Shown here: piece by piece, positions 1 through 64,000 of the stretch | How positions within the stretch are numbered: the stretch's first letter is position 1 | How the letters are laid out: each line of letters starts with the position of its first letter | From: Leuctra nigra | Lineage: Eukaryota; Arthropoda; Insecta; Plecoptera; Leuctridae | Direction: 5' to 3' | NCBI GenBank assembly: GCA_934045905.1 | Contig: OW203762.1 | Location: 3,224,001 to 3,288,000 of the forward strand | Length of the DNA stretch: 64,000 bases | Translations under genes and position numbers: made by a program | Notes under the pieces: model-generated | Seen by the model: only the letters and a program-made list of their open reading frames with translations | Database searches by the model: none | Told to the model about the DNA's origin: nothing

Positions 1-356
1 ACTTAAGATCATATTTGACCTTGGAAAAATGTTTGAATTTTTTAATATTTTTTTCTGAACTCTACTTGAAAAGAACTTTCATTCGATACCATATTCGATG
101 TATTTACATTACCCTGTAAATTAATAATCGCATTTAATTGTTTTTCACTAATTGACCAATCAGAGGCAGCCACCCTGTTTTGATTTTGGTAGACTTTTGG
201 TATGTTATGCAGTAATTTTTTCTGAATCCAACGATATAAAATACTCTAATGTTGCAATTAGTGGGGGGTTAGGTCCTTTTTTTGGCTTTAGACTCTGGAC
301 TAGTAGCTAATGCATACATTTTATTTTATTTGCCCGGTTGTAGGTAGGTGTCCCGA
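1..356. other. No gene recognised (left edge of window)
   Basis: AT-rich sequence. I see no coding exon, RNA gene or mobile-element terminus in it. Confidence 0.5.
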
Positions 357-611
357 TAAGTAAGATCACAGCTGTCTGTACACTTGTCAATAGTTCCTCC
401 TCCTGTGAGCTGCCTGTCGTCCGAGTTAAAATTGTAGTTCCTCACTTGCTGTCCTGGGAAGGGGCCGCCACCGTTGCTCATTTGAATAGCCAAGGCGACG
501 GTGGCGGCCCTTTCCAGGGACGGCAAGTGAGGAACTACAATTTTAACTCGGACGACAGGCAGCTCACAGGAGGAGGTACGAACGACGAGTGTACAGATGG
601 CTGTGAGTAAG
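357..611. repeat. Long inverted repeat (hairpin), arms about 115 bp
   Basis: The left arm (about 357-476) is the imperfect reverse complement of the right arm (about 497-611), with a spacer of only about 20 bp. The best-matching part pairs ACAATTTTAACTCGGACGAC on the right with its complement at about 415-435. The 98-aa minus-strand reading frame here is a by-product of the symmetry. It lies just upstream of the SAMD3-like gene. It may be a foldback element; no terminal motif or target duplication was found. Confidence 0.8.
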
Positions 612-828
612 ATAAAGTTCACTTTAGCGGTCCCAATTGCTGCAATTCATTAGCGGTTGCCATGGTTTCAGCCATGGTTGTCTAAATTTACACTAGACAT
701 GGAGGCTCTACGCAGATTATAGTCCATTATCCTTACCTAGGCACTAGGCATATGGTAGATAATAGTACCTATCTAACAAATTTTTATCTTAACAAGAGGA
801 AATTGAACATGTCTAGGTACTACGTACC

Positions 829-3800
829 ATGGCGGACGACGTTGTGAAGCATCTTTTATGATCATGGGATTTGGCGGATCTTGTTGACCTCTTCAAAGGT
901 AAGCATCAATAGTAGGTCCTACCTACCTACAGGTAATTTGTGGTATTATTATTGCACTGCCCAGTAAGATTCAAGTCCGACTCTCAAAAGTACCTACTAT
1001 TTACCTAAGAAGGTAGTAGTTACTATAGGTACATACAGCGACATTCAATAGTTCCTCCACCGGTTTCCCATACCAACATGGGGATTTGACCGGCTTCTTT
1101 TGAATGTGACCCTACCTTGCTTGCACATTCATGCAATACATCTCATTGTGTGCTAGATTACCTAGTCTTTCTAGAACATCGTCGTGTACACACACTCAAC
1201 AAATCATAAAACAGTATTTAAAAAAAAATTATTCGCTGAAAAAAATTGATGGCACCTTCTATGAAGTCTGTGCTAACGCATTATCTACCTCTAGTAGGTG
1301 AGCTCTGATTTCAATTGATAATAACAAGGATTGATTGTCAAGGAACCTGACAAGCAGCCAATCCGTTTCGTTCAATACCGTTTTATGATTTGTTGAGTGT
1401 ACATTCATCAAACACTAGGATTAGAGGTGCTTGGTTATACGGTTGTAGGAGGTTTTACCGACGGAGCTTTAACCGACGGAGGTTTTACCGATATATGAAA
1501 TCACATGGAGGTTTTGCCGACGGGGAAAATAACCTAGGCGGAGGTTTTACTGTCCTTCCTTCTGTCAAGGGTGGGTAAGGTGTAATTTAGGGGGGGGGGG
1601 GGGGGGGGGGGGGGGAGTATCATCCCAACATGATAACAAATTTTTGAGAAAAAACTCATTTTCCAAAAATCTAGTTTTAGTTATCTGGAAATATTGGAAA
1701 ATTTGTTTTTTGTCTCAAAAATTAGTTTTCTTCTTAAAAACAGTGGTACATTGTGTTTGCTCCAAATTGTCGAAATTTGCAGATATCTAGTTTTTGACTG
1801 ACAGTTTAAAAACAAATTTTTGTTCAATTTTGTGGTGAATTTGATTTGCTTTAAGTTAATGAAATTTCCAGCCTTTTAGTTTTTAGCACGTTAAAAATTT
1901 TTGTTGAGCGCCATTTAATTTATTTTTGTTCTTTTATGTTTTTACATATTCTTTTTGATGAAAATATTCTATAGATAAGGAACACAGGATTGGAAAAAAG
2001 TCTATGATAAAGATAAATGATCTAGATCTATGATAGATCTATGATAAAGTCAATGAAATTACATTGTCGGTAAAACCTCCGCCTGGTGGCGGTAAAACCT
2101 CCGTCGGTAAAACCTCCTCCCCCTCAAATCGGTAATACCTCCGTTTACCGGTTATACATACCACCCCCCCCCCCCCCCCCCCCCCCCCCCCCACCCTCCT
2201 TGATTCACTTTAATCAAAGTACCTAATGGTACATTCTTAATGAGCTGAAAACACCCTGATGTATCCATTCCAGATCAAGACATCGACGAATTTGCTTTAA
2301 AAGCACTAGACGACGAATTGATCAAGCAACTTATTCCATCAATTGGAAAGAGAGCTAGGTTTTTACTGTGCTACAGACAGTACTATCGCGAAGATCCTAG
2401 GGCAGAATGCCCAAACTTGGTAAGTTGCCTACCTAATGATTTTGTATAGTAGGTTAAGTTAATGTTCGAGGAGTGAAACATCATTTAAAGTTTTCAATTT
2501 AAATTCAAATGAATATCAATTAGTACACGGATTCATACTGAGGCAGCGAGCGCCTACTAAAACCTACCTCGCTGTCTCAGTTGGAATCTGCTACGACGTC
2601 ATTTCTGTTTTTACTGTATTAAAACTATTCAAGTTAAAACTACTCTTTTAAATCAAACTTTAATGCGTCAAATGATTACTAAATTTACATACTTCCTAGG
2701 CTCAATGTCTTTTGGCAAACATGTTATGAATGTGTGCTGTGTCTAATGAACATAAAATGCATTAACCCCGCAAGAAAATATTGGTGAATGTCTGATGGTC
2801 TGATGTGGATCTGTCGGGAATCCAGCAGTCTGATGCGGATCTGTCGGGAAGATAATATTTTTCCGAATATTTCCTGTAGGTATTAGGTACATTGTACCTG
2901 GTAGTATGATGTGGGGGTTTAGATATGTTTTTCATAATGATGTCAAAAATATAGCGAGTGCATGATAATTTCCTACTGTGTATTTTCCAGATTTCGGAGT
3001 CAACACGATCGTTTTCCTTGGTGAGCAATGTGCATGTCCATGCATACTTACATTTCATTAATTTACTGTTAATTAGTTCTGATAAATAACTGGGAGTAGA
3101 TGCCTACTACATTTGAAATAATCATAAGATGATTCTGATCTGAATGTGTTGACTGATGGTTATCTTATTATTGTTTTACCTACTTTTCCTTCAATTTTTT
3201 TCAGTATGATTTTGATACTTCAACAAATATTCATTCACCGATGCAACAAACTGAATATGGTGTTGATGTGAGTATTGAGAATACATACTATTGAATGCAT
3301 AATTGGTAAATTCTTACATTTTGTTAAATTTAACTGCTAATTCCAAAGGTCTGCCATTGGGTGATAATATGAATCTAAGACTCTTAGATTGTACTGCAAT
3401 GTTGCACTTCTTTGGCCATGAGCCAACAACGGTGAGATGAACCACTACACTTACGCGGACGCCACTCCAGGGTTTCTTGTCAGCCAAAAATAAAATTAAA
3501 TACCTATGCATTTCTTTTACAGCAGAATCTGAGTACGGCGTCAACTGTTCCATTTGCTTCACCGCCTTACGAGTCTACTGTTGAGGTTAGTTCGATGCAG
3601 ATATTTTTGATTTCTTACCAGATGTATCTTGACATCATAAAATTAAATACCTATGCATTTCTTTTACAGCAGAATCTGAGTACGGCGTCAACAGCTGTTC
3701 CATTTGCTTCACCGCCTTACGAGTCTACTGTTGAGGTTAGTTCGATGCAGATATTTTTGATTTCTTACCAGATGTATCTTGACATCATAAAATTAAATAC

Positions 3801-6800
3801 CTATGCATTTCTTTTACAGCGGAATCTGAGTACGGCGTCAACTGTACCATTTGGGGCTTCACCGCCTTACGAGTCTACTGTTGAGGTTAGTTCGATGCAG
3901 ATATTTTTGATTTCTTACCAGATGTATCTTGACATCATAAAATTAAATACCTATACATTTCTTTTACAGCGGAATCTGAGTACGGCGTCAACTGTTCCAT
4001 TTGGGGCTTCACCGCCTTACGAGTCTACTGTTGAGGTTAGTTCGATGCAGATATTTTTGATTTCTTACCAGATGTATCTTGACATCATAAAATTAAATAC
4101 CTATACATTTCTTTTACAGCGGAATCTGAGTACGGCGTCAAATGTACCATTTGGGGCTTCACCGCCTTACGAGTCTACTGTTGAGGTTAGTTCGATGCAG
4201 ATATTTTTGATTTCTTACCAGATGTATCTTGACATCATAAAATTAAATACCTATACATTTCTTTTACAGCGGAATCTGAGTACGGCGTCAACTGTTCCAT
4301 TTGGGCTTCACCGCCTTACGAGTCTACTGTTGAGGTTAGTTCAATGCAGATATTTTTGATTTCTTACCAGATGTATCTTGACATCATAAAATTAAATACC
4401 TATACATTTCTTTTACAGCGGAATCTGAGTACGGCGTCAACTGTTCCATTTGGGGCTTCACCGCCTTACGAGTCTACTGTTGAGGTTAGTTCAATGCAGA
4501 TATTTTTGATTTCTTACCAGATGTATCTTGACATCATAAAATTAAATACCTATACAATTCTTTTACAGTGGAATCTGAGTACGGCGTCAACTGTTCCATT
4601 TGGGGCTTCACCGCCTTACGAGTCTACTGTTGAGGTTAGTTCGATGCAGATATTTTTGATTTCTTACCAGATGTATCTTGACATCATAAAATTAAATACC
4701 TATACAATTCTTTTACAGTGGAATCTGAGTACGGCGTCAACTGTTCCATTTGGGGCTTCACCGCCTTACGAGTCTACTGTTGAGGTTATTTCGATGCAGA
4801 TATTTTTGATTTCTTACCAGATGTATCTTGACATCATAAAATTAAATACCTGCTATGCATTTCTTTTACAGCGGAATCTGAGTACGGCGTCAACTGTTCC
4901 ATTTGGGGCTTCACCGCCTTACGAATCTACTGTTGAGGTTAGTTCGATGCAGATATTTTTGATTTCTTACCAGATCTATCTTGACGTCATAAAATTAAAT
5001 ACCTATACATTTCTTTTACAGCGGAATCTGAGTACGGCGTTAACTGTTCCATTTGGGGCTTCACCGCCTTACGAGTCTACTGTTGAGGTTAGTTCGATGC
5101 AGATATTTTTGATTTCCTACCAGATGTATCTTGACATCATAAAATTAAATACCTGCTATGCATTTCTTTTACAGCGGAATCTGAGTACGGCGTCAACTGT
5201 TCCATTTGGGGCTTCACCGCCTTACGAGTCTACTGTTGAAGTTAGTTCGATGCAGATATTTTTGATTTCTTACCAGATGTATCTTGACATCATAAAATTA
5301 AATACCTATACATTTCTTTTACAGCGGAATCTGAGTACGGCGTCAACTGTTCCAATTGGGGCTTCACCGCCTTACGAGTCTACTGTTGAGGACAGTTCGA
5401 TGCAGATATTTTTGATTTCTTACCAGATGTATCTTGACATCATAAAATTAAATACCAATGCATTTCTTTTACAGCGGAATCTGAGTACGGCGTCAACTGT
5501 TCCATTTGGGGCTTCACCGCCTTACGAGTCTACTGTTGAGGTTAGTTCGATGCAGATATTTTTGATTTCTTACCAGATCTATCTTGACATTATAAAATTA
5601 AATACCTGCTATACATTTCTTTTACAGTGGAATCTGAGTACGGCGTCAACTGTTCCATTTGGGGCTTCACCGCCTTACGAGTCTACTGTTGAGGTTAGTT
5701 CGATGCAGATATTTTTGATTTCTTACCAGATCTATCTTGACATCATAAAATTAAATACCTATGCATTTCTTTTACAGCGGAATCTGAGTACGGCGTCAAC
5801 TGTTCCATTTGGGGCTTCACCGCCTTACGAGTCTACTGTTGAGGTAAGTTCGATGCAGATATTTTTGATTTATTACCAGATGTATCTTGACATCATAAAA
5901 TTAAATACCTATTCATTTCTTTTACAGCGGAATCTGAGTACGGCGTCAACTGTTCCAATTGGGGCTTCACCGCCTTACGAGTCTACTGTTGAGGTAAGTT
6001 CGATGCAGATATTTTTGATTTCTTACCAGATGTATCATGAAATCATAAAATTAAATACCATGCATTCCTTTTACAGCGGAATCTGAGTACGACGTCAACT
6101 GTTCCATTTGGGGCTTCACCGCCTTACGAGTCTACTGTTGAGGTTAGTTCGATGCAGATATTTTTGATTTCTTACCAGATCTATCTTGACATCATAAAAT
6201 TAAATACCTATGCATTTCTTTTACAGCGGAATCTGAGTACGGCGTCAACTGTTCCATTTGGGGCTTCACCGCCTTACGAGTCTACTGTTGAGGTTAGTTC
6301 GATGCAGATATTTTTGATTTCTTACCAGATCTATCTTGACATTATAAAATTAAATACCTATGCATTTCTTTTACAGTGGAATCTGAGTACGGCGTCAACT
6401 GTTCCATTTGCGGCTTCACCGCCTTACGAGTCTACTGTTGAGGTTATTTAGATGCAGATATTTTTGATTTCTTACCAGATCTATCTTGACATCATAAAAT
6501 TAAATACCTATGCATTTCTTTTACAGCGGAATCTGAGTACGGCGTCAACTGTTCCATTTGGGGCTTCTCCGCCTTACGAGTCTACTGTTGAGGTTAGTTC
6601 GATGCAGATATTTTTGATTTCTTACCAGATCTATCTTGACATCATAAAATTAAATACCTATACATTTCTTTTACAGTGGAATCTGAGTACGGCGTCAACT
6701 GTTCCATTTGGGGCTTCACCGCCTTACGAGTCTACTGTTGAGGTAAGTTCGATGCAGATATTTTTGATTTATTACCAGATGTATCTTGACATCATAAAAT

Positions 6801-9800
6801 TAAATACCTATGCATTTCTTTTACAGTGGAATCTAAGTACGGCGTCAACTGTTCCATTTGGGGCTTCACCGCCTTACGAGTATACTGTTGAGGTTAGTTC
6901 GATGCAGATATTTTTGATTTATTACCAGATGTATCTTGACATCATAAAATTAAATACCTATACATTTCTTTTACAGCGGAATCTGAGTACGGCGTCAACT
7001 GTTCCAATTGGGGCTTCACCGCCTTACGAGTCTACTGTTGAGGTTAGTTCAATGCAGATATTTTTTATTTCTAACCAGATGTATCTAGACATCATAAAAT
7101 TAAATACACATTTCTTTTACAGCAGAATCTGAGTACGGCGTCAACTGTTCCATTTGGGGCTTCACCGCCTTACGAGTCTACTGTTGAGGTTAGTTCGATG
7201 CAGATATTTTTGATTTCTTACCAGATCTATCTTGACATTATAAAATTAAATACCTGCTATACATTTCTTTTACAGTGGAATCTGAGTACGGCGTCAACTG
7301 TTCCATTTGGGGCTTCACCGCCTTACGAGTCTACTGTTGAGGTAAGTTCGATGCAGATATTTTTGATTTATTACCAGATGTATCTTGACATCATAAAATT
7401 AAATACCTATGCATTTCTTTTACAGTGGAATCTGAGTACGGCGTCAACTGTTCCATTTGTGGCTTCACCGCCTTACGAGTATACTGTTGAGGTTAGTTCG
7501 ATGCAGATATTTTTGATTTCTTACCAGATCTATCTTGACATCATAAAATTAAATACCTATGCATTTCTTTTACAGCGGAATCTGAGTACGGCGTCAACTG
7601 TTCCATTTGGGGCTTCACCGCCTTACGAGTCTACTGTTGAGGTTAGTTCGATGCAGATATTTTTGATTTCTTACCAGATGTATCTTGACATTATAAAATT
7701 AAATACCTGCTATACATTTCTTTTACAGTGGAATCTGAGTACGGCGTCAACTGTTCCATTTGGGGCTTCACCGCCTTACGAGTCTACTGTTGAGGTAAGT
7801 TCGATGCAGATATTTTTGATTTATTACCAGATGCATCTTGACATCATAAAATTAAATACCTATGCATTTCTTTTACAGTGGAATCTGAGTACGGCGTCAA
7901 CTGTTCCATTTGGGGCTTCACCGCCTTACGAGTCTACTGTTGAGGTTAGTTCGATGCAGATATTTTTGATTTCTTACCAGATCTATCTTGACATCATAAA
8001 ATTAAATACCTATGCATTTCTTTTACAGCGGAATCTAAGTACGGCGTCAACTGTTCCATTTGGGGCTTCACCGCCTTACGAGTCTACTGTTGAGGTTAGT
8101 TCGATGCAGATATTTTTGATTTCTTACCAGATCTATCTTGACATTATAAAATTAAATACCTGCTATACATTTCTTTTACAGTGGAATCTGAGTACGGCGT
8201 CAACTGTTCCATTTGGGGCTTCACCGCCTTACGAGTCTACTGTTGAGGTTAGTTCGATGCAGATATTTTTGATTTTTTACCAGATCTATCTTGACATTAT
8301 AAAATTAAATACCTGCTATACATTTCTTTTACAGTGGAATCTGAGTACGGCGTCAACTGTTCCATTTGGGGCTTTACCGCCTTACGAGTCTACTGTTGAG
8401 GTAAGTTCGATGCAGATATTTTTGATTTATTACCAGATGTATCTTGACATCATAAAATTAAATACCTATACATTTCTTTTACAGCGGAATCTGAGTACGG
8501 CGTCAACTGTTCCAATTGGGGCTTCACCGCCTTACGAGTCTACTGTTGAGGTTAGTTCGATGCAGATATTTTTGATTTCTTACCAGATGTTTCATGACAT
8601 CATAAAATTAAACACCATGCATTCCTTTTACAGCGGAATCTGAGTACGGCGTCAACTGTTCCATTTGGGGCTTCACCGCCTTACGAGTCTACTGTTGAGT
8701 TTAGTTCGATGCAGATATTTTTGATTTCTTACCAGATGTATCTTGACATCATAAAATTAAATACCTATACATTTCTTTTACAGCGGAATCTGAGTACGGC
8801 GTCAACTGTTCCATTTGGGGCTTCACCGCCTTACGAGTCTACTGTTGAGGTTAGTTCAATGCAGATATTTTTGATTTCTTACCAGATGTATCTTGACATC
8901 ATAAAATTAAATACCTATACATTTCTTTTACAGCGGAATCTGAGTACGGCGTCAACTGTTCCAATTGGGGCTTCACCGCCTTACGAGTCTACTGTTGAGG
9001 TAAGTTCGATGCAGATATTTTTGATTTCTTACCAGATGTTTCATGACATCATAAAATTAAACACCATGCATTCCTTTTACAGCGGAATCTGAGTACGGCG
9101 TCAACTGTTCCATTTGGGGCTTCACCGCCTTACGAGTCTACTGTTCAGGTTAGTTCAATGCAGATATTTTTGATTTCTTACCAGATGTATCTTGACATCA
9201 TAAAATTAAATACCTATGCATTTCTTTTACAGCGGAATCTGAGTACGGCGTCAACTGTTCCATTTAGGGCTTCACCGCCTACGAGTCTACTGTTGAGGTT
9301 AGTTCGATGCAGATATTTTTGATTTCTTACCAGATGTATCTTGACATCATAAAATTAAATACCTATACATTTATTTTACAGCGGAATCTGAGTACGGCGT
9401 CAACTGTTCCATTTGGGGCTTCACCGCCTTACGAGTCTACTGTTGAGGTTAGTTCGATGCAGATATTTTTGATTTCTTACCTGATGTATCTTGACATCAT
9501 AAAATTAAATACCTATGCATTTCTTTTACAGCGGAATCTGAGTACGGCGTCAACTGTTCCATTTGGGGCTTCACCGCCTTACGAGTATACTGTTGAGGTT
9601 AGTTTGATGCAGATATTTTTGATTTCTTACCAGATGTATCTTGACATCATAAAATTAAATACCTATACATTTCTTTTACAGCGGAATCTGAGTACGGCGT
9701 CAACTGTTCCATTTGGGGCTTCACCGCCTTACGAGTCTACTGTTGAGGTAAGTTCGATGCAGATATTTTTGATTTCTTACCAGATGTATCTTGACATCAT

Positions 9801-12800
9801 AAAATTAAATACCTATACATTTCTTTTACAGCGGAATCTGAGTACGGCGTCAACTGTTCCATTTGGGGCTTCACCGCCTTACGAGTCTACTGTTGAGGTT
9901 AGTTCGATGCAGATATTTTTGATTTCTTACCAGATGTATCTTGACATCATAAAATTAAATACCTATACATTTCTTTTACAGCGGAATCTGAGTACGGCGT
10001 CAACTGTTCCATTTGGGGCTTCACCGCCTTACGAGTCTACTGTTGAGGTAAGTTCGATGCAGATATTTTTTATTTCTTACCAGATGTATCTTGACATCAT
10101 AAAATTTAATACCTATACATTTCTTTTACAGCGGAATCTGAGTACGGCGTCAACTGTTCCATTTGGGGCTTCACCGCCTTACGAGTCTACTGTTGAGGTA
10201 AGTTCGATGCAGATATTTTTGATTTCTTACCAGATGTATCTTGACATCATAAAATTAAATACCTATACATTTCTTTTACAGCGGAATCTGAGTACGGCGT
10301 CAACTGTTCCATTTGGGGCTTCACCGCCTGACGTGTCTACTGTTGAGGATAGTTCGATGCAGATATTTTTTATTTCTTACCAGATGTATCTTGACATCAT
10401 AAAATTAAATACCTATACATTTCTTTTACAGCGGAATCTGAGTACGGCGTCAACTGTTCCATTTGGGGCTTCACCGCCTTACGAGTCTACTGTTGAGGTA
10501 AGTTCGATGCAGATATTTTTGATTTCTTACCAGATGTATCTTGACATCATAAAATTAAATACCTATAAGTACATTTCTTTTACAGCGGAATCTGAGTACG
10601 GCGCCAACTGTTCCATTTGGGGCTTCACCGCCTTACGAGTCTACTGTTGAGGTAAGTTCGATGCAGATATTTTTGATTTCTTACCAGATGTATCTTGACA
10701 TCATAAAATTAAATACCTATGCATTTCTTTTACAGCGGAATCTGAGTACGGCGTCAACTGTTCCATTTGGGGCTTCACCGCCTTACGAGTCTACTGTTGA
10801 GGTTAGTTCGATGCAGATATTTTTGATTTCTTACCAGATGTATCTTGACATCATAAAATTAAATACCTATACATTTCTTTTACAGCGGAATCTAAGTACG
10901 GCGTCAACCGTTCCATTTGGGGCTTCACCGCCTTACGAGTCTACTGTTGAGGTAAGTTCGATGCAGATATTTTTGATTTCTTACCAGATGTATCTTGACA
11001 TCATAAAATTAAATACCTATACATTTCTTTTACAGCGGAATCTGAGTACGGCGTCAACTGTTCCATTTGGGGCTTCACCGCCTTACGAGTCTACTGTTGA
11101 GGTAAGTTCGATGCAGATATTTTTGATTTCTTACCAGATGTATCTTGACATCATAAAATTAAATACCTATACATTTCTTTTACAGCGGAATCTGAGTACG
11201 GCGTCAACTGTTCCATTTGGGGCTTCACCCCCTGACGAGTCTACTGTTGAGGATAGTTCGATGCAGATATTTTTTATTTCTTACCAGATGTATCTTGACA
11301 TCATAAAATTAAATACCTATACATTTCTTTTACAGCGGAATCTGAGTACGGCGTCAACTGTTCTATTTGGGGCTTCACCGCCTTACGAGTCTACTGTTGA
11401 GGTAAGTTCGATGCAGATATTTTTGATTTCTTACCAGATGTATCTTGACATCATAAAATTAAATACCTATACATTTCTTTTACAGCGGAATCTGAGTACG
11501 GCGCCAACTGTTCCATTTGGGGCTTCACCGCCTTACGAGTCTACTGTTGAGGTTAGTTCGATGCATATATTTTTGATTTCTTACCAGATGTATCTTGACA
11601 TCATAAAATTAAATACCTATGCATTTCTTATACAGCGGAATCTGAGTACGGCGTCAACTGTTCCATTTGGGGTTTCACCGCCTTACGAGTCTACTGTTGA
11701 GGTTAGTTCGATGCAGATATTTTTGATTTATTACCAGATGTATCTTGACATCATAAAATTAAATACCTATGCATTTCTTTTACAGCGGAATCTGAGTACG
11801 GCGTCAACAGTTCCATTTGGGGCTTCACCGCCTTACGAGTCTACTGTTGAGGTTAGTTCGATGCAGATATTTTTGATTTCTTACCAGATGTATCTTGACA
11901 TCATAAAATTAAATACCTAACCATTTCTTTACAGCGGAATCTGAGTACGGCGTCAACTGTTCCATTTGGGGCTTCACCGCCTTACGAGTCTACTGTTGAG
12001 GTAAGTTCGATGCAGATATTTTTGATTTCTTACCAGATGTATCTTGACATCATAAAATTAAATACCTTTACATTTCTTTTACAGCGGAATCTGAGTACGG
12101 CGTCAACTGTTCCATTTGGGGCTTCACCGCCTTACGAGTCTACTGTTGAGGTAAGTTCGATGCAGATATTTTTGATCTCTTACCAGATGTATCTTGACAT
12201 CATAAAATTAAATACCTATACATTTCTTTTACAGCGGAATCTGAGTACGGCGTCAACTGTTCCATTTGGGGCTTCACCGCCTTACGAGTCTACTGTTGAG
12301 GTTAGTTCGATGCAGATATTTTTGATTTCTTACCAGATGTATCTTGACATCATAAAATTAAATACCTATACATTTCTTTTACAGCGGAATCTGAGTACGG
12401 CGTCAACTGTTCCATTTGGGGCTTCACCGCCTTACGAGTCTTCTGTTGAGGTTAGTTCGATGCAGATATTTTTGATTTCTTACCAGATGTATCTTGACAT
12501 CATAAAATTAAATACCTATACATTTCTTTTACAGCGGAATCTGAGTACGGCGTCAACTGTTCCATTTGGGGCTTCACCGCCTTACGAGTCTACTGTTGAG
12601 GTTAGTTTGATGCAGATATTTTTGATTTCTTACCAGATGTATCTTGACATCATAAAATTAAATACCTATGCATTTCTTTTACAGCGGAATCTGAGTACGG
12701 CGTCAACTGTTCCATTTGGGGCTTCACCGCCTTACGAGTCTACTGTTGAGGTTAGTTCGATGCAGATATTTTTGATTTCTTACCAGATGTATCTTGACAT

Positions 12801-15800
12801 CATAAAATTAAATACCTATGCATTTCTTTTACAGCGGAATCTGAGTACGGCGTCAACTGTTCCATTTGGGGCTTCACCGCCTTACGAGTCTACTGTTGAG
12901 GTTAGTTCGATGCAGATATTTTTGATTTCTTACCAGATGTATCTAGACATCATAAAATTAAATACACATTCCTTTTTCAGCGTAATCTGAGTACGGCCTC
13001 AACCATTTCATATCCCGATGATGCAGTGAATATCAATAATTTATCTTCTTTTTTTAGTACCTAGTTTGTAGTTATTATTACCATAAAGATATTTTGTCTG
13101 CCAAATGTTACCAATAATTTCTTTGTAAGTAAAGAATAAACTTTATTCTTTTCCCAGGCAACTAATAAAAAGGCAGCTATTGCGACATCTCTTATCCATG
13201 TAAGCATAATTGAATTATAATTTCTTCTTATACCATTGACGATTAACCTCAGTGAAAGTTACGTATTATCTTAATTTTGTTTTTAGAAGGCCATCCCGTA
13301 CCCAGCCCCACTTCCTACCTACAGCTTGGCTGTATCAAGAATGCTCAAGAGAGGAAAGGGTCTTAACGTGAATTCAAAGTTCATTACTGAGAGTTCAAAC
13401 TTTCTGCTCCTGAATACCGATGGTCGCCCCAGCAAGATCGACTTTAAAAACTTTTCAAAATCCCTAATAGAAAAATATCCAGAATTTGCTGATGGCAGCA
13501 CCGAACCATATGTACGTACTGTAAACCATACTGTTAAACAAACTGTTGGTAGGAGTTTAAAATACCTACGTAGGTAATGTGAATTTAAATCATGTTTTCA
13601 TGGATAACCTTTATAAATAGGGACTTGAAATATGTATTATCACTGTTCTTCTTATGAATTGTTTACCAATGTATAATCTTATTATTTACAGACATTTCTC
13701 AAGGTCCAACTAAGTAGATGGATACGAAATGATCGACATCGTAACAAATCACTTGCAGATGATCCAGTCTTCAAAATCCCGGACATCCCAGAACCAAATA
13801 AGCAAACACTGGTGGACACATTAGCTTCGACCACACCAAGGTAAGCTCCATATTCCATGTGCTTCACTTGTACGAATTTTAACAAGCAAGTTACAAGTAC
13901 AGGCTACAATGCATATGAAGTTATTCACGAAAATAAGGAACACTTTGCACTCTGGTGGCTATTGTGGTAGTACTAAGTAAATGGCGGATATCAGGGACAC
14001 ATTTGTGTATTATTAAATATAAATATTTGCTTTACTTGTTTTTTTATGGCTAAAAAGTATTTTTCTTTTTAACTGCACTATGGAAGCATTAACTGTAAAT
14101 CAAATAAATACATCTGTAAATTGATAGTAGCAATCTTGCTAGAAGTGGCTCCATCACGTATTGCTTATTTGCGCGAATAGGATTCACTTAAGTTATAAGT
14201 TACTACTGGTTGTATTAACTTGATTATCGTATCAAGTTTTGTGTAAAATGTTTGAAGATTCTAATCTTCATAATAGATTCTACAAATATTGTTTCTGGAA
14301 CCAGTTTTAATGAATCAGTGGTTTTTGTCGTTTTAACATTAATCTTGTTGTTTAGTGACCTATTTAATTTTGAATGAATACCTTGTACTTTAGTGCATAC
14401 CAAAGAGATTAATATCACAATTATACACATAGTGCTACAGGGAGACATTAATTCCATATTTTGTTTTGTAGTTCACTGGATTCTCATACAAAAGCGCTAG
14501 TAAATGCTTTGGGTGTCAAGCCCTCAAACACACCACATGTGAGGCTTCTATTAAAAAATTCTTTTATGGCAAGAAGAGAGTGGATCCACAAGGCGACTTC
14601 TATTGAAGCAATCCTATTAAAGTTTCCACATTTGGAGAACTATAAGCTGGTAAGAAACATGCATTTTTAGTAGAAAATAATTTGTTACAGAATCCTATTG
14701 ATTGGGTTTGGTGATTAATGTTAAGCAAGTCTTGTGGCCTTTCCTTCTGTTTGATGTGTGATGTGTACATTGATTTCTTATTTTCAGTTTATGTTCGACT
14801 TTGGCTTAATGGATGTTTCGCCATCGCCACCAATTGTTTTCGCAAACATCACATCGCGACTGTCCTCCATCTTCTCGTTACCGGCTGGGACAGACTACGA
14901 GACATTAGAACTCTTCCGGACCGTGGAGAAGACACTGCACCCCCGCCGCCCTAAAGATCAGCGCCCTTTGCTGTTGATTCAGCCTGTGAGTACATTTCCT
15001 TCACTTGCCCAAAATCTATATATATTAGATGATATTAGGGGGAAAATGGAAGTAATAAAATTGTTATAATTAAAAACTATGAAAACGCTGTGTAACGCGC
15101 TTCGTATTGCATTAGAATTAATATGCACTTGCAAGTTTAGTTTCTGCTGTACAGGGAGAATCATTATTTATTTATTTATTACATTCACTGGCAGTGGCAT
15201 AACATTCAATCATTTATGTAGTAAAATATTAAAACTGATTATCTGATATAACTCGTCGCGTATATCTCGTGTAACACATTCGTTACATACGAACCATTTA
15301 TTTTAAGTAGAGTTGGATACTCGAGTGCGTTTTAACCAGTCTGACTTCGATTCCAACCCAGATTTTTGGGATTTCCAGCACTAAACAAATTGTGCCACAA
15401 GACAAACAAGATTGCTGACCCAAATAATCGGCAACTGTGAAAGGCCGAGAAAGATGACAATTCGTTTTTCAATGATATTATACACCTAGGACACTGTAAT
15501 TTCAATTTTTAAATGTATTTGAGAGTACAACAGACTACCAAAGGATATTAATACCTAAATTGGTCATTTAAACTCATTAAAACTCATTTAAAGACTGTAA
15601 TATGAGTTCAAGTTCTATGTGACATGTCATCAATGTTTAAAACGCATAATAAGTGATGTATTTGTGAATATTGAAGGTGATGGAAGGTGTTATAACAACT
15701 GTAATGTAGAATAGCATATATTCTAACTAAAAACATCATAAAAATCTAATTACAGTGTCCTAAGTACCTAATATAAGTGTAAAACGAATTGTCATCTTTC

Positions 15801-16257
15801 ACGGCCCCACTTCACATTACAAATAATCTTGGTTACGATTTGTATAATGTCCAATTTAATTACTGTAACATTGTAATTATAGCTATGCATTTGTGCAAGC
15901 ATTTGTTCTTAAATCTGATAAGAATTTTGTCTACATTTGTTACAGGATGGTAGTGATCCGCAATTAGACACGCCGAAAGGGCACTCGCCTGTGCTCAATG
16001 TGTTCTTCAATTGCGAAAATGGTGGAATCACAGACGCAATGCTTCTCGCATCAGGCAAGGTGGTGCCGAAAGCAGTGGACGGCATCAACGTTGAGGAGTG
16101 CCTCATGATGCTGCTTGCCTCATATTACCTCCTTGACGTGAGCTATCCTAAGGCCTACATCAACATATTAAAGTTTATGGAGAGTAAACTGTTGGGAACA
16201 AAGACCACGTTCTCAAATTCTACCTATTTAAACTTCATGAGGAAGTATAGACATTGA
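829..16257 (+). CDS. SAMD3-like SAM-domain protein with a giant tandem-exon array
   Basis: Exons read by eye: 829-898, 2274-2419, 3205-3267, then 63 repeat exons (3523-12900), 12981-13025, 13158-13199, 13287-13511, 13692-13840, 14472-14649, 14788-14985 and 15946-16257 (stop TGA). All have AG acceptors and GT donors. The unique exons total 1428 nt (476 codons with stop) and stay in frame across every junction. Exons 1-2 encode a SAM-like domain (DLVDLFK joined to DQDIDEFALKALDDELIK, then IPSIGKRARFLL). The C-terminal exons resemble the domain of sterile alpha motif domain-containing protein 3-like proteins (LSRWIRNDRHRNKSL, then RREWIHKATSIEAILLKFP). The repeat exons insert a Ser/Thr/Pro-rich linker of up to about 1385 residues. 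The start is ACCATGG at 829. The frame then meets TGA at 859-861, so the allele may be null, misread, or start elsewhere. Family role is poorly known; function is not inferred. Confidence 0.8.
859..861 (+). other. In-frame TGA in predicted first exon
   Basis: From the ATG at 829, the frame that splices correctly into exon 2 (exon 1 ends in phase 1, making GAT across the junction) reads MADDVVKHLL, then TGA, then SWDLADLVDLFK. Both sides look like one SAM domain, so the stop lies inside homologous sequence. Confidence 0.7.
1185..1403. repeat. Small MITE-like element in intron 1
   Basis: TGTACACACACTCAACAAAT at 1185 is mirrored by ATTTGTTGAGTGTACA ending at 1403, extending inward through CATAAAAC / GTTTTATG. 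This gives a 219-bp unit with imperfect terminal inverted repeats of about 27 bp. It is non-coding. No clear target duplication was seen. Confidence 0.65.
1430..2192. repeat. Inverted clusters of GGAGGTTTTACCG motif with poly-G and poly-C tracts
   Basis: At 1447-1550 the motif GGAGGTTTTACCGACGG recurs about four times. At 2066-2155 the reverse complement (CCGTCGGTAAAACCTCC) recurs about four times. A run of about 27 G follows the left cluster (about 1589-1615) and a run of about 28 C follows the right one (about 2163-2192). The whole is an interrupted palindrome inside intron 1, probably a non-autonomous element. Homopolymer lengths may be assembly-sensitive. Confidence 0.6.
2420..3204 (+). 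other. Intron between SAM exon and first linker exon
   Basis: GTAAGT donor at 2420 and TTTTTTCAG acceptor ending at 3204. I see no RNA gene or mobile element inside. A short imperfect direct repeat (GATGYGGATCTGTCGGGAA) occurs at about 2798 and 2834. Confidence 0.6.
3205..3267 (+). CDS. Divergent founder-like linker exon of the SAMD3-like gene
   Basis: This 63-bp, phase-0 exon (YDFDTSTNIHSPMQQTEYGV...) is bounded by TTTTTTCAG and GTGAGT. Its length and residue pattern (D/S-T-S/A-T/S near the start, acidic last residue) parallel the 22-residue repeat exons that follow, so it looks like a diverged relative of the unit that was amplified. Confidence 0.6.
3523..12980 (+). repeat. Tandem exon-intron array: 63 units of about 150 bp
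   Basis: Each unit is a 66-bp exon (22 codons, encoding the core STASTVPFGASPPYES) followed by an intron of usually 84 bp that starts GTTAGT or GTAAGT and ends TTTTACAG. Exon starts fall at 3523, 3670, 3820, 3970 and so on to 12835; a divergent 64th exon starts at 12981. Steps are 146-154 bp, mostly exactly 150. All acceptors keep AG. Donors lose GT only after the exons ending at 5390, 8699, 10347 and 11251. Exons at 4270-4334 and 9233-9297 are 65 bp and would shift the frame if included. The intron is usually open in the exon frame, which creates long read-through ORFs. Flanking unique exons are in the same phase, so the array belongs to the SAMD3-like gene. Confidence 0.95.
12981..13199 (+). 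CDS. Divergent last repeat exon and a 42-bp exon
   Basis: 12981-13025 starts like a repeat exon (RNLSTAST) but ends ISYPDDA before a weak GTGAAT donor. 13158-13199 (ATNKKAAIATSLIH) follows a TTTTCCCAG acceptor and ends at GTAAGC. Both are phase 0 and multiples of three. They link the repetitive linker to the C-terminal domain. The GTGAAT donor is the least certain junction of the gene; reading on without it meets a stop at about 13062. Confidence 0.6.
13287..16257 (+). CDS. C-terminal domain exons of the SAMD3-like protein
   Basis: Five exons (13287-13511, 13692-13840, 14472-14649, 14788-14985, 15946-16257) encode about 353 residues. Recognisable blocks are LSRWIRNDRHRNKSL, RREWIHKATSIEAILLKFP, a segment with EKTLHPRRPKDQRPLLLIQP, and a final block with LMMLLASYYLLDVSYPKAY. 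This order matches the C-terminal region of SAMD3-like proteins known in fish and insects. No catalytic motif is evident. The two phase-2 ends (13840/14472) join to a serine codon. All exons are free of stops and frameshifts, in contrast to exon 1. Confidence 0.8.
13841..14471 (+). other. Intron of SAMD3-like gene
   Basis: GTAAGC donor, TTTTGTAG acceptor. The 77-aa minus-strand ORF here has no recognisable features. I see nothing else. Confidence 0.6.
15431..15810. repeat. MITE with about 60-bp inverted ends in last intron
   Basis: The left end (GGCCGAGAAAGATGACAATT, then CGTTTTTCAATG and TAGGACACTGTAATT) is mirrored at about 15750-15807 (reverse complement GGCCGTGAAAGATGACAATT, then CGTTTTACACTT and TAGGACACTGTAATT). 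The interior is AT-rich and non-coding. A diverged, inverted partial copy is present at 54785-54930 in this window. Confidence 0.75.
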
Positions 16258-16289
16258 AATGACAAGTAGGCAGTGGTTGATGAACGCAA

Positions 16290-16935
16290 CACTTGCGTTG
16301 ATTTTGTCAATTTTAGTTTAACATTTGATTCTTAATATGACATTCAAATATCAAGTGGTGGTTTAGCCCATGAAGTTGGTTTCAATTCATGTTCGAATGC
16401 CTTGAACTGAAACCCTTTGCTCAGTTACACCACACTTGCGTTGATTTTGTCAATTTTAGTTTAACATTTGATTCTTAATCCATAATGTTCTTAATATGAC
16501 ATTCAAATATCAAGTGGTGGTTTAGCCAATGTTCGAATGCCTTGCATTAATTTTGTCGATTTTAGTTTAACATTTGATTCTTAATCCATACCTAATGTTC
16601 TTAATATGACATTCAAATATCAAGTGGTGGTTTAGCCAATGCAGTTGGTAATTCAATTCATGTTCGAAAGCCTTGCATTCATTTCGTTGATTTTGGTTTA
16701 ACATTTAATTCTTAATCTATAATGTTCTTAATATGACATTCAAATATCAAGTGGTGGTTTAGCCAATGCAGTTGGTTTCAATTCTTGATCGAATGCCTTG
16801 CATTCATTTTGTCGATTTTAGTTTAACATTTGATTCTTAATCCATAATATATGACATTCAAATATCAAGTGGTGGTTTAGCCAATGCAGTTTTTTTAATT
16901 CACTTTCAAATGTCTTGTATTATAACATTTGATTC
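16290..16935 (+). repeat. Minisatellite in the 3' UTR, about five units
   Basis: Units of roughly 110-140 bp share TTTTAGTTTAACATTTGATT, CTTAATATGACATTCAAATA and TCAAGTGGTGGTTTAGCCAA. Copies start near 16303, 16441, 16552, 16684 and 16808. Spacing varies because blocks such as GCAGTTGGT and TCCATAATG are present or absent. It lies wholly between the stop codon and the poly(A) signal of the SAMD3-like gene. Confidence 0.85.
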
Positions 16936-16971
16936 ATGTGTCATATTTGAATATTTTGATATCTGATTTAT

Positions 16972-16977
16972 CAATAA
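16972..16977 (+). terminator. Poly(A) signal of the SAMD3-like gene
   Basis: AATAAA in the context TTTATCAATAAAGATAAC, about 715 bp after the stop codon. It is the first canonical AATAAA after the stop. Confidence 0.55.
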
Positions 16978-17268
16978 AGATAACATGATAAATCAATACC
17001 ATTTTTTGCTCATATGTCTTGTAATAGGTCTTTTCATCGTGTTGAGCGCTACGTTTAAACACAGGGTTTAATGTCCCTGCTTGACTTAATGTTTGCTGCA
17101 TAATTGTACTAAGTTGATTTTTGTGTCCGTTTGCTCTGGTTTTCAGACAGTGTAATTACGTAAAAGTATCGTCGGCACAGAATTACCGCAACTGTAGTAA
17201 TGTTTCATCGTTGCGCTATACACCATGAAAAGGCTCCTCGAGAACCCAGAACCCCATACCCATAATCC

Positions 17269-17436
17269 TGAGACACCTGTAGGAGACACCATACCCATCT
17301 CATTTCGAGACTAAACTATGAGGAGACACCTGAAGGAGACACCATACCCATCTCATTTCGAGACTAAAATATGAGGAGACACCTGAAGGAGACACCATAC
17401 CCATCTCATTTTGAGACGCTAAACTCTGAGGAGACA
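17269..17436 (+). repeat. Three tandem copies of a 53-bp repeat
   Basis: AGGAGACACCATACCCATCT recurs at 17281, 17334 and 17387 (period exactly 53), each followed by CATTTYGAGAC. It lies at the 5' end of the small gene that follows. The preceding ATG at 17225 runs into a TAA inside the first copy (29 codons). Confidence 0.85.
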
Positions 17437-17526
17437 TGTCTCTGTATGAGACACCGCTACGCGTTTTAACTGGGCCGCAAAGGAATAGACACGTTAAAGG
17501 TCTTGAATTGAGACGTTTGTTTTTAG

Positions 17527-18826
17527 AGTGTTCAATCCATCTTGGATGGAAAAGCAAGAAGAGAGAAAGATCCGGAGGCATCTCCCACCATCAACGAGAG
17601 ATCTCTCCGAACGGAATTCACACGACTACAGAACATCCACGCTGTCAGGTATGGACATCAGGTGGATGTATCAGACATTGCCCAACAACACTGCCAGATG
17701 GATTACATCATTCAATAAAGGTATTTAGACAATAAAAACTTGTCAAAGATTATAATGTATCAAAATTATGACATCTGTCAAATAGGCTTATGGTTTATAA
17801 ACAACGATAGGTTAAAAGTTCAAATAGGTAATTATAACAGGTGCCTATTACCTATATGATTGTTTCATTATATTACAGTATCATTATAATTAATAAAATA
17901 CTTACATAGTAAAGTATTCCTTTGTTAGGCAAAGATGAAACTGTTTTAGAACAAGGTTGTTATGGTCACATGTTGGTAAAATATAAAAATCACACACACA
18001 CTATTTTTCCCACTTATAAAATGGTAAATATTAGAATTAGACTGGTATATTCCACAAAGTATGTCCCTAATTCCCTAGGAAAAGTAACACTTCTGTAAAA
18101 ATATCAAAAAGATATTTCATCAAATTTAATAGGCGCCATGTTTTAAGTGGCTAAAGACGCTGTAAGAACTCTTTTGATTGGTCCCTTGGAATTTTCTGGA
18201 CCAATGAGATCAAGAATCTTTAAGAATCAACAGTTATGATTGGCCAATTTAATAATTTAATATTTTACCGCCAATATAGAGGGTAGCACCTACCAGAAAA
18301 TATGAATATTGTCTTCTTGTTATAAACTCTAAAACCTGTTGAATCCACTGTAAATGCTGGATGACTCATCCTACATTCTGACGCTCTTTTATAACTATTT
18401 CAAAAGAATTATCCTCTAGAAAAATAAGAAAATGCGCTGGTGTAAACAAGATCATGATCCAGGTATGTTTGTAAACTAATTCATTAATACTTATGATAGT
18501 GTTTTTTTTTAAAGAAATACCTACTTCTAGTTCAATTTCATTATACTTCCACAGTAAACATAACTTGAACATATTCTTCAAGTTATGAAGAATATCTAAT
18601 CAACCTTCATGACCCGTCTGATGAAGAGGAGGACCAAGATGTACTCCATCTGAATGTGGATCAAGCCGAGTATCAGGAGTTTTTAAAAGAGAACGGGGTT
18701 CTCACCGATGATGAAAAAGACAATGAGGACTGGATAATATTAGATGCTTATCCAAAGCAAGAGGGGGAAGAAGATGTAACCACGGAAGATTTGACCAAGG
18801 AAACACCTTTGGAAGAACGGAAATAG
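17527..18826 (+). CDS. Unrecognised small gene, two candidate exons
   Basis: The candidate exon 17527-about 17725 follows TTGTTTTTAG. It is open in all three frames; the two most protein-like begin VFNPSWMEKQEERKIRR and SVQSILDGKARREKDPEA. A second exon beginning about 18577-18591 encodes an acidic tail (EYLINLHDPSDEEEDQDVL onward, ending TPLEERK) with stop TAG at 18824-18826 and AATAAA at about 18928. Several donor/acceptor pairs would join them, including phase-2 donors at internal CAG/GT sites, so the exact junction is unresolved. I do not recognise the family. Confidence 0.35.
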
Positions 18827-18926
18827 AAATAGTTAGATAATCAACATAAAATATAAATTGGTATCTAAAAATATTATTCCAATCTAGTAGAATTAACCTA
18901 CAATTATGCATAATCAGATTGTAACC

Positions 18927-18934
18927 TTTAATAA
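18927..18934 (+). terminator. Poly(A) signal of the small acidic-tail gene
   Basis: TTTAATAAAAAAATC about 100 bp after the TAG stop. Confidence 0.4.
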
Positions 18935-19235
18935 AAAAATCAACTATTGATTAAATAATTATTATTCTATACCATAACAAAAATCCTCAATCCTAGATAT
19001 TTAAATTGTTGATAGGAATGCAAAGAAGAGACCAGCCAACAATAACCTAGTTAAGTATTTCAATTCTTTTATCAAGTGTGTGTGTGTAACTTGATTAGTG
19101 ACCAATGTAATATATTTATAAAATATTTGGAGATAGCTTATGAAACTAGAATATTGTCTTGTTAAACACCTTAATAACAAGGTCATCTTCAGGTATTTCA
19201 CAACCATAAATTGGTACAACAAGTAAAGTATTTAC

Positions 19236-19426
19236 TGTTAAAGATGTAATGTTGGCACCACTGACTTCTTATATCTATGTGTAGTACACGAGCTGTGTTG
19301 CATACGACGCACCAGTTGTCAGCCATCATGCCGAAGCATGACGATTGTACTTGTCAGGAGTGTTGTCAATAAATACTATTTCTCAATAGTCTATGTTCAT
19401 TTATTGTGATAAGTACCAATCCAACA
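19236..19426 (+). repeat. 5' LTR of gypsy-type element
   Basis: 191 bp, TG...CA ends, containing AATAAATAC as a likely poly(A) signal near its middle-right. Followed at 19427 by the primer-binding site. Confidence 0.93.
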
Positions 19427-19543
19427 TGGTGTCAGAAGTGTACCACGCGTGCTGAATGAAAAGTAAGCATCTACAACCGAAGTTGTCGCGTAAGTAAAGA
19501 CGAAAAGAAATTTCGTCTTGGCCGTGTAAAATCAAGAATCAAG

Positions 19544-22500
19544 ATGGCGTCATCAGCACACAAACCACCAGCCGAGCTCAAACTGGATGGAAACGTCTGT
19601 GAAGAATGGCGACGTTGGCGGCAGAAATTTGAGATTTACATGAAAGCAACCAAAGCCAACGCAGAGAAACAAGACACGCAAGTAGCAATTTTGTTAAGCT
19701 TTATTGGTGATGAAGCCCTAACTGCATTTAACACCTTTAAATTCGAAAAGGAAGAGGATAAAAATGTGCTGAAAACCGTGTTAGATGAATTTGAAAAGTA
19801 TTGCACACCTCAAAAGAATGTTGTTTTCGAACGGTTCAAGTTTTTTGGAATCAAACAAAGAGAATCCCAGCCATTTGATCAATTCCTCACAGAACTAAAG
19901 AATGCTGCTAGATCATGTGAGTTTGAACAACAAGAGGACAGTTTGATTAGAGACAGGATTGTGCTAGGTATTGCAGACAGTAAGCTGCAAGAGCGTTTGC
20001 TAAGTGAGACGAATCTGAATCTTAGTAAAGCTGCTAATCTGTGTCGAATTTACCAGGAAGGTAAAGCAAAAGCTCTAGAAGTTCGTGAATCGAACAACGG
20101 CGAACAATCGAATCGAACATCGACCACGGTAGCTGCTGTGAAATCGAAGCAGTTCTTCACGAAGAAGAAGTCCGAGGAGAAGACTCAAGAGAAGACGTCC
20201 GAGAAGATTTACGACTGCAAGAAATGTGGTTACGATCACAAGCGAGGTCGTTGCCCTGCATATGGAAAGAATTGTGCAAAGTGCGGCGATTTGAATCATT
20301 TTGCGAAATGTTGTGAAAAAGTGAAGAAGGGTTACAAGAAGAAATCCGTCAATGACGTCGAAGCGTCAAGTGCATCGAGTGACGATGATGATGTTGAAAG
20401 TGAGGACGAAAACAATCAGAATCGGGAATACAGACTCATTCTCAATGTAGGGAGTAAGAAGTCAGGTAATACTAAAACTAAAACTCAAACAGCCTGGTTT
20501 GAAACCATAAGCATTGGCTCTCATCCTGTGCGCTGTAAATTGGATACTGCTGCCGAGACCAGTATCTTGCCCCAGAAAGTATTTCAATCGTTGAAAGGTT
20601 CATTTAATTTGGTGAAATCAAAGAACAAGTTAGTCCCCTTTGGAGACTTAGGAGTAGTAATCACTCCCATAGGTAGCATTAAATTGAAATGTATAACGCG
20701 TAAAGGGAAAGCTAAGAATGTTGAATTTGATGTATGTGATGTGTCAACTCCCTTGCTTGGATTGAAAGCTTGTATTGATTTAAACCTAATTAAGAGAGTG
20801 AACTCCGTTAGCTCTAGGCAGACTAAAACTGATATTGTAGAAGCCTTCAAGGATGTGTTCACAGGAGTAGGCAAAATAGGAAAACAGCATGAGATAGTTT
20901 TGACGAATGATGCTGAACCTGTCATTAGTCCACCCCGACGAGTACCCTATAGCTTACAGAAGAAGTTAAAAGAGACTCTAGATAGTCTTGAAAGAGATTC
21001 TATCATTGACAAGGTTGAAAAACCCACTGACTGGGTTAATAGTTTATTGCTTGTTGAGAAACCTAATGGTGATTTGAGGATCTGCCTTGACCCGAGACCC
21101 TTGAACAAGGCAATAAAACGAGAACACCACCCTATCCCTACCTCAGATGATATTTTGTCTAGATTGAGGAATAAATGTCTCTTCAGTGTTCTAGATATGC
21201 GCCAAGGATTCTGGAATTTGCCACTTACTGAAGCTAGTGCAGATCTTTGCACTTTTCAAACTCCTTTCGGTAGGTACCGCTTCAAGCGACTCCCGTATGG
21301 CATTAGCTCCGCTCCCGAAGTCTTCCAAAAGACCAATGAGAAGCTGTTTGGAGACATCCACGGAGTAGAAGTCTACTTTGACGACTTGATTATTTGTGGA
21401 GAAACCGAGGAGGACCACGATCGAGCGCTTGCCGAAGTGCTGAATCGAGCAAGGCAGGTTGGTGTTAAATTCAATCAGGATAAGTTTCAATACAGAATCC
21501 CAGAAGTGAAGTATGTTGGTAGAATCATTTCCAAAAATCATTGTGGTGTAGATCAAAGTTATGTGACAGCCATTGCCGAAATGCCAGTCCCATCATGTAA
21601 ATCTGATGTTCTTCGACTTTTGGGCATGGTGAAGTATGTGTCACAATTTGTACCTAATTTGTCAAAGTTAACAGCACCATTGCGAGAACTGACTAAGCAA
21701 GACACACCCTGGTGTTGGGATAGCAATCATGATGCTGCTTTGGGAAAGCTCAAACAACAGCTTATGTCTGCCCCAGTGCTAGCTACGTTTGACAGCACTA
21801 AACCGATTGTCCTTCAGACAGATGCCTCTAAGGATGGGCTAGGTGCTTGTTTGTTGCAAGAAGACCATCCAGTAGCGTATGCTTCTCGAGTGCTGACCAA
21901 GAGTGAACAGAACTTCGCGCAGATCGAGAAGGAATTACTTGCCATAACATTCGGTCTAGAAAGATTCAACCAGATGACCTATGGACATCACGTTCAGGTA
22001 TTCACTGATCATAAACCCCTAGAAACAATTTGCAGTAGAGAGATTTGTAAGTCAACGGGCAGAATCCAACGACTACTTCTGAAGTTGGTAAAGTACGACA
22101 TTACCGTGTCTTATGTTCCTGGTAAATTTCTAAACTTACCCGACACACTCTCCCGAGCTTCTCTCCCTGACCCAGTTAATGATGATCCTGAATTGTTAGT
22201 TGTCGTTCATGAAGTTGAAAAATATCTTCCAGTGTCCGTCCAGCGTAAAGAAGAGTTTCGTAAGGAAACCGAACAAGATGACACTCTTCAAGCTGTCATT
22301 CGTTTACATCAACAGGGTTGGCCTAGCCACCGACATCAGGTTCCCGACAAGGCTAGATATTATTGGTCCATGAAGGAGGACATTGACGTCTCAGAGGGAT
22401 TGATATTTGTTCGTGACAGACTCATTGTTCCTGCTTCCCTTCGGAAAGAGATGCTGAAAATTATTCACGAGGGACATTGGGGAAGGGACAAAAGTAAGCT

Positions 22501-23503
22501 ACGAGCCAGAGAACTTCTCTTCTGGCCAGGTATGTCAAATGACATAGACATGATGGTTTCAAAATGTTCAAAGTGTGAACTTCACAGGAAAAGTAATGTA
22601 AAAGAACCGATGATTCCGCACCAGGTGCCTGAGCGCCCATGGCAGAAAATTGGTGTTGACATATTAGAGTATCATAACAAGTCGTACTTAGCAGTCATTG
22701 ACTACTACAGTAAATGGATAGAAATGCCAGCACTTTCCTGTAAAACAGCATCTGAGGTAATTACCCAATTGAAATATATCTTTGCTAGGTATGGCATTCC
22801 TGAGATTGTCGTGTCAGACAATATGCCGTTTAACAGTTTTGAATTTAAGAAGTTTGCTGAACTATGGGATTTCCAGTTGGTGACCTCGAGTCCCCATTAT
22901 TCGCAGTCGAATGGACAAGCTGAGGCCGCAGTAGCAATTATCAAGTCCATTCTTAAAAAATCATCTGTAGATGATCACTCAATCGCTTTGATGGAATACA
23001 GATCCACTCCGTTACCTGGAATAAACTTGTCCCCATCGCAGATGCTCCTCAACTATAGGATTAGAACCAGACTTCCAGTTAGGAATAACTTGTTGACACC
23101 TAAGGTGGAAGACGGTGTTAAAGAGAGGCTGGAGACTAAACAGTTTCTTCAGAAAGCGTATTATGACCGTACAGCGAAATCTAGACCTCCCTTTGAAGAT
23201 AAAGATGATGTGCTGATTAAGAAAGGTAAAAGTTGGGATCGAGGACAAGTTGTATGCAAACATGAGCAGCCAAGATCATACATGGTTGTTGATTCAGGAG
23301 GTAGAGTGCTTCGCAGAAATTCTAAGTTTTTGCGTAAGTCGCAGAATAAACATGTAGTAAATGATAGCCCAGATGTCATTCCTGATGAGATTGAGAATAC
23401 TGTTCCATGCAATGTATCAGAAAAACCAGTTGCAGCTCAAGTTACTCGAGCAGGAAGGGTAATCAGGAAGCCAGTGAAATTTGATGATTATGATACTAAT
23501 TAA
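19544..23503 (+). CDS. Gag-Pol polyprotein, Ty3/gypsy type
   Basis: 1319 residues in one frame with no shift between gag and pol. Order: gag capsid region (about 10-180); two zinc-knuckle-like CX2C...C clusters (C225-C257); aspartic protease with DTA at 334-336; reverse transcriptase with D551 (VLDM) and YFDD at 611-614; RNase H (LQTDASKDGLG, then YASRVLTKSEQNFAQIEKEL); integrase zinc region (HEGH...CSKC) and DDE core (GVDILEY, VVSDNMPF, NGQAEAAV). There is no envelope ORF before the 3' LTR. All catalytic motifs are present, so the polyprotein is probably functional. The start ATG lies 118 bp after the 5' LTR in context AAGATGG. Confidence 0.95.
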   Translation: MASSAHKPPAELKLDGNVCEEWRRWRQKFEIYMKATKANAEKQDTQVAILLSFIGDEALTAFNTFKFEKEEDKNVLKTVLDEFEKYCTPQKNVVFERFKFFGIKQRESQPFDQFLTELKNAARSCEFEQQEDSLIRDRIVLGIADSKLQERLLSETNLNLSKAANLCRIYQEGKAKALEVRESNNGEQSNRTSTTVAAVKSKQFFTKKKSEEKTQEKTSEKIYDCKKCGYDHKRGRCPAYGKNCAKCGDLNHFAKCCEKVKKGYKKKSVNDVEASSASSDDDDVESEDENNQNREYRLILNVGSKKSGNTKTKTQTAWFETISIGSHPVRCKLDTAAETSILPQKVFQSLKGSFNLVKSKNKLVPFGDLGVVITPIGSIKLKCITRKGKAKNVEFDVCDVSTPLLGLKACIDLNLIKRVNSVSSRQTKTDIVEAFKDVFTGVGKIGKQHEIVLTNDAEPVISPPRRVPYSLQKKLKETLDSLERDSIIDKVEKPTDWVNSLLLVEKPNGDLRICLDPRPLNKAIKREHHPIPTSDDILSRLRNKCLFSVLDMRQGFWNLPLTEASADLCTFQTPFGRYRFKRLPYGISSAPEVFQKTNEKLFGDIHGVEVYFDDLIICGETEEDHDRALAEVLNRARQVGVKFNQDKFQYRIPEVKYVGRIISKNHCGVDQSYVTAIAEMPVPSCKSDVLRLLGMVKYVSQFVPNLSKLTAPLRELTKQDTPWCWDSNHDAALGKLKQQLMSAPVLATFDSTKPIVLQTDASKDGLGACLLQEDHPVAYASRVLTKSEQNFAQIEKELLAITFGLERFNQMTYGHHVQVFTDHKPLETICSREICKSTGRIQRLLLKLVKYDITVSYVPGKFLNLPDTLSRASLPDPVNDDPELLVVVHEVEKYLPVSVQRKEEFRKETEQDDTLQAVIRLHQQGWPSHRHQVPDKARYYWSMKEDIDVSEGLIFVRDRLIVPASLRKEMLKIIHEGHWGRDKSKLRARELLFWPGMSNDIDMMVSKCSKCELHRKSNVKEPMIPHQVPERPWQKIGVDILEYHNKSYLAVIDYYSKWIEMPALSCKTASEVITQLKYIFARYGIPEIVVSDNMPFNSFEFKKFAELWDFQLVTSSPHYSQSNGQAEAAVAIIKSILKKSSVDDHSIALMEYRSTPLPGINLSPSQMLLNYRIRTRLPVRNNLLTPKVEDGVKERLETKQFLQKAYYDRTAKSRPPFEDKDDVLIKKGKSWDRGQVVCKHEQPRSYMVVDSGGRVLRRNSKFLRKSQNKHVVNDSPDVIPDEIENTVPCNVSEKPVAAQVTRAGRVIRKPVKFDDYDTN

Positions 23504-23638
23504 TATGATTGTTAATATTTAGTATTATTCATTGAACTTAAGCTTTGTGTATTGCAATGTTTTAATCTATTGTTTTACATTGTATTAATCATGATTATAT
23601 TATTCAAGTGTCCTTTCATAAAAAAATAAGTGGGGGGA

Positions 23639-23829
23639 TGTTAAAGATGTAATGTTGGCACCACTGACTTCTTATATCTATGTGTAGTACACGAGCTGTG
23701 TTGCATACGACGCACCAGTTGTCAGCCATCATGCCGAAGCATGACGATTGTACTTGTCAGGAGTGTTGTCAATAAATACTATTTCTCAATAGTCTATGTT
23801 CATTTATTGTGATAAGTACCAATCCAACA
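23639..23829 (+). repeat. 3' LTR of gypsy-type element
   Basis: Same 191-bp sequence as the 5' LTR; no difference seen by eye. Preceded by the polypurine tract ending at 23638. Confidence 0.93.
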
Positions 23830-23925
23830 TAGCATAGTTATTGTTCATTAACTTACAACGTTCAATTCTTCTGTGTGAATTAGGTTATGTTCAATGTTCT
23901 ATTTGTGTTTCAATATTGTTCAGTC

Positions 23926-24060
23926 TTCAAATGATTCCAACCGAAGGAAGTCCATGTTTAATCTTGCAAAACCACACCCTGAGACGATGCTGTTCCGCTG
24001 CGATCCGTCTCCGTTGCCGAGTCCCGTGGAGCTACGACTCTCTCCGGAAACTGTCGACTG
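23926..24060 (+). CDS. Possible terminal exon (weak)
   Basis: After the acceptor AATATTGTTCAG, one frame reads SSNDSNRRKSMFNLAKPHPE and then a Pro/Leu-rich stretch ending in ETVD before TGA. Composition is protein-like, but the other frames are also open and no upstream partner exon could be identified. It may be a displaced piece of the gene upstream of the gypsy element or not coding at all. Confidence 0.2.
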
Positions 24061-24120
24061 AAGCTACGAAGTCGCTGACTGGTGTCCAACAGCGGAACCT
24101 CTTCAAGTCAAGATCAAGTT

Positions 24121-24230
24121 AGTTAGTTAGTTAGTGTTGTTTATTGGCGCCCAACAGCTAGGTTATCAGCGCCATTCATCATATTATGCGATTCGAAAGT
24201 TATATGGTATCAAATAAGCTAAAATATATA
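24121..24230 (-). mobile_element. 5'-truncated LINE/SINE 3' end with (CTAA)n tail
   Basis: On the minus strand the sequence runs GGCGCTGATAACCTAGCTGT, then TGGGCGCC, then AATAAACAACACTAACTAAC. The same design (GCGCAATATAACCTCGTCGT, then a TCTAA tail) ends the insertion at 33084-33526, so both belong to one 3'-end family. The left boundary is the tail at 24121; the other end is not clear. Confidence 0.55.
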
Positions 24231-24364
24231 TATTTTTTTCCCCTTTCGTTCAAGAGTAATATAGTAAGATAAAATTAAGTAGCTAAAATAGTGACTAGAT
24301 GGAGCATATTACATATGGTTGTAAAGAGACCAAATGTAAAATACTGTATTTCGTGTAAAATATA

Positions 24365-26217
24365 CCCATAAAAAACACTTCGTGTAAAAATACCAGCCAA
24401 GTCTCTTCAACTAAAAAAAAAATATGAAATCTAAAAATTCTGCACTGAAAAGTAATGATATCAAAAAATTTGCCAAGTCAAAACTTTATTTGAAAATCAA
24501 AAAATACTTGGCGCATCGTGTACATAAATAGCTTGGAAGTATAAGCCAATTATAAATTATACATGAAATATACATACATAGTATACCTATAATGCCCTAA
24601 AAAAACGATGCGCCAAGTATTTTTTGATTTTCAAATAAAGTTTTGACTTGGCAAATTTTTTGATATCATTACTTTTCAGTGCAGAATTTTTAGATTTCAT
24701 ATTTTTTTTTTAGTTGAAGAGACTTGGCTGGTATTTTTACACGAAGTGTTTTTTATGGGGATATCACTCCTTTTTTTAGTTTATTCTAACAACTTGTGAC
24801 ACATATGAAATGAACAATTACTAAATTCTTTTAAAAAATCATCACCCTTTACAATTTCGTTACCACTAATGAATAGCAGCGTATGGTCCTAAATAATTGC
24901 TTTAAATGATCTTTCACGAAGAATAGCAAAGGTTTCATTCCAATCAGTCAACCCAGTTCCGAGATATGGAAACACTTCGGTTTTCAAAATGGCTGCTGAA
25001 CTTACTGCACTGCCACATAGAATGTATATCTATAAATGATGTGTATCATTTTAGGCTTTCTGAATACGTATTTATTATATAGGAGGGGATTATAATAATT
25101 TTTTAAATTTGAATGACGTCATTTCCGGTCTCATAAATAGGAAAATTCTATTTGTACTGTTCATATTCCATAGAGATGGCCATCCGAATCGTTTGGCGCT
25201 AGTTTCATACCGATTTGTCTACCAGTTTTTGAGATATGACGTTACTTCCGGTTTAAAAATGGCGGCTGAAATCTCTGACCCCTTGAAGTATATTTGAAAC
25301 ATGATTACATTTTATTATAAGCTGTCTGAAATAGTATATTTATTGCATCAACATGTAAATTTGTGAGATTATTAAAATGTGTGACGTCATTTCCGGTTTA
25401 GGTATGGGAAACTGCAAATATTATTGATGATAATACATAAAGTTGACCGTCTAAATTGTTCTGCGCTGGTTTCGTTGAAATCTATTTAGCCGTTATTGAG
25501 ATATGATGTCACTTCCGGTTTCAAAATGGCGGCTTCCGGTTGATTTATAACAAGTCACATGAGACGTCAAAAGTACATACGTTACATAAATATCAAAATA
25601 ATCGGATCAACCTTTGTTGCCAAAAAGCCAATAAATGTATTTCAAATATCATTACGTCATTTCCGGTTTCTTTAACATAATGTTTAGCCTTTTGCTACTT
25701 ATAATGCATATAGATGACCGTCTGAATCGTTTGGCGCAAATTTCGTTCCGATCGGGCCAACCGTTGACGAGATATGACGTCACTTCCGGTTTCAAAATGG
25801 CGGCATAAAACCAGTTATAGCAAAAGGCACCTCAGACGCCAAAAGTGCATATGTGGTAAAAATTTCAAATCAATCGGTTCAGCCGTTTAGGCTGTGGCCT
25901 GTTTACCGGATTTAAATTCCAGGAGACTACTACTGAGATTATTATTATGAAAACCGCCCTAAAACACTGTTTTCACGGCCCTCTAGCGCGCAAAGGGCGT
26001 AGCCTATTGTTCCCCAATTTGGTATATGTGGTGGGGTGGGCCATAGCTCGAAATTTAGATATTTCGCAACAATGTGAGATTTTCCAATTTTAAGATCCAG
26101 TAGGCCGAAAATGCCACTTTGATGCTTACAGTAAAAGTGGGTTTGCTCCAGCCTTTATATGAGAGTGTGCGCGCGCCGTACGACTTGGCTGGCGTGGAGC
26201 GACCGCTCCACTAGATT
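24365..26217 (+). repeat. Repeat family copy A (foldback head plus CRE/ETS/YY1-like blocks)
   Basis: Begins with a foldback (24365-24760) whose arms of about 155 bp run CCCATAAAAAACACTTCGTG...CACGAAGTGTTTTTTATGGG. There follow about 1.4 kb with four blocks of TGACGTCACTTCCGG-like sequence plus AAAATGGCGGC (near 24970, 25240, 25500, 25775), alternating with TGACGTCATTTCCGGT blocks. It ends GGAGCGACCGCTCCACTAGATT, where GGAGCG/CGCTCC can pair. Copy B at 56359-57656 shares both termini, which defines the element ends. There is no convincing ORF. The hairpin just before CTAG resembles a Helitron 3' end, but the next base is A rather than T. Confidence 0.75.
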
Positions 26218-26286
26218 CTATGAACTATATGGTAAAATCGGGTTAATATAAAATGTAAGCGTAATAGTAATGACTAGAGAACGTTG

Positions 26287-28303
26287 CTATAAAAGACAGT
26301 AGAGATCAATCTCCTTCAGGAAATTGATGACTCTACTTACGCTGTTTGGGTCGTCTTCAAGGATCTCGGACAGATCCCCAGAAAGACGAAGCAGCTGTCG
26401 CTGATTTATGCATTTTGTGCATTCAGTTAAAATGTGTTTCACAGTGAAAGGCGCATCGCAGACTTCACATTGTGGGGGATCTTCACGGCTCAGAAGGAAC
26501 CCGTGGGTTAGTCGACAATGTCCAATTCGAAGTCTGGCTGCCACAACCTCCTCCCTACGCGAATTGCGAGAAGAGGAGGGCCAGACCCGAACGGTAGGTT
26601 TGATTGATCTTAATTTATTGTTTAAAGTTTCGTCCCACAAAGTTTGCCAATGATTAAACAATTTCAATTTAAACATATTTTTAATGTCTGACGCTGGAAT
26701 TTTCTTTATGTCAATATACCTTTTATTAGCAGCGTTCTTTGCAGCTTCGTCCGCTTTTTCATTGCCGACAATGCCAGAGTGTCCCGGAGTCCAGCAGAAG
26801 GAAACCGTTGTACCTCTGGCATGAAGGCATGAAAGAGTGTTTTGGATGCTCTGGGAGAGAATGTCCAAAGGATTAAATCTCTCCAGGCATTGTAATGAGC
26901 TCAGCGAGTCTGAGCATATTAAAAACTTATTTCTAGGGTCATGTTCGAATTGCATAAAGTTCAGCGGTAAAAACACTCGCATGCGAGGTGAGTTTAAAAC
27001 AAACCCCGGTCTTCCCCATAATAAAAGCACATCCAACGTCGTCATTCATTTTTGACCCGTCTGTAAATACTAGAGAATATTCCTCATAAGACTCACATAA
27101 GTTTTTAAAATGTTGTTGATATACGGCCATGGCGGTAGTGGCTTTGGGAAATTGTGCCAAGTACGTCAGACAGGTTGGCTTCGGTACTGTCCAAGGTGCA
27201 GTGTCCGAGGATTTTACCTTTAAAACATCGGGTATGACAATATCAAGTGTCTGAAGGAGTTCTCGAGCTCTGATGCCCAATGGTCTTGTGGCTCTCGTTC
27301 TTGTATCATATATTGCACTATAGGGTGGCTGAAAAACCGTCCTATAGGTAGATTTCTCAGGTGTGCTGTATAATTTAGATAAAAGACTGGCTATCAGGTA
27401 CGAGCGTCGCATGTCCAGACTGGGTTCACCAGCCTCGCTGTACAGACTTACAACCGGACTCGTCCTGAATGCACCAGTTGATAATCTTATGCCTAGATTG
27501 TGTACAGTATTTATGCATTTAAGGTAAGAGTCCCTCGCAGAGGAATAAATAACACATCCGTAGTCAATACGCGATCTAATAAAAGCTCTATAAAGCCTCA
27601 ACATAACTACTCTGTCTGCGCCCCATGCAGTGTTAGTTAACATTTTTAATATGTTGAGTTTTTTCATACAAGATGTTTTAAGAATTTGAAGGTGAGCTTT
27701 CCAGTTTAGTTTTACGTCCAGGGTCATTCCGAGGAACTTGACTGTCTCTGATGTGGTAATATTAGTTCCAGCCATGAACAAGGAAGGTGCCGGTTGAATG
27801 CCACGGAGACGATTAAAGTCAATACAGGTTGTCTTCGTTGTTGAAAATCTAAACCCATTCTTCTCAGCCCAGCTGATAAGACGGTTGATAGTCAACTGAA
27901 TTTGGCGTTCCGCGATACTTAATTTAGGTGAATTAAAATATATCGCCAGGTCATCTACAAATAGTGAGTATCTTACTGGACGTGGCATACAAGAAGATAT
28001 TCCATTAATAGCAATTAAAAATAACGTGCAGCTTATAACTGATCCTTGTGGAACGCCGTTTTCTAAAATAAAACTGCCTGATTCTGAAGAGCCAAGTCGC
28101 ACTCTGAATGTCCTGTTCGATAAAAAATGTGTAATGAATTTCGGTAAGTTGCCACGGAATCCCCATTCGTAAAGAGTTTTTAAAATGCCATATCTCCATG
28201 TTGTGTCATAAGCCTTTTCGAGGTCGAAGAAGACAGCAAGGAGATGTTGTTTTGTTAAGAAAGAATTTTGTATACTTGATTCTATTTCTATAAGATTGTC
28301 CAT
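26287..28303 (-). pseudogene. LINE A ORF2, 3' part: RT palm/thumb and RNase H
   Basis: 28303-26939 encodes RT (FFDLEKAYDTTW, GVPQGSVISC, SLFVDDLAIYF with VDD in place of ADD) and the start of RNase H (LVFTDGSK, AELYAI). A frameshift near 26940-26965 moves the frame; RNase H continues to 26287 with ICSDSLSSL and TPGHSGIVGNEKADEAAK, then a Cys/His tail (CEVCDAPFTVKHILTEC). The active-site Asp and Glu residues are visible in both halves, so damage is limited to indels. Confidence 0.85.
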
Positions 28304-30096
28304 TGTCGAGCGGTTTCGACGGAAACCGGAGCTATAAGATTTTCATTTTCAAGGGTCCACATTAATCGTTTATTGACCATTCTCTCCATTATTTTACAGA
28401 TACAGCTGGTAAGTGACATAGGTCTATAATTTAATGCAAATTTCTTATCTTTTCCAGGTTTGGGGATCGCCACGAGGATAGATTCAAGCCAAGCTATAAG
28501 ATTTTCATTTTCAAGGGTCCACATTAATCGTTTATTGACCATTCTCTCCATTATTTTACAGATACAGCTGGTAAGTGACATAGGTCTATAATTTAATGCA
28601 AATTTCTTATCTTTTCCAGGTTTGGGGATCGCCACGAGGATAGATTCAAGCCAAGAGCCTGGGAAATCGTCCTCCATCCAAATCCGATTAAAAAGATTTA
28701 AAAGATATATTTGTGATGGTAGTGGTAAGTTTTTAAGCATTCTATTGTGTACAGAATCCGGTCCGGGAGCTCCATCGCGTGATTCCTGTATGGCAGATTG
28801 TAATTCCCATAAAGAAAATGGCAGGTTATAGTTATAAGAAAGGTTTGTGTTAAAGTTCAATGTGTTTCTTTCTTCTCTTACTTTTATTTGTATAAAGTTT
28901 TGGGAATAATTATTGGAGCTAGATACTTTAGAAAAGTGTTCGGCTAGGGCATTTGCAATGTCTCTGGTTGAGGTCTGGAGTCGGCCATCCACCATGATGC
29001 CCCCAATGCTCGTATTGGTGTGCTTTCCCGTAATTTTACGAACTTTGTCCCATATCTTTGTTGCTGGTGTACGACGGGTTATAGTAGCAATATATGTTTT
29101 CCAGGACTCTTTTTTAGATTGCTTAATAATATAGCGAGCTTTAGCCCTAAGTTTACGAAATGATGAAAGATTTGTTTGTGTGGGATATTTATTAAAAATA
29201 GCAAGTGCTTTACGGCGTTTCTTTATTGCTTCCTTGCAGTCATCATTCCACCAGGGTACAGATGGTCGCCTGTGCTTGCCCGATGTTTGTGGGATTGACT
29301 GGCCAGCAGCGGTGATTATGGCTTCTGTTAAATAGTCCACATGATTCTGAACGTCAGGGAATTCACTTTCGTTTAAATTTAGCTGGGTCTGGAATTTCGA
29401 CCAATCAGCACGCTCTATCTTCCATTTCTTGTGTCTTGTCTGGCTTATACAGGGTTCAACTGGGAGTAAGGATATTGGGAAATGATCGCTGCTGCATAGG
29501 TCCCGATGTACATTCCATTCGTATTCTAATGCAATAGATGGGCTACAAATGGAGATATCAATGGCAGAGTAAGTTCCATATGCTGTACTGAAGTGGGTCG
29601 GGTCTTCGTTGTTGAGAATAATTAGACCTAGGTCTGAGCACACCTTCTCAACAAGTCGCCCCCTTCGGTCGACCCTGTTGCAACCCCACAGCGTGTTGTG
29701 AGCATTGAAGTCACCACATATAATAAAGGGTGAAGGAAGCTGCTGAACTAGATCTAATAAATCTGTTTCTGAAACTACGTCTGACGGTGGCAAGTATAAA
29801 CTACAAATTACAAGGGGCCGGGGAAGATGTATATGGACAGCCACTGCCTGAAGAGATGATTGAATAGTCACCTCTTCAGAGTACTGGTCGATGTGTACAG
29901 CAATGGCCACACCTCCCCTTGCCACGTCGCTAACATCTTTGCGAAAAATATTGTAGTTTTTAAAATTAGCCTTGTCAGTGTGTTTAAAACGTGATCCTTG
30001 TAAAGAGAAACAAATAGGGTTATAATCTAGGGTTAAAAGCTTCATCTCTTCAAAGTGAGCATAAAAACCGTTGCAGTTCCATTGTATAAAAGCCAT
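28288..30096 (-). pseudogene. LINE A ORF2, 5' part: endonuclease and RT fingers
   Basis: Starts MAFIQWNCNGF. Endonuclease motifs: GDFNAHNTLWGC and SSDHFPISL. A linker follows, then RT fingers with RPMSLTSCICKIMERMVNKR. The block from AWLESILVAIPKPG to NENLIA appears twice in tandem because 28331-28492 and 28493-28654 are direct repeats of 162 bp (54 codons, in frame). Immediately after the second copy the frame is lost near 28330. Confidence 0.88.
28331..28654. repeat. 162-bp in-frame tandem duplication in the RT domain
   Basis: GCTATAAGATTTTCATTTTC starts at 28331 and again at 28493; both copies end GATTCAAGCCAA. The copies appear identical by eye, so the duplication is recent. Confidence 0.9.
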
Positions 30097-30231
30097 ACTG
30101 AGTAAATTAAAATAAAAGTTATTCCTTTGTAAAGAAGGAAGTAAAAACTTATTAAAAATATATATATAAAAGTATCACAGAAAATATCACAGATGTTGTA
30201 AGTATGTAAAAGTTGTTAAAACTTTTAAAAC

Positions 30232-31623
30232 TTACGTTGGTTGTTTCTTTTCTAAGTTAGAATTACCAACCCCAGGCTGTGTGGGATTGGTATCGGAGGT
30301 ATCCATAGCACTATCAGCGTCTCCACTAATGGATACCGTCTTCTTAACTTTAGCAGCTCTCAGATCCTCTGTACTCAAGTTTGAGGAGGATCTGTTTAAT
30401 TTAGGGGTTGTTTTTATTGGGGCTGCAGGTTTTACTGGAGTGACCTTTTGAGGGGGTGGTTTAATTGTTTCTAATTTAGATTTCATTTTAATATTTTCTA
30501 ATTTTAGAGTTTCATTTTCTTTTCGTAGTTCATTTATTTGTTTAGATTGTTCTTCAATTTTGGTCTTCATTTCTTCTTGTCCAGCAAGCAAACGTTCCAT
30601 CATCTTTAAAACATTTTCCATTTCGGATTTTTCAGGTGCTTTGTGGATATTAACTGGAGGTGTAGCTACTGTTTGAGCATATGACATTTGAGGTTTTTAA
30701 AAATTAGGATATAATTGAAAAAATTTACGTCGCGCATCTTGTGGTGTCATTTTCTCCTTTGTTTGAATTTCTAATATTTTCTTCTCTCTCTTCCAGGTGG
30801 GGCATTCGCGGGACCAAGATGGATGGTTTCCCTTGCAGTTGATGCAGAAGGGCTCCCCGTCACATGGTTTCCCATGTTCTGTCGGAGAGCCGCATCTGTC
30901 GCAAGCATAAGCTTTTTCACACCTGTGATGTGTATGACCGAGATGCTGGCAATTTAAACACCTGAATGGGTTTGGGATGTGCAGTCGGACAGGTATTCGA
31001 ACAAACCCAGCGAAAATATATTCAGGAAGAGTTGTTGAGGAGAAAGTAAGAGAAATCATTGGGGTCGGTACAAGTTCTTTATTTACACGTGACATTATGC
31101 GCTTTACAAATATTACATTTTGGCTTTCAAATTCTTTTAATAATTCTTCATCTGAAAAGCAAAGTAAATCCCTCGAGTAAATGACGCCCTTTGAAGTGTT
31201 CAGAGTTGCGTGTGGAGCGACGTTGATTGGGAATGTGCCCAGCAGTTTGAGTGACATTAGAAGAGTTGATTGATCTTTATTTTCAGTTTCTATAAGCAAA
31301 GAGCCGTCTCTAAGTCTCTTCACTTGTACATTGCCGATATCTTTTTGAATAAAACTGTGAAGCTTGAAAGGAGAGACACCATTGAAAGTAGCTTCCTGCT
31401 CCAATCTCGTAACTATAAAGAATTTCGTATTTGCGCTCATTTTATAAATAGTTTTAGGATCAATAATGTTGTCAAAAAGATAAGGTAAAGTTGTATTTTG
31501 GTTCGTATTTTCTTCATTGGTATTTGTTTTATCTTTATTGAAAATTGGGGGAGGGGGGGAGTTTGCTGTGGTCGTCATAATAAAATCAATCGTAAATTCA
31601 CCTTCTGGATCCCCACCCACCAC
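30232..31623 (-). pseudogene. LINE A ORF1 (gag-like), split by one stop
   Basis: 31623-30700 has a Pro/Asn-rich start, an RRM-like middle and a Cys/His knuckle region (CLNCQHLGHTHHRCEKAYAC onward, then CINCKGNHPSWSREC). It reaches TAA at 30697-30699. The frame then continues as KPQMSYAQTVAT and a coiled-coil (30687-30232), with PTQPGVG near the C terminus. In related elements the YAQ-like segment directly follows the knuckles, so this is one protein with a nonsense mutation. The expected role is binding element RNA. Confidence 0.8.
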
Positions 31624-32440
31624 GGAGCCACAAATGGGATATTTTAGAAATACCAGGGTTGTCCAGAAGGTATAGCGGGTAGCGCAACACCAGTCATGAG
31701 TGACAGCATACCGACTGGGACACCAGTATGCATCATCATGCCAATGTAGACCACCCGCTCATCCATGTTGCAGCTTTAACACATACGAACAAGCCGGTTG
31801 GCTGGGGATGGATTAGTCCCCAGCCTCCCGTTTCGGAAGAAGCAGAAGCCAAAGCAGAGTGTTGGATTATGGTGGTTTTATATGCCACGAATCCTCAGCT
31901 ACCAGGATCGTCCTTTCCTCCCTTACGGGTCTCCACGCACGGCAAACACGCGGGTGGGCGTTTTAGTGCGACCTGGAAGCCGACAGAAAATATAAGAAGA
32001 AGAAAGAAGAACTTAGGAAAGAAGAAACAGGTAAGTAAGAGATGACAAGAATGATGATGAGGGTGATGTGGTGAAATGAGGAAGTGTTGTCTGCTCCCAA
32101 AGCCACACTCCGGTCACCATTCAGGAACCCACTCGACCGGGTGGAAGTGAAATAATATATCAAGAATGTCCGTATTGCATAGTCGTCAACATTACTCATT
32201 GCACAAGCAGGAATGGCATTTAAAGATGAGACAGAGAAAATAAAAATAGAGGAAAATGATGGTGAAATGATGATATGCACGAAACCCGCTGTGCAATGAG
32301 TGGACTGCTCTTAGTTGGGACCAGCCCGTAGGTTGGCCCCTAAGCCCCACCACCGCGTCAAGGTGGCAGTCCTTCGGGGGGAAGTCAAGATCAAGAACTA
32401 GGACTACGGGAGTTGGAAACAAGATTCGACTTCATATTCC
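31624..32440 (-). promoter_or_regulatory. Presumed 5' UTR of LINE A
   Basis: No ORF of note. The stretch 32341-32381 (CCCCACCACCGCGTCAAGGT then GGCAG) is nearly repeated at 33490-33515 in the SINE-like insertion. The same family of LINE leaders often has a self-priming internal promoter, but I see no definable element. Confidence 0.45.
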
Positions 32441-33027
32441 GGTATCAATTAAAATGTGTTTTCATGATTTTAATGTTTATTTTTCTACATTTCACTACAA
32501 CATTAAATGTTATAGTTGAATTTTCTAAAGGTGGGAGGTATGTAGTGAGGTGACCCTGGTCACTCTTATATAAAATCATTCAATACCTTATCTATTGGTA
32601 TCATCTAATTAATTAATGGAAACCATTGACCATCTTAATCAATGAGTTATTTAAACTACAAACCTCACCTCTTTTATATTATTATTTAAATAATCACACT
32701 ATGGGATAGAATAGGAGACAGTAACTAAGAAGTCCCATCAATATAATTAATCATTCATTGTTAATCTTTCATTAATTTGAAACAAGTGTTTTTCTAAATT
32801 AATCAACACCATATTGTAGTGTTCAAACCACGGTCTAACATACGGAGGTCTTGTAACGCGCCGAAAACCTTGAAGCTCGAAGTGCTGCTAGTGTCACATT
32901 TTGCCGCTAGGTTGCACCATACGTCCATGGTCCGCCAACCATTATCTTCGCATTTCAATATGGTCGCTTGACGTATGTCAAAACAAATGTATTTTCGACT
33001 TCAATTTGTTCATATTTTCGAAGTAAT
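32441..33027 (+). other. Upstream region of the P-element-like gene
   Basis: AT-rich to 32820, then a more GC-balanced stretch to the THAP start codon that probably includes the transposon's 5' end and leader. I could not define its terminal inverted repeat. Confidence 0.35.
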
Positions 33028-33719
33028 ATGGGAAGAAAGTGTTTTGCACCTATTTGTAAGACTGGATATGAATCCTGCACTGATTAGATTAGATTAGTTT
33101 GGTTTAATGGCGCGTCAACGACGAGGTTATATTGCGCACATTAATTGTTATATTTAACTTTGTTGATCATAATTGGAGGGCACGGGGAAGGGGTCGACCT
33201 AACGTGCCCGATCCGGGGGAGTCCAGCACTGGTGGGAAGGCCAGGCCGGAATGGGAACGGACCGGGGGGGTGTGAGGATTAGGGCCGGCTGAACCCGATT
33301 TCAGGGGGATCACCATCTCGAGGGGGGAGGCCGGCCCGAGGGGACAGCAAATTCAAGGGAGGGCTTGGTTAGGCCGACCCTGGCTGCTCTTGGTCTGGGC
33401 CTCACCACTGATCTGTCCGGCATGGGTAACCCTTACACATGAGCATATGCTCGCCGGCGTAGCTGCAATGGATCATTGGCCAACGCAAACCCCACCACCG
33501 CGCTAAGGTGGCAGCCATCGGTGGGGATCCTGCACTGAAAAATATTCGATGTTCAGTGCCCCATCGTGTGATATTGCGAGGGAAAAGTGGGCAAAAGCAA
33601 TACCCAGAGCGGATCGCGTCCTCAAGAAGACAGACGCACTTTGTGAGAAGCATTTTCTACCTCATCAGATTGTACGAGACAAAGTCATTGCTGAATTGAA
33701 TGGCTTTGTTATCCAAAAG
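33028..33719 (+). CDS. THAP-domain exon of P-like transposase (split by SINE)
   Basis: MGRKCFAPICKTGYESCT, then after the insertion EKYSMFSAP... DALCEKHFLPHQI. The C2CH zinc ligands (C5, C10, later C and H of CEKHF) and the FVIQK end fit a THAP DNA-binding domain. The donor GTAATT follows at 33720. One copy of the 12-bp duplication must be ignored to restore the frame. Confidence 0.88.
33084..33526 (-). mobile_element. SINE-like or internally deleted LINE insertion, 12-bp target duplication
   Basis: Exactly flanked by ATCCTGCACTGA (33072-33083 and 33527-33538). On the minus strand it starts CCCCACCGATGGCTGCCACC, is GC-rich in the middle and ends GCGCCATTAAACCAAACTAA followed by TCTAATCTAA. 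There is no ORF of note. Its 5' block resembles the leader of LINE A and its 3' block resembles the tail at 24121. Confidence 0.88.
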
Positions 33720-33931
33720 GTAATTAGCTCTGCAATGTAATAATATACATGTTATTTTATTACACCTAATTAGCAGCCTAAGTGTAAAAGCGTGACGACA
33801 AAAAACATAATTAGTCACAGGCTAGGTAGGTATGCAGATTAAATTTGTTGAATGCTAGGTAGCACAAACATTTCATAGTGCACATACGTACGTAGGTAGC
33901 AACTATTACTAACAATAATAACATATTTCAG

Positions 33932-34671
33932 GTAACTTTAAAGGTGCCAAAGTTACTAGCAGATGCTGTGCCAACTATATTTGAAGGTTGCCCAAAGTAC
34001 GTCTCAAAGATTACTAAAGAGAGAAAACGCCCTGCAGAAAGAAATATTCCTGCTGTCACCAAAAGAAGAAAAACCTCACCGTCATGCTCACCCTTACACA
34101 ACATTGGCACCCTTATCAATGATAATGACAACATTAACATTGACCAGCCAATGTTTGTTCAAGATGACCTGGAGGAGAACCTTTTTGATAAACTATGGGA
34201 AAATCCTGGTTGTTTTAAACTTCCTAACAGTTCGTGGGCTTTCCATAAATCAGACATAGAATCTATAAAGATGATTGTGTACTCAAGCATGAGGAAAGGG
34301 AAGGATCAAACGGGGTTGCCAGATTATTTCAAACAAGTTGTCTTGGAGCCTAGTTTTATTAACCCAAAGATAATAGTCATGAACAGAACTATGTCTGTCG
34401 ACGAGCTAGGAATTCCTGCAAATATTGTCAAAGTTTCTACCGACATGAAAATTCTACTCGAATTGCTGAATAAAAAAAATGTATGTTCGGGAGGACCAAC
34501 AGAACGGGAATTTTCAAAGAGTTTGAATTTGAACACAGCCTCAATGGAGCGGGGCATTTGGCGACACATAAAATGCACGGTTACCACACTGGAAGGTGAA
34601 CGCCAGTGCTCATTCTGTAGTACACTTGAGCGCACATTATTGAACAAAGTCGCTCGGAATGTCAACCGGGG
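33932..34671 (+). CDS. P-like transposase exon 2, 5' portion
   Basis: After TATTTCAG the exon begins VTLKVPKLLADAVPTIFEG, has a basic KERKRPAERN segment and a Cys-containing GIWRHIKC...CSFCSTLERTLLNK block typical of P-element-type proteins. At 34672 the Mutator-like element starts; the next stop belongs to it, not to the transposase. Confidence 0.82.
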
Positions 34672-34785
34672 GCGTATTTCCGAAACATACACGATTTGGG
34701 GCCTGACTCCGCCCCCTGTGTTATACGGCACTGGCGCATGCGCTCATTGACGCGTAGTCGATCGCCAATATGGAGCAGTTGAATC

Positions 34786-35058
34786 GTGTTTTGTGTTTTG
34801 ACAGGTGATTATAGTGAAATTAAAGTGTTTAGTGATAATAAATGGAAATGTGAGGTGAGAACGCGGATGGAAGGCAAAGATTGTAGCTCTGAGTTTCATG
34901 ACTGGGTCAAACGTTTTGGAGAGAACTCGAAAACCAACTGGAGTGTGCGCAGTTCGTGGCCAAATCTAACCAAGTTGGACTACAGAAAAAACCTTTGTGT
35001 GCCAACACAGCGACTTTCAAAAGGCACCTCATACTCTAAAAATTGTTTGTTAGAATAA
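34786..35058 (+). pseudogene. Truncated Mutator-like transposase N terminus
   Basis: 90 residues with EFHDWVKRFGENSKTNWSVR and KLDYRKNLCVPTQRL. This is like the N-terminal FAR1/FLYWCH-type zinc module of insect MULE transposases, where a WxVRxxYP-like pattern precedes a Cys/His pair. The catalytic DDE domain and SWIM finger that should follow are absent before 39286. Assignment rests on pattern and on the 9-bp duplication. Confidence 0.5.
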
Positions 35059-35604
35059 AAATTAAAGTGAAGTTGAACCCCTAACATCTATGAAATATAA
35101 GTTGACAAAACTATTAGTCTGAATGTAAACTTGCTGTCAGAAACATTCAATAAGGGGAAGTAAAGCAGGAATAAAATAAATGTTAAAATTGGTTAACATA
35201 CGTTTTGGAATACATAACCTAATTGTTTTTTTTTACCCATAGGTACACCTAGATATATTCCAACTTATAATATATAAATGAGTTTTTTGTGTTAATTTGT
35301 ATAGTGTCACGTACCTAGTGTGGTGAATGAATGAAATACTAATATAAAAATAAGCCCGTCCAAAAATGAGAACCCGTGCAAAATTAGAACATCAGCACTG
35401 CCATGACATGATGAACTAATCATTTGTTATATTTTAATTTGTACAAATATTTTACATTTTTAGGAACAAAAGCAAATTTAAAATGACTTGGTTCATAATT
35501 TTATTTGCCTTTCTGAGAACTTAAATGTACTACGATTACTTTTTTAATTCAATTAAAATTGCATTTGAAAATTTGTGTGTGAAGAATAGGGACTATGTAT
35601 GGAT

Positions 35605-36552
35605 TTACGAATACCTATATTTCAAAATAAATGTTAGTAAAACACTCAACTCAGTAAACTCAACTTTCTCAACTTCAAATTGTTCACTGGTTTCTTCGAA
35701 ATTATCTTGTGGAAGTATAATCTCGGCATCTTCTTCAATTTTCTCTTGTACTGAAATATCGGCGATTTCAACACGATTCTGACTCTGAATCTTCGTTTCT
35801 TCTTCTTCCTTCTTCTGTGTCTTGGGCAGACAAAAATCTTGAACATCTTCTTGCGGCGTTGTAACCTCATAAAAACTTTCTTCAACTTTGTCAGGCTGCT
35901 CACAGCTCTGCTCAGAATTCACATCTGATTGCAACCTATTGCAGACAACTTCTTCTTCTTCTTCTCTCGTTGAAACATCTGCTTCGAATGCAGCGTCTTT
36001 CTCCAATTCATCCTTCCATTTTCTTGAAGCTTCACGGACGTATTCTATGAGATTTACGCGTTCCCAATGCCACAATTGCTTCAAATCTTCACTTTCCGAA
36101 TCTGCATAATCATCATAATATTCTGCTCCGTACACGTGGTCATCATATTCGGAACTTTGCTTGGGATACGTTTCCTCTGCTTCATATTTGTATTCCCAAT
36201 TTCTTTCCCAATTTTCGTCTTGTTTCTCGTATCTCCTAAGTAATTCTGCCCTTGCCCTTTTACTAATCTGCGCATTTTCTTCTGTCCTGTCGTGACAAAT
36301 ACTCATCAACTCTTCCTCATCCAATGTAGCAAATTCTTTCATCGTCCATTTTTCTTCTCTTCTTCTTTCAAATTCTATATAGATTCTTCTTGACAATTCA
36401 TCAATTCGTTCTGTTCTCATTAAATGGTATAAATCCCGATTACTAAACTCGCAGAATTCTAATTTGACACTTCTATTTTCTTCTTGTTCTTCATATTCCT
36501 TCTTATTTAGCTCGACCCAGGATTTCCAATATTCTTCATCTTTTTCATCCAT
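35605..36552 (-). CDS. Acidic coiled-coil protein, probable gag remnant of a gypsy-type element
   Basis: 315 residues, very rich in Glu, Asp, Lys and Tyr, with long helical stretches (IYIEFERRREEKWTMKEF, REASRKWKDELEKDAAF). It has no zinc knuckle, signal peptide or membrane segment. On the same strand, about 500 bp upstream, lies a primer-binding-like site and LTR-like sequence (37059-37895), so the likely reading is gag of a truncated LTR retrotransposon. It could instead be a gene carried by the Mutator-like element. Confidence 0.45.
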   Translation of the reverse strand: MDEKDEEYWKSWVELNKKEYEEQEENRSVKLEFCEFSNRDLYHLMRTERIDELSRRIYIEFERRREEKWTMKEFATLDEEELMSICHDRTEENAQISKRARAELLRRYEKQDENWERNWEYKYEAEETYPKQSSEYDDHVYGAEYYDDYADSESEDLKQLWHWERVNLIEYVREASRKWKDELEKDAAFEADVSTREEEEEVVCNRLQSDVNSEQSCEQPDKVEESFYEVTTPQEDVQDFCLPKTQKKEEEETKIQSQNRVEIADISVQEKIEEDAEIILPQDNFEETSEQFEVEKVEFTELSVLLTFILKYRYS

Positions 36553-37058
36553 CGTAAAAGTTCTTTACGACTTATTCTTCAATTTTCTGAATCTTTACAT
36601 CTTCTTCAGACGACTTCCGTCAACAATAATCAGCGACTGGGTTAGGTCATTTCTATCGATGCCTAATCTGGTTCCCACGGTATCATCAACAACAAACTTG
36701 TTCCCATGACAAATAACTACCCTGTTGATGTTTCTGCCCCCCTCTATCACCTGAATACTCGTGACCTCTGATTCCCCTCTACATCATCTAAATTCACTGT
36801 TGACGATAAACTTGCATCTCGATCTGCCATCGTAACAGATGTAATGAACTAACATGCACAAATCTACAGTTGGCTTTATCTTTACGTTAACGGGTTGATT
36901 CTATGTAAAATTTCCAAATACATGAAAATTTTACGCAATGCCTGTGTCCACAAGTTTCAGAACAACTGAGTTACTCTTTCACAATCAAGAAAACTATTAT
37001 TTCTTTCAAAACAATTGCTCCCAGGAATGTTATTCGAGCCCCACACGTTGAGCGCCAC

Positions 37059-37895
37059 TGAAACCTGCGGGATTTGGCTCAGAGGGTAGAACACAAAGAA
37101 TCAGCAATATTATAATCTGTTTATTATAAAGAAAATAAATGTTCATTTGTGTGAAAGGAGCAATCAAAATTATTATTACAATATTACGTTCGATACGTCA
37201 GCCGTAGTGATGATGTCGCCTTGCGTGAAGTAAACAGTAGATGGCGTTGACCCTCGAACAGTAGGTCTATTGAACTCCTGTTCAACAGCAGTTGAGTGAC
37301 CGGATATGTCACCCCTTCAGTCGCGATGTGATGATGTCTGGGTAACCCCTTTGGTTACCAGGACGTCCAGCAGGCTGTGCACAAGGAGTGACCTCCTCGG
37401 CAGTTGGTTCAAGTTGGCTCAGGCTGATGACGTTCGTGGCTGCAGACTCGTCGGATCCTCCCGGAGTGTGCAAGTCACTGACTTTACTACTTTTATATGT
37501 TGAAAAACTTGAAAACTGTTTAGTTGATCAGTTTAATGGTCTTGATCACGTCGGCACTGTCCCGTTGAAGTTATTCTATATTCGCGCCTACTGGCTTCAC
37601 TGGTTCACGAGACAGGTCTCACTGCCTGAGAAAACTCCGACTGATGAAGTTTGGCTGGTAGCTTGACGTTTTATACCCTCTCACCTCGGTTTACCGCCAA
37701 AGAATATGATTGGTTGGTTTCGTACACGTGGTAGCTATTTTTAGGCATTCTGTCATCTCGGAAACGCTCGAAACGACTTTCTTTCTGCACGTAAGCCCAT
37801 GCTTTTCTTGGAATCACTGAAAACTAGTCTGGCTGACTGGTTTTGTAGCGTTATCACAATGACTGGTTCACTTGTTATTACGTGGTGACATCACA
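37059..37895 (-). mobile_element. Candidate LTR of a truncated gypsy-type element
   Basis: On the minus strand the region starts TGTGATGTCACCACGTAATA, carries a strong TATA box (GGGTATAAAACGTCAAG, about 37663-37680), an AATAAACAG near its end, and finishes GGTTTCA. It is followed one base later by TGGCGCTCAACGTGTGGGG, which resembles a retroviral-type primer-binding site. No second LTR was found, so the element is a 5' fragment (LTR, leader, gag) nested in the Mutator-like element. Confidence 0.55.
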
Positions 37896-39230
37896 ATTTA
37901 GGTAAGGTCACATACTTTTTATATGGATTCACTCACTTTCTTGATATAATTGCACATTGTTAAACTTATTTGATTGCTCGTTATTTTTTTGTCTATATTT
38001 TGATTGCTATTGAATTTTAAGATTGTAAGTTTACATAATGATTCTAATTAATTACTTTGTGTTCAGTTAACCTTGACTCTAAGAATGCCATGCTACAAGC
38101 TTGTTCATTCTTTAAACCTACTTCAAGCAAACATTATTATTTTTAAAGTTAATTTTCTAACCTAGATAGGCCAACTTGTTACAATTTATCGACCAACAAT
38201 GATGTTGTCATGGTTACAGTAAAATATGACATCTCCTAGGTTTACCGTTTTCCCAATAAAATGTGCAAGGAATTTCAATTTCAAATTTATGTATGAAACT
38301 ATTCACTTTTGAGTGTGAAAATTGTGTGTTTTACAAACTTGTTGTTATTTTTAAAAATAAGTATTTTATTAAACACATAAAAAATTTAGGCATAGTCCCA
38401 TTAGCTCTGTCTGACATTAATACTTTTGTGCACCCATTATGGATTAATTAGCACCAATTTTTGCGGTTATTAGAATATTAATTACAATGATTTTTAGCAA
38501 TGCCAACAAAAATAGAGGTGTAGTATTTATCAATTTTTAAATACCAACGTTGTAAAATACTATTGAGTTCTTACGGTCAATTATGGATTTCATTTTTGTA
38601 TTTTTTTGAAAAGAGTGTACCCATTTTCTTAATTAATCATTCAAATTTGTATAACTATTTCAATAGTCGAATTTAAGAGAAAATATAAGAATTACCTGAC
38701 ATGTTTTATTTTGTTTATAACATTCCTTTTGAGGCTGAACCTGCTTTTAGAATTGGCTGTACTTTATGCGCACACCTATGAAAAATATCAGTTGTATTTT
38801 TTTTAAATAATCTGATATTGGCTTTATAATAATATACATAGTTGCATTCATCCTTTACATGAAATTGGACGTCATAGTAAATTGGAAATAAAAGCTCACA
38901 AAGATTTAATAACTCATTTCTAAAACCTCAATAACTTGTAAAATTTTCAATCGAATTAGCTAAACATTTCAGAATGTCATGTAGACAATGGTCTTAATAG
39001 CGTGAACATTATCACTTCTAACGGAATTACTGTGTGAGTGTGAGCCTATGCCATTTCAAAATATAAAAAATCAGAGCTCAATTTGCATTTCTTTGACGTG
39101 ATAAACAAGAAAAACGTTTACCAAGTAATAAAATCATCCTCGTATTTTATTTATACATTTTAAGATAGTACGCTTTTAAATAATTTATTATACATTTTAA
39201 AATCTACCGCCACTTGCGTGAGGGAGGAGT
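37896..39230. other. AT-rich interior of the Mutator-like element
   Basis: No ORF longer than about 60 codons with recognisable features; nothing else seen. Confidence 0.5.
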
Positions 39231-39295
39231 CACAATCGCGTATATATGACATAGGGACCGAAATCGTGTATGTTTCGGAAATACGCCAACCGGGG

Positions 39296-39437
39296 ACCCA
39301 AAGAAGTGTACTGTCCTAGCTCGATAAACAGTGAAGCTAGACCAGTAATAGAAAAACTGCGGAAGGCAGTTAAAATTCAACGACAGGCTAGACTCCGGCT
39401 CAATCAGAAAATCATGAGACTTAAAGTTGAATTACAG
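39296..39437 (+). CDS. P-like transposase exon 2, 3' portion (coiled coil)
   Basis: Reads PKEVYCPSSINSEARPVIEK, then a basic helical segment ending MRLKVELQ before a GTGTGT donor. It continues the frame of 34671 once the Mutator-like insert and one duplication are ignored. Confidence 0.82.
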
Positions 39438-39734
39438 GTGTGTATTTTTATGTAATTTTATAGTTGGACGATGTTATATTTATTGTCTTGCATGTACCGC
39501 ATGTACCTAGGTACAATCACGTACATACAATATTTATATTTGTGTAATTTTCCAGGGCAGCGGCAGGATTAACTGACTGTTGGACTGTGCCTCAACAACT
39601 TTCGATGTTTATTTAAGATTTTAGTTTAATAGAATAGTGTTCATGTTTTGCAGGTGCATGAGTCACTATTGTGTTTACTTGTAAGTTATGGTATTTAGTT
39701 GAACCATTCTAAACTACTTTTGATATGTTATTAG

Positions 39735-40115
39735 GAGGTGCAAAGAAAGATGAAATTGATTAACTCCGTAGAGTTAAAGGAGAAGCTAGGAGGGATGAAG
39801 TTACCGCCTAACCAAGTCTTGTTGGTCAATGAATGTGTAGCATTATCCAGACACTCAAATAAAAAAAGCAGGCGTTATAACACAGATTGGATTCTGCTGT
39901 GCCTTCTCCTGCACGTAAGAAGCCCTTCTGCTTACGCATTTCTACGTACACAAGAAATCTTACCCCTCCCTTGTGTAAAAACAATCAGAAACTACCTTCA
40001 ACTCGTGAGCACGGACTGCGGCTTCGACGAAAAGTTTTTTGAAGCTTTCAAGTTAAAACTTTCAAAGCGTGAACCCCATCAGAGGAGAGGTTCATTAGTA
40101 TTCGACGAAATTCAG
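39735..40115 (+). CDS. P-like transposase catalytic-core exon (ends at a GC-AG intron)
   Basis: EVQRKMKLINS, then RRYNTDWILLCLLLHVRSPS, LPLPCVKTIRNYL and finally LVFDEIQ. The last Asp/Glu pair is the first acidic pair of the RNase H-like core in P-element transposases. The exon ends CAG at 40115 followed by GCGAGT rather than GT. The matching acceptor TTTTAG ends at 40202. Confidence 0.85.
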
Positions 40116-40202
40116 GCGAGTTATTAGAATTATTATTTCATTTCATACACTCCTGGGATATACCAGTGATTTTTTGTTGTTATATTGTCTGATGTGTTTT
40201 AG

Positions 40203-43200
40203 GTTCGCACATGTGCATCCGTGAATGTTAAAAATATGAAGGTCGAGGGATTGGTGGATTTTGGAGGAGAAGAGCCCAGTGCCACAAAAACTGATGAGCT
40301 CGCAGACCATGGCCTGGTTTTAATGTTCCAGCCATTTGCTGACAATTATACTCAGCCGATTGCTGTTTTTGCTGCAAAGAACAGCACAAAAGGGACCGTG
40401 CTGGCTCGGCTGGTTCTAAGGGCGATTACGTTGTTAGAGAAGGCTGGTGCCAAAGTTGATTTAGATTTAGATTTAGATTTATTTTGTACACATCTTACAA
40501 GTAGTGGGTATCCACAAGGTGGTAAGGAACAACAGTACAATGAAAATTAATAATATGGTATAATAAATAATAGAGCCAGCTCTCAAGGTCCTTCTAATTC
40601 TTGTTGTCTTCACTTCCTTCATCACCGTCCTCCTCGTTCTTAGATGTCACCATATGTCGAAACTCTTTTACAGATATGTCAGTCATATCAAAGTGTTGCA
40701 ATTTGTTCCAGTCACGAACGGTTCTGGCCAAAAATGAAAATCTACCGCAATCGGTTCGTGCAAAAAGTTCTTTTATCATGTGACTTGAGGTTGTTCTTCC
40801 TTGACGTTTTTCTTCTAACTTTCCAGCACATTCAGACCATCCAATATTGCCATTTCTCATTTTAAACATATTGCATAACCTTGCAGTTTTCCTTCTGCTT
40901 TCTAAAGTTTCCCATTCCAATTCCTTCATCATTTCATTGGGACTTTCCCAAACAACATTCAAAACACCTCTCTCATTCCGTTCCTTCTTCCACTTCTTTA
41001 CTCTACCAGTCACCCTTCTAGCCGCAATTTTTTGAATATTTTCTAGTGACCTAACTGCATTTTCTCGGTAAGGGTCCCATATGGCACCTCCATATTCCAG
41101 AAGAGGTCTCAAGAGTGTCTTATATGCCATGTTTTTCGTAGCTATGCTTGCTCCCATCAAGTTTCTATAGACAAAATTTATGTTTTTAAGGGCTTTACTG
41201 GCAACTAGACTTAAATGGTCTTTCCACTCCAAAGTTTCATCAATCCAGACTCCAAGGTATTTGTAGCCATTCATCACTTGCAGTGTCTGCTCAGCAATGG
41301 AATATTTGGCAGGATTACTTTTTCTGGCTCGCGTATAACTCACAACTACGCACTTCTTCACATTCAAGCTCATTTCATTCTTAATCATCCATTCATTGAT
41401 CACTTCCAAGTCATGTTGAAGATCCTGCTCATCTTCTTCATTACTAATCTTCCGATAGACAACTAAATCATCAGCGAAGAGTCGAACAGGTGACTGTACA
41501 TTTGATACTAGATCATTTATGTAAATGAGAAACAGTAATGGGCCTAGAACGCTACCTTGAGGTACTCCGGAAGTGACTTGTATACTGTCTGACAGGGTGT
41601 TTCCAACTTTGACCCTTTGTTCTCTCCCTAAAAGAAATGCTTCCAGTACTTGAATGACTGCATCGTTTGGAACTATTGATTTAACTTTTGAAATGAGTAT
41701 CTTGTGGTGAACCTTATCAAATGCTTTCATCATGTCCAAATATACTGCATCCACTCGTTCTCCACTATCCAGTGCATCAGACAGTTCTTGTACGAAGCCA
41801 GTAAGTTGCGTCTCACACGAGAAATTTGCCCTGAAGCCGTGTTGTGCTTCTATGATCCAATTCTTTTCAACTAATATTTGCCAGATGTATTGGTTAATTA
41901 GTTTCTCCAGGATTTTGCACGCAAGGGACGTAAGACTAATGGGTCGGTAATTGGTCAGTCGGCACTTCTCACCGCCTTTAAAGATTGGAATAACAATTGC
42001 CTTCTTCCAGTCAATTGGAATTGCACCATCTTTTATTACTTGAGTATACAGGTGGAAAAGGTATTTGGAGATAATGTAACCACCCAATTTGAAGAAGCGA
42101 GCTGTTAGTCCATCCTCGCCGGGGGCTTTTCCATTTTTGAGTTTGCGAATAATGTCGAGAACTCCTGCAACACTAATGGAAAATGGATATGCTCCCATTG
42201 AAACTCCCGCATTTACGTCTTCATTCAAATGGCAATGATTTTTATTAAATACATTGGAGTAGAAAATGTTCAATTCGTTTGCCTTCTCTTCATTAGTCGA
42301 AAACTCTGTGCCATCTGTTCCTACTAAAGTTGGTAAATCTCTTCCACCCGTTCCACCCTTTTGCTGACGTACATGTTTATACAGCATGGACCATCCGCCT
42401 GCTTCATCATCTTTTCGAAACATGTTTTTCATGAATTTATCCTTTGCCTTAGCCTTTTCCTGATTAAGTCTTTTAGTGAGAAGTTTAAGTTTCTCCTTGT
42501 AGCCGCCCCTAAACTTTCCTCTATTGTAATGATTTCGAACCTTTCTTTTGAGTTTCTTGATTTTTTCGTTATAGTACTGTGGGTCACTATTTTTTTTTAA
42601 CACAAGTTGAGGAATGTGGTGTACCATCGCGGCTTTACAGATATTCAAGAATCCATCCCAAAGTTCTTCAACGTTCTTGTCTACAGATGCCCAATCAGAG
42701 AAATTGTAGCTTAACTCATCTTGAAGTCCTCTTCTATTGGTTTTCTTGTAACACCATACTACTGCTTTTGTCTCCGCCTCAGTAACCAAGCCATTCATAT
42801 CACATTCGACTTCAACGATGACTGCCTTGTGATCGCTCAGATCTACCTCAACAACATCACTTCTAAGCAGACTGTCTATTGGATTAATCAACACCACATC
42901 CAACAGGTTGCTCCTGGTCCCATCAATCATCCTTGTGCCCTCCTTTACAACTTGTTCATAACCTTGATTCATGATGGAGTAAACTACTCCCTGCTTAGTA
43001 ATTACATTCGTAGCAATTCCATGTTTCCATTCAATTTCTGGAAAATTGAGGTCACCGGCCACTATTGTCCTCTGATTGATGTCCTGTCGCTGCAGATGGT
43101 CATTCAATCTTTGAAGAAACTCAATGCCACCGGTGCCACTTCTGTAGGTACCTATGACATTAATCGTCTTGCTTTTACTAGTACTGATTGCGACGCATAT

Positions 43201-46200
43201 CATTTCAAAATTGTCATCAGTCCAGAGAACTTTTCCTTTCAGTTCATGCTTGGTGCCAATCATCACTCCTCCACCATGTCTGTTGCGATCATTTCTATGA
43301 AGTGTGTAATTTGCCAGAGATACTTCGCTGTTGTTTATATCTTGACTCAACCACGTTTCAACAACAACAAACAAGTCGGGATCATAAGTCTCGACAATGG
43401 TTCGGAAATTATCAATCTTCTTTAAAATACTTCTAGAGTTGATTAGTAACAGCCGTACCGCATTTCGCTGATTAATCACATCGCCCTTTTCCCTCACAAC
43501 CCATTGTGCATTTCCTTCAAGACCAGTTAACGCAACCAGTTTCCCGAGAAATTGGCATTGTTTTTAACACGAATCATGCTTTTACCAAAATCCTTGAATA
43601 TTTCCAGCCAAGTGTTTTCTCCTAAGTTGTTCAATCTATTCCCGTCCGCTTTCATTTCTCTGGCTCCAATGTGTTGACCAGGATCTACAAACCAACCTCC
43701 TTTTCGAATAACTTCCTCCCTTATGATACAGTTCATTCTGCATACTGTCGCAATTCCTAGATCTTTCCTCAATGGAACTCCACTGGCACAGATTTCAGCT
43801 CCCTTAAATGTCTCCTTGACTACTCGTAGCAGATTTGCAAAGTCATTAACAAGATTCGCTGCATCTATTCCCAGCTTTGCATCTTGAACACCTACTTGGA
43901 GAAAGACAATGTCATGTTTCATAGGTTCTTCTGGTTGAGACAATTGAAGCTGTTTTGTAAGTTCACTAATGCGAATGCCTGGGAATATTCTTGAGTCTTC
44001 ATTCTTCCACAGATGAAAATCTCTTGCATTGGCAAGGGTAGAGTCTCCCAAGAGAAGCATGGTTGGCATTATAATAGTTCTGTTACTTGTACCATGCGAG
44101 CGAGGACAGGATTCAATCCGTACTTGATTACTTTCAGCCGGTACTGTACTTGCGGTTACGGATACGGATATCGGATCATTTAGCAGTGTTTTATTTTCTG
44201 ATTCGCCAAATCTCAAATCATAATCCTGAACTAAAGGTTTATTTGGTAGATGAATCATTGGTCTGTTCAGTGCGTTTGATCTTTGGTTCCTAGTCTTTGA
44301 TGTCCACACCCTGCCTGTCTCATTATAATCCTTATCAGTATGATTATTTTGTGGATACGATTTTGATTGGATGCCATTTTGAACCTTTTGAGCATGTCTG
44401 TTCAGCACAGCTGTTGTTCTTGGATTTCTAGTCTTGGAATTGTCCGACGACCAGGCTACACTTCGTTGGGTACTCAACCTCTGCCCGGCATGCAGAGAAT
44501 AGACCTTGATGATAACGTCAGATTCTTTGAACGTATTTTCTAAAACACTCTTAACTAGGTCCCAGGTGAAACCATCAATTCCACAACCAATTTTCGGTAA
44601 AGCCAATTTTTTAATGTCTTTTTCAATGCATATGGATTTTAGGCTTGATATAGTTTTTACAAAATCAATGAGAGTTGGCTTCCCAGAAGATTTTTCTTTC
44701 GTCACGAGATGAAAAATGGGTCTACCATCAACTTCTTGATACACTACTTCTCCGATATCCTTCTTTTGTGCCGCCAACAACTGACTGCCTCCAAATCTAC
44801 TTTTAAATTGAACAGCAATTCCACTTCCCATCACCAAGTCCTTCCCAACACAATGAGCGAATGCATAATCTGCTGGGGCATCAAATAAGTTGCCTCTGAT
44901 AACATTAATACATGAATTAGCAGGTAATTGGCGTAGTGATCTTGCGGTATCAATAGAGATTACGTCAGTAATGCGAAGGATACCATCTTCAATCTCCGTC
45001 CCACTGTCTGCCACGTCTGCTGTCGAGACTTCAAAGCTTACTTCATTGATTGCAGAGCAGAAGTTATTCATAGCATTCTTGTTTATTTGTCCTCCATCTA
45101 ATGTACATTTATGCTCTACTCCTCGATCTTCACCCTCTTCAACTTCAACACCTTTCTTCTGTTCTTCTACATCTAGTGTCAAGACTTTAGCGCTGGTTTC
45201 ATTGACTACGCAGAAAGAGTTAGAGATTTCAGAAGAATAATCGGTCGAGATTTGACTGTTCTCTCTTTTACTTCCTATATGAGATGCCAGGCTGACTACA
45301 CCCTCTCTCAACTCTTGCACTTCATTTGACAACATATGCAGTGTTGTTTTCGTCATCTTTTGTTCGTTGATCAACTCCTTCAAGATCCCTTCCATTGATT
45401 TAATTGACTTCAGCCATTGGTCTGATGCTCCACAATCAATTTTCTTGTTTCTGTGCTCTATTGTACAAGGTTTACACCACCACTGAGCTGATTTAATTGT
45501 GGATAATGTATTATATTGCGAATTAGATAAATGAAGGCACGCAATGTGAGCCCACCTGTTACAATATCCATCACACAGTAGTGCCTTGTCAGAATCAAGG
45601 ACTTCAATAGTACAATAGAAGCAACTTTGCCTGACAGTCTTTTTGGGAACAGTTCTCGCCGAAGAAGAAATATCTTCTACTATTTTGTCATTAGTCTCGA
45701 ACATAAAGACTTCTGGGTCCTGATTCAATGTTTTCATCACGTCTTTTAATCGATCCACAAGAACAGATTTTTTACCCATAACATCCTTTATTCCCCGATT
45801 GAATAGTTCACTTTTAATTTCATACATCTTAAGTTAATCAATGCTCTTGAGAATAAAATGTGGTGAATCTGATGACCTTGTTTGGAGACATGAGCTTCCT
45901 GGTTTGCAGTTACTTGACATCTTCGTGGGTCGTGAAAATTATACTTTCAACTCTAATGTTCAGCAGAAAATCTCAATACATTTATATTTCAAAAGTGGAT
46001 ATCACTCACAATTCCTTGCACAGCAGAACGATCCACGACTCAAATCGAAGAAGAAACTCTCAGGAACAAAGTAATATCAGTCTCGGCCCGATTAGACAGG
46101 TACTTCAAACGTAAATAATTAATATTTGTAGAGCTCAAATCAAGCTGTGTCCTCTTGATAATAAACAATCGCTGATTCTGCTGATGCAATCGCTGATGCA

Positions 46201-46389
46201 ATTGCTTGCGATGGCGCTACTACAAATCGTTCGATGTGGACACAGCTGGGTGTAAGTGGCAAACTTAATGACACTAAGTGTTCATTTGAACATCCTGTCG
46301 ATGAATCGAGAAGAGTTTGGGCAATTTCCGATGCACCTCATCTGATCAAGTGCATACGAAATCGATTCCACAAACAGAAAACACTGAAG
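40203..46389 (+). CDS. P-like transposase catalytic exon interrupted by LINE B
   Basis: 40203-40461 encodes VRTCASVNVKNMKVEGLVDF, ADHGLVLMFQPFADNYTQPI and LLEKAGAKVD. About 46194-46389 resumes with (D)AIACDGATTNRSMWTQLG and ends FHKQKTLK at a GTACCT donor. CDG and FDEIQ carry conserved acids of the family. The LINE B tail begins within the GTTGAT codons at 40461. Confidence 0.85.
40594..43497 (-). CDS. LINE B ORF2: endonuclease and reverse transcriptase
   Basis: 967 residues, uninterrupted. AP-type endonuclease at about 12-230: N20, E47 (VVVETWL), D149 with N151 (AGDLNFPE), and SDH at 221-223. Reverse transcriptase at about 490-760: RPISLTSLACKILEKLI, HGFRANFSCETQL, D588 (YLDMMKAFD), GVPQGSVLGPLLF, and FADD at 674-677. 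A C-terminal thumb-like region follows (ALKNINFVYRNLMG, LLRPLLEYGGAIWDPY). There is no RNase H, as in CR1/L2/jockey-type ORF2. All active-site residues are present, and the enzyme should nick DNA and prime cDNA synthesis. Confidence 0.95.
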   Translation of the reverse strand: MREKGDVINQRNAVRLLLINSRSILKKIDNFRTIVETYDPDLFVVVETWLSQDINNSEVSLANYTLHRNDRNRHGGGVMIGTKHELKGKVLWTDDNFEMICVAISTSKSKTINVIGTYRSGTGGIEFLQRLNDHLQRQDINQRTIVAGDLNFPEIEWKHGIATNVITKQGVVYSIMNQGYEQVVKEGTRMIDGTRSNLLDVVLINPIDSLLRSDVVEVDLSDHKAVIVEVECDMNGLVTEAETKAVVWCYKKTNRRGLQDELSYNFSDWASVDKNVEELWDGFLNICKAAMVHHIPQLVLKKNSDPQYYNEKIKKLKRKVRNHYNRGKFRGGYKEKLKLLTKRLNQEKAKAKDKFMKNMFRKDDEAGGWSMLYKHVRQQKGGTGGRDLPTLVGTDGTEFSTNEEKANELNIFYSNVFNKNHCHLNEDVNAGVSMGAYPFSISVAGVLDIIRKLKNGKAPGEDGLTARFFKLGGYIISKYLFHLYTQVIKDGAIPIDWKKAIVIPIFKGGEKCRLTNYRPISLTSLACKILEKLINQYIWQILVEKNWIIEAQHGFRANFSCETQLTGFVQELSDALDSGERVDAVYLDMMKAFDKVHHKILISKVKSIVPNDAVIQVLEAFLLGREQRVKVGNTLSDSIQVTSGVPQGSVLGPLLFLIYINDLVSNVQSPVRLFADDLVVYRKISNEEDEQDLQHDLEVINEWMIKNEMSLNVKKCVVVSYTRARKSNPAKYSIAEQTLQVMNGYKYLGVWIDETLEWKDHLSLVASKALKNINFVYRNLMGASIATKNMAYKTLLRPLLEYGGAIWDPYRENAVRSLENIQKIAARRVTGRVKKWKKERNERGVLNVVWESPNEMMKELEWETLESRRKTARLCNMFKMRNGNIGWSECAGKLEEKRQGRTTSSHMIKELFARTDCGRFSFLARTVRDWNKLQHFDMTDISVKEFRHMVTSKNEEDGDEGSEDNKN
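43527..45827 (-). CDS. LINE B ORF1: SAP-PHD-macrodomain-SGNH protein
   Basis: 766 residues. SAP-like helix pair at about 2-35 (ELFNRGIKDVMGKKSVLVDR). PHD finger C4HC3 at 69-121 (C69, C72, C85, C89, H94, C97, C118, C121). Coiled region about 140-185. Macrodomain at about 303-445, closest in pattern to the ADP-ribosyl-glutamate hydrolase TARG1/OARD1: GNLFDAP, AHCVGKDLVMGSGIAVQFK, K377 in LVTK and D418 in GCGID. These match the two catalytic residues of human TARG1. A basic, Ser/Asn-rich linker follows. SGNH-esterase-like domain at about 588-745 with GDS (S596), but GVQD in place of GxND and D728-G-N-R731 in place of DxxH. PHD and esterase are known in CR1 ORF1; a macrodomain between them is the unusual part. 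Confidence 0.9.
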   Translation of the reverse strand: MYEIKSELFNRGIKDVMGKKSVLVDRLKDVMKTLNQDPEVFMFETNDKIVEDISSSARTVPKKTVRQSCFYCTIEVLDSDKALLCDGYCNRWAHIACLHLSNSQYNTLSTIKSAQWWCKPCTIEHRNKKIDCGASDQWLKSIKSMEGILKELINEQKMTKTTLHMLSNEVQELREGVVSLASHIGSKRENSQISTDYSSEISNSFCVVNETSAKVLTLDVEEQKKGVEVEEGEDRGVEHKCTLDGGQINKNAMNNFCSAINEVSFEVSTADVADSGTEIEDGILRITDVISIDTARSLRQLPANSCINVIRGNLFDAPADYAFAHCVGKDLVMGSGIAVQFKSRFGGSQLLAAQKKDIGEVVYQEVDGRPIFHLVTKEKSSGKPTLIDFVKTISSLKSICIEKDIKKLALPKIGCGIDGFTWDLVKSVLENTFKESDVIIKVYSLHAGQRLSTQRSVAWSSDNSKTRNPRTTAVLNRHAQKVQNGIQSKSYPQNNHTDKDYNETGRVWTSKTRNQRSNALNRPMIHLPNKPLVQDYDLRFGESENKTLLNDPISVSVTASTVPAESNQVRIESCPRSHGTSNRTIIMPTMLLLGDSTLANARDFHLWKNEDSRIFPGIRISELTKQLQLSQPEEPMKHDIVFLQVGVQDAKLGIDAANLVNDFANLLRVVKETFKGAEICASGVPLRKDLGIATVCRMNCIIREEVIRKGGWFVDPGQHIGAREMKADGNRLNNLGENTWLEIFKDFGKSMIRVKNNANFSGNWLR

Positions 46390-46583
46390 GTACCTACTTC
46401 ACAATTAGTCAACTATATGTAAACTTATCACTTATTATGAATCACTCGTCCATTTCTTGATTTGCATTGCTGTTAAAATTATACTAAATTTATAATATCA
46501 TACTATCAATGTTTTTATAATGTCTGATTATTCAACCAGCCAGATATTTTTCACATCTTACTTAAACATAACTCATAAATCAG

Positions 46584-46783
46584 TTCACAGTTGATGGGAC
46601 ACCTGTGAATTGGAATCACTATGTCCTCATGCACGATGCCGATTTTGCACTTCCTGGCAATTTAAGAGTTTGTCCGAAAATTACCACCGATCACCTGAAT
46701 CCGACAAACTGTGCAAAGATGCGAGTGTCACTGGCTGTTCAGATCTTCAGCAGAAAGTGCGCCAGTGGACTTTCATTCTTTAA
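46584..46783 (+). CDS. P-like transposase exon, 5' part before DNA-element insertion
   Basis: FTVDGTPVNWNHYVLMHDAD, then KMRVSLAVQIFSRKCASGL, a block typical of P-element transposases (LKMRVxLAxQxFS). The frame reaches SFF at 46783; the TGA at 46801 lies in the inserted element. It resumes at 52376 as KSRFLRGLED. Confidence 0.82.
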
Positions 46784-47297
46784 AGAGCCTATGTCATCTT
46801 GAATAAAGCTTTTACTATGTGTTCTTACCATGTATTTAGGCAATATAAGACATGCATAATCTAAATTAATTGTACCCTGAATTAATTATTAATTATTTTC
46901 TGTGCGAAATTTGAACCTGGCGCGCGTGAATGCCTACGTCACTCTGTGCGCAGCGCTGATTGGTTAGCGTGAATAAGGGGGGATAGATCACGCCCGCTGA
47001 TGCCGCTCAACCCTTCTCTCGCACCACTGCCGGTGCACAATACACCTGACAATTAGTAAACAATCGAAAGTTGAGAATGCAGTGAAAGATTCAGTTAGCT
47101 GCAGACATTTCGAAACATATTTTAAAACTGACAGAATCTGCACAGAAATATTGAAGTTTTATTTACCGTGCTAGCAATGCATTGTGGAGTAATTGTTGTT
47201 TAATTGTTTCGCCATGAACAATGAAGTGGAATATTATTTCTGTAATTCAAAAATTATTGCCGTATGCCGGACTCATCAAAACTGATTGCGAATACAT

Positions 47298-47330
47298 ATC
47301 ACACAATATCAAAATTTGATATTGTGTGAT
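47298..47330. repeat. Perfect 33-nt palindrome
   Basis: ATCACACAATATCAAA, a central A, then the exact reverse complement. It lies 14 bp outside the left end of the DDE-like unit and could form a hairpin. Confidence 0.9.
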
Positions 47331-47875
47331 AGTAAAAAACAGTACAGCCATTCCATGTCAACAGGGAAGTGATATTAAATTTTAACAATTGTCAGAATTT
47401 TTTTAGCAGCATGTCAAATTGAAGGTAAATATGTGTAGATTGTAAATGTAACATTTGTTTTTGCATATTTTTTTTACTTTTTATGTTGTTCTTAAAAATA
47501 TGAAATGTTTTTCTAATTTATACAAATGGCGGGAAATGAGGTACCAGAACAAGAAGCCTGTGCACAGCCTTCTATACAAAACAGGTGGTTTGCCATGTGT
47601 TTGGTTTGTAGAGTGGAACCCCAAGAACACTTTGCACCAACAAAATCGGCAATAAAAGTAAGTTCTAATACCTATTAAGTGGTTAATTAAATACATGCAC
47701 ATAGCTCTGTCACACCCGTGACAAAAATATGTACTTTTTCAAATACTGAGCTAAGGAAATGTTGTAGAAACTTGCCCTTTGAGATCTTTTAGGTTAAGCC
47801 TAGTACAAACATTTTTTAATAAGGAAATTATGGTGCAATATGTTTCCTATCAATAGAAACATGTATTAGAAGTGT

Positions 47876-47915
47876 TGTCACGCCCGTGACATAATTCCAT
47901 GTCACGGGCGTGACA
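47876..47915. promoter_or_regulatory. Paired 16-bp palindromes upstream of the DDE-like ORF
   Basis: TGTCACGCCCGTGACA (47876) and TGTCACGGGCGTGACA (47900) sit 8 bp apart, about 90 bp before the ORF. The second is the reverse complement of the first. A third variant with A for G lies at 47708. Likely sites for the element's own protein; inferred from repetition only. Confidence 0.6.
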
Positions 47916-48005
47916 ACACATTACATGCCAGATTACTGTTGGTTATAAGTCAAGTAATATTATGTTGATTAGTAATATTAGTATCTGTAATGCAGGCTCT
48001 GGAAC

Positions 48006-50156
48006 ATGGCATCATCTAAGGAAAGGATGGCTAAATTAAGGGAGAAATTGAAGAAAGATCCTATAAAAATGGAAGCGCATCTTCGAGCTGAGCGAGAACG
48101 TGACAAAGCCAGACGTGCAAACAAAATGCTCGGTGAATTGGCATTAAACGAGAAGCGTAAACGGGACTTGGAGCGTCAACGTAAGTGTCGAGCCAAGAAG
48201 GCACTGCTGAAAAATATCACGACTACGCCTACCCGCCCTTCGGCCTACAGGTGCCCTCAAACTCTTGGGAAAGCAGTTTCCAAAGCAAGACGAATGCTGC
48301 CAAGAAGCCCTAGGAAAAGATTAGCAGTCGTGAAAGATCTGCTAATCACCGAGATGCCTTCTGCATCCAAATTGCTTCTCCAGCCATTCCCGAATAAAGC
48401 ATCGCCAAAGCGACTTACTGAGGAAACTCGCTTAAAGGTTGTTGCATTCTACGAGCTCGACGGAATCAGCCAACAGGAGCCTGGGACGAGAGACGTCATC
48501 TCAGTCAAGGACCCAGTGACTTCAAAACGTCATCACATGCAGAAAAGAATTATGTTAATGAATATCAAACAAGCATATGCCCTTTTCAAAGAACAAAACC
48601 CAAGTATTAATATTGGAACTTCCATGCTTTTTGATTTGAGGCCAAAACATGTGCTGCCATTTTCAGACATGAAGCATAATGTTTGCGTGTGCATGTATCA
48701 TGCCAACATGGATTTTTTGATTAAGGCGGTACATGCTGTGGAGGATACATTTCCAAAAGATGGAAGTAATCTCATCGATGCCCTTGTCTGCAATTCTCAA
48801 TCAGAAGATTGTATGTTTTCCAAGTGTTGCAGATGCCCGAAAGATATCGAAACATTATTTACTGGGGATCATGCACAGCCTGTTGCATGGAAAAAATGGC
48901 AGGATCAAGGCAGGCAGTCACAGATTGTGCCACAGTATGGCACCATTCAGGATGCTTTGAATGAAATTCGTAAACGGCTACAATATTACATGTTCCATGT
49001 GCATGTAAAGCGTACACAATCAGTATGTTTTGAAGAGTCGAAACGAAATATTGAAGACGGTATGGCTATTTTGCAAGTGGACTTTGCAGAGAACTATTCC
49101 ACAATATCTCAAGACGAGATTCAGTCCGCACACTGGTGTCACGGCCAGGTGACTGTATTTACAGCAGTTGCTTGGTTGAGCTCCAGTGTGAAGCGGTGCT
49201 TTGCTCTTGTGAGCGATGACCGGGATCACAACAAGGTCTCGGTTTGGTATTTCATGAAAACTGTTATCGACCACCTAAAAAATGAGTTCCCAGTGTTGCG
49301 TTATGTTAAAGTGTTTTCCGACGGCTGCGCAGCGCAGTTTAAAAACCGATACACGCTTTCAAATTTGGTACATTTCCAAGAAGACTACGGTGTCATGGGA
49401 GAGTGGAACTTCTTTGCCACCTCCCATGGCAAAGGTGCTGTTGATGGTGTTGGAGGCACCATCAAACGAAGTGTGTGGTTGCGGGTGAAAGCACGGCAAG
49501 TGGAAGTTAACAATGCCGTTGAATTCTGGGAGTGTGCTCGAGCTGCAGTAAAAAACATTGCTGTGCTGTATGTATCGGCAGATGATATTGCTAAAAATGA
49601 AGGTTTCTTAACGGAGAGATGGGCCCAAGTAAAGCCTATTCCAAAGCTGCATTCTCTTCATCATTTGAAAGTTGGTAAGGGCTCCTCAAGTCTGGAAGTC
49701 AGAGAAACCGTCACCTCTGTTGCTAAGACCATTGATGTGCTGCCAACATCTTGTGCCTTGTCAGATGATGATCTGGATGATGATGATGATGCTGATGATG
49801 AAGATGGAAATGTGGCTTCAGAGCAAGATGGAGGTGAACTTCCAGATGAAGAAAGTGTTGGAGGATCCGAACCTACTGGCATGGACAAATCATCGTTAAC
49901 GACCGGATCATTTGTGCATGTGGGATTACCTGTCACTGGAAAAAGGAATGCCATCAAGCATTATTATGCAGAAATAGTGGACATAAATTCAACGAATGTT
50001 TTACTAAATTACATGCACCCAAGTGGAAAGAACTTCTATGTTTGGCCCGAAGTTAGGGATGAATCATACGAAAATATTTCTTCAATATCGCTTCGTTCAG
50101 TCAACCCTCCAACAGTAGTCAATAACCGGGGTCAATTTCAATTTCTGAAGTACTAA
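48006..50156 (+). CDS. 716-aa DDE-like putative transposase
   Basis: The N terminus is strongly basic and helical (MASSKERMAKLREKLKKDPI, EKRKRDLERQRKCRAKKALL), fitting DNA binding. A Cys/His cluster follows at 227-277 (CVCMYH, then C262, C269, C274, C275, C277). The core has acids spaced like an RNase H-fold transposase: D359 in QVDFAENY, D439 in VFSDGCAAQFKN, and HGKGAVDGVGG at 474-484. An Asp-rich stretch (586-600) and a C-terminal SH3/Tudor-like segment (HYYAEIVDI, then YVWPEVRDESYE) close it. The first ATG at 48006 follows a likely intron acceptor (TGCAG at 47996). Similar uncharacterised proteins occur in other animals, but I cannot place it in a named superfamily. Confidence 0.75.
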   Translation: MASSKERMAKLREKLKKDPIKMEAHLRAERERDKARRANKMLGELALNEKRKRDLERQRKCRAKKALLKNITTTPTRPSAYRCPQTLGKAVSKARRMLPRSPRKRLAVVKDLLITEMPSASKLLLQPFPNKASPKRLTEETRLKVVAFYELDGISQQEPGTRDVISVKDPVTSKRHHMQKRIMLMNIKQAYALFKEQNPSINIGTSMLFDLRPKHVLPFSDMKHNVCVCMYHANMDFLIKAVHAVEDTFPKDGSNLIDALVCNSQSEDCMFSKCCRCPKDIETLFTGDHAQPVAWKKWQDQGRQSQIVPQYGTIQDALNEIRKRLQYYMFHVHVKRTQSVCFEESKRNIEDGMAILQVDFAENYSTISQDEIQSAHWCHGQVTVFTAVAWLSSSVKRCFALVSDDRDHNKVSVWYFMKTVIDHLKNEFPVLRYVKVFSDGCAAQFKNRYTLSNLVHFQEDYGVMGEWNFFATSHGKGAVDGVGGTIKRSVWLRVKARQVEVNNAVEFWECARAAVKNIAVLYVSADDIAKNEGFLTERWAQVKPIPKLHSLHHLKVGKGSSSLEVRETVTSVAKTIDVLPTSCALSDDDLDDDDDADDEDGNVASEQDGGELPDEESVGGSEPTGMDKSSLTTGSFVHVGLPVTGKRNAIKHYYAEIVDINSTNVLLNYMHPSGKNFYVWPEVRDESYENISSISLRSVNPPTVVNNRGQFQFLKY

Positions 50157-50597
50157 ACTATCTGCTATCTATGTTCGTAGTTACAGATCAAATCAATCAT
50201 CTATGAACACACTTAAGTTTTTTATATTAAATTCGTCGTACCTACATCAATCGCTTATAAATCGCTTTTGTGTTTGAACACATTCGATAGGTTCACTTTT
50301 TGCACTTGTAGGTACTTTAATATGATGTTCAGAATCTGGCCATTAGAAGTAAGCAGTTTGTATCTAGATAGCTACCTACTCTACACATTTATTAAATCTT
50401 TACATAAAACTCATTAGTTCATTGCTGAAGTATTTTATGCATTTTTATTGCACTATTCTTGCTTATTCAATACTACATACATTGGAACTTTATTTATACA
50501 ATTTGATATTGACTATTTACATTGTATAAACATTACTTGATTGAATAACTTGAATAAATAAGTAAATCATCAATGTTTCATTATTTGAATCGAACAG

Positions 50598-50980
50598 GTC
50601 ACACCCGTGACGGTGTTTTGAAAATTACTACAATTAATCCATTACTAAATGTGTACATCTTAGCACATATCCTGAAGGGTATTACGTTCCTCTTCAATAA
50701 AAAAAATTGTTTGGCATCAAGGAATGGATAAATTAGCAGAGTTTTTCACTTCTGTATCATCACTAGAAAAGCAGTTCCGTTTGCTGTCACGCCCGTGACA
50801 CTTGATTAAACAATCATGTAAATTTAGTAATATATAATGGTGCACTGCTGTATTTTTTTTTAGTTTCAATATACTCCTATGTATTAGAAAAAAAATTGTT
50901 TGCCATGCTTTATGTTTATATGTTGATGATATGACATTGAAAGTGTGTGAAATTCTGTACGATCTGTCACACCCGTGACA
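50598..50980. promoter_or_regulatory. Three downstream copies of the palindromic site
   Basis: GGTCACACCCGTGACG (50598), TGTCACGCCCGTGACA (50785) and TGTCACACCCGTGACA (50965). The last overlaps the right terminal repeat by the shared TGACA. Confidence 0.6.
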
Positions 50981-50995
50981 TGGAATGGCTGAGTA

Positions 50996-51970
50996 ACACG
51001 ACACGGAAGATCAATTGTTTATTGCAGAGATATAATTTAATTGTACATACTGATGCCTAGGTAGAACGGAACAAAAACGAAACTGAAATTTCTTGTCCAA
51101 CAATTAGTCTGGCGATTTTTTGCATATAAATCCTTTGTTTATTGGGTTACTTTTTGGGCGGTGTAAACAAAGAATTGACGAATTATTATTACAGGCTAAC
51201 CTTCAAATCCATTTTCTACGAATGTGCAGAGCAATCATAAATGGACTCGGAACAAAGTAAGGCGGTGCATTTTATGAAGCCCAACTCCGTGTACATTTCG
51301 GAGTACCTACTTTACTTTGTACAAAATCTTATACATAATGTAGTTGAATTTTTTCCTTGATAGATGTATTATTGCTTTTGTAAACACGAAGTAAGGGCCT
51401 GAAACGTTTCGGAAGAACTGATATTTAGAAACAAATCATCAAACAAATGGATTAGGCGTGAACGACGCTATTTGCAAAGAGCTGTAACACTATCATAATG
51501 AAAATGTACAATGTATTTAGGAAAAGATTTTACTGAATTATATAATCTAATTTTCTATTGAAAACTCAAATTCTTGGTTTTTATACTTGAACTCTCTAGC
51601 ACCCAACGTCATCTAGAACTTAGTCCAAACAAATAACAATCACTCGATTATAACGTTGAATGTCTCAATGAAAACCAATTAAATCAACTATTACGTTTAT
51701 CCGTACAATCAATATTCCCTGGAAGACATCTTCTCAGACAATGATTAACGCATACGAACTATTAACTCTTCTAGAACATTGAAATATTGCAAAAGTAAGC
51801 TTTAGCAATGGGCTAGCGCGTAGTCTGCGGGCAGGTAGTCTGCACAGAGTGACGTAGTTATTCATTTCGGTCGAACCGCTCCCGAGCCCAGGAGACAGGA
51901 TGGCGGGCGGAACAAAGCGCCGTCCCGTGTTGAGAGAAGGAAGACGGACCGATTAAAGATCACTTGCCAT
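50996..51970. other. Right flank inside the outer DNA element
   Basis: Non-coding. It includes ACGTAGTTATTCATTTCGGT-type subterminal sequence (51850) mirrored on the left side and otherwise nothing recognisable. Confidence 0.4.
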
Positions 51971-51991
51971 AAGATGACATAGGCCCTTTAA

Positions 51992-52375
51992 GACGGCTGG
52001 ATAGTGAGCGTGGCCTTGAAGAGTTTTTAAATCGATATTTATCAATATCTTTTTCCATTGTAATTGTTAAGAAAATAGGGCTATGGACGTGAATTCAGAA
52101 CAGTTCAATGAAAATAAATTCATAGTTTGGAATAAGTTATTAGTTTTATTTTGTCCAACAGGTGTTTAGAACCCGAAAATTTAGTCATTTTCGGGTTCTA
52201 AACACCTGTTGGACACAATAAAACTAATAGCTTATTCCAAACTATGAAATTATTTTCATTGAACTGTTCTGAATTCACGTCCATAGCCCTATTTTGTTTA
52301 CAATTACACTGGAAAAAGATATTGATAAAAATCGATTAAAAAACTCGTCAAGGCCACGCTCACTACCAAGCCCTC
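51992..52375. repeat. Palindrome of about 380 bp at the transposase junction
   Basis: The left arm (about 51992-52184) is a near-perfect reverse complement of the right arm (about 52187-52373), with a central spacer of a few bases (GAAAATTTAGTCATTTTC). Arm ends read TAGTGAGCGTGGCC / GGCCACGCTCACTA. TTAAGA lies on both sides, consistent with a foldback element that inserted into CTTTAAGAGTCGG of the transposase exon. Confidence 0.85.
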
Positions 52376-53825
52376 TTAAGAGTCGGTTTCTCCGTGGTTT
52401 AGAAGACAGCCATGAAACCATCGCATTCACCACGAGGATGAATGACATGTTCGACGCCTTAAACAGGCGATTTAGGCTCGAAGGGGTCAGAGAAGGTGGG
52501 AAGGATTTAGCTGTTCTCGAGGATTCCCTGCAGTGGCTCAACAAGTGGGAAATTGAGCTGGAGGAAGGCAAAATAGCTAAATCCGAGTTCTTGACTCCTT
52601 CGACTGCACAGGGGCTGAGAGTAACACTTCAGTCAACCATCGAAGTTACCAAGTTCCTTTTACAAAGATGTGGATTTCACTATGTCCTCACTGGTAAATT
52701 AAACCAAGACTGTTTAGAGGTATGAATTCATAATTTAATATTATATTGTGATAATAAAAATTCTAGTTGACATATTAAATAAAAATACCTATATTTGCAG
52801 AGATTCTTCGGCACAATCCGTCAAGCTGGTTGCCAGAACGACCATCCAGCAATGCCCACGTTTCTGCAGCTTTATAAAATGCTGTCTGTGTATTGTATGC
52901 TAAAGCCTCCAAAATATGGCAATTGCTCTGTCAGCAAGGACGACGCCAAACCACTTATTTCCTTGGAGGAATTGCAACGCATCTTTGCCAAAGATGAAGC
53001 TAACACAAGCACAATGGTTGCCGCATTGAAGGAGCGACTTGATGGTTTGATTGCAGTCGGAATATGGGAAGCGGACGACATTTTCGATAACGAGTCAATC
53101 GCAGTTTCCGAAGATTGCGTCATCTACCACGTGACAGGTAATTAATATATTGGCGTACACAAGGTGTTTTTTTATGTATGTGATTTTATATTTCTGAATT
53201 CCTTTTTGATTTTGGACTTGATAATTTTATTTTAATTATATTTTCTTGATTTATGTTTTTATTTTTTTTTTTTTTTCTAGTCTTTATGCCCCCCCCCCCC
53301 CCCCCCCCCCAATCATGAATTTTAATTTACCATCAATTGATTCTCTGCCAAAGACAATGGTCACATCTTAGACAAAATAGACTAAGGTTCCGTCACCATT
53401 AGATAATTTGTGTTTCAGGATTTGTTTGCCGACGACTTCGGAAGCTCTCCAAGTGTGAAACGTGTCGAGCTGCCTTTGTGGAAAATGTCAAATATGCCCG
53501 AGTCCCAGAAGCGCAACTTACAAACACACAGACAAGAGGAGCCCTAACTCACCCCAACATCTTTATGTTCTATATGCTTAAGTCAGCTGAGAGATACTTC
53601 CAAAAAAACGTTCTTTCTGTTCATTGTTATGAAGATACACTCAACGACATTCTTTCCAACCACTCATTTTCATTTCCTTGCCAAGTGCATAAGGATGAAG
53701 TAGTTTCTTACACATTACATTATTATGTGTCATTGAGAATGCGGCAGTACTTCAGAACAAAGAATAACATGCAGTTAAAGGAAGCCCGCGAAAAGAAGAA
53801 GTCATCTCGATTGACATCGAAGTGA
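52376..53825 (+). CDS. P-like transposase C-terminal exons
   Basis: 52376-52719 (KSRFLRGLEDSHETIAFTTR, NDMFDALNRRF, EDSLQWLNKWE, FLTPSTAQGLRVTLQSTIEV), 52801-53137 (RFFGTIRQAGCQNDHPAMPT, FLQLYKMLSVY) and 53419-53825 (CRRLRKLSKCETCRAAF to stop). Splice sites are GTATGA/TTGCAG and GTAATT/TTTCAG. The LNQDCLERFFG junction matches P-element transposases, which carry a conserved acid just before RFFG. No damage was seen. A run of C (about 53289-53310) lies in the last intron. Confidence 0.88.
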
Positions 53826-54059
53826 GCACAGAATTGTACAAGTTGACACCTTGTTTTATCTTTCTCTTATTTTTCTCTTTATTTCTCTTGATCTTATTTT
53901 AGCGTTTTCTAAGTCAGTAAATAATATTACCCACTATTTTTAAAATTTGTCAATTAATGCAATTATATAATATGTTGGTCACAATAAATTGGACAAATTG
54001 AAATAGTTATCAATACTACATAATTGTAATTATTTTAATTTTTTATGTGCCAGATATGT
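53826..54059 (+). other. 3' flank of the P-like transposase
   Basis: AT-rich, with CAATAAATTGG at about 53982 as a possible poly(A) signal. The transposon's right terminal repeat was not identified. Confidence 0.35.
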
Positions 54060-54480
54060 ACCAGTATCCTCTTGGGGGTGGGGAGATTTCTAAAAATTGC
54101 AGAAGGTTCTAAGGAGGTAATATTTCAAATTTGGTTTCAATCGGTCAAATGGTTATGATTTTGGAAATTTTGCCCCTTGGGGGTGGGGGTGAATGTGGGG
54201 TTGTCATGGGGTGGGGAGGTTTCTAAAAATTGCAGAAGGCCATAAGGAGGTAATATTCCAAATTTGGTTTCAATCGGTCAAATGAAAAAAATGAATTAGA
54301 AAAATTATTTAGACTTTTGAAATTTTTCTCCCTTGGGGGTGGGGGTGGATGTGGGGTTGTCAGGTCAGGACCGTGGGAGAAGGGGGGGGAAGAAGGATTT
54401 TAAAAATTGCTGAAGGTTATAAGGAGGTAATACACTTTTTTTAAAAAAGCAGTCAAATTGTTTAGAATTTTGAAATATTT
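54060..54480. repeat. Degenerate tandem repeat, three units of about 130-180 bp
   Basis: TTCTAAAAATTGCAGAAGG then TAAGGAGGTAATATTYCAAA occurs at about 54090 and 54220, and a decayed version at about 54400. Each is followed by a G-rich CTTGGGGGTGGGGGT block. Confidence 0.75.
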
Positions 54481-54784
54481 GCCCCTTTGGGCGCCGTTGG
54501 AATTAGTGGTGGTTGAAAGGAGGGGTAAGTGACCTACAATTTGGGTACTGACCCAATGTCTGACAATTTTGGTTCAGATTGGTCAAAGGGGTACCTCGAA
54601 ATATTATTTCGCTGTAATAGTTATCACCAGTTTCACATAGTTCTTCAATCTAAACTCCCACCACAGTCCCACTAACATAGACCACTGGCAGCTTCGTTGG
54701 GCCGAGAAGGGTAACATTTTTCTTAGTAACCAAAATGTCCGTGGGATGGCGCCAGCGGTTGGGTAACATCTTTGGTAGTAACTA

Positions 54785-54930
54785 AAATGAGTTTTAAAGA
54801 GTTTAAATGACCAATTTATGTATTAACAGTCTTTGTTAGTCTGTTGTAATCTCAAATACATTTAAAAATGTAAATTAGAGTGTCCTACGTGCATAATATC
54901 TTGTAAAACGAAATGTCATCATTGACCCAA
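54785..54930 (-). repeat. Partial inverted copy of the MITE at 15431-15810
   Basis: On the minus strand it reads GATGACATTTCGTTTTACAA, then TAGGACACTCTAATTT and TAAATGTATTTGAGATTACA, in the same order as 15452-15540. Clearly diverged, with no matching second end. Confidence 0.65.
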
Positions 54931-55241
54931 CATAAATTCCATATTTTAAAATTTTCGTCATCTTGCCGCGTTCTAATCTCTGCCCAGTAAATAGTTTTCA
55001 CATAAAAACAAGATAAGACTTCAGGCTACATCTTTGTACTATGTACATTTTAGGTTGTTTTTGTGTGTTAATTTTTGGGTCATTTTTAATAATGAAAAAC
55101 ACTCTGTGCCGTTATTATTTGTACCGGAAATCAAAGTTGGAAATGACGTCATTTTGTTAACCATCTCGGCCTAAAGTCGGATTAAAGCACGTAACATAGT
55201 GGCGCCATCTATGCTGAGCTTTGCGTGAACAAGCCCATTAA

Positions 55242-55536
55242 AGTTCATTCACGATTAGAATAGCAAGTTGATCTTGTCGTTCATTGGTCGGTCACATGAA
55301 CACTGCCCTGTCAATGGCAAGACTATCTTCTTTGTATTATTGAAATTGTATAAAGTATGTGAAATACACACTTTTTAATAGTAGAAAATATTAGAAAACT
55401 TCAATAAAATTGATTTACCTTTATCTACAGTCGTCTTGTACATATTCTTTGATAATTGATATTTACATGTGTAGGTTTACAAATGCTCGCTTGACTACAG
55501 AGTACACGGGCTTGCTATTCTAATCGTGAACGAACT
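55242..55536. repeat. TTAA-flanked MITE, 295 bp
   Basis: Terminal repeats of about 26 bp (AGTTCATTCACGATTAGAAT then AGCAAG, mirrored at 55511-55536) are flanked by TTAA at 55238-55241 and 55537-55540. TTAA duplication is typical of piggyBac-type transposition. There is no ORF. Confidence 0.75.
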
Positions 55537-55540
55537 TTAA

Positions 55541-56358
55541 ATGAGATTGCCGTTTACAAGGAACATTTTGTCAACATTGAATATGTACTTCACTTCTTTT
55601 AATGTCCTGTCTTCTTTTTCCCTGGGGTGTACTCATGGTATCTCCCTATCGTTTTCCATTTAGCCCAAAAGGTCCATAAAGTAAATCCAATAAAATGTGC
55701 TAGAGAATGCCTCATTGGGATCTTGCAAACAATGCAACATAATAATGAGTAATTATTTATTCATGGAAATAACAGTAGATATGCCTGCCTAAACACCTAC
55801 CATCAAAATCAAGATCTAATCAAGACTTCGTTTCATTGATGGCTTTTGCAGTTTTCTATGTACTATACCTACCTAATGTTTCCATTGTTCAATGTTTATA
55901 TTTATATTCTTCTCTTTTCACCAGGTTTGAAAATGGTCATCGAGCTGACGTCATGATTTTTTGAAGTCGCCGAGTTTTACTAAACGGCGGGTTCGCATCC
56001 TCGAGAAAGAAGATGTCTACTTATTTTTTTTTTAATTCGTCGTTACTTGTTGGGAAATCATCTCATAGGTTTGAAGTCACGCCGAGAAAAGCGTATTGTG
56101 ATAGGATACATGCGAAAAGAAATTTTCAGTTCATTGATGCTTTGTGCTAACTTCAATGTTTCAAAAGTGAAACTCACTTTTGTAAGTGTGACTAACTTCT
56201 AAATTTAAACCATATTTTTAGTATTCATTCAAAAATTCTAATATCTATAAAAACGTGATTTCGGATTCTTTTCATCATAAAACGAAAGAGCTAGATTAAG
56301 GTATACAGACCATGATGATATGTAGATGTGAAAATTCGTTTTAATATACTAAATTGAA
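55541..56358. other. No gene recognised
   Basis: AT-rich sequence between a MITE and repeat copy B; nothing definable seen. Confidence 0.5.
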
Positions 56359-57656
56359 CCCCATAAAAAAACACTCCGTGTAAAAAAACAGCCAAGTCTC
56401 TTCAACCAAAAAAAATAATTATGAAATCTAAAAATTCTGCACTGAAACGTAGTGATATCAAAAAATGAGCCAAGTCAAAACTTTATTTGAAAATTAAAAA
56501 ATACTTGGCGCATCGAGTATATAAATAGCTTAGAAGTATAGGCCTTATAGTACCTATACCTACAATGCCCTAAAAAAACGATGCGCCAAGTATTTTTTAA
56601 TTTTCAAATAAAGTTTTGACTTGGCTCATTTTTTGATATCACTACGTTTCAGTGCAGAATTTTTAGATTTCATAATTATTTTTTTTGGTTGAAGAGACTT
56701 GGCTGTTTTTTTACACGGAGTGTTTTTTTATGGGGATATCACGTATTTTTTTAGTTTATTTACACAACTTGTTAAACTTATTAGGGCAGCAATGGCTAAT
56801 TCCTTTAAAAAAATACGCCATTTCCGAATAAGTTACTAAAAAAATATTGTTTGGAGCTAAATATAAACTTAAAGTGATATGCCATGAAGAATTGCGAAAG
56901 CATCGTTCCAATAGGTCCAGCCGTTTTCGAGATATGGCATCACTTCCGGTTTTCAAAATGGCGGCTGAAAGCTCTTACACATTGTATTAATATGTATATA
57001 AATACTAATATTTCATTATAAGCCTTCTGAATATGTAGTTGGTTTTTATATAAAGGGAAGTGAATTTAGGCAGATTTCGCTAAACTATGACGTCATTTCC
57101 GGTTTCAGTAATTAGAAAACTTTAATTTAACTATTGTTATTTCATATAGAGGACCGTCTGAATCGATTGGCGCAAATTTCGTTCCGATCGGTTAAGCAGT
57201 TTTTAAGATATGACGTCACTTCCGGTTTCAAAATGGCGGCACAAAAATTTCATAAGGGCAAGGTATCATCAGGCAGACGAGCTGTATATGTGGTGAAAAT
57301 TTCGGGTCAATCAACCCAGCCGTTTAGGCTGTGGCGGAGACCGCGGAATTTATTGGAAGATGAATCATCATTATTATTATTATTATCTGAAAGCCGTACA
57401 ATTTCACGGTTTTCACTGCCCTCTAGTTCGCAAAGGGCGTAACCTATTGCTCCCAAATTTGGTATATGTTGTGGGGTGGGCCATAGCTCGAAATTAAGAT
57501 ATTTCGCAATAATGTGAGATTTTCCAATTTTGAGATCCAGTAGGCCGAAAATGCCACTTTGATGCTTACAGTAAAAGTGGGTTGCTCCAGCCTTTTTATA
57601 TGAGAGTGTGCGCGCCGTACGACTTGGCTGGCGTGGAGCGACCGCTCCACTAGATT
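56359..57656 (+). repeat. Repeat family copy B
   Basis: Same architecture as 24365-26217 but shorter. The foldback is at 56359-56735 (arms about 155 bp, starting CCCCATAAAAAAACACTCCG), then two motif blocks (TTCCGGTTTTCAAAATGGCGG near 56950 minus its first base, and TGACGTCACTTCCGG at about 57210), then the same right end GGAGCGACCGCTCCACTAGATT. The foldback arms of the two copies share the order of all sub-blocks. Copy A has two extra internal blocks, so copy number varies inside the element. Confidence 0.75.
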
Positions 57657-57900
57657 AACGTTCATATAATATTTTGATAGACTGTCTGTGGCCTGATCTG
57701 AATTATAAATTGTTTTTGCTGGTCTGTAATAAAATAAAATTTAAACAAAATAGCGTTTTACTACCTATGAATATGATGATTAAATTTTATTAAGACAAAA
57801 ATTATAACTACTATTTATAATAATCATAATAAATCATAGCCATAATTGAAATGTAGAAATTTTCTGACAATCTCAGATGGGAAAACATATATCAGATGAT

Positions 57901-58062
57901 ATGAACTGCAAATTTAAAAGATTTAACCTCCGGTGGGATATGAGCCCTCGACCTTTAGATTGCTGGTCTAATGCTCTACCAACTGAGCTATGGAGAGTCC
58001 TACAAATTTGCAGATTATATAATCCGCCGGAGTTCAAATCTTTTAAATTTACAGTTTCATTT
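57901..58062 (-). repeat. tRNA-like sequence enclosed in inverted repeats
   Basis: Inverted arms of about 33 bp (ATGAACTGCAAATTTAAAAG then ATTTAACCTCCGG, and the mirrored AAACTGTAAATTTAAAAG then ATTTGAACTCCGG) enclose a minus-strand tRNA-like core at about 57933-58003. It has TAGCTCAGTTGGTAGAGC (D arm and A box), TTAGA-CCAGCAA-TCTAA (anticodon arm) and GGGCTCATATCCC (T-arm-like). The acceptor and T stems pair poorly and position 33 is C rather than T, so it is not a normal tRNA gene. It is better read as a tRNA-derived SINE or MITE. Confidence 0.6.
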
Positions 58063-58626
58063 ACATAACCATAATTATAAATTATAATCATTGGAAACAA
58101 AAGAGCAGCAGAACTGAGTAATAACAGATTTTGAAACGGATATGAATGGTCCATTTGCACCAATAACATATTAAAAAGCTGCTAGTAGGGCTAGACTGCT
58201 CATCGGCAATGCTAGTAAAAGCACGTGACGATCTGAATCGACGGCGGCCATGATGGTTTTGGCAAAACAAGAACGCAATGCATTGTGCTGTATACGAGTT
58301 TTCCATTTTTAGTGTCAATATTTGAAGTAGAGATTATTACTTATTCGATGATTTGTGAATGATTTGAATGTGAAAAGAGGGCGATTAGTTAATGATTGTT
58401 GGTTGATTAAAGGATGGGGTGATTAGATGATGATTTTAAGGTAAATATGGTTATGAATAGGAAATTATTGCAGAATAATTAGCGGATTATTAGAGAATGA
58501 TGCTAGAAATATTGAAGGTTGATCAAAGGTGATTACTCGATGATTTAGAGTAATTGCAGTATAATCTTAAGGGTAATTAAATGATAATTAGAGGTTCTTT
58601 TATGATTACAGTGGACGAATATATTG
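58063..58626. other. Non-coding, GATGATT-rich
   Basis: From 58320 the sequence is rich in GATGATT/GATTA-type words without a fixed period. No gene recognised. Confidence 0.45.
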
Positions 58627-58752
58627 ATATTTATTTATTTATTTAATTAAATACACACAACTGAAAACACACTTTACTGTACATACACAATTAGGATATA
58701 ATTATGAAATTGACATGATAAATGTAGTTCGGGCTGTTGTGGTGATACTAAG

Positions 58753-61557
58753 CTAAATATTTTTAAGTCTGAATCTAAGGTCTCTACTGTTAGTTGGCAT
58801 AGGATGCAGGACATCATCAGGGAGATCATTCCATAGGCAGATGCCCTCAGCCGCAAGCGAGTACTTCTCGATGTTGGAGTGTGGCTGGATTCTTCTGATC
58901 TTGTGGATGTGGTCGTTCCTTCCAATGTAGTTAGGATCCAGAAGATAAGAGCCTAAGTCTGCCCAAGCTGGCTGATTCTGATAAGCCTTGTAGATGGCGA
59001 TGATTCTCGAATGATTCCTGCGTTCTTCTAAAGACTCCCATCCGAGTTCGTACAATAATTCAGTGGTACCTGGAGAGATCCCGAAGGAACCTTTGACGTA
59101 CCTCGCAGCTCGCCTCTGAACAGTGTCCAAGCTGTACTTGTTGCTCTGCGTGTGAGGACTCCAAATGGAAGAACAGTACTCCAACTGCGGTCGAACAAGC
59201 GTGAGGTATGCTCTCTCCTTAGCAATTTCAGGAGCACCTATTAGATTCCTCATGACGAAGTGTAGAGTACTGCTTGCTCGACTAGAAGTTCTGTTGATGT
59301 GGTTGTTCCAAGAAAAGTTACTGGCGAGCCATATTCCAAGGTACTTGGAATCCTTTTGTTCTTGTAGCACTTGGGTCCCAATGGTGTATTCATGCTGGAT
59401 TTCACTGCGTTTTCTGTTGAAGGTCATCTTTATAGTTTTATTTACATTTATCTTCATCTGGTTTGCCCTAGCCCAATTGTCGATGCGGTTCAGATCTTCT
59501 TGGAGAGTGTTGCAATCATCATCTCTTAGTATAGGCTTGTAGACAATTACGTCATCGGCGAAAATTTTGACCTTCGAACATAAGGTGTCAGGTAAGTCAT
59601 TAACGAATATGAGGAACAGCAAAGGGCCAAGGATGCTGCCCTGTGGGACCCCGGACGTTATCTTGATGCTGTCCGACAGGTCTCCCTCCACGCGTACTCG
59701 CTGGGTTCTATTGCGAAGGAAGTTAGATATCCAATGTATGATGTTCACATCCAAGTCTATGACGCACATCTTCTCCATGAGAATATCGTGTGGGACTGAG
59801 TCAAAGGCCTTGGCTAGATCGATGAGGATAGCATCCATCTGGTGTCCATTCGAGACTACTTCACTCACTAGATCTTGGGTTAGGCCGGCAAGACTTGCTT
59901 CGCACGAGTATTTAGGTCGGAATCCGTACTGAAGTGGCGTGAAGAAGTTCGAAGCTTCCAGGTGATGTCTGATGTGCCTGTCGATTAGCTTCTCCATGAG
60001 TTAGCAACATAAACAGGTCAGGCTAATTGGTCTGTAGCTAGCGACTGAGCTTTTTGATCCACCTTTATGTATAGGTATCACAATGGCTCTAGACCAGTCT
60101 TCAGGGATTGTTGATTCGCAAATTGATTGCTTAAATATTACAAGTAAGTATTCAGCAATTTCGGAAATTGAAGCTTTCAATAGGTCTCCAGTGATGCTGT
60201 CAGGACCTGCACTCATACCACGTTTCATTGCTTTTATTTCCTTGGATATGGACATGATATCAATAGCCAGTGTAGGGAGGTTAGATGTTGGCCCTGCAAG
60301 CTGGAGTGGTTGGTCATTTCTTGGTGAGAATACAGTATTATAGTAATTATTGAGTGCATAAGCTTTTTCTACGTTCTTGGTAATGACAATATCATTTTGC
60401 TTTAAGGCCGGGATGGTGTTGTCACTTCTTCTTTTAGAGTTAATGTATTTATAGAACCTTTTCCAATTTCCCGATGCCTGCTTGTCACCCTCCTCCTTTA
60501 GAAGGTTAGCCATAAACTGCGAGTGGGCCTCGAGTTTTACTTCAATAAGACGTTTTGAGAGCACTTTAAACTTAGCTTTGTGTGCTGACGACATCTTACG
60601 CTTGTTATACGCTCTTTGGACGGACTTTTTCAATTTTCTTACTTCATTGTTGAAGTATGCTGGATCGCTGTTAGCTTTGACTTTCTTAGCAGGGATAAAT
60701 GTGTCCCTCGCTTCAAAGAGAATATCTTTAAAAGCCTCTTACTTTTCGTTAACGGAGTTTAACGATGAAGACCAAGGGATGAGACGCTCTCGAAGGAAGT
60801 TTTTCATTTCAGGCAGTCTTGCCTTTTTGTATTGCCATGACACCTTCTGTACAGGTTCAACGTCTCCATGTAATGGTGTGAGTTCGAGAAGCACTGCGTC
60901 ATGGTCGCTGAAGCCTGGAACAACTTCGGTATTCCACCAAATATCGGGCGGCTGCACAAGGAAGATATCCAGAATGCTTGAGCTTCCATTAACTTTAGCT
61001 CTTGTTCCCTCATTTACTGTTTGGATCAAGTTAAATTCCTGCTGTAGGTCGTTTATTCGCGTTTGAACAGTGCCCGGTCCACCTACTGCTAGATTATTCC
61101 ATACAATGTCTGGAAGGTTCAAATCGCCCCCAATAACTGTTTGTGAATCAGCACTCAGCGTGTGGCATTGAAGCTCTACAAGTCTGGCCTGCAATACCTC
61201 GAGCATCTGGTCATTTTGATTAGAGTTATATAACCCGATGATGTTCATGGCCTTATTGTTAACAATGATGCCCACACATAACATTTCTACAAGATCGTCT
61301 GTCCACTTGACATGGGCTGGAATCTCAGTTTTGACACATATGGCTACACCACCTCCCAGACTACCCCGGTCGCGTCGAAACACTTGGAAGTTTGCCGTCG
61401 GGAATATCTCGCTATCATAGTGCTCAGACGTAAGCCAAGTTTCTGAGGCAATTATAATGTCAGGTTTGTTTAAATCAATTAGGTCATTAAAGAGCATTTG
61501 TTTACGGTGTTGGCGGAGACTCCGACAGTTCACCTGAAGTACACGCAGTTTATTCAT
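58753..61557 (-). pseudogene. LINE C ORF2: endonuclease and RT with two stops
   Basis: 61557-60739 is the endonuclease (LQVNCRSLRQHRKQM, E in ASETWLTSE, GGDLNLPDIVW, FSDHDAVLLE). TAA at 60736-60738 interrupts it. 60633-60001 carries the linker and RT start (VIPIHKGGSKSSVASYRPIS), ending in TAA just before LMEKLIDRHIRHH. 59997-58753 has YGFRPKYSCEASL, LIDLAKAFDSVPH, GVPQGSILGPLLF and FADDVIVY, then the thumb. The frame is the same on both sides of each stop, so these are point changes and not indels. Confidence 0.88.
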
Positions 61558-61595
61558 CTTAATCCCTGTGGGACTGCGGATTAGAGGTTTAGATG

Positions 61596-62621
61596 TTATA
61601 TTACATGAGGATGTGTAGTTCTCATGTAAAAAAACCTCCTAACAGCGACGCCTGTAGGCCATGCATCAGGTGTGTTCAGCTCTTCCAGCAAGGCGTAATC
61701 TGCAGTCACTTTAAAGGATACAGTCATGGCATTGTCTTTCGAGATTTTCTCACAAAGAAATTCACTATTAACAAATTTGCAATTAAGATACTGCAACACA
61801 TCCTTGTCTGAGGTGCTCTTCTCCAGACGACTCACATGAAAATACGCTTTCCGTGGAGCTGGTCGCAGTCCTCCAGTGTTGTTGACAATACTTGTACCAA
61901 TTACTGGGGGATCCCTTCTGCGCTTCCTCTGGAGAACAACAGTAAAACCGTCTTCAGATTGGTTCACCTCCCTGCTCGCAGTCTGCTGCACGTTAGGTTT
62001 ACCATCTGCTCCTCTGGTGTCAGATTTACCATTTGAATCTCGCGCTCCCGCCAACTTATTTGAATCTTGCGACCCCGCCCACTCATTTGAACCACACGCC
62101 CCCTCCAACTCGCTTGCGTCGACGTGGTCCGTGGCGTGTGCTGCCTCGCTGCGGAGGTTTCTAGAACTAACTATGTTACCGACTGAGCTGGCGACCTTGC
62201 GTCCTAGATCCTTTGTCTTTTCTGACGTTTCTGGAGTATGAACAGTTGTCTTATTATTACACTTCAGGAAGTTAACTTTTTCTCTGAGAAGGTTGCTCAC
62301 CTCTTCCTGGCTGATTAAACGCTTGTCCTTCTCCATCAACAGCTGCTCCTTGTCAGCTATGATTACTCGTAGAAGATCCGCTGTATTGTTGTCAACGCCC
62401 ACTTTCGCACCGTCAGAAATAGTGTCGATGATCAGTCCCACATTACCCACACACATCTTGATAATTGCAAGAGTTGCAGCACTGAGTCTTTCTACTAAGT
62501 CTTCCTTAGCACCGTCCTTGGTTAAACCCAAGTTTTGAAGCTCTTTCCTTAAGTCTTTCACTCCCATTTCCTTCAATTTTATCAACACCCGAGAGTCGAC
62601 ACGACTTGTGGCGTCCGCCAT
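61596..62621 (-). CDS. LINE C ORF1: SAP-like, coiled-coil and RRM-like protein
   Basis: 341 residues, uninterrupted. SAP-like segment about 15-47 (LKEMGVKDLRKELQNLGLTK). Coiled coil about 80-120 (LLRVIIADKEQLLMEKDKRL). A low-complexity linker with repeated GAR/GSND-like DSN motifs follows (ELEGACGSNEWAGSQDSNKL). The C-terminal RRM-like fold about 257-330 (YFHVSRLEKSTSDKDVLQYL, PDAWPTGVAVRRFF) is typical of ORF1 proteins of this group. It likely binds element RNA. Confidence 0.8.
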   Translation of the reverse strand: MADATSRVDSRVLIKLKEMGVKDLRKELQNLGLTKDGAKEDLVERLSAATLAIIKMCVGNVGLIIDTISDGAKVGVDNNTADLLRVIIADKEQLLMEKDKRLISQEEVSNLLREKVNFLKCNNKTTVHTPETSEKTKDLGRKVASSVGNIVSSRNLRSEAAHATDHVDASELEGACGSNEWAGSQDSNKLAGARDSNGKSDTRGADGKPNVQQTASREVNQSEDGFTVVLQRKRRRDPPVIGTSIVNNTGGLRPAPRKAYFHVSRLEKSTSDKDVLQYLNCKFVNSEFLCEKISKDNAMTVSFKVTADYALLEELNTPDAWPTGVAVRRFFYMRTTHPHVI

Positions 62622-62871
62622 CTTCTTTCATAGATTTTAGATTTTAGGATGATTAAAAGAAAATTAGACTTTGATATTGATTGAGAAATTAAATGATTAA
62701 AAAACTATGTCCGTTTTACAAGGAATTGTCCGGCAAGATATTTTGAATACCCCTTAGGAAGGGTTGGAGGCTATTAGTTCCAATCAATAAGGTACCTACT
62801 CGGACAACTTGCGATGAGTGACAAAAGAACGAGGTTCCTATACCGTTTCTGAGAAGGTAGAGTATAAGACA

Positions 62872-62945
62872 AGTTTCAAGTTTCAAGTTTATTTTCCATA
62901 ACATGGTATACATACATATATGTTTACTCAGGTCTTGACCCATAA
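62872..62945 (-). mobile_element. 3' end of another LINE with (CTTGAAA)n tail
   Basis: On the minus strand, TACCATGTTATGGAAAATAA then ACTTGAAACTTGAAACTTG. This is a terminal 7-bp microsatellite directly after an AATAAA-like end, typical of severely 5'-truncated CR1-type insertions. It differs from the tails of LINE B (AAATCT) and LINE C (AAAT). Confidence 0.6.
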
Positions 62946-63123
62946 GTACAATGAAAAATTGACTTTTTTAGGGTATTTGGAAGTAACATTGATACAATGT
63001 AGGTAAATATTTTTAATACTAATAGTAGACAATTTAAATGAAATTGATAATTGTAATTAATAATGAGTTATAGGCTATAACACAATCATAGTTAAGTAAA
63101 CAATGTTAGTTTAGCAGTTAGTA

Positions 63124-64000
63124 GTGTTTATAATGATAAGTATTGATAAATATATCTATCACTCTATCTATCTATCTGTTCTTTGTAATAAATTGCGTAT
63201 ATGTGCATATAGATTATATAATTTAAACGATATTTTGTCATTGCGATTAATAAAAATAGTGTATTATGCGCTGGTTGAGTCAATTATGACGTATGGGGTA
63301 TTGGCATGGGGTAATGCGTCTGATGTGCATTTGCAGAGGATTTTTATGGTACAGAAAAGAATTATTAATATTATAACGCCAAATTATGTGAAGATTAAAT
63401 TTAATTATAAAAATGATAGTTTTTTTGCATATTTGAATTTCCTTAACATTTTTGATATTTTCTTGTATAAATTAATTATACGGTATTACTTTGACGATGA
63501 ATATAAAATATTATACGATCATGAAGTAAATACGAGAGCAAAGGAAAAGGGAACACTGAAGGTGCCAGGTTACACAAATAAACATGGCAAAAGGCGGCTT
63601 CAATATACAATCCCTACTATTTTTAATATCATTCCCCCTGTTTTGAAACAGTTAGATAAATATGTTATTATTAAAAAGGAAATCAAAGATTGGTTGATAA
63701 ATAGAGATCATTAATTGAATATGTTATTATTATTATTATTATGATTCAGATGATTATTATTATTAATGTTATTTTTCCTATGCAACTCAATTACGTTTGG
63801 TAAATACTTTGTAATATAATCCTGTATTTCTTATGAATTTGTATTGTTTATTGAATTAATTAATTATGTCTGCAATATTGATACTGTATTTCTTTATGAT
63901 TTATTATGTTTTATTGAATTATGTATTGCCACAGGCTAGCCAGTGATGGCTATGTGGCCTAGTCTGACTATATGTATTAACCTGTTTATAATAAATAAAA
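63124..64000 (+). mobile_element. LINE D: 5'-truncated RT C terminus and 3' UTR
   Basis: 63124-63714 encodes 196 residues whose middle (YYALVESIMTYGVLAWGNAS, LQRIFMVQKRIINII) is the thumb/C-terminal region of a non-LTR reverse transcriptase. The palm with FADD is missing. An AT-rich 3' UTR with TTA repeats (63721-63760) follows, then CTAGCCAGTGATGGCTATGT and ATAATAAATAAAA at the window edge, which looks like the element's 3' end. The ATG is not a genuine start; the fragment probably begins between 62950 and 63150. Confidence 0.7.

Follow-up and report, generated by a model that had tools for sequence, protein, structure and literature searches.

A LINE retrotransposon of Leuctra nigra with a TARG1/OARD1-type macrodomain in its ORF1 protein

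The ORF1 protein of a LINE retrotransposon in Leuctra nigra carries at residues 296-450, between a PHD finger and an SGNH-like C-terminal part, a macrodomain of the TARG1/OARD1 type, an assignment that we consider well established by profile, structure and pattern matches. Our favoured reading, to which we give a probability of roughly one half, is that the LINE thereby carries an ADP-ribosylhydrolase that removes the marks left by host PARPs where the target DNA is nicked or on the element's own particles. Catalytic activity, substrate and benefit to the element are what we infer in this reading, and its link to PARPs is drawn by analogy from human LINE-1, an element of another clade.

Esterase-bearing LINE ORF1 proteins have been called unique among ORF1 proteins for having an enzymatic function (PMC3905857). 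The sequence-only reading knew of no described CR1 ORF1 member with a macrodomain, and we found no macrodomain-bearing LINE ORF1 in the open-licence full-text literature, judged largely by titles and the starts of abstracts. The parts consulted of PMC4120745, PMC5408684, PMC3905857 and PMC8195603 describe none, and Metcalfe and Casane 2014 (PMC4120745) have 0 occurrences of the word 'macro' in their main text.

The element and its surroundings

The window, i.e. the whole 64-kb stretch of DNA that was analysed, is eukaryotic in content and rich in mobile elements. The intact 766-residue ORF1 proposed earlier is present as a single open frame, with the correction that it lies on the minus strand (Table 1); frame 1 of the plus strand is rich in stops there, and frames of this length are expected from base composition alone at a rate of about 8e-18 per window. 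ORF2 matches the Pfam families RVT_1 (2.3e-33) and Exo_endo_phos (5.6e-11) as well as LINE-1 ORF2p (E 6.6e-24), and no integrase family is among the Pfam matches to the element's proteins. With an endonuclease and reverse transcriptase encoded behind ORF1 and no integrase match, the element is a non-LTR retrotransposon. Both ORFs are open and the LINE is roughly full-length: repeats of the AAATCT type are taken as its 3' end, while the 5' end, estimated from an interrupted transposase frame, is uncertain by about 25 bases.

Table 1. Features of the LINE, its ORF1 protein and its insertion site (window coordinates)
Feature	Coordinates	Strand	Remarks
ORF1	43527..45827	-	766 aa, open, stop TAA
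SAP-like N-terminus, residues 3-29 (weak)	45741..45821	-	Pfam SAP E 0.016, below cut-off
PHD finger, residues 69-121, Pygopus type	45465..45623	-	Pfam and Pygopus match
Possible coiled coil, residues 157-184	45276..45359	-	heptad score reached by 37/1000 shuffles
TARG1/OARD1-type macrodomain, residues 296-450	44478..44942	-	profile, structure and pattern matches
K377 codon (human TARG1 K84 position)	44697..44699	-	
D418 codon (human TARG1 D125 position)	44574..44576	-	
SGNH/GDSL-like domain, residues 588-749	43581..44066	-	S596 kept; GxND -> GVQD (Q648), DGxH -> DGNR (R731)
GGGAAAC, in-phase G_GGA_AAC heptamer, candidate -1 frameshift site	43539..43545	-	ORF1/ORF2 overlap
ORF2 frame (endonuclease and reverse transcriptase)	40594..43563	-	open from 43563, shifted by -1 against ORF1; no ATG before 43263
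3' tail, AAATCT-type repeats	40458..40481	-	taken as element 3' end
5' UTR	45828..46194	-	5' end estimated from interrupted transposase frame, uncertain by ~25 bases
P-element-like transposase, piece before LINE	39735..40124	+	PF12017 4.8e-5
P-element-like transposase, RNase H N-terminal part, target broken by LINE	40203..40457	+	PF21787 5.3e-14
P-element-like transposase, piece beyond LINE	46572..46799	+	PF21788 9.2e-6

The interrupted gene is a P-element-like transposase on the plus strand that spans 39735-40457 and 46195-46799, its frame being read as resuming at about 46195. Adjoining the 5' junction of the LINE, 46201-46419 has no Pfam match, and no target-site duplication could be read with certainty at the LINE ends. 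Since the LINE splits the transposase as a unit, ORF1 most likely moved within the element and is not a neighbouring host gene.

A related LINE lies at 58753-62621. Its ORF2 is broken into several pieces and is 35.5% identical to that of the present element over 938 columns; in its ORF1, of 341 aa, Pfam finds a SAP domain and no macro match. The window also holds the ORF2 of another LINE (28288-30096), in whose reverse transcriptase region some 55 residues appear to be duplicated in tandem (AWLESILVAIPKPG... twice), a long tandem array (3595-12990) with frames repeating MQIFLISYQMYLDIIKLNT..., and a 716-aa open frame (48006-50156) for which Pfam gives nothing at E 1 or below.

The ORF2 frame overlaps the end of ORF1, and its first ATG lies 300 bases inward, within the endonuclease. 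The overlap contains G_GGA_AAC; no other canonical heptamer stands in phase among the 767 codons of ORF1, and this one is ranked among the most shift-prone on mammalian ribosomes (PMC5009743). The chance of a canonical in-phase heptamer in 13 random ORF1 codons is 0.043, and four foldings of the RNA downstream of the heptamer gave nothing unusual (z -0.62, 0.24, 1.15 and 0.50) and hence no support for frameshifting. As a -1 frameshift site GGGAAAC is suggestive only; if the heptamer were used, it would yield a 1744-residue fusion in which the macrodomain is joined to the endonuclease and reverse transcriptase.

Domains of the ORF1 protein

All four macrodomain blocks named in the sequence-only reading are found: GNLFDAP (312-318), MGSGIAVQFK (333-342), LVTK (374-377) and GCGID (414-418). 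Profile searches match the segment to the Pfam macro family (9.3e-7) and, far better, to human C6orf130/TARG1 (E 1.3e-35), with 63 of 151 aligned residues identical (42%). An AlphaFold2 model built from 5 alignment rows (pLDDT 78.9, pTM 0.75) adopts the macrodomain fold on which the earlier proposal depended; in a Foldseek search of the PDB its top eight matches are TARG1 entries, and it superposes on 4j5s_C with a TM score of 0.94 (by target length) at 1.6 A. The sequence pattern published for TARG1-type domains, TKx(30,35)Px[IL]GxGxD (PMC6397177), also fits ORF1 residues 376-418, and K377 and D418 do occupy the places of the K84/D125 dyad of human TARG1, as had been claimed.

The domain thus shares with human TARG1 (OARD1, C6orf130) its fold, dyad and sequence pattern, but it sits inside a retrotransposon protein, and two ligand contacts that lie outside the published pattern are changed: the adenine-binding D20 is N313 and the ribose-contacting S35 is G328. 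In an 86-row macrodomain alignment that includes the ORF1 protein, asparagine stands at the D20 position in 19 of 86 rows and glycine at the S35 position in just 2, the ORF1 protein and the thrips protein described below. The dyad lysine and the dyad aspartate are each present in 85 of 86 rows, counts that are biased because the loci were picked with patterns overlapping the dyad motifs. The antitoxin DarG, next after the TARG1 entries in the Foldseek ranking, has a macrodomain of the same ALC1-like class and shares the catalytic lysine, but it has just this residue of the dyad (PMC7050489). The NCBIfam DarG match of the ORF1 domain (2.7e-14) stays far below the curated cut-off, at 53.2 bits against 250.

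The other domains proposed for ORF1 fared unevenly. The PHD finger is confirmed, with a Pfam match of 4e-5 for the whole protein and a Pygopus PHD match of 2e-8 for the N-terminal piece. The SAP domain is no more than a weak similarity: the first 60 residues score E 0.016 and 15.3 bits against a Pfam cut-off of 23.9, a Pfam search with the whole ORF1 protein lists no SAP match, and when the ORF1 N-terminus is compared with the SAP found in the ORF1 of the window's other LINE, 13 of 2000 shuffles do as well. As for the SGNH-esterase-like domain, an SGNH-like part is present while the catalytic Asn and His positions are replaced. The C-terminal piece matches Pfam Lipase_GDSL_2 at 2.4e-4 (22.1 bits, cut-off 32.9) and the LINE ORF1 esterase 4c1b at an E of just 0.036; its structural model matches SGNH esterases, which weighs little because confidence in the model is low (pLDDT 48). 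Blocks III and V have the sequences GVQD and DGNRLN, respectively, with Q648 and R731 in the places of the catalytic Asn and His; Ser596 is intact. Judged by these residues, the SGNH part is probably not an active esterase, and since two of its catalytic positions are changed, any enzymatic activity of ORF1 probably lies in the macrodomain. What stands of the original four-domain description is therefore a PHD finger, a TARG1-type macrodomain with its dyad and an SGNH-like part within an intact LINE ORF1, with a weak SAP.

This layout invites comparison with the CR1/L2 ORF1 proteins of types III and IV and with the ZfL2-1 esterase (4c1b), which have in common with it a Pygopus-type PHD, a possible coiled coil and an SGNH-like C-terminus. 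Metcalfe and Casane (PMC4120745) list the Pygopus-type PHD for many CR1/L2 ORF1 groups and, in their abstract, esterase ORF1s for just two groups of vertebrates. The present protein differs from these in the extra macrodomain in between and in its incomplete SGNH catalytic set. Judged from ORF1 layout alone, the element appears to be of the CR1/L2 kind.

Relatives and origin of the macrodomain

Our searches of public proteins for full-length relatives of the ORF1 protein (P0001) relied on shared 5-residue words; one scored the 7999 candidates sharing the most words, and two further ones covered 326 and 153 candidates. They returned a Frankliniella occidentalis protein (LOC127751199, P0004) and a beetle protein (P0003), and the search of 153 candidates added two short macro proteins (P0005 and P0006). 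That search listed no animal TARG1 although its length range included single-domain TARG1s, so the silence of word-based searches says little. Whole-protein scans found no relative of the ORF1 protein in genome contigs, and none of it or of the thrips protein in viral contigs. The beetle protein (875 aa) was set aside as a relative, since its macro match stands alone and slightly below the cut-off, and is taken as a host-type gene.

The thrips protein has the same domain order as the ORF1 protein: PHD, coiled coil, TARG1-type macrodomain, GDSL. It is shorter (518 aa), begins at the PHD, and is known only as a predicted protein with one member, from one contig. Its Pfam PHD match scores 23.3 bits against a cut-off of 24 and its GDSL match 23.6 against 23.6; no shuffle in 1000 equalled its heptad score, which makes the coiled coil likely. 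The macrodomain dyad is intact in the thrips as well as in the beetle protein. In its SGNH part GSND and the His are intact, but a His aligns at the Asp position in the alignment of this piece. Identity between the ORF1 and thrips proteins is 59/138 in the macrodomain (z 45), 11/58 in the PHD (z 4.6) and 38/144 in the SGNH part (z 2.4); by these figures the macrodomain is the best conserved of the three domains compared. The shared domain order suggests that the fusion is not a one-off accident.

With a prokaryote or phage origin of the domain in view, macrodomain-encoding stretches were collected from viral contigs (91, of which 80 were kept), genome contigs (8) and phage records (24). A tree of 86 rows combined 6 named rows with 80 of 88 loci, 8 being dropped as shorter than 110 aa, interrupted by a stop or lying on the other strand; a tree of 25 hand-chosen rows was left after 5 of 30 named rows were removed as duplicates or long branches. 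In the larger tree the LINE domain groups with the human, beetle and thrips rows and L007 at 91/91, a node that is not starred and for which the bootstrap had not settled; in the smaller one the same grouping has 99/98. L007, a contig from the viral collection that looks eukaryotic, falls among the animal rows by virtue of its TARG1-like protein of 173 aa (L007:512-1033). As both trees place the LINE domain with eukaryotic rows, we rejected a prokaryote or phage origin, and descent from a eukaryotic macrodomain is probable.

The ORF1 and thrips macrodomains are joined at 99/94 in the 86-row tree and at 99/92 in the 25-row tree, and a single old capture behind both is likely, with alternatives that the AU test leaves unrejected. 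On the 25-row tree, a constraint that unites the LINE domain with human TARG1 loses 1.1 log units (p 0.46), with the beetle row 2.7 (p 0.42) and with human and beetle together 1.3 (p 0.45). Because the test rejects none of the alternatives tried and the thrips protein is a long branch, one capture and two are both compatible with the data.

A structure search of predicted viral proteins, made with a macrodomain model covering 44463-44975, found TARG1-like folds among its best 50 matches in several viruses whose hosts, judged in part by the virus names, we take to be arthropods: Kadipiro virus (VP8), three viruses named after Frankliniella occidentalis, two named after Thrips tabaci, and one isopod iridovirus, for which identity is 45% across 110 columns. 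A cressdnavirus is also among the matches listed, and the thrips-named viruses are RNA viruses. Going by these predicted folds, arthropod viruses may use a similar enzyme, and an arthropod virus may have been the source of the LINE macrodomain.

A possible role for ADP-ribose removal in retrotransposition

If the macrodomain is an active hydrolase, its part in the element's life cycle might run as follows. ORF1p would coat the element RNA and travel with the endonuclease and reverse transcriptase, its PHD finger aiding chromatin binding. Once the endonuclease has nicked the target, host PARPs would ADP-ribosylate the DNA ends together with proteins close by, perhaps including ORF1p and ORF2p. 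The macrodomain would strip the ADP-ribose, with covalent attack of Lys377 on C1'' and hydrolysis by Asp418, and with the marks gone both primer end and particle would be released, allowing target-primed reverse transcription to continue.

The proposed chemistry is that of the human enzyme. TARG1 takes ADP-ribose off Glu/Asp and off nucleic-acid end phosphates (PMC7050489), clears it from phosphorylated DNA ends, with the D125A mutant dead (PMC5725667), and reverses thymidine ADP-ribosylation, at which K84A fails (PMC8501950); PMC7050489 gives the acidic residue as Glu125, PMC6397177 and PMC5725667 as D125. PARP1 is found in nuclear complexes of human LINE-1 ORF2p, and less of it with endonuclease- and RT-dead mutants (PMC5821459).

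A fuller account, which we hold to be doubtful as a whole, is that a LINE lineage including at least the thrips and Leuctra nigra members has long carried a TARG1-type hydrolase, would clear PARP marks from the nick with it and would deliver the eraser in cis through an ORF1-ORF2 fusion made by -1 frameshifting at G_GGA_AAC.

Macrodomains comprise readers as well as erasers (PMC7050489), and the ORF1 domain could bind ADP-ribose, with no need to cleave it, so as to bring the particle to DNA that is damaged or carries nicks marked by PARPs. The PHD finger and the weak SAP-like part also hint at chromatin targeting, and N313 and G328 depart from human TARG1; a pure reader would, however, not need the TARG1 dyad, which is intact in both the ORF1 and the thrips protein, and we regard this alternative as somewhat unlikely.

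Unlikely too, in our estimate, is an action away from the target nick, namely a cytoplasmic counter-defence, of the sort suggested for viral macrodomains, against mono-ADP-ribosylation by the host of the element's RNA or of the proteins of its particles. The ability of TARG1 to remove ADP-ribose also from nucleic-acid phosphates would fit such a role (PMC7050489). So would the TARG1-like macrodomains of several arthropod viruses, three of them Frankliniella occidentalis-named, among the best 50 matches, but the argument is one of analogy only. Moreover, we are not aware that any host enzyme modifies LINE particles.

The modular and reticulate nature of CR1/L2 ORF1 proteins (PMC4120745), together with the single genomic copy seen, would allow the domain to be a mere passenger, a TARG1 sequence once captured and now tolerated although the element gains nothing from it. 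This we find rather improbable: the dyad is intact, the macrodomain is the best conserved of the three domains between two diverged proteins, and its GC3 (0.329) falls inside the range of the other ORF1 parts (0.321-0.394). That a host TARG1 gene or pseudogene was joined by chance to this one copy would agree with the single copy seen and with the lack of a macro match in the ORF1 of the related LINE in the window, but is very improbable given one unbroken frame with the PHD ahead of the macrodomain and the SGNH part behind it, the same domain order in thrips, and the insertion of the element as a unit into the transposase gene.

Removal of host PARP marks by the element's own hydrolase is the reading that we prefer. 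It would add a second, well-understood enzyme to LINE ORF1 proteins and would mark host ADP-ribosylation as a barrier to retrotransposition or a step in it. The point mutants K377A and D418A would give a handle on the role of PARPs at LINE insertion sites.
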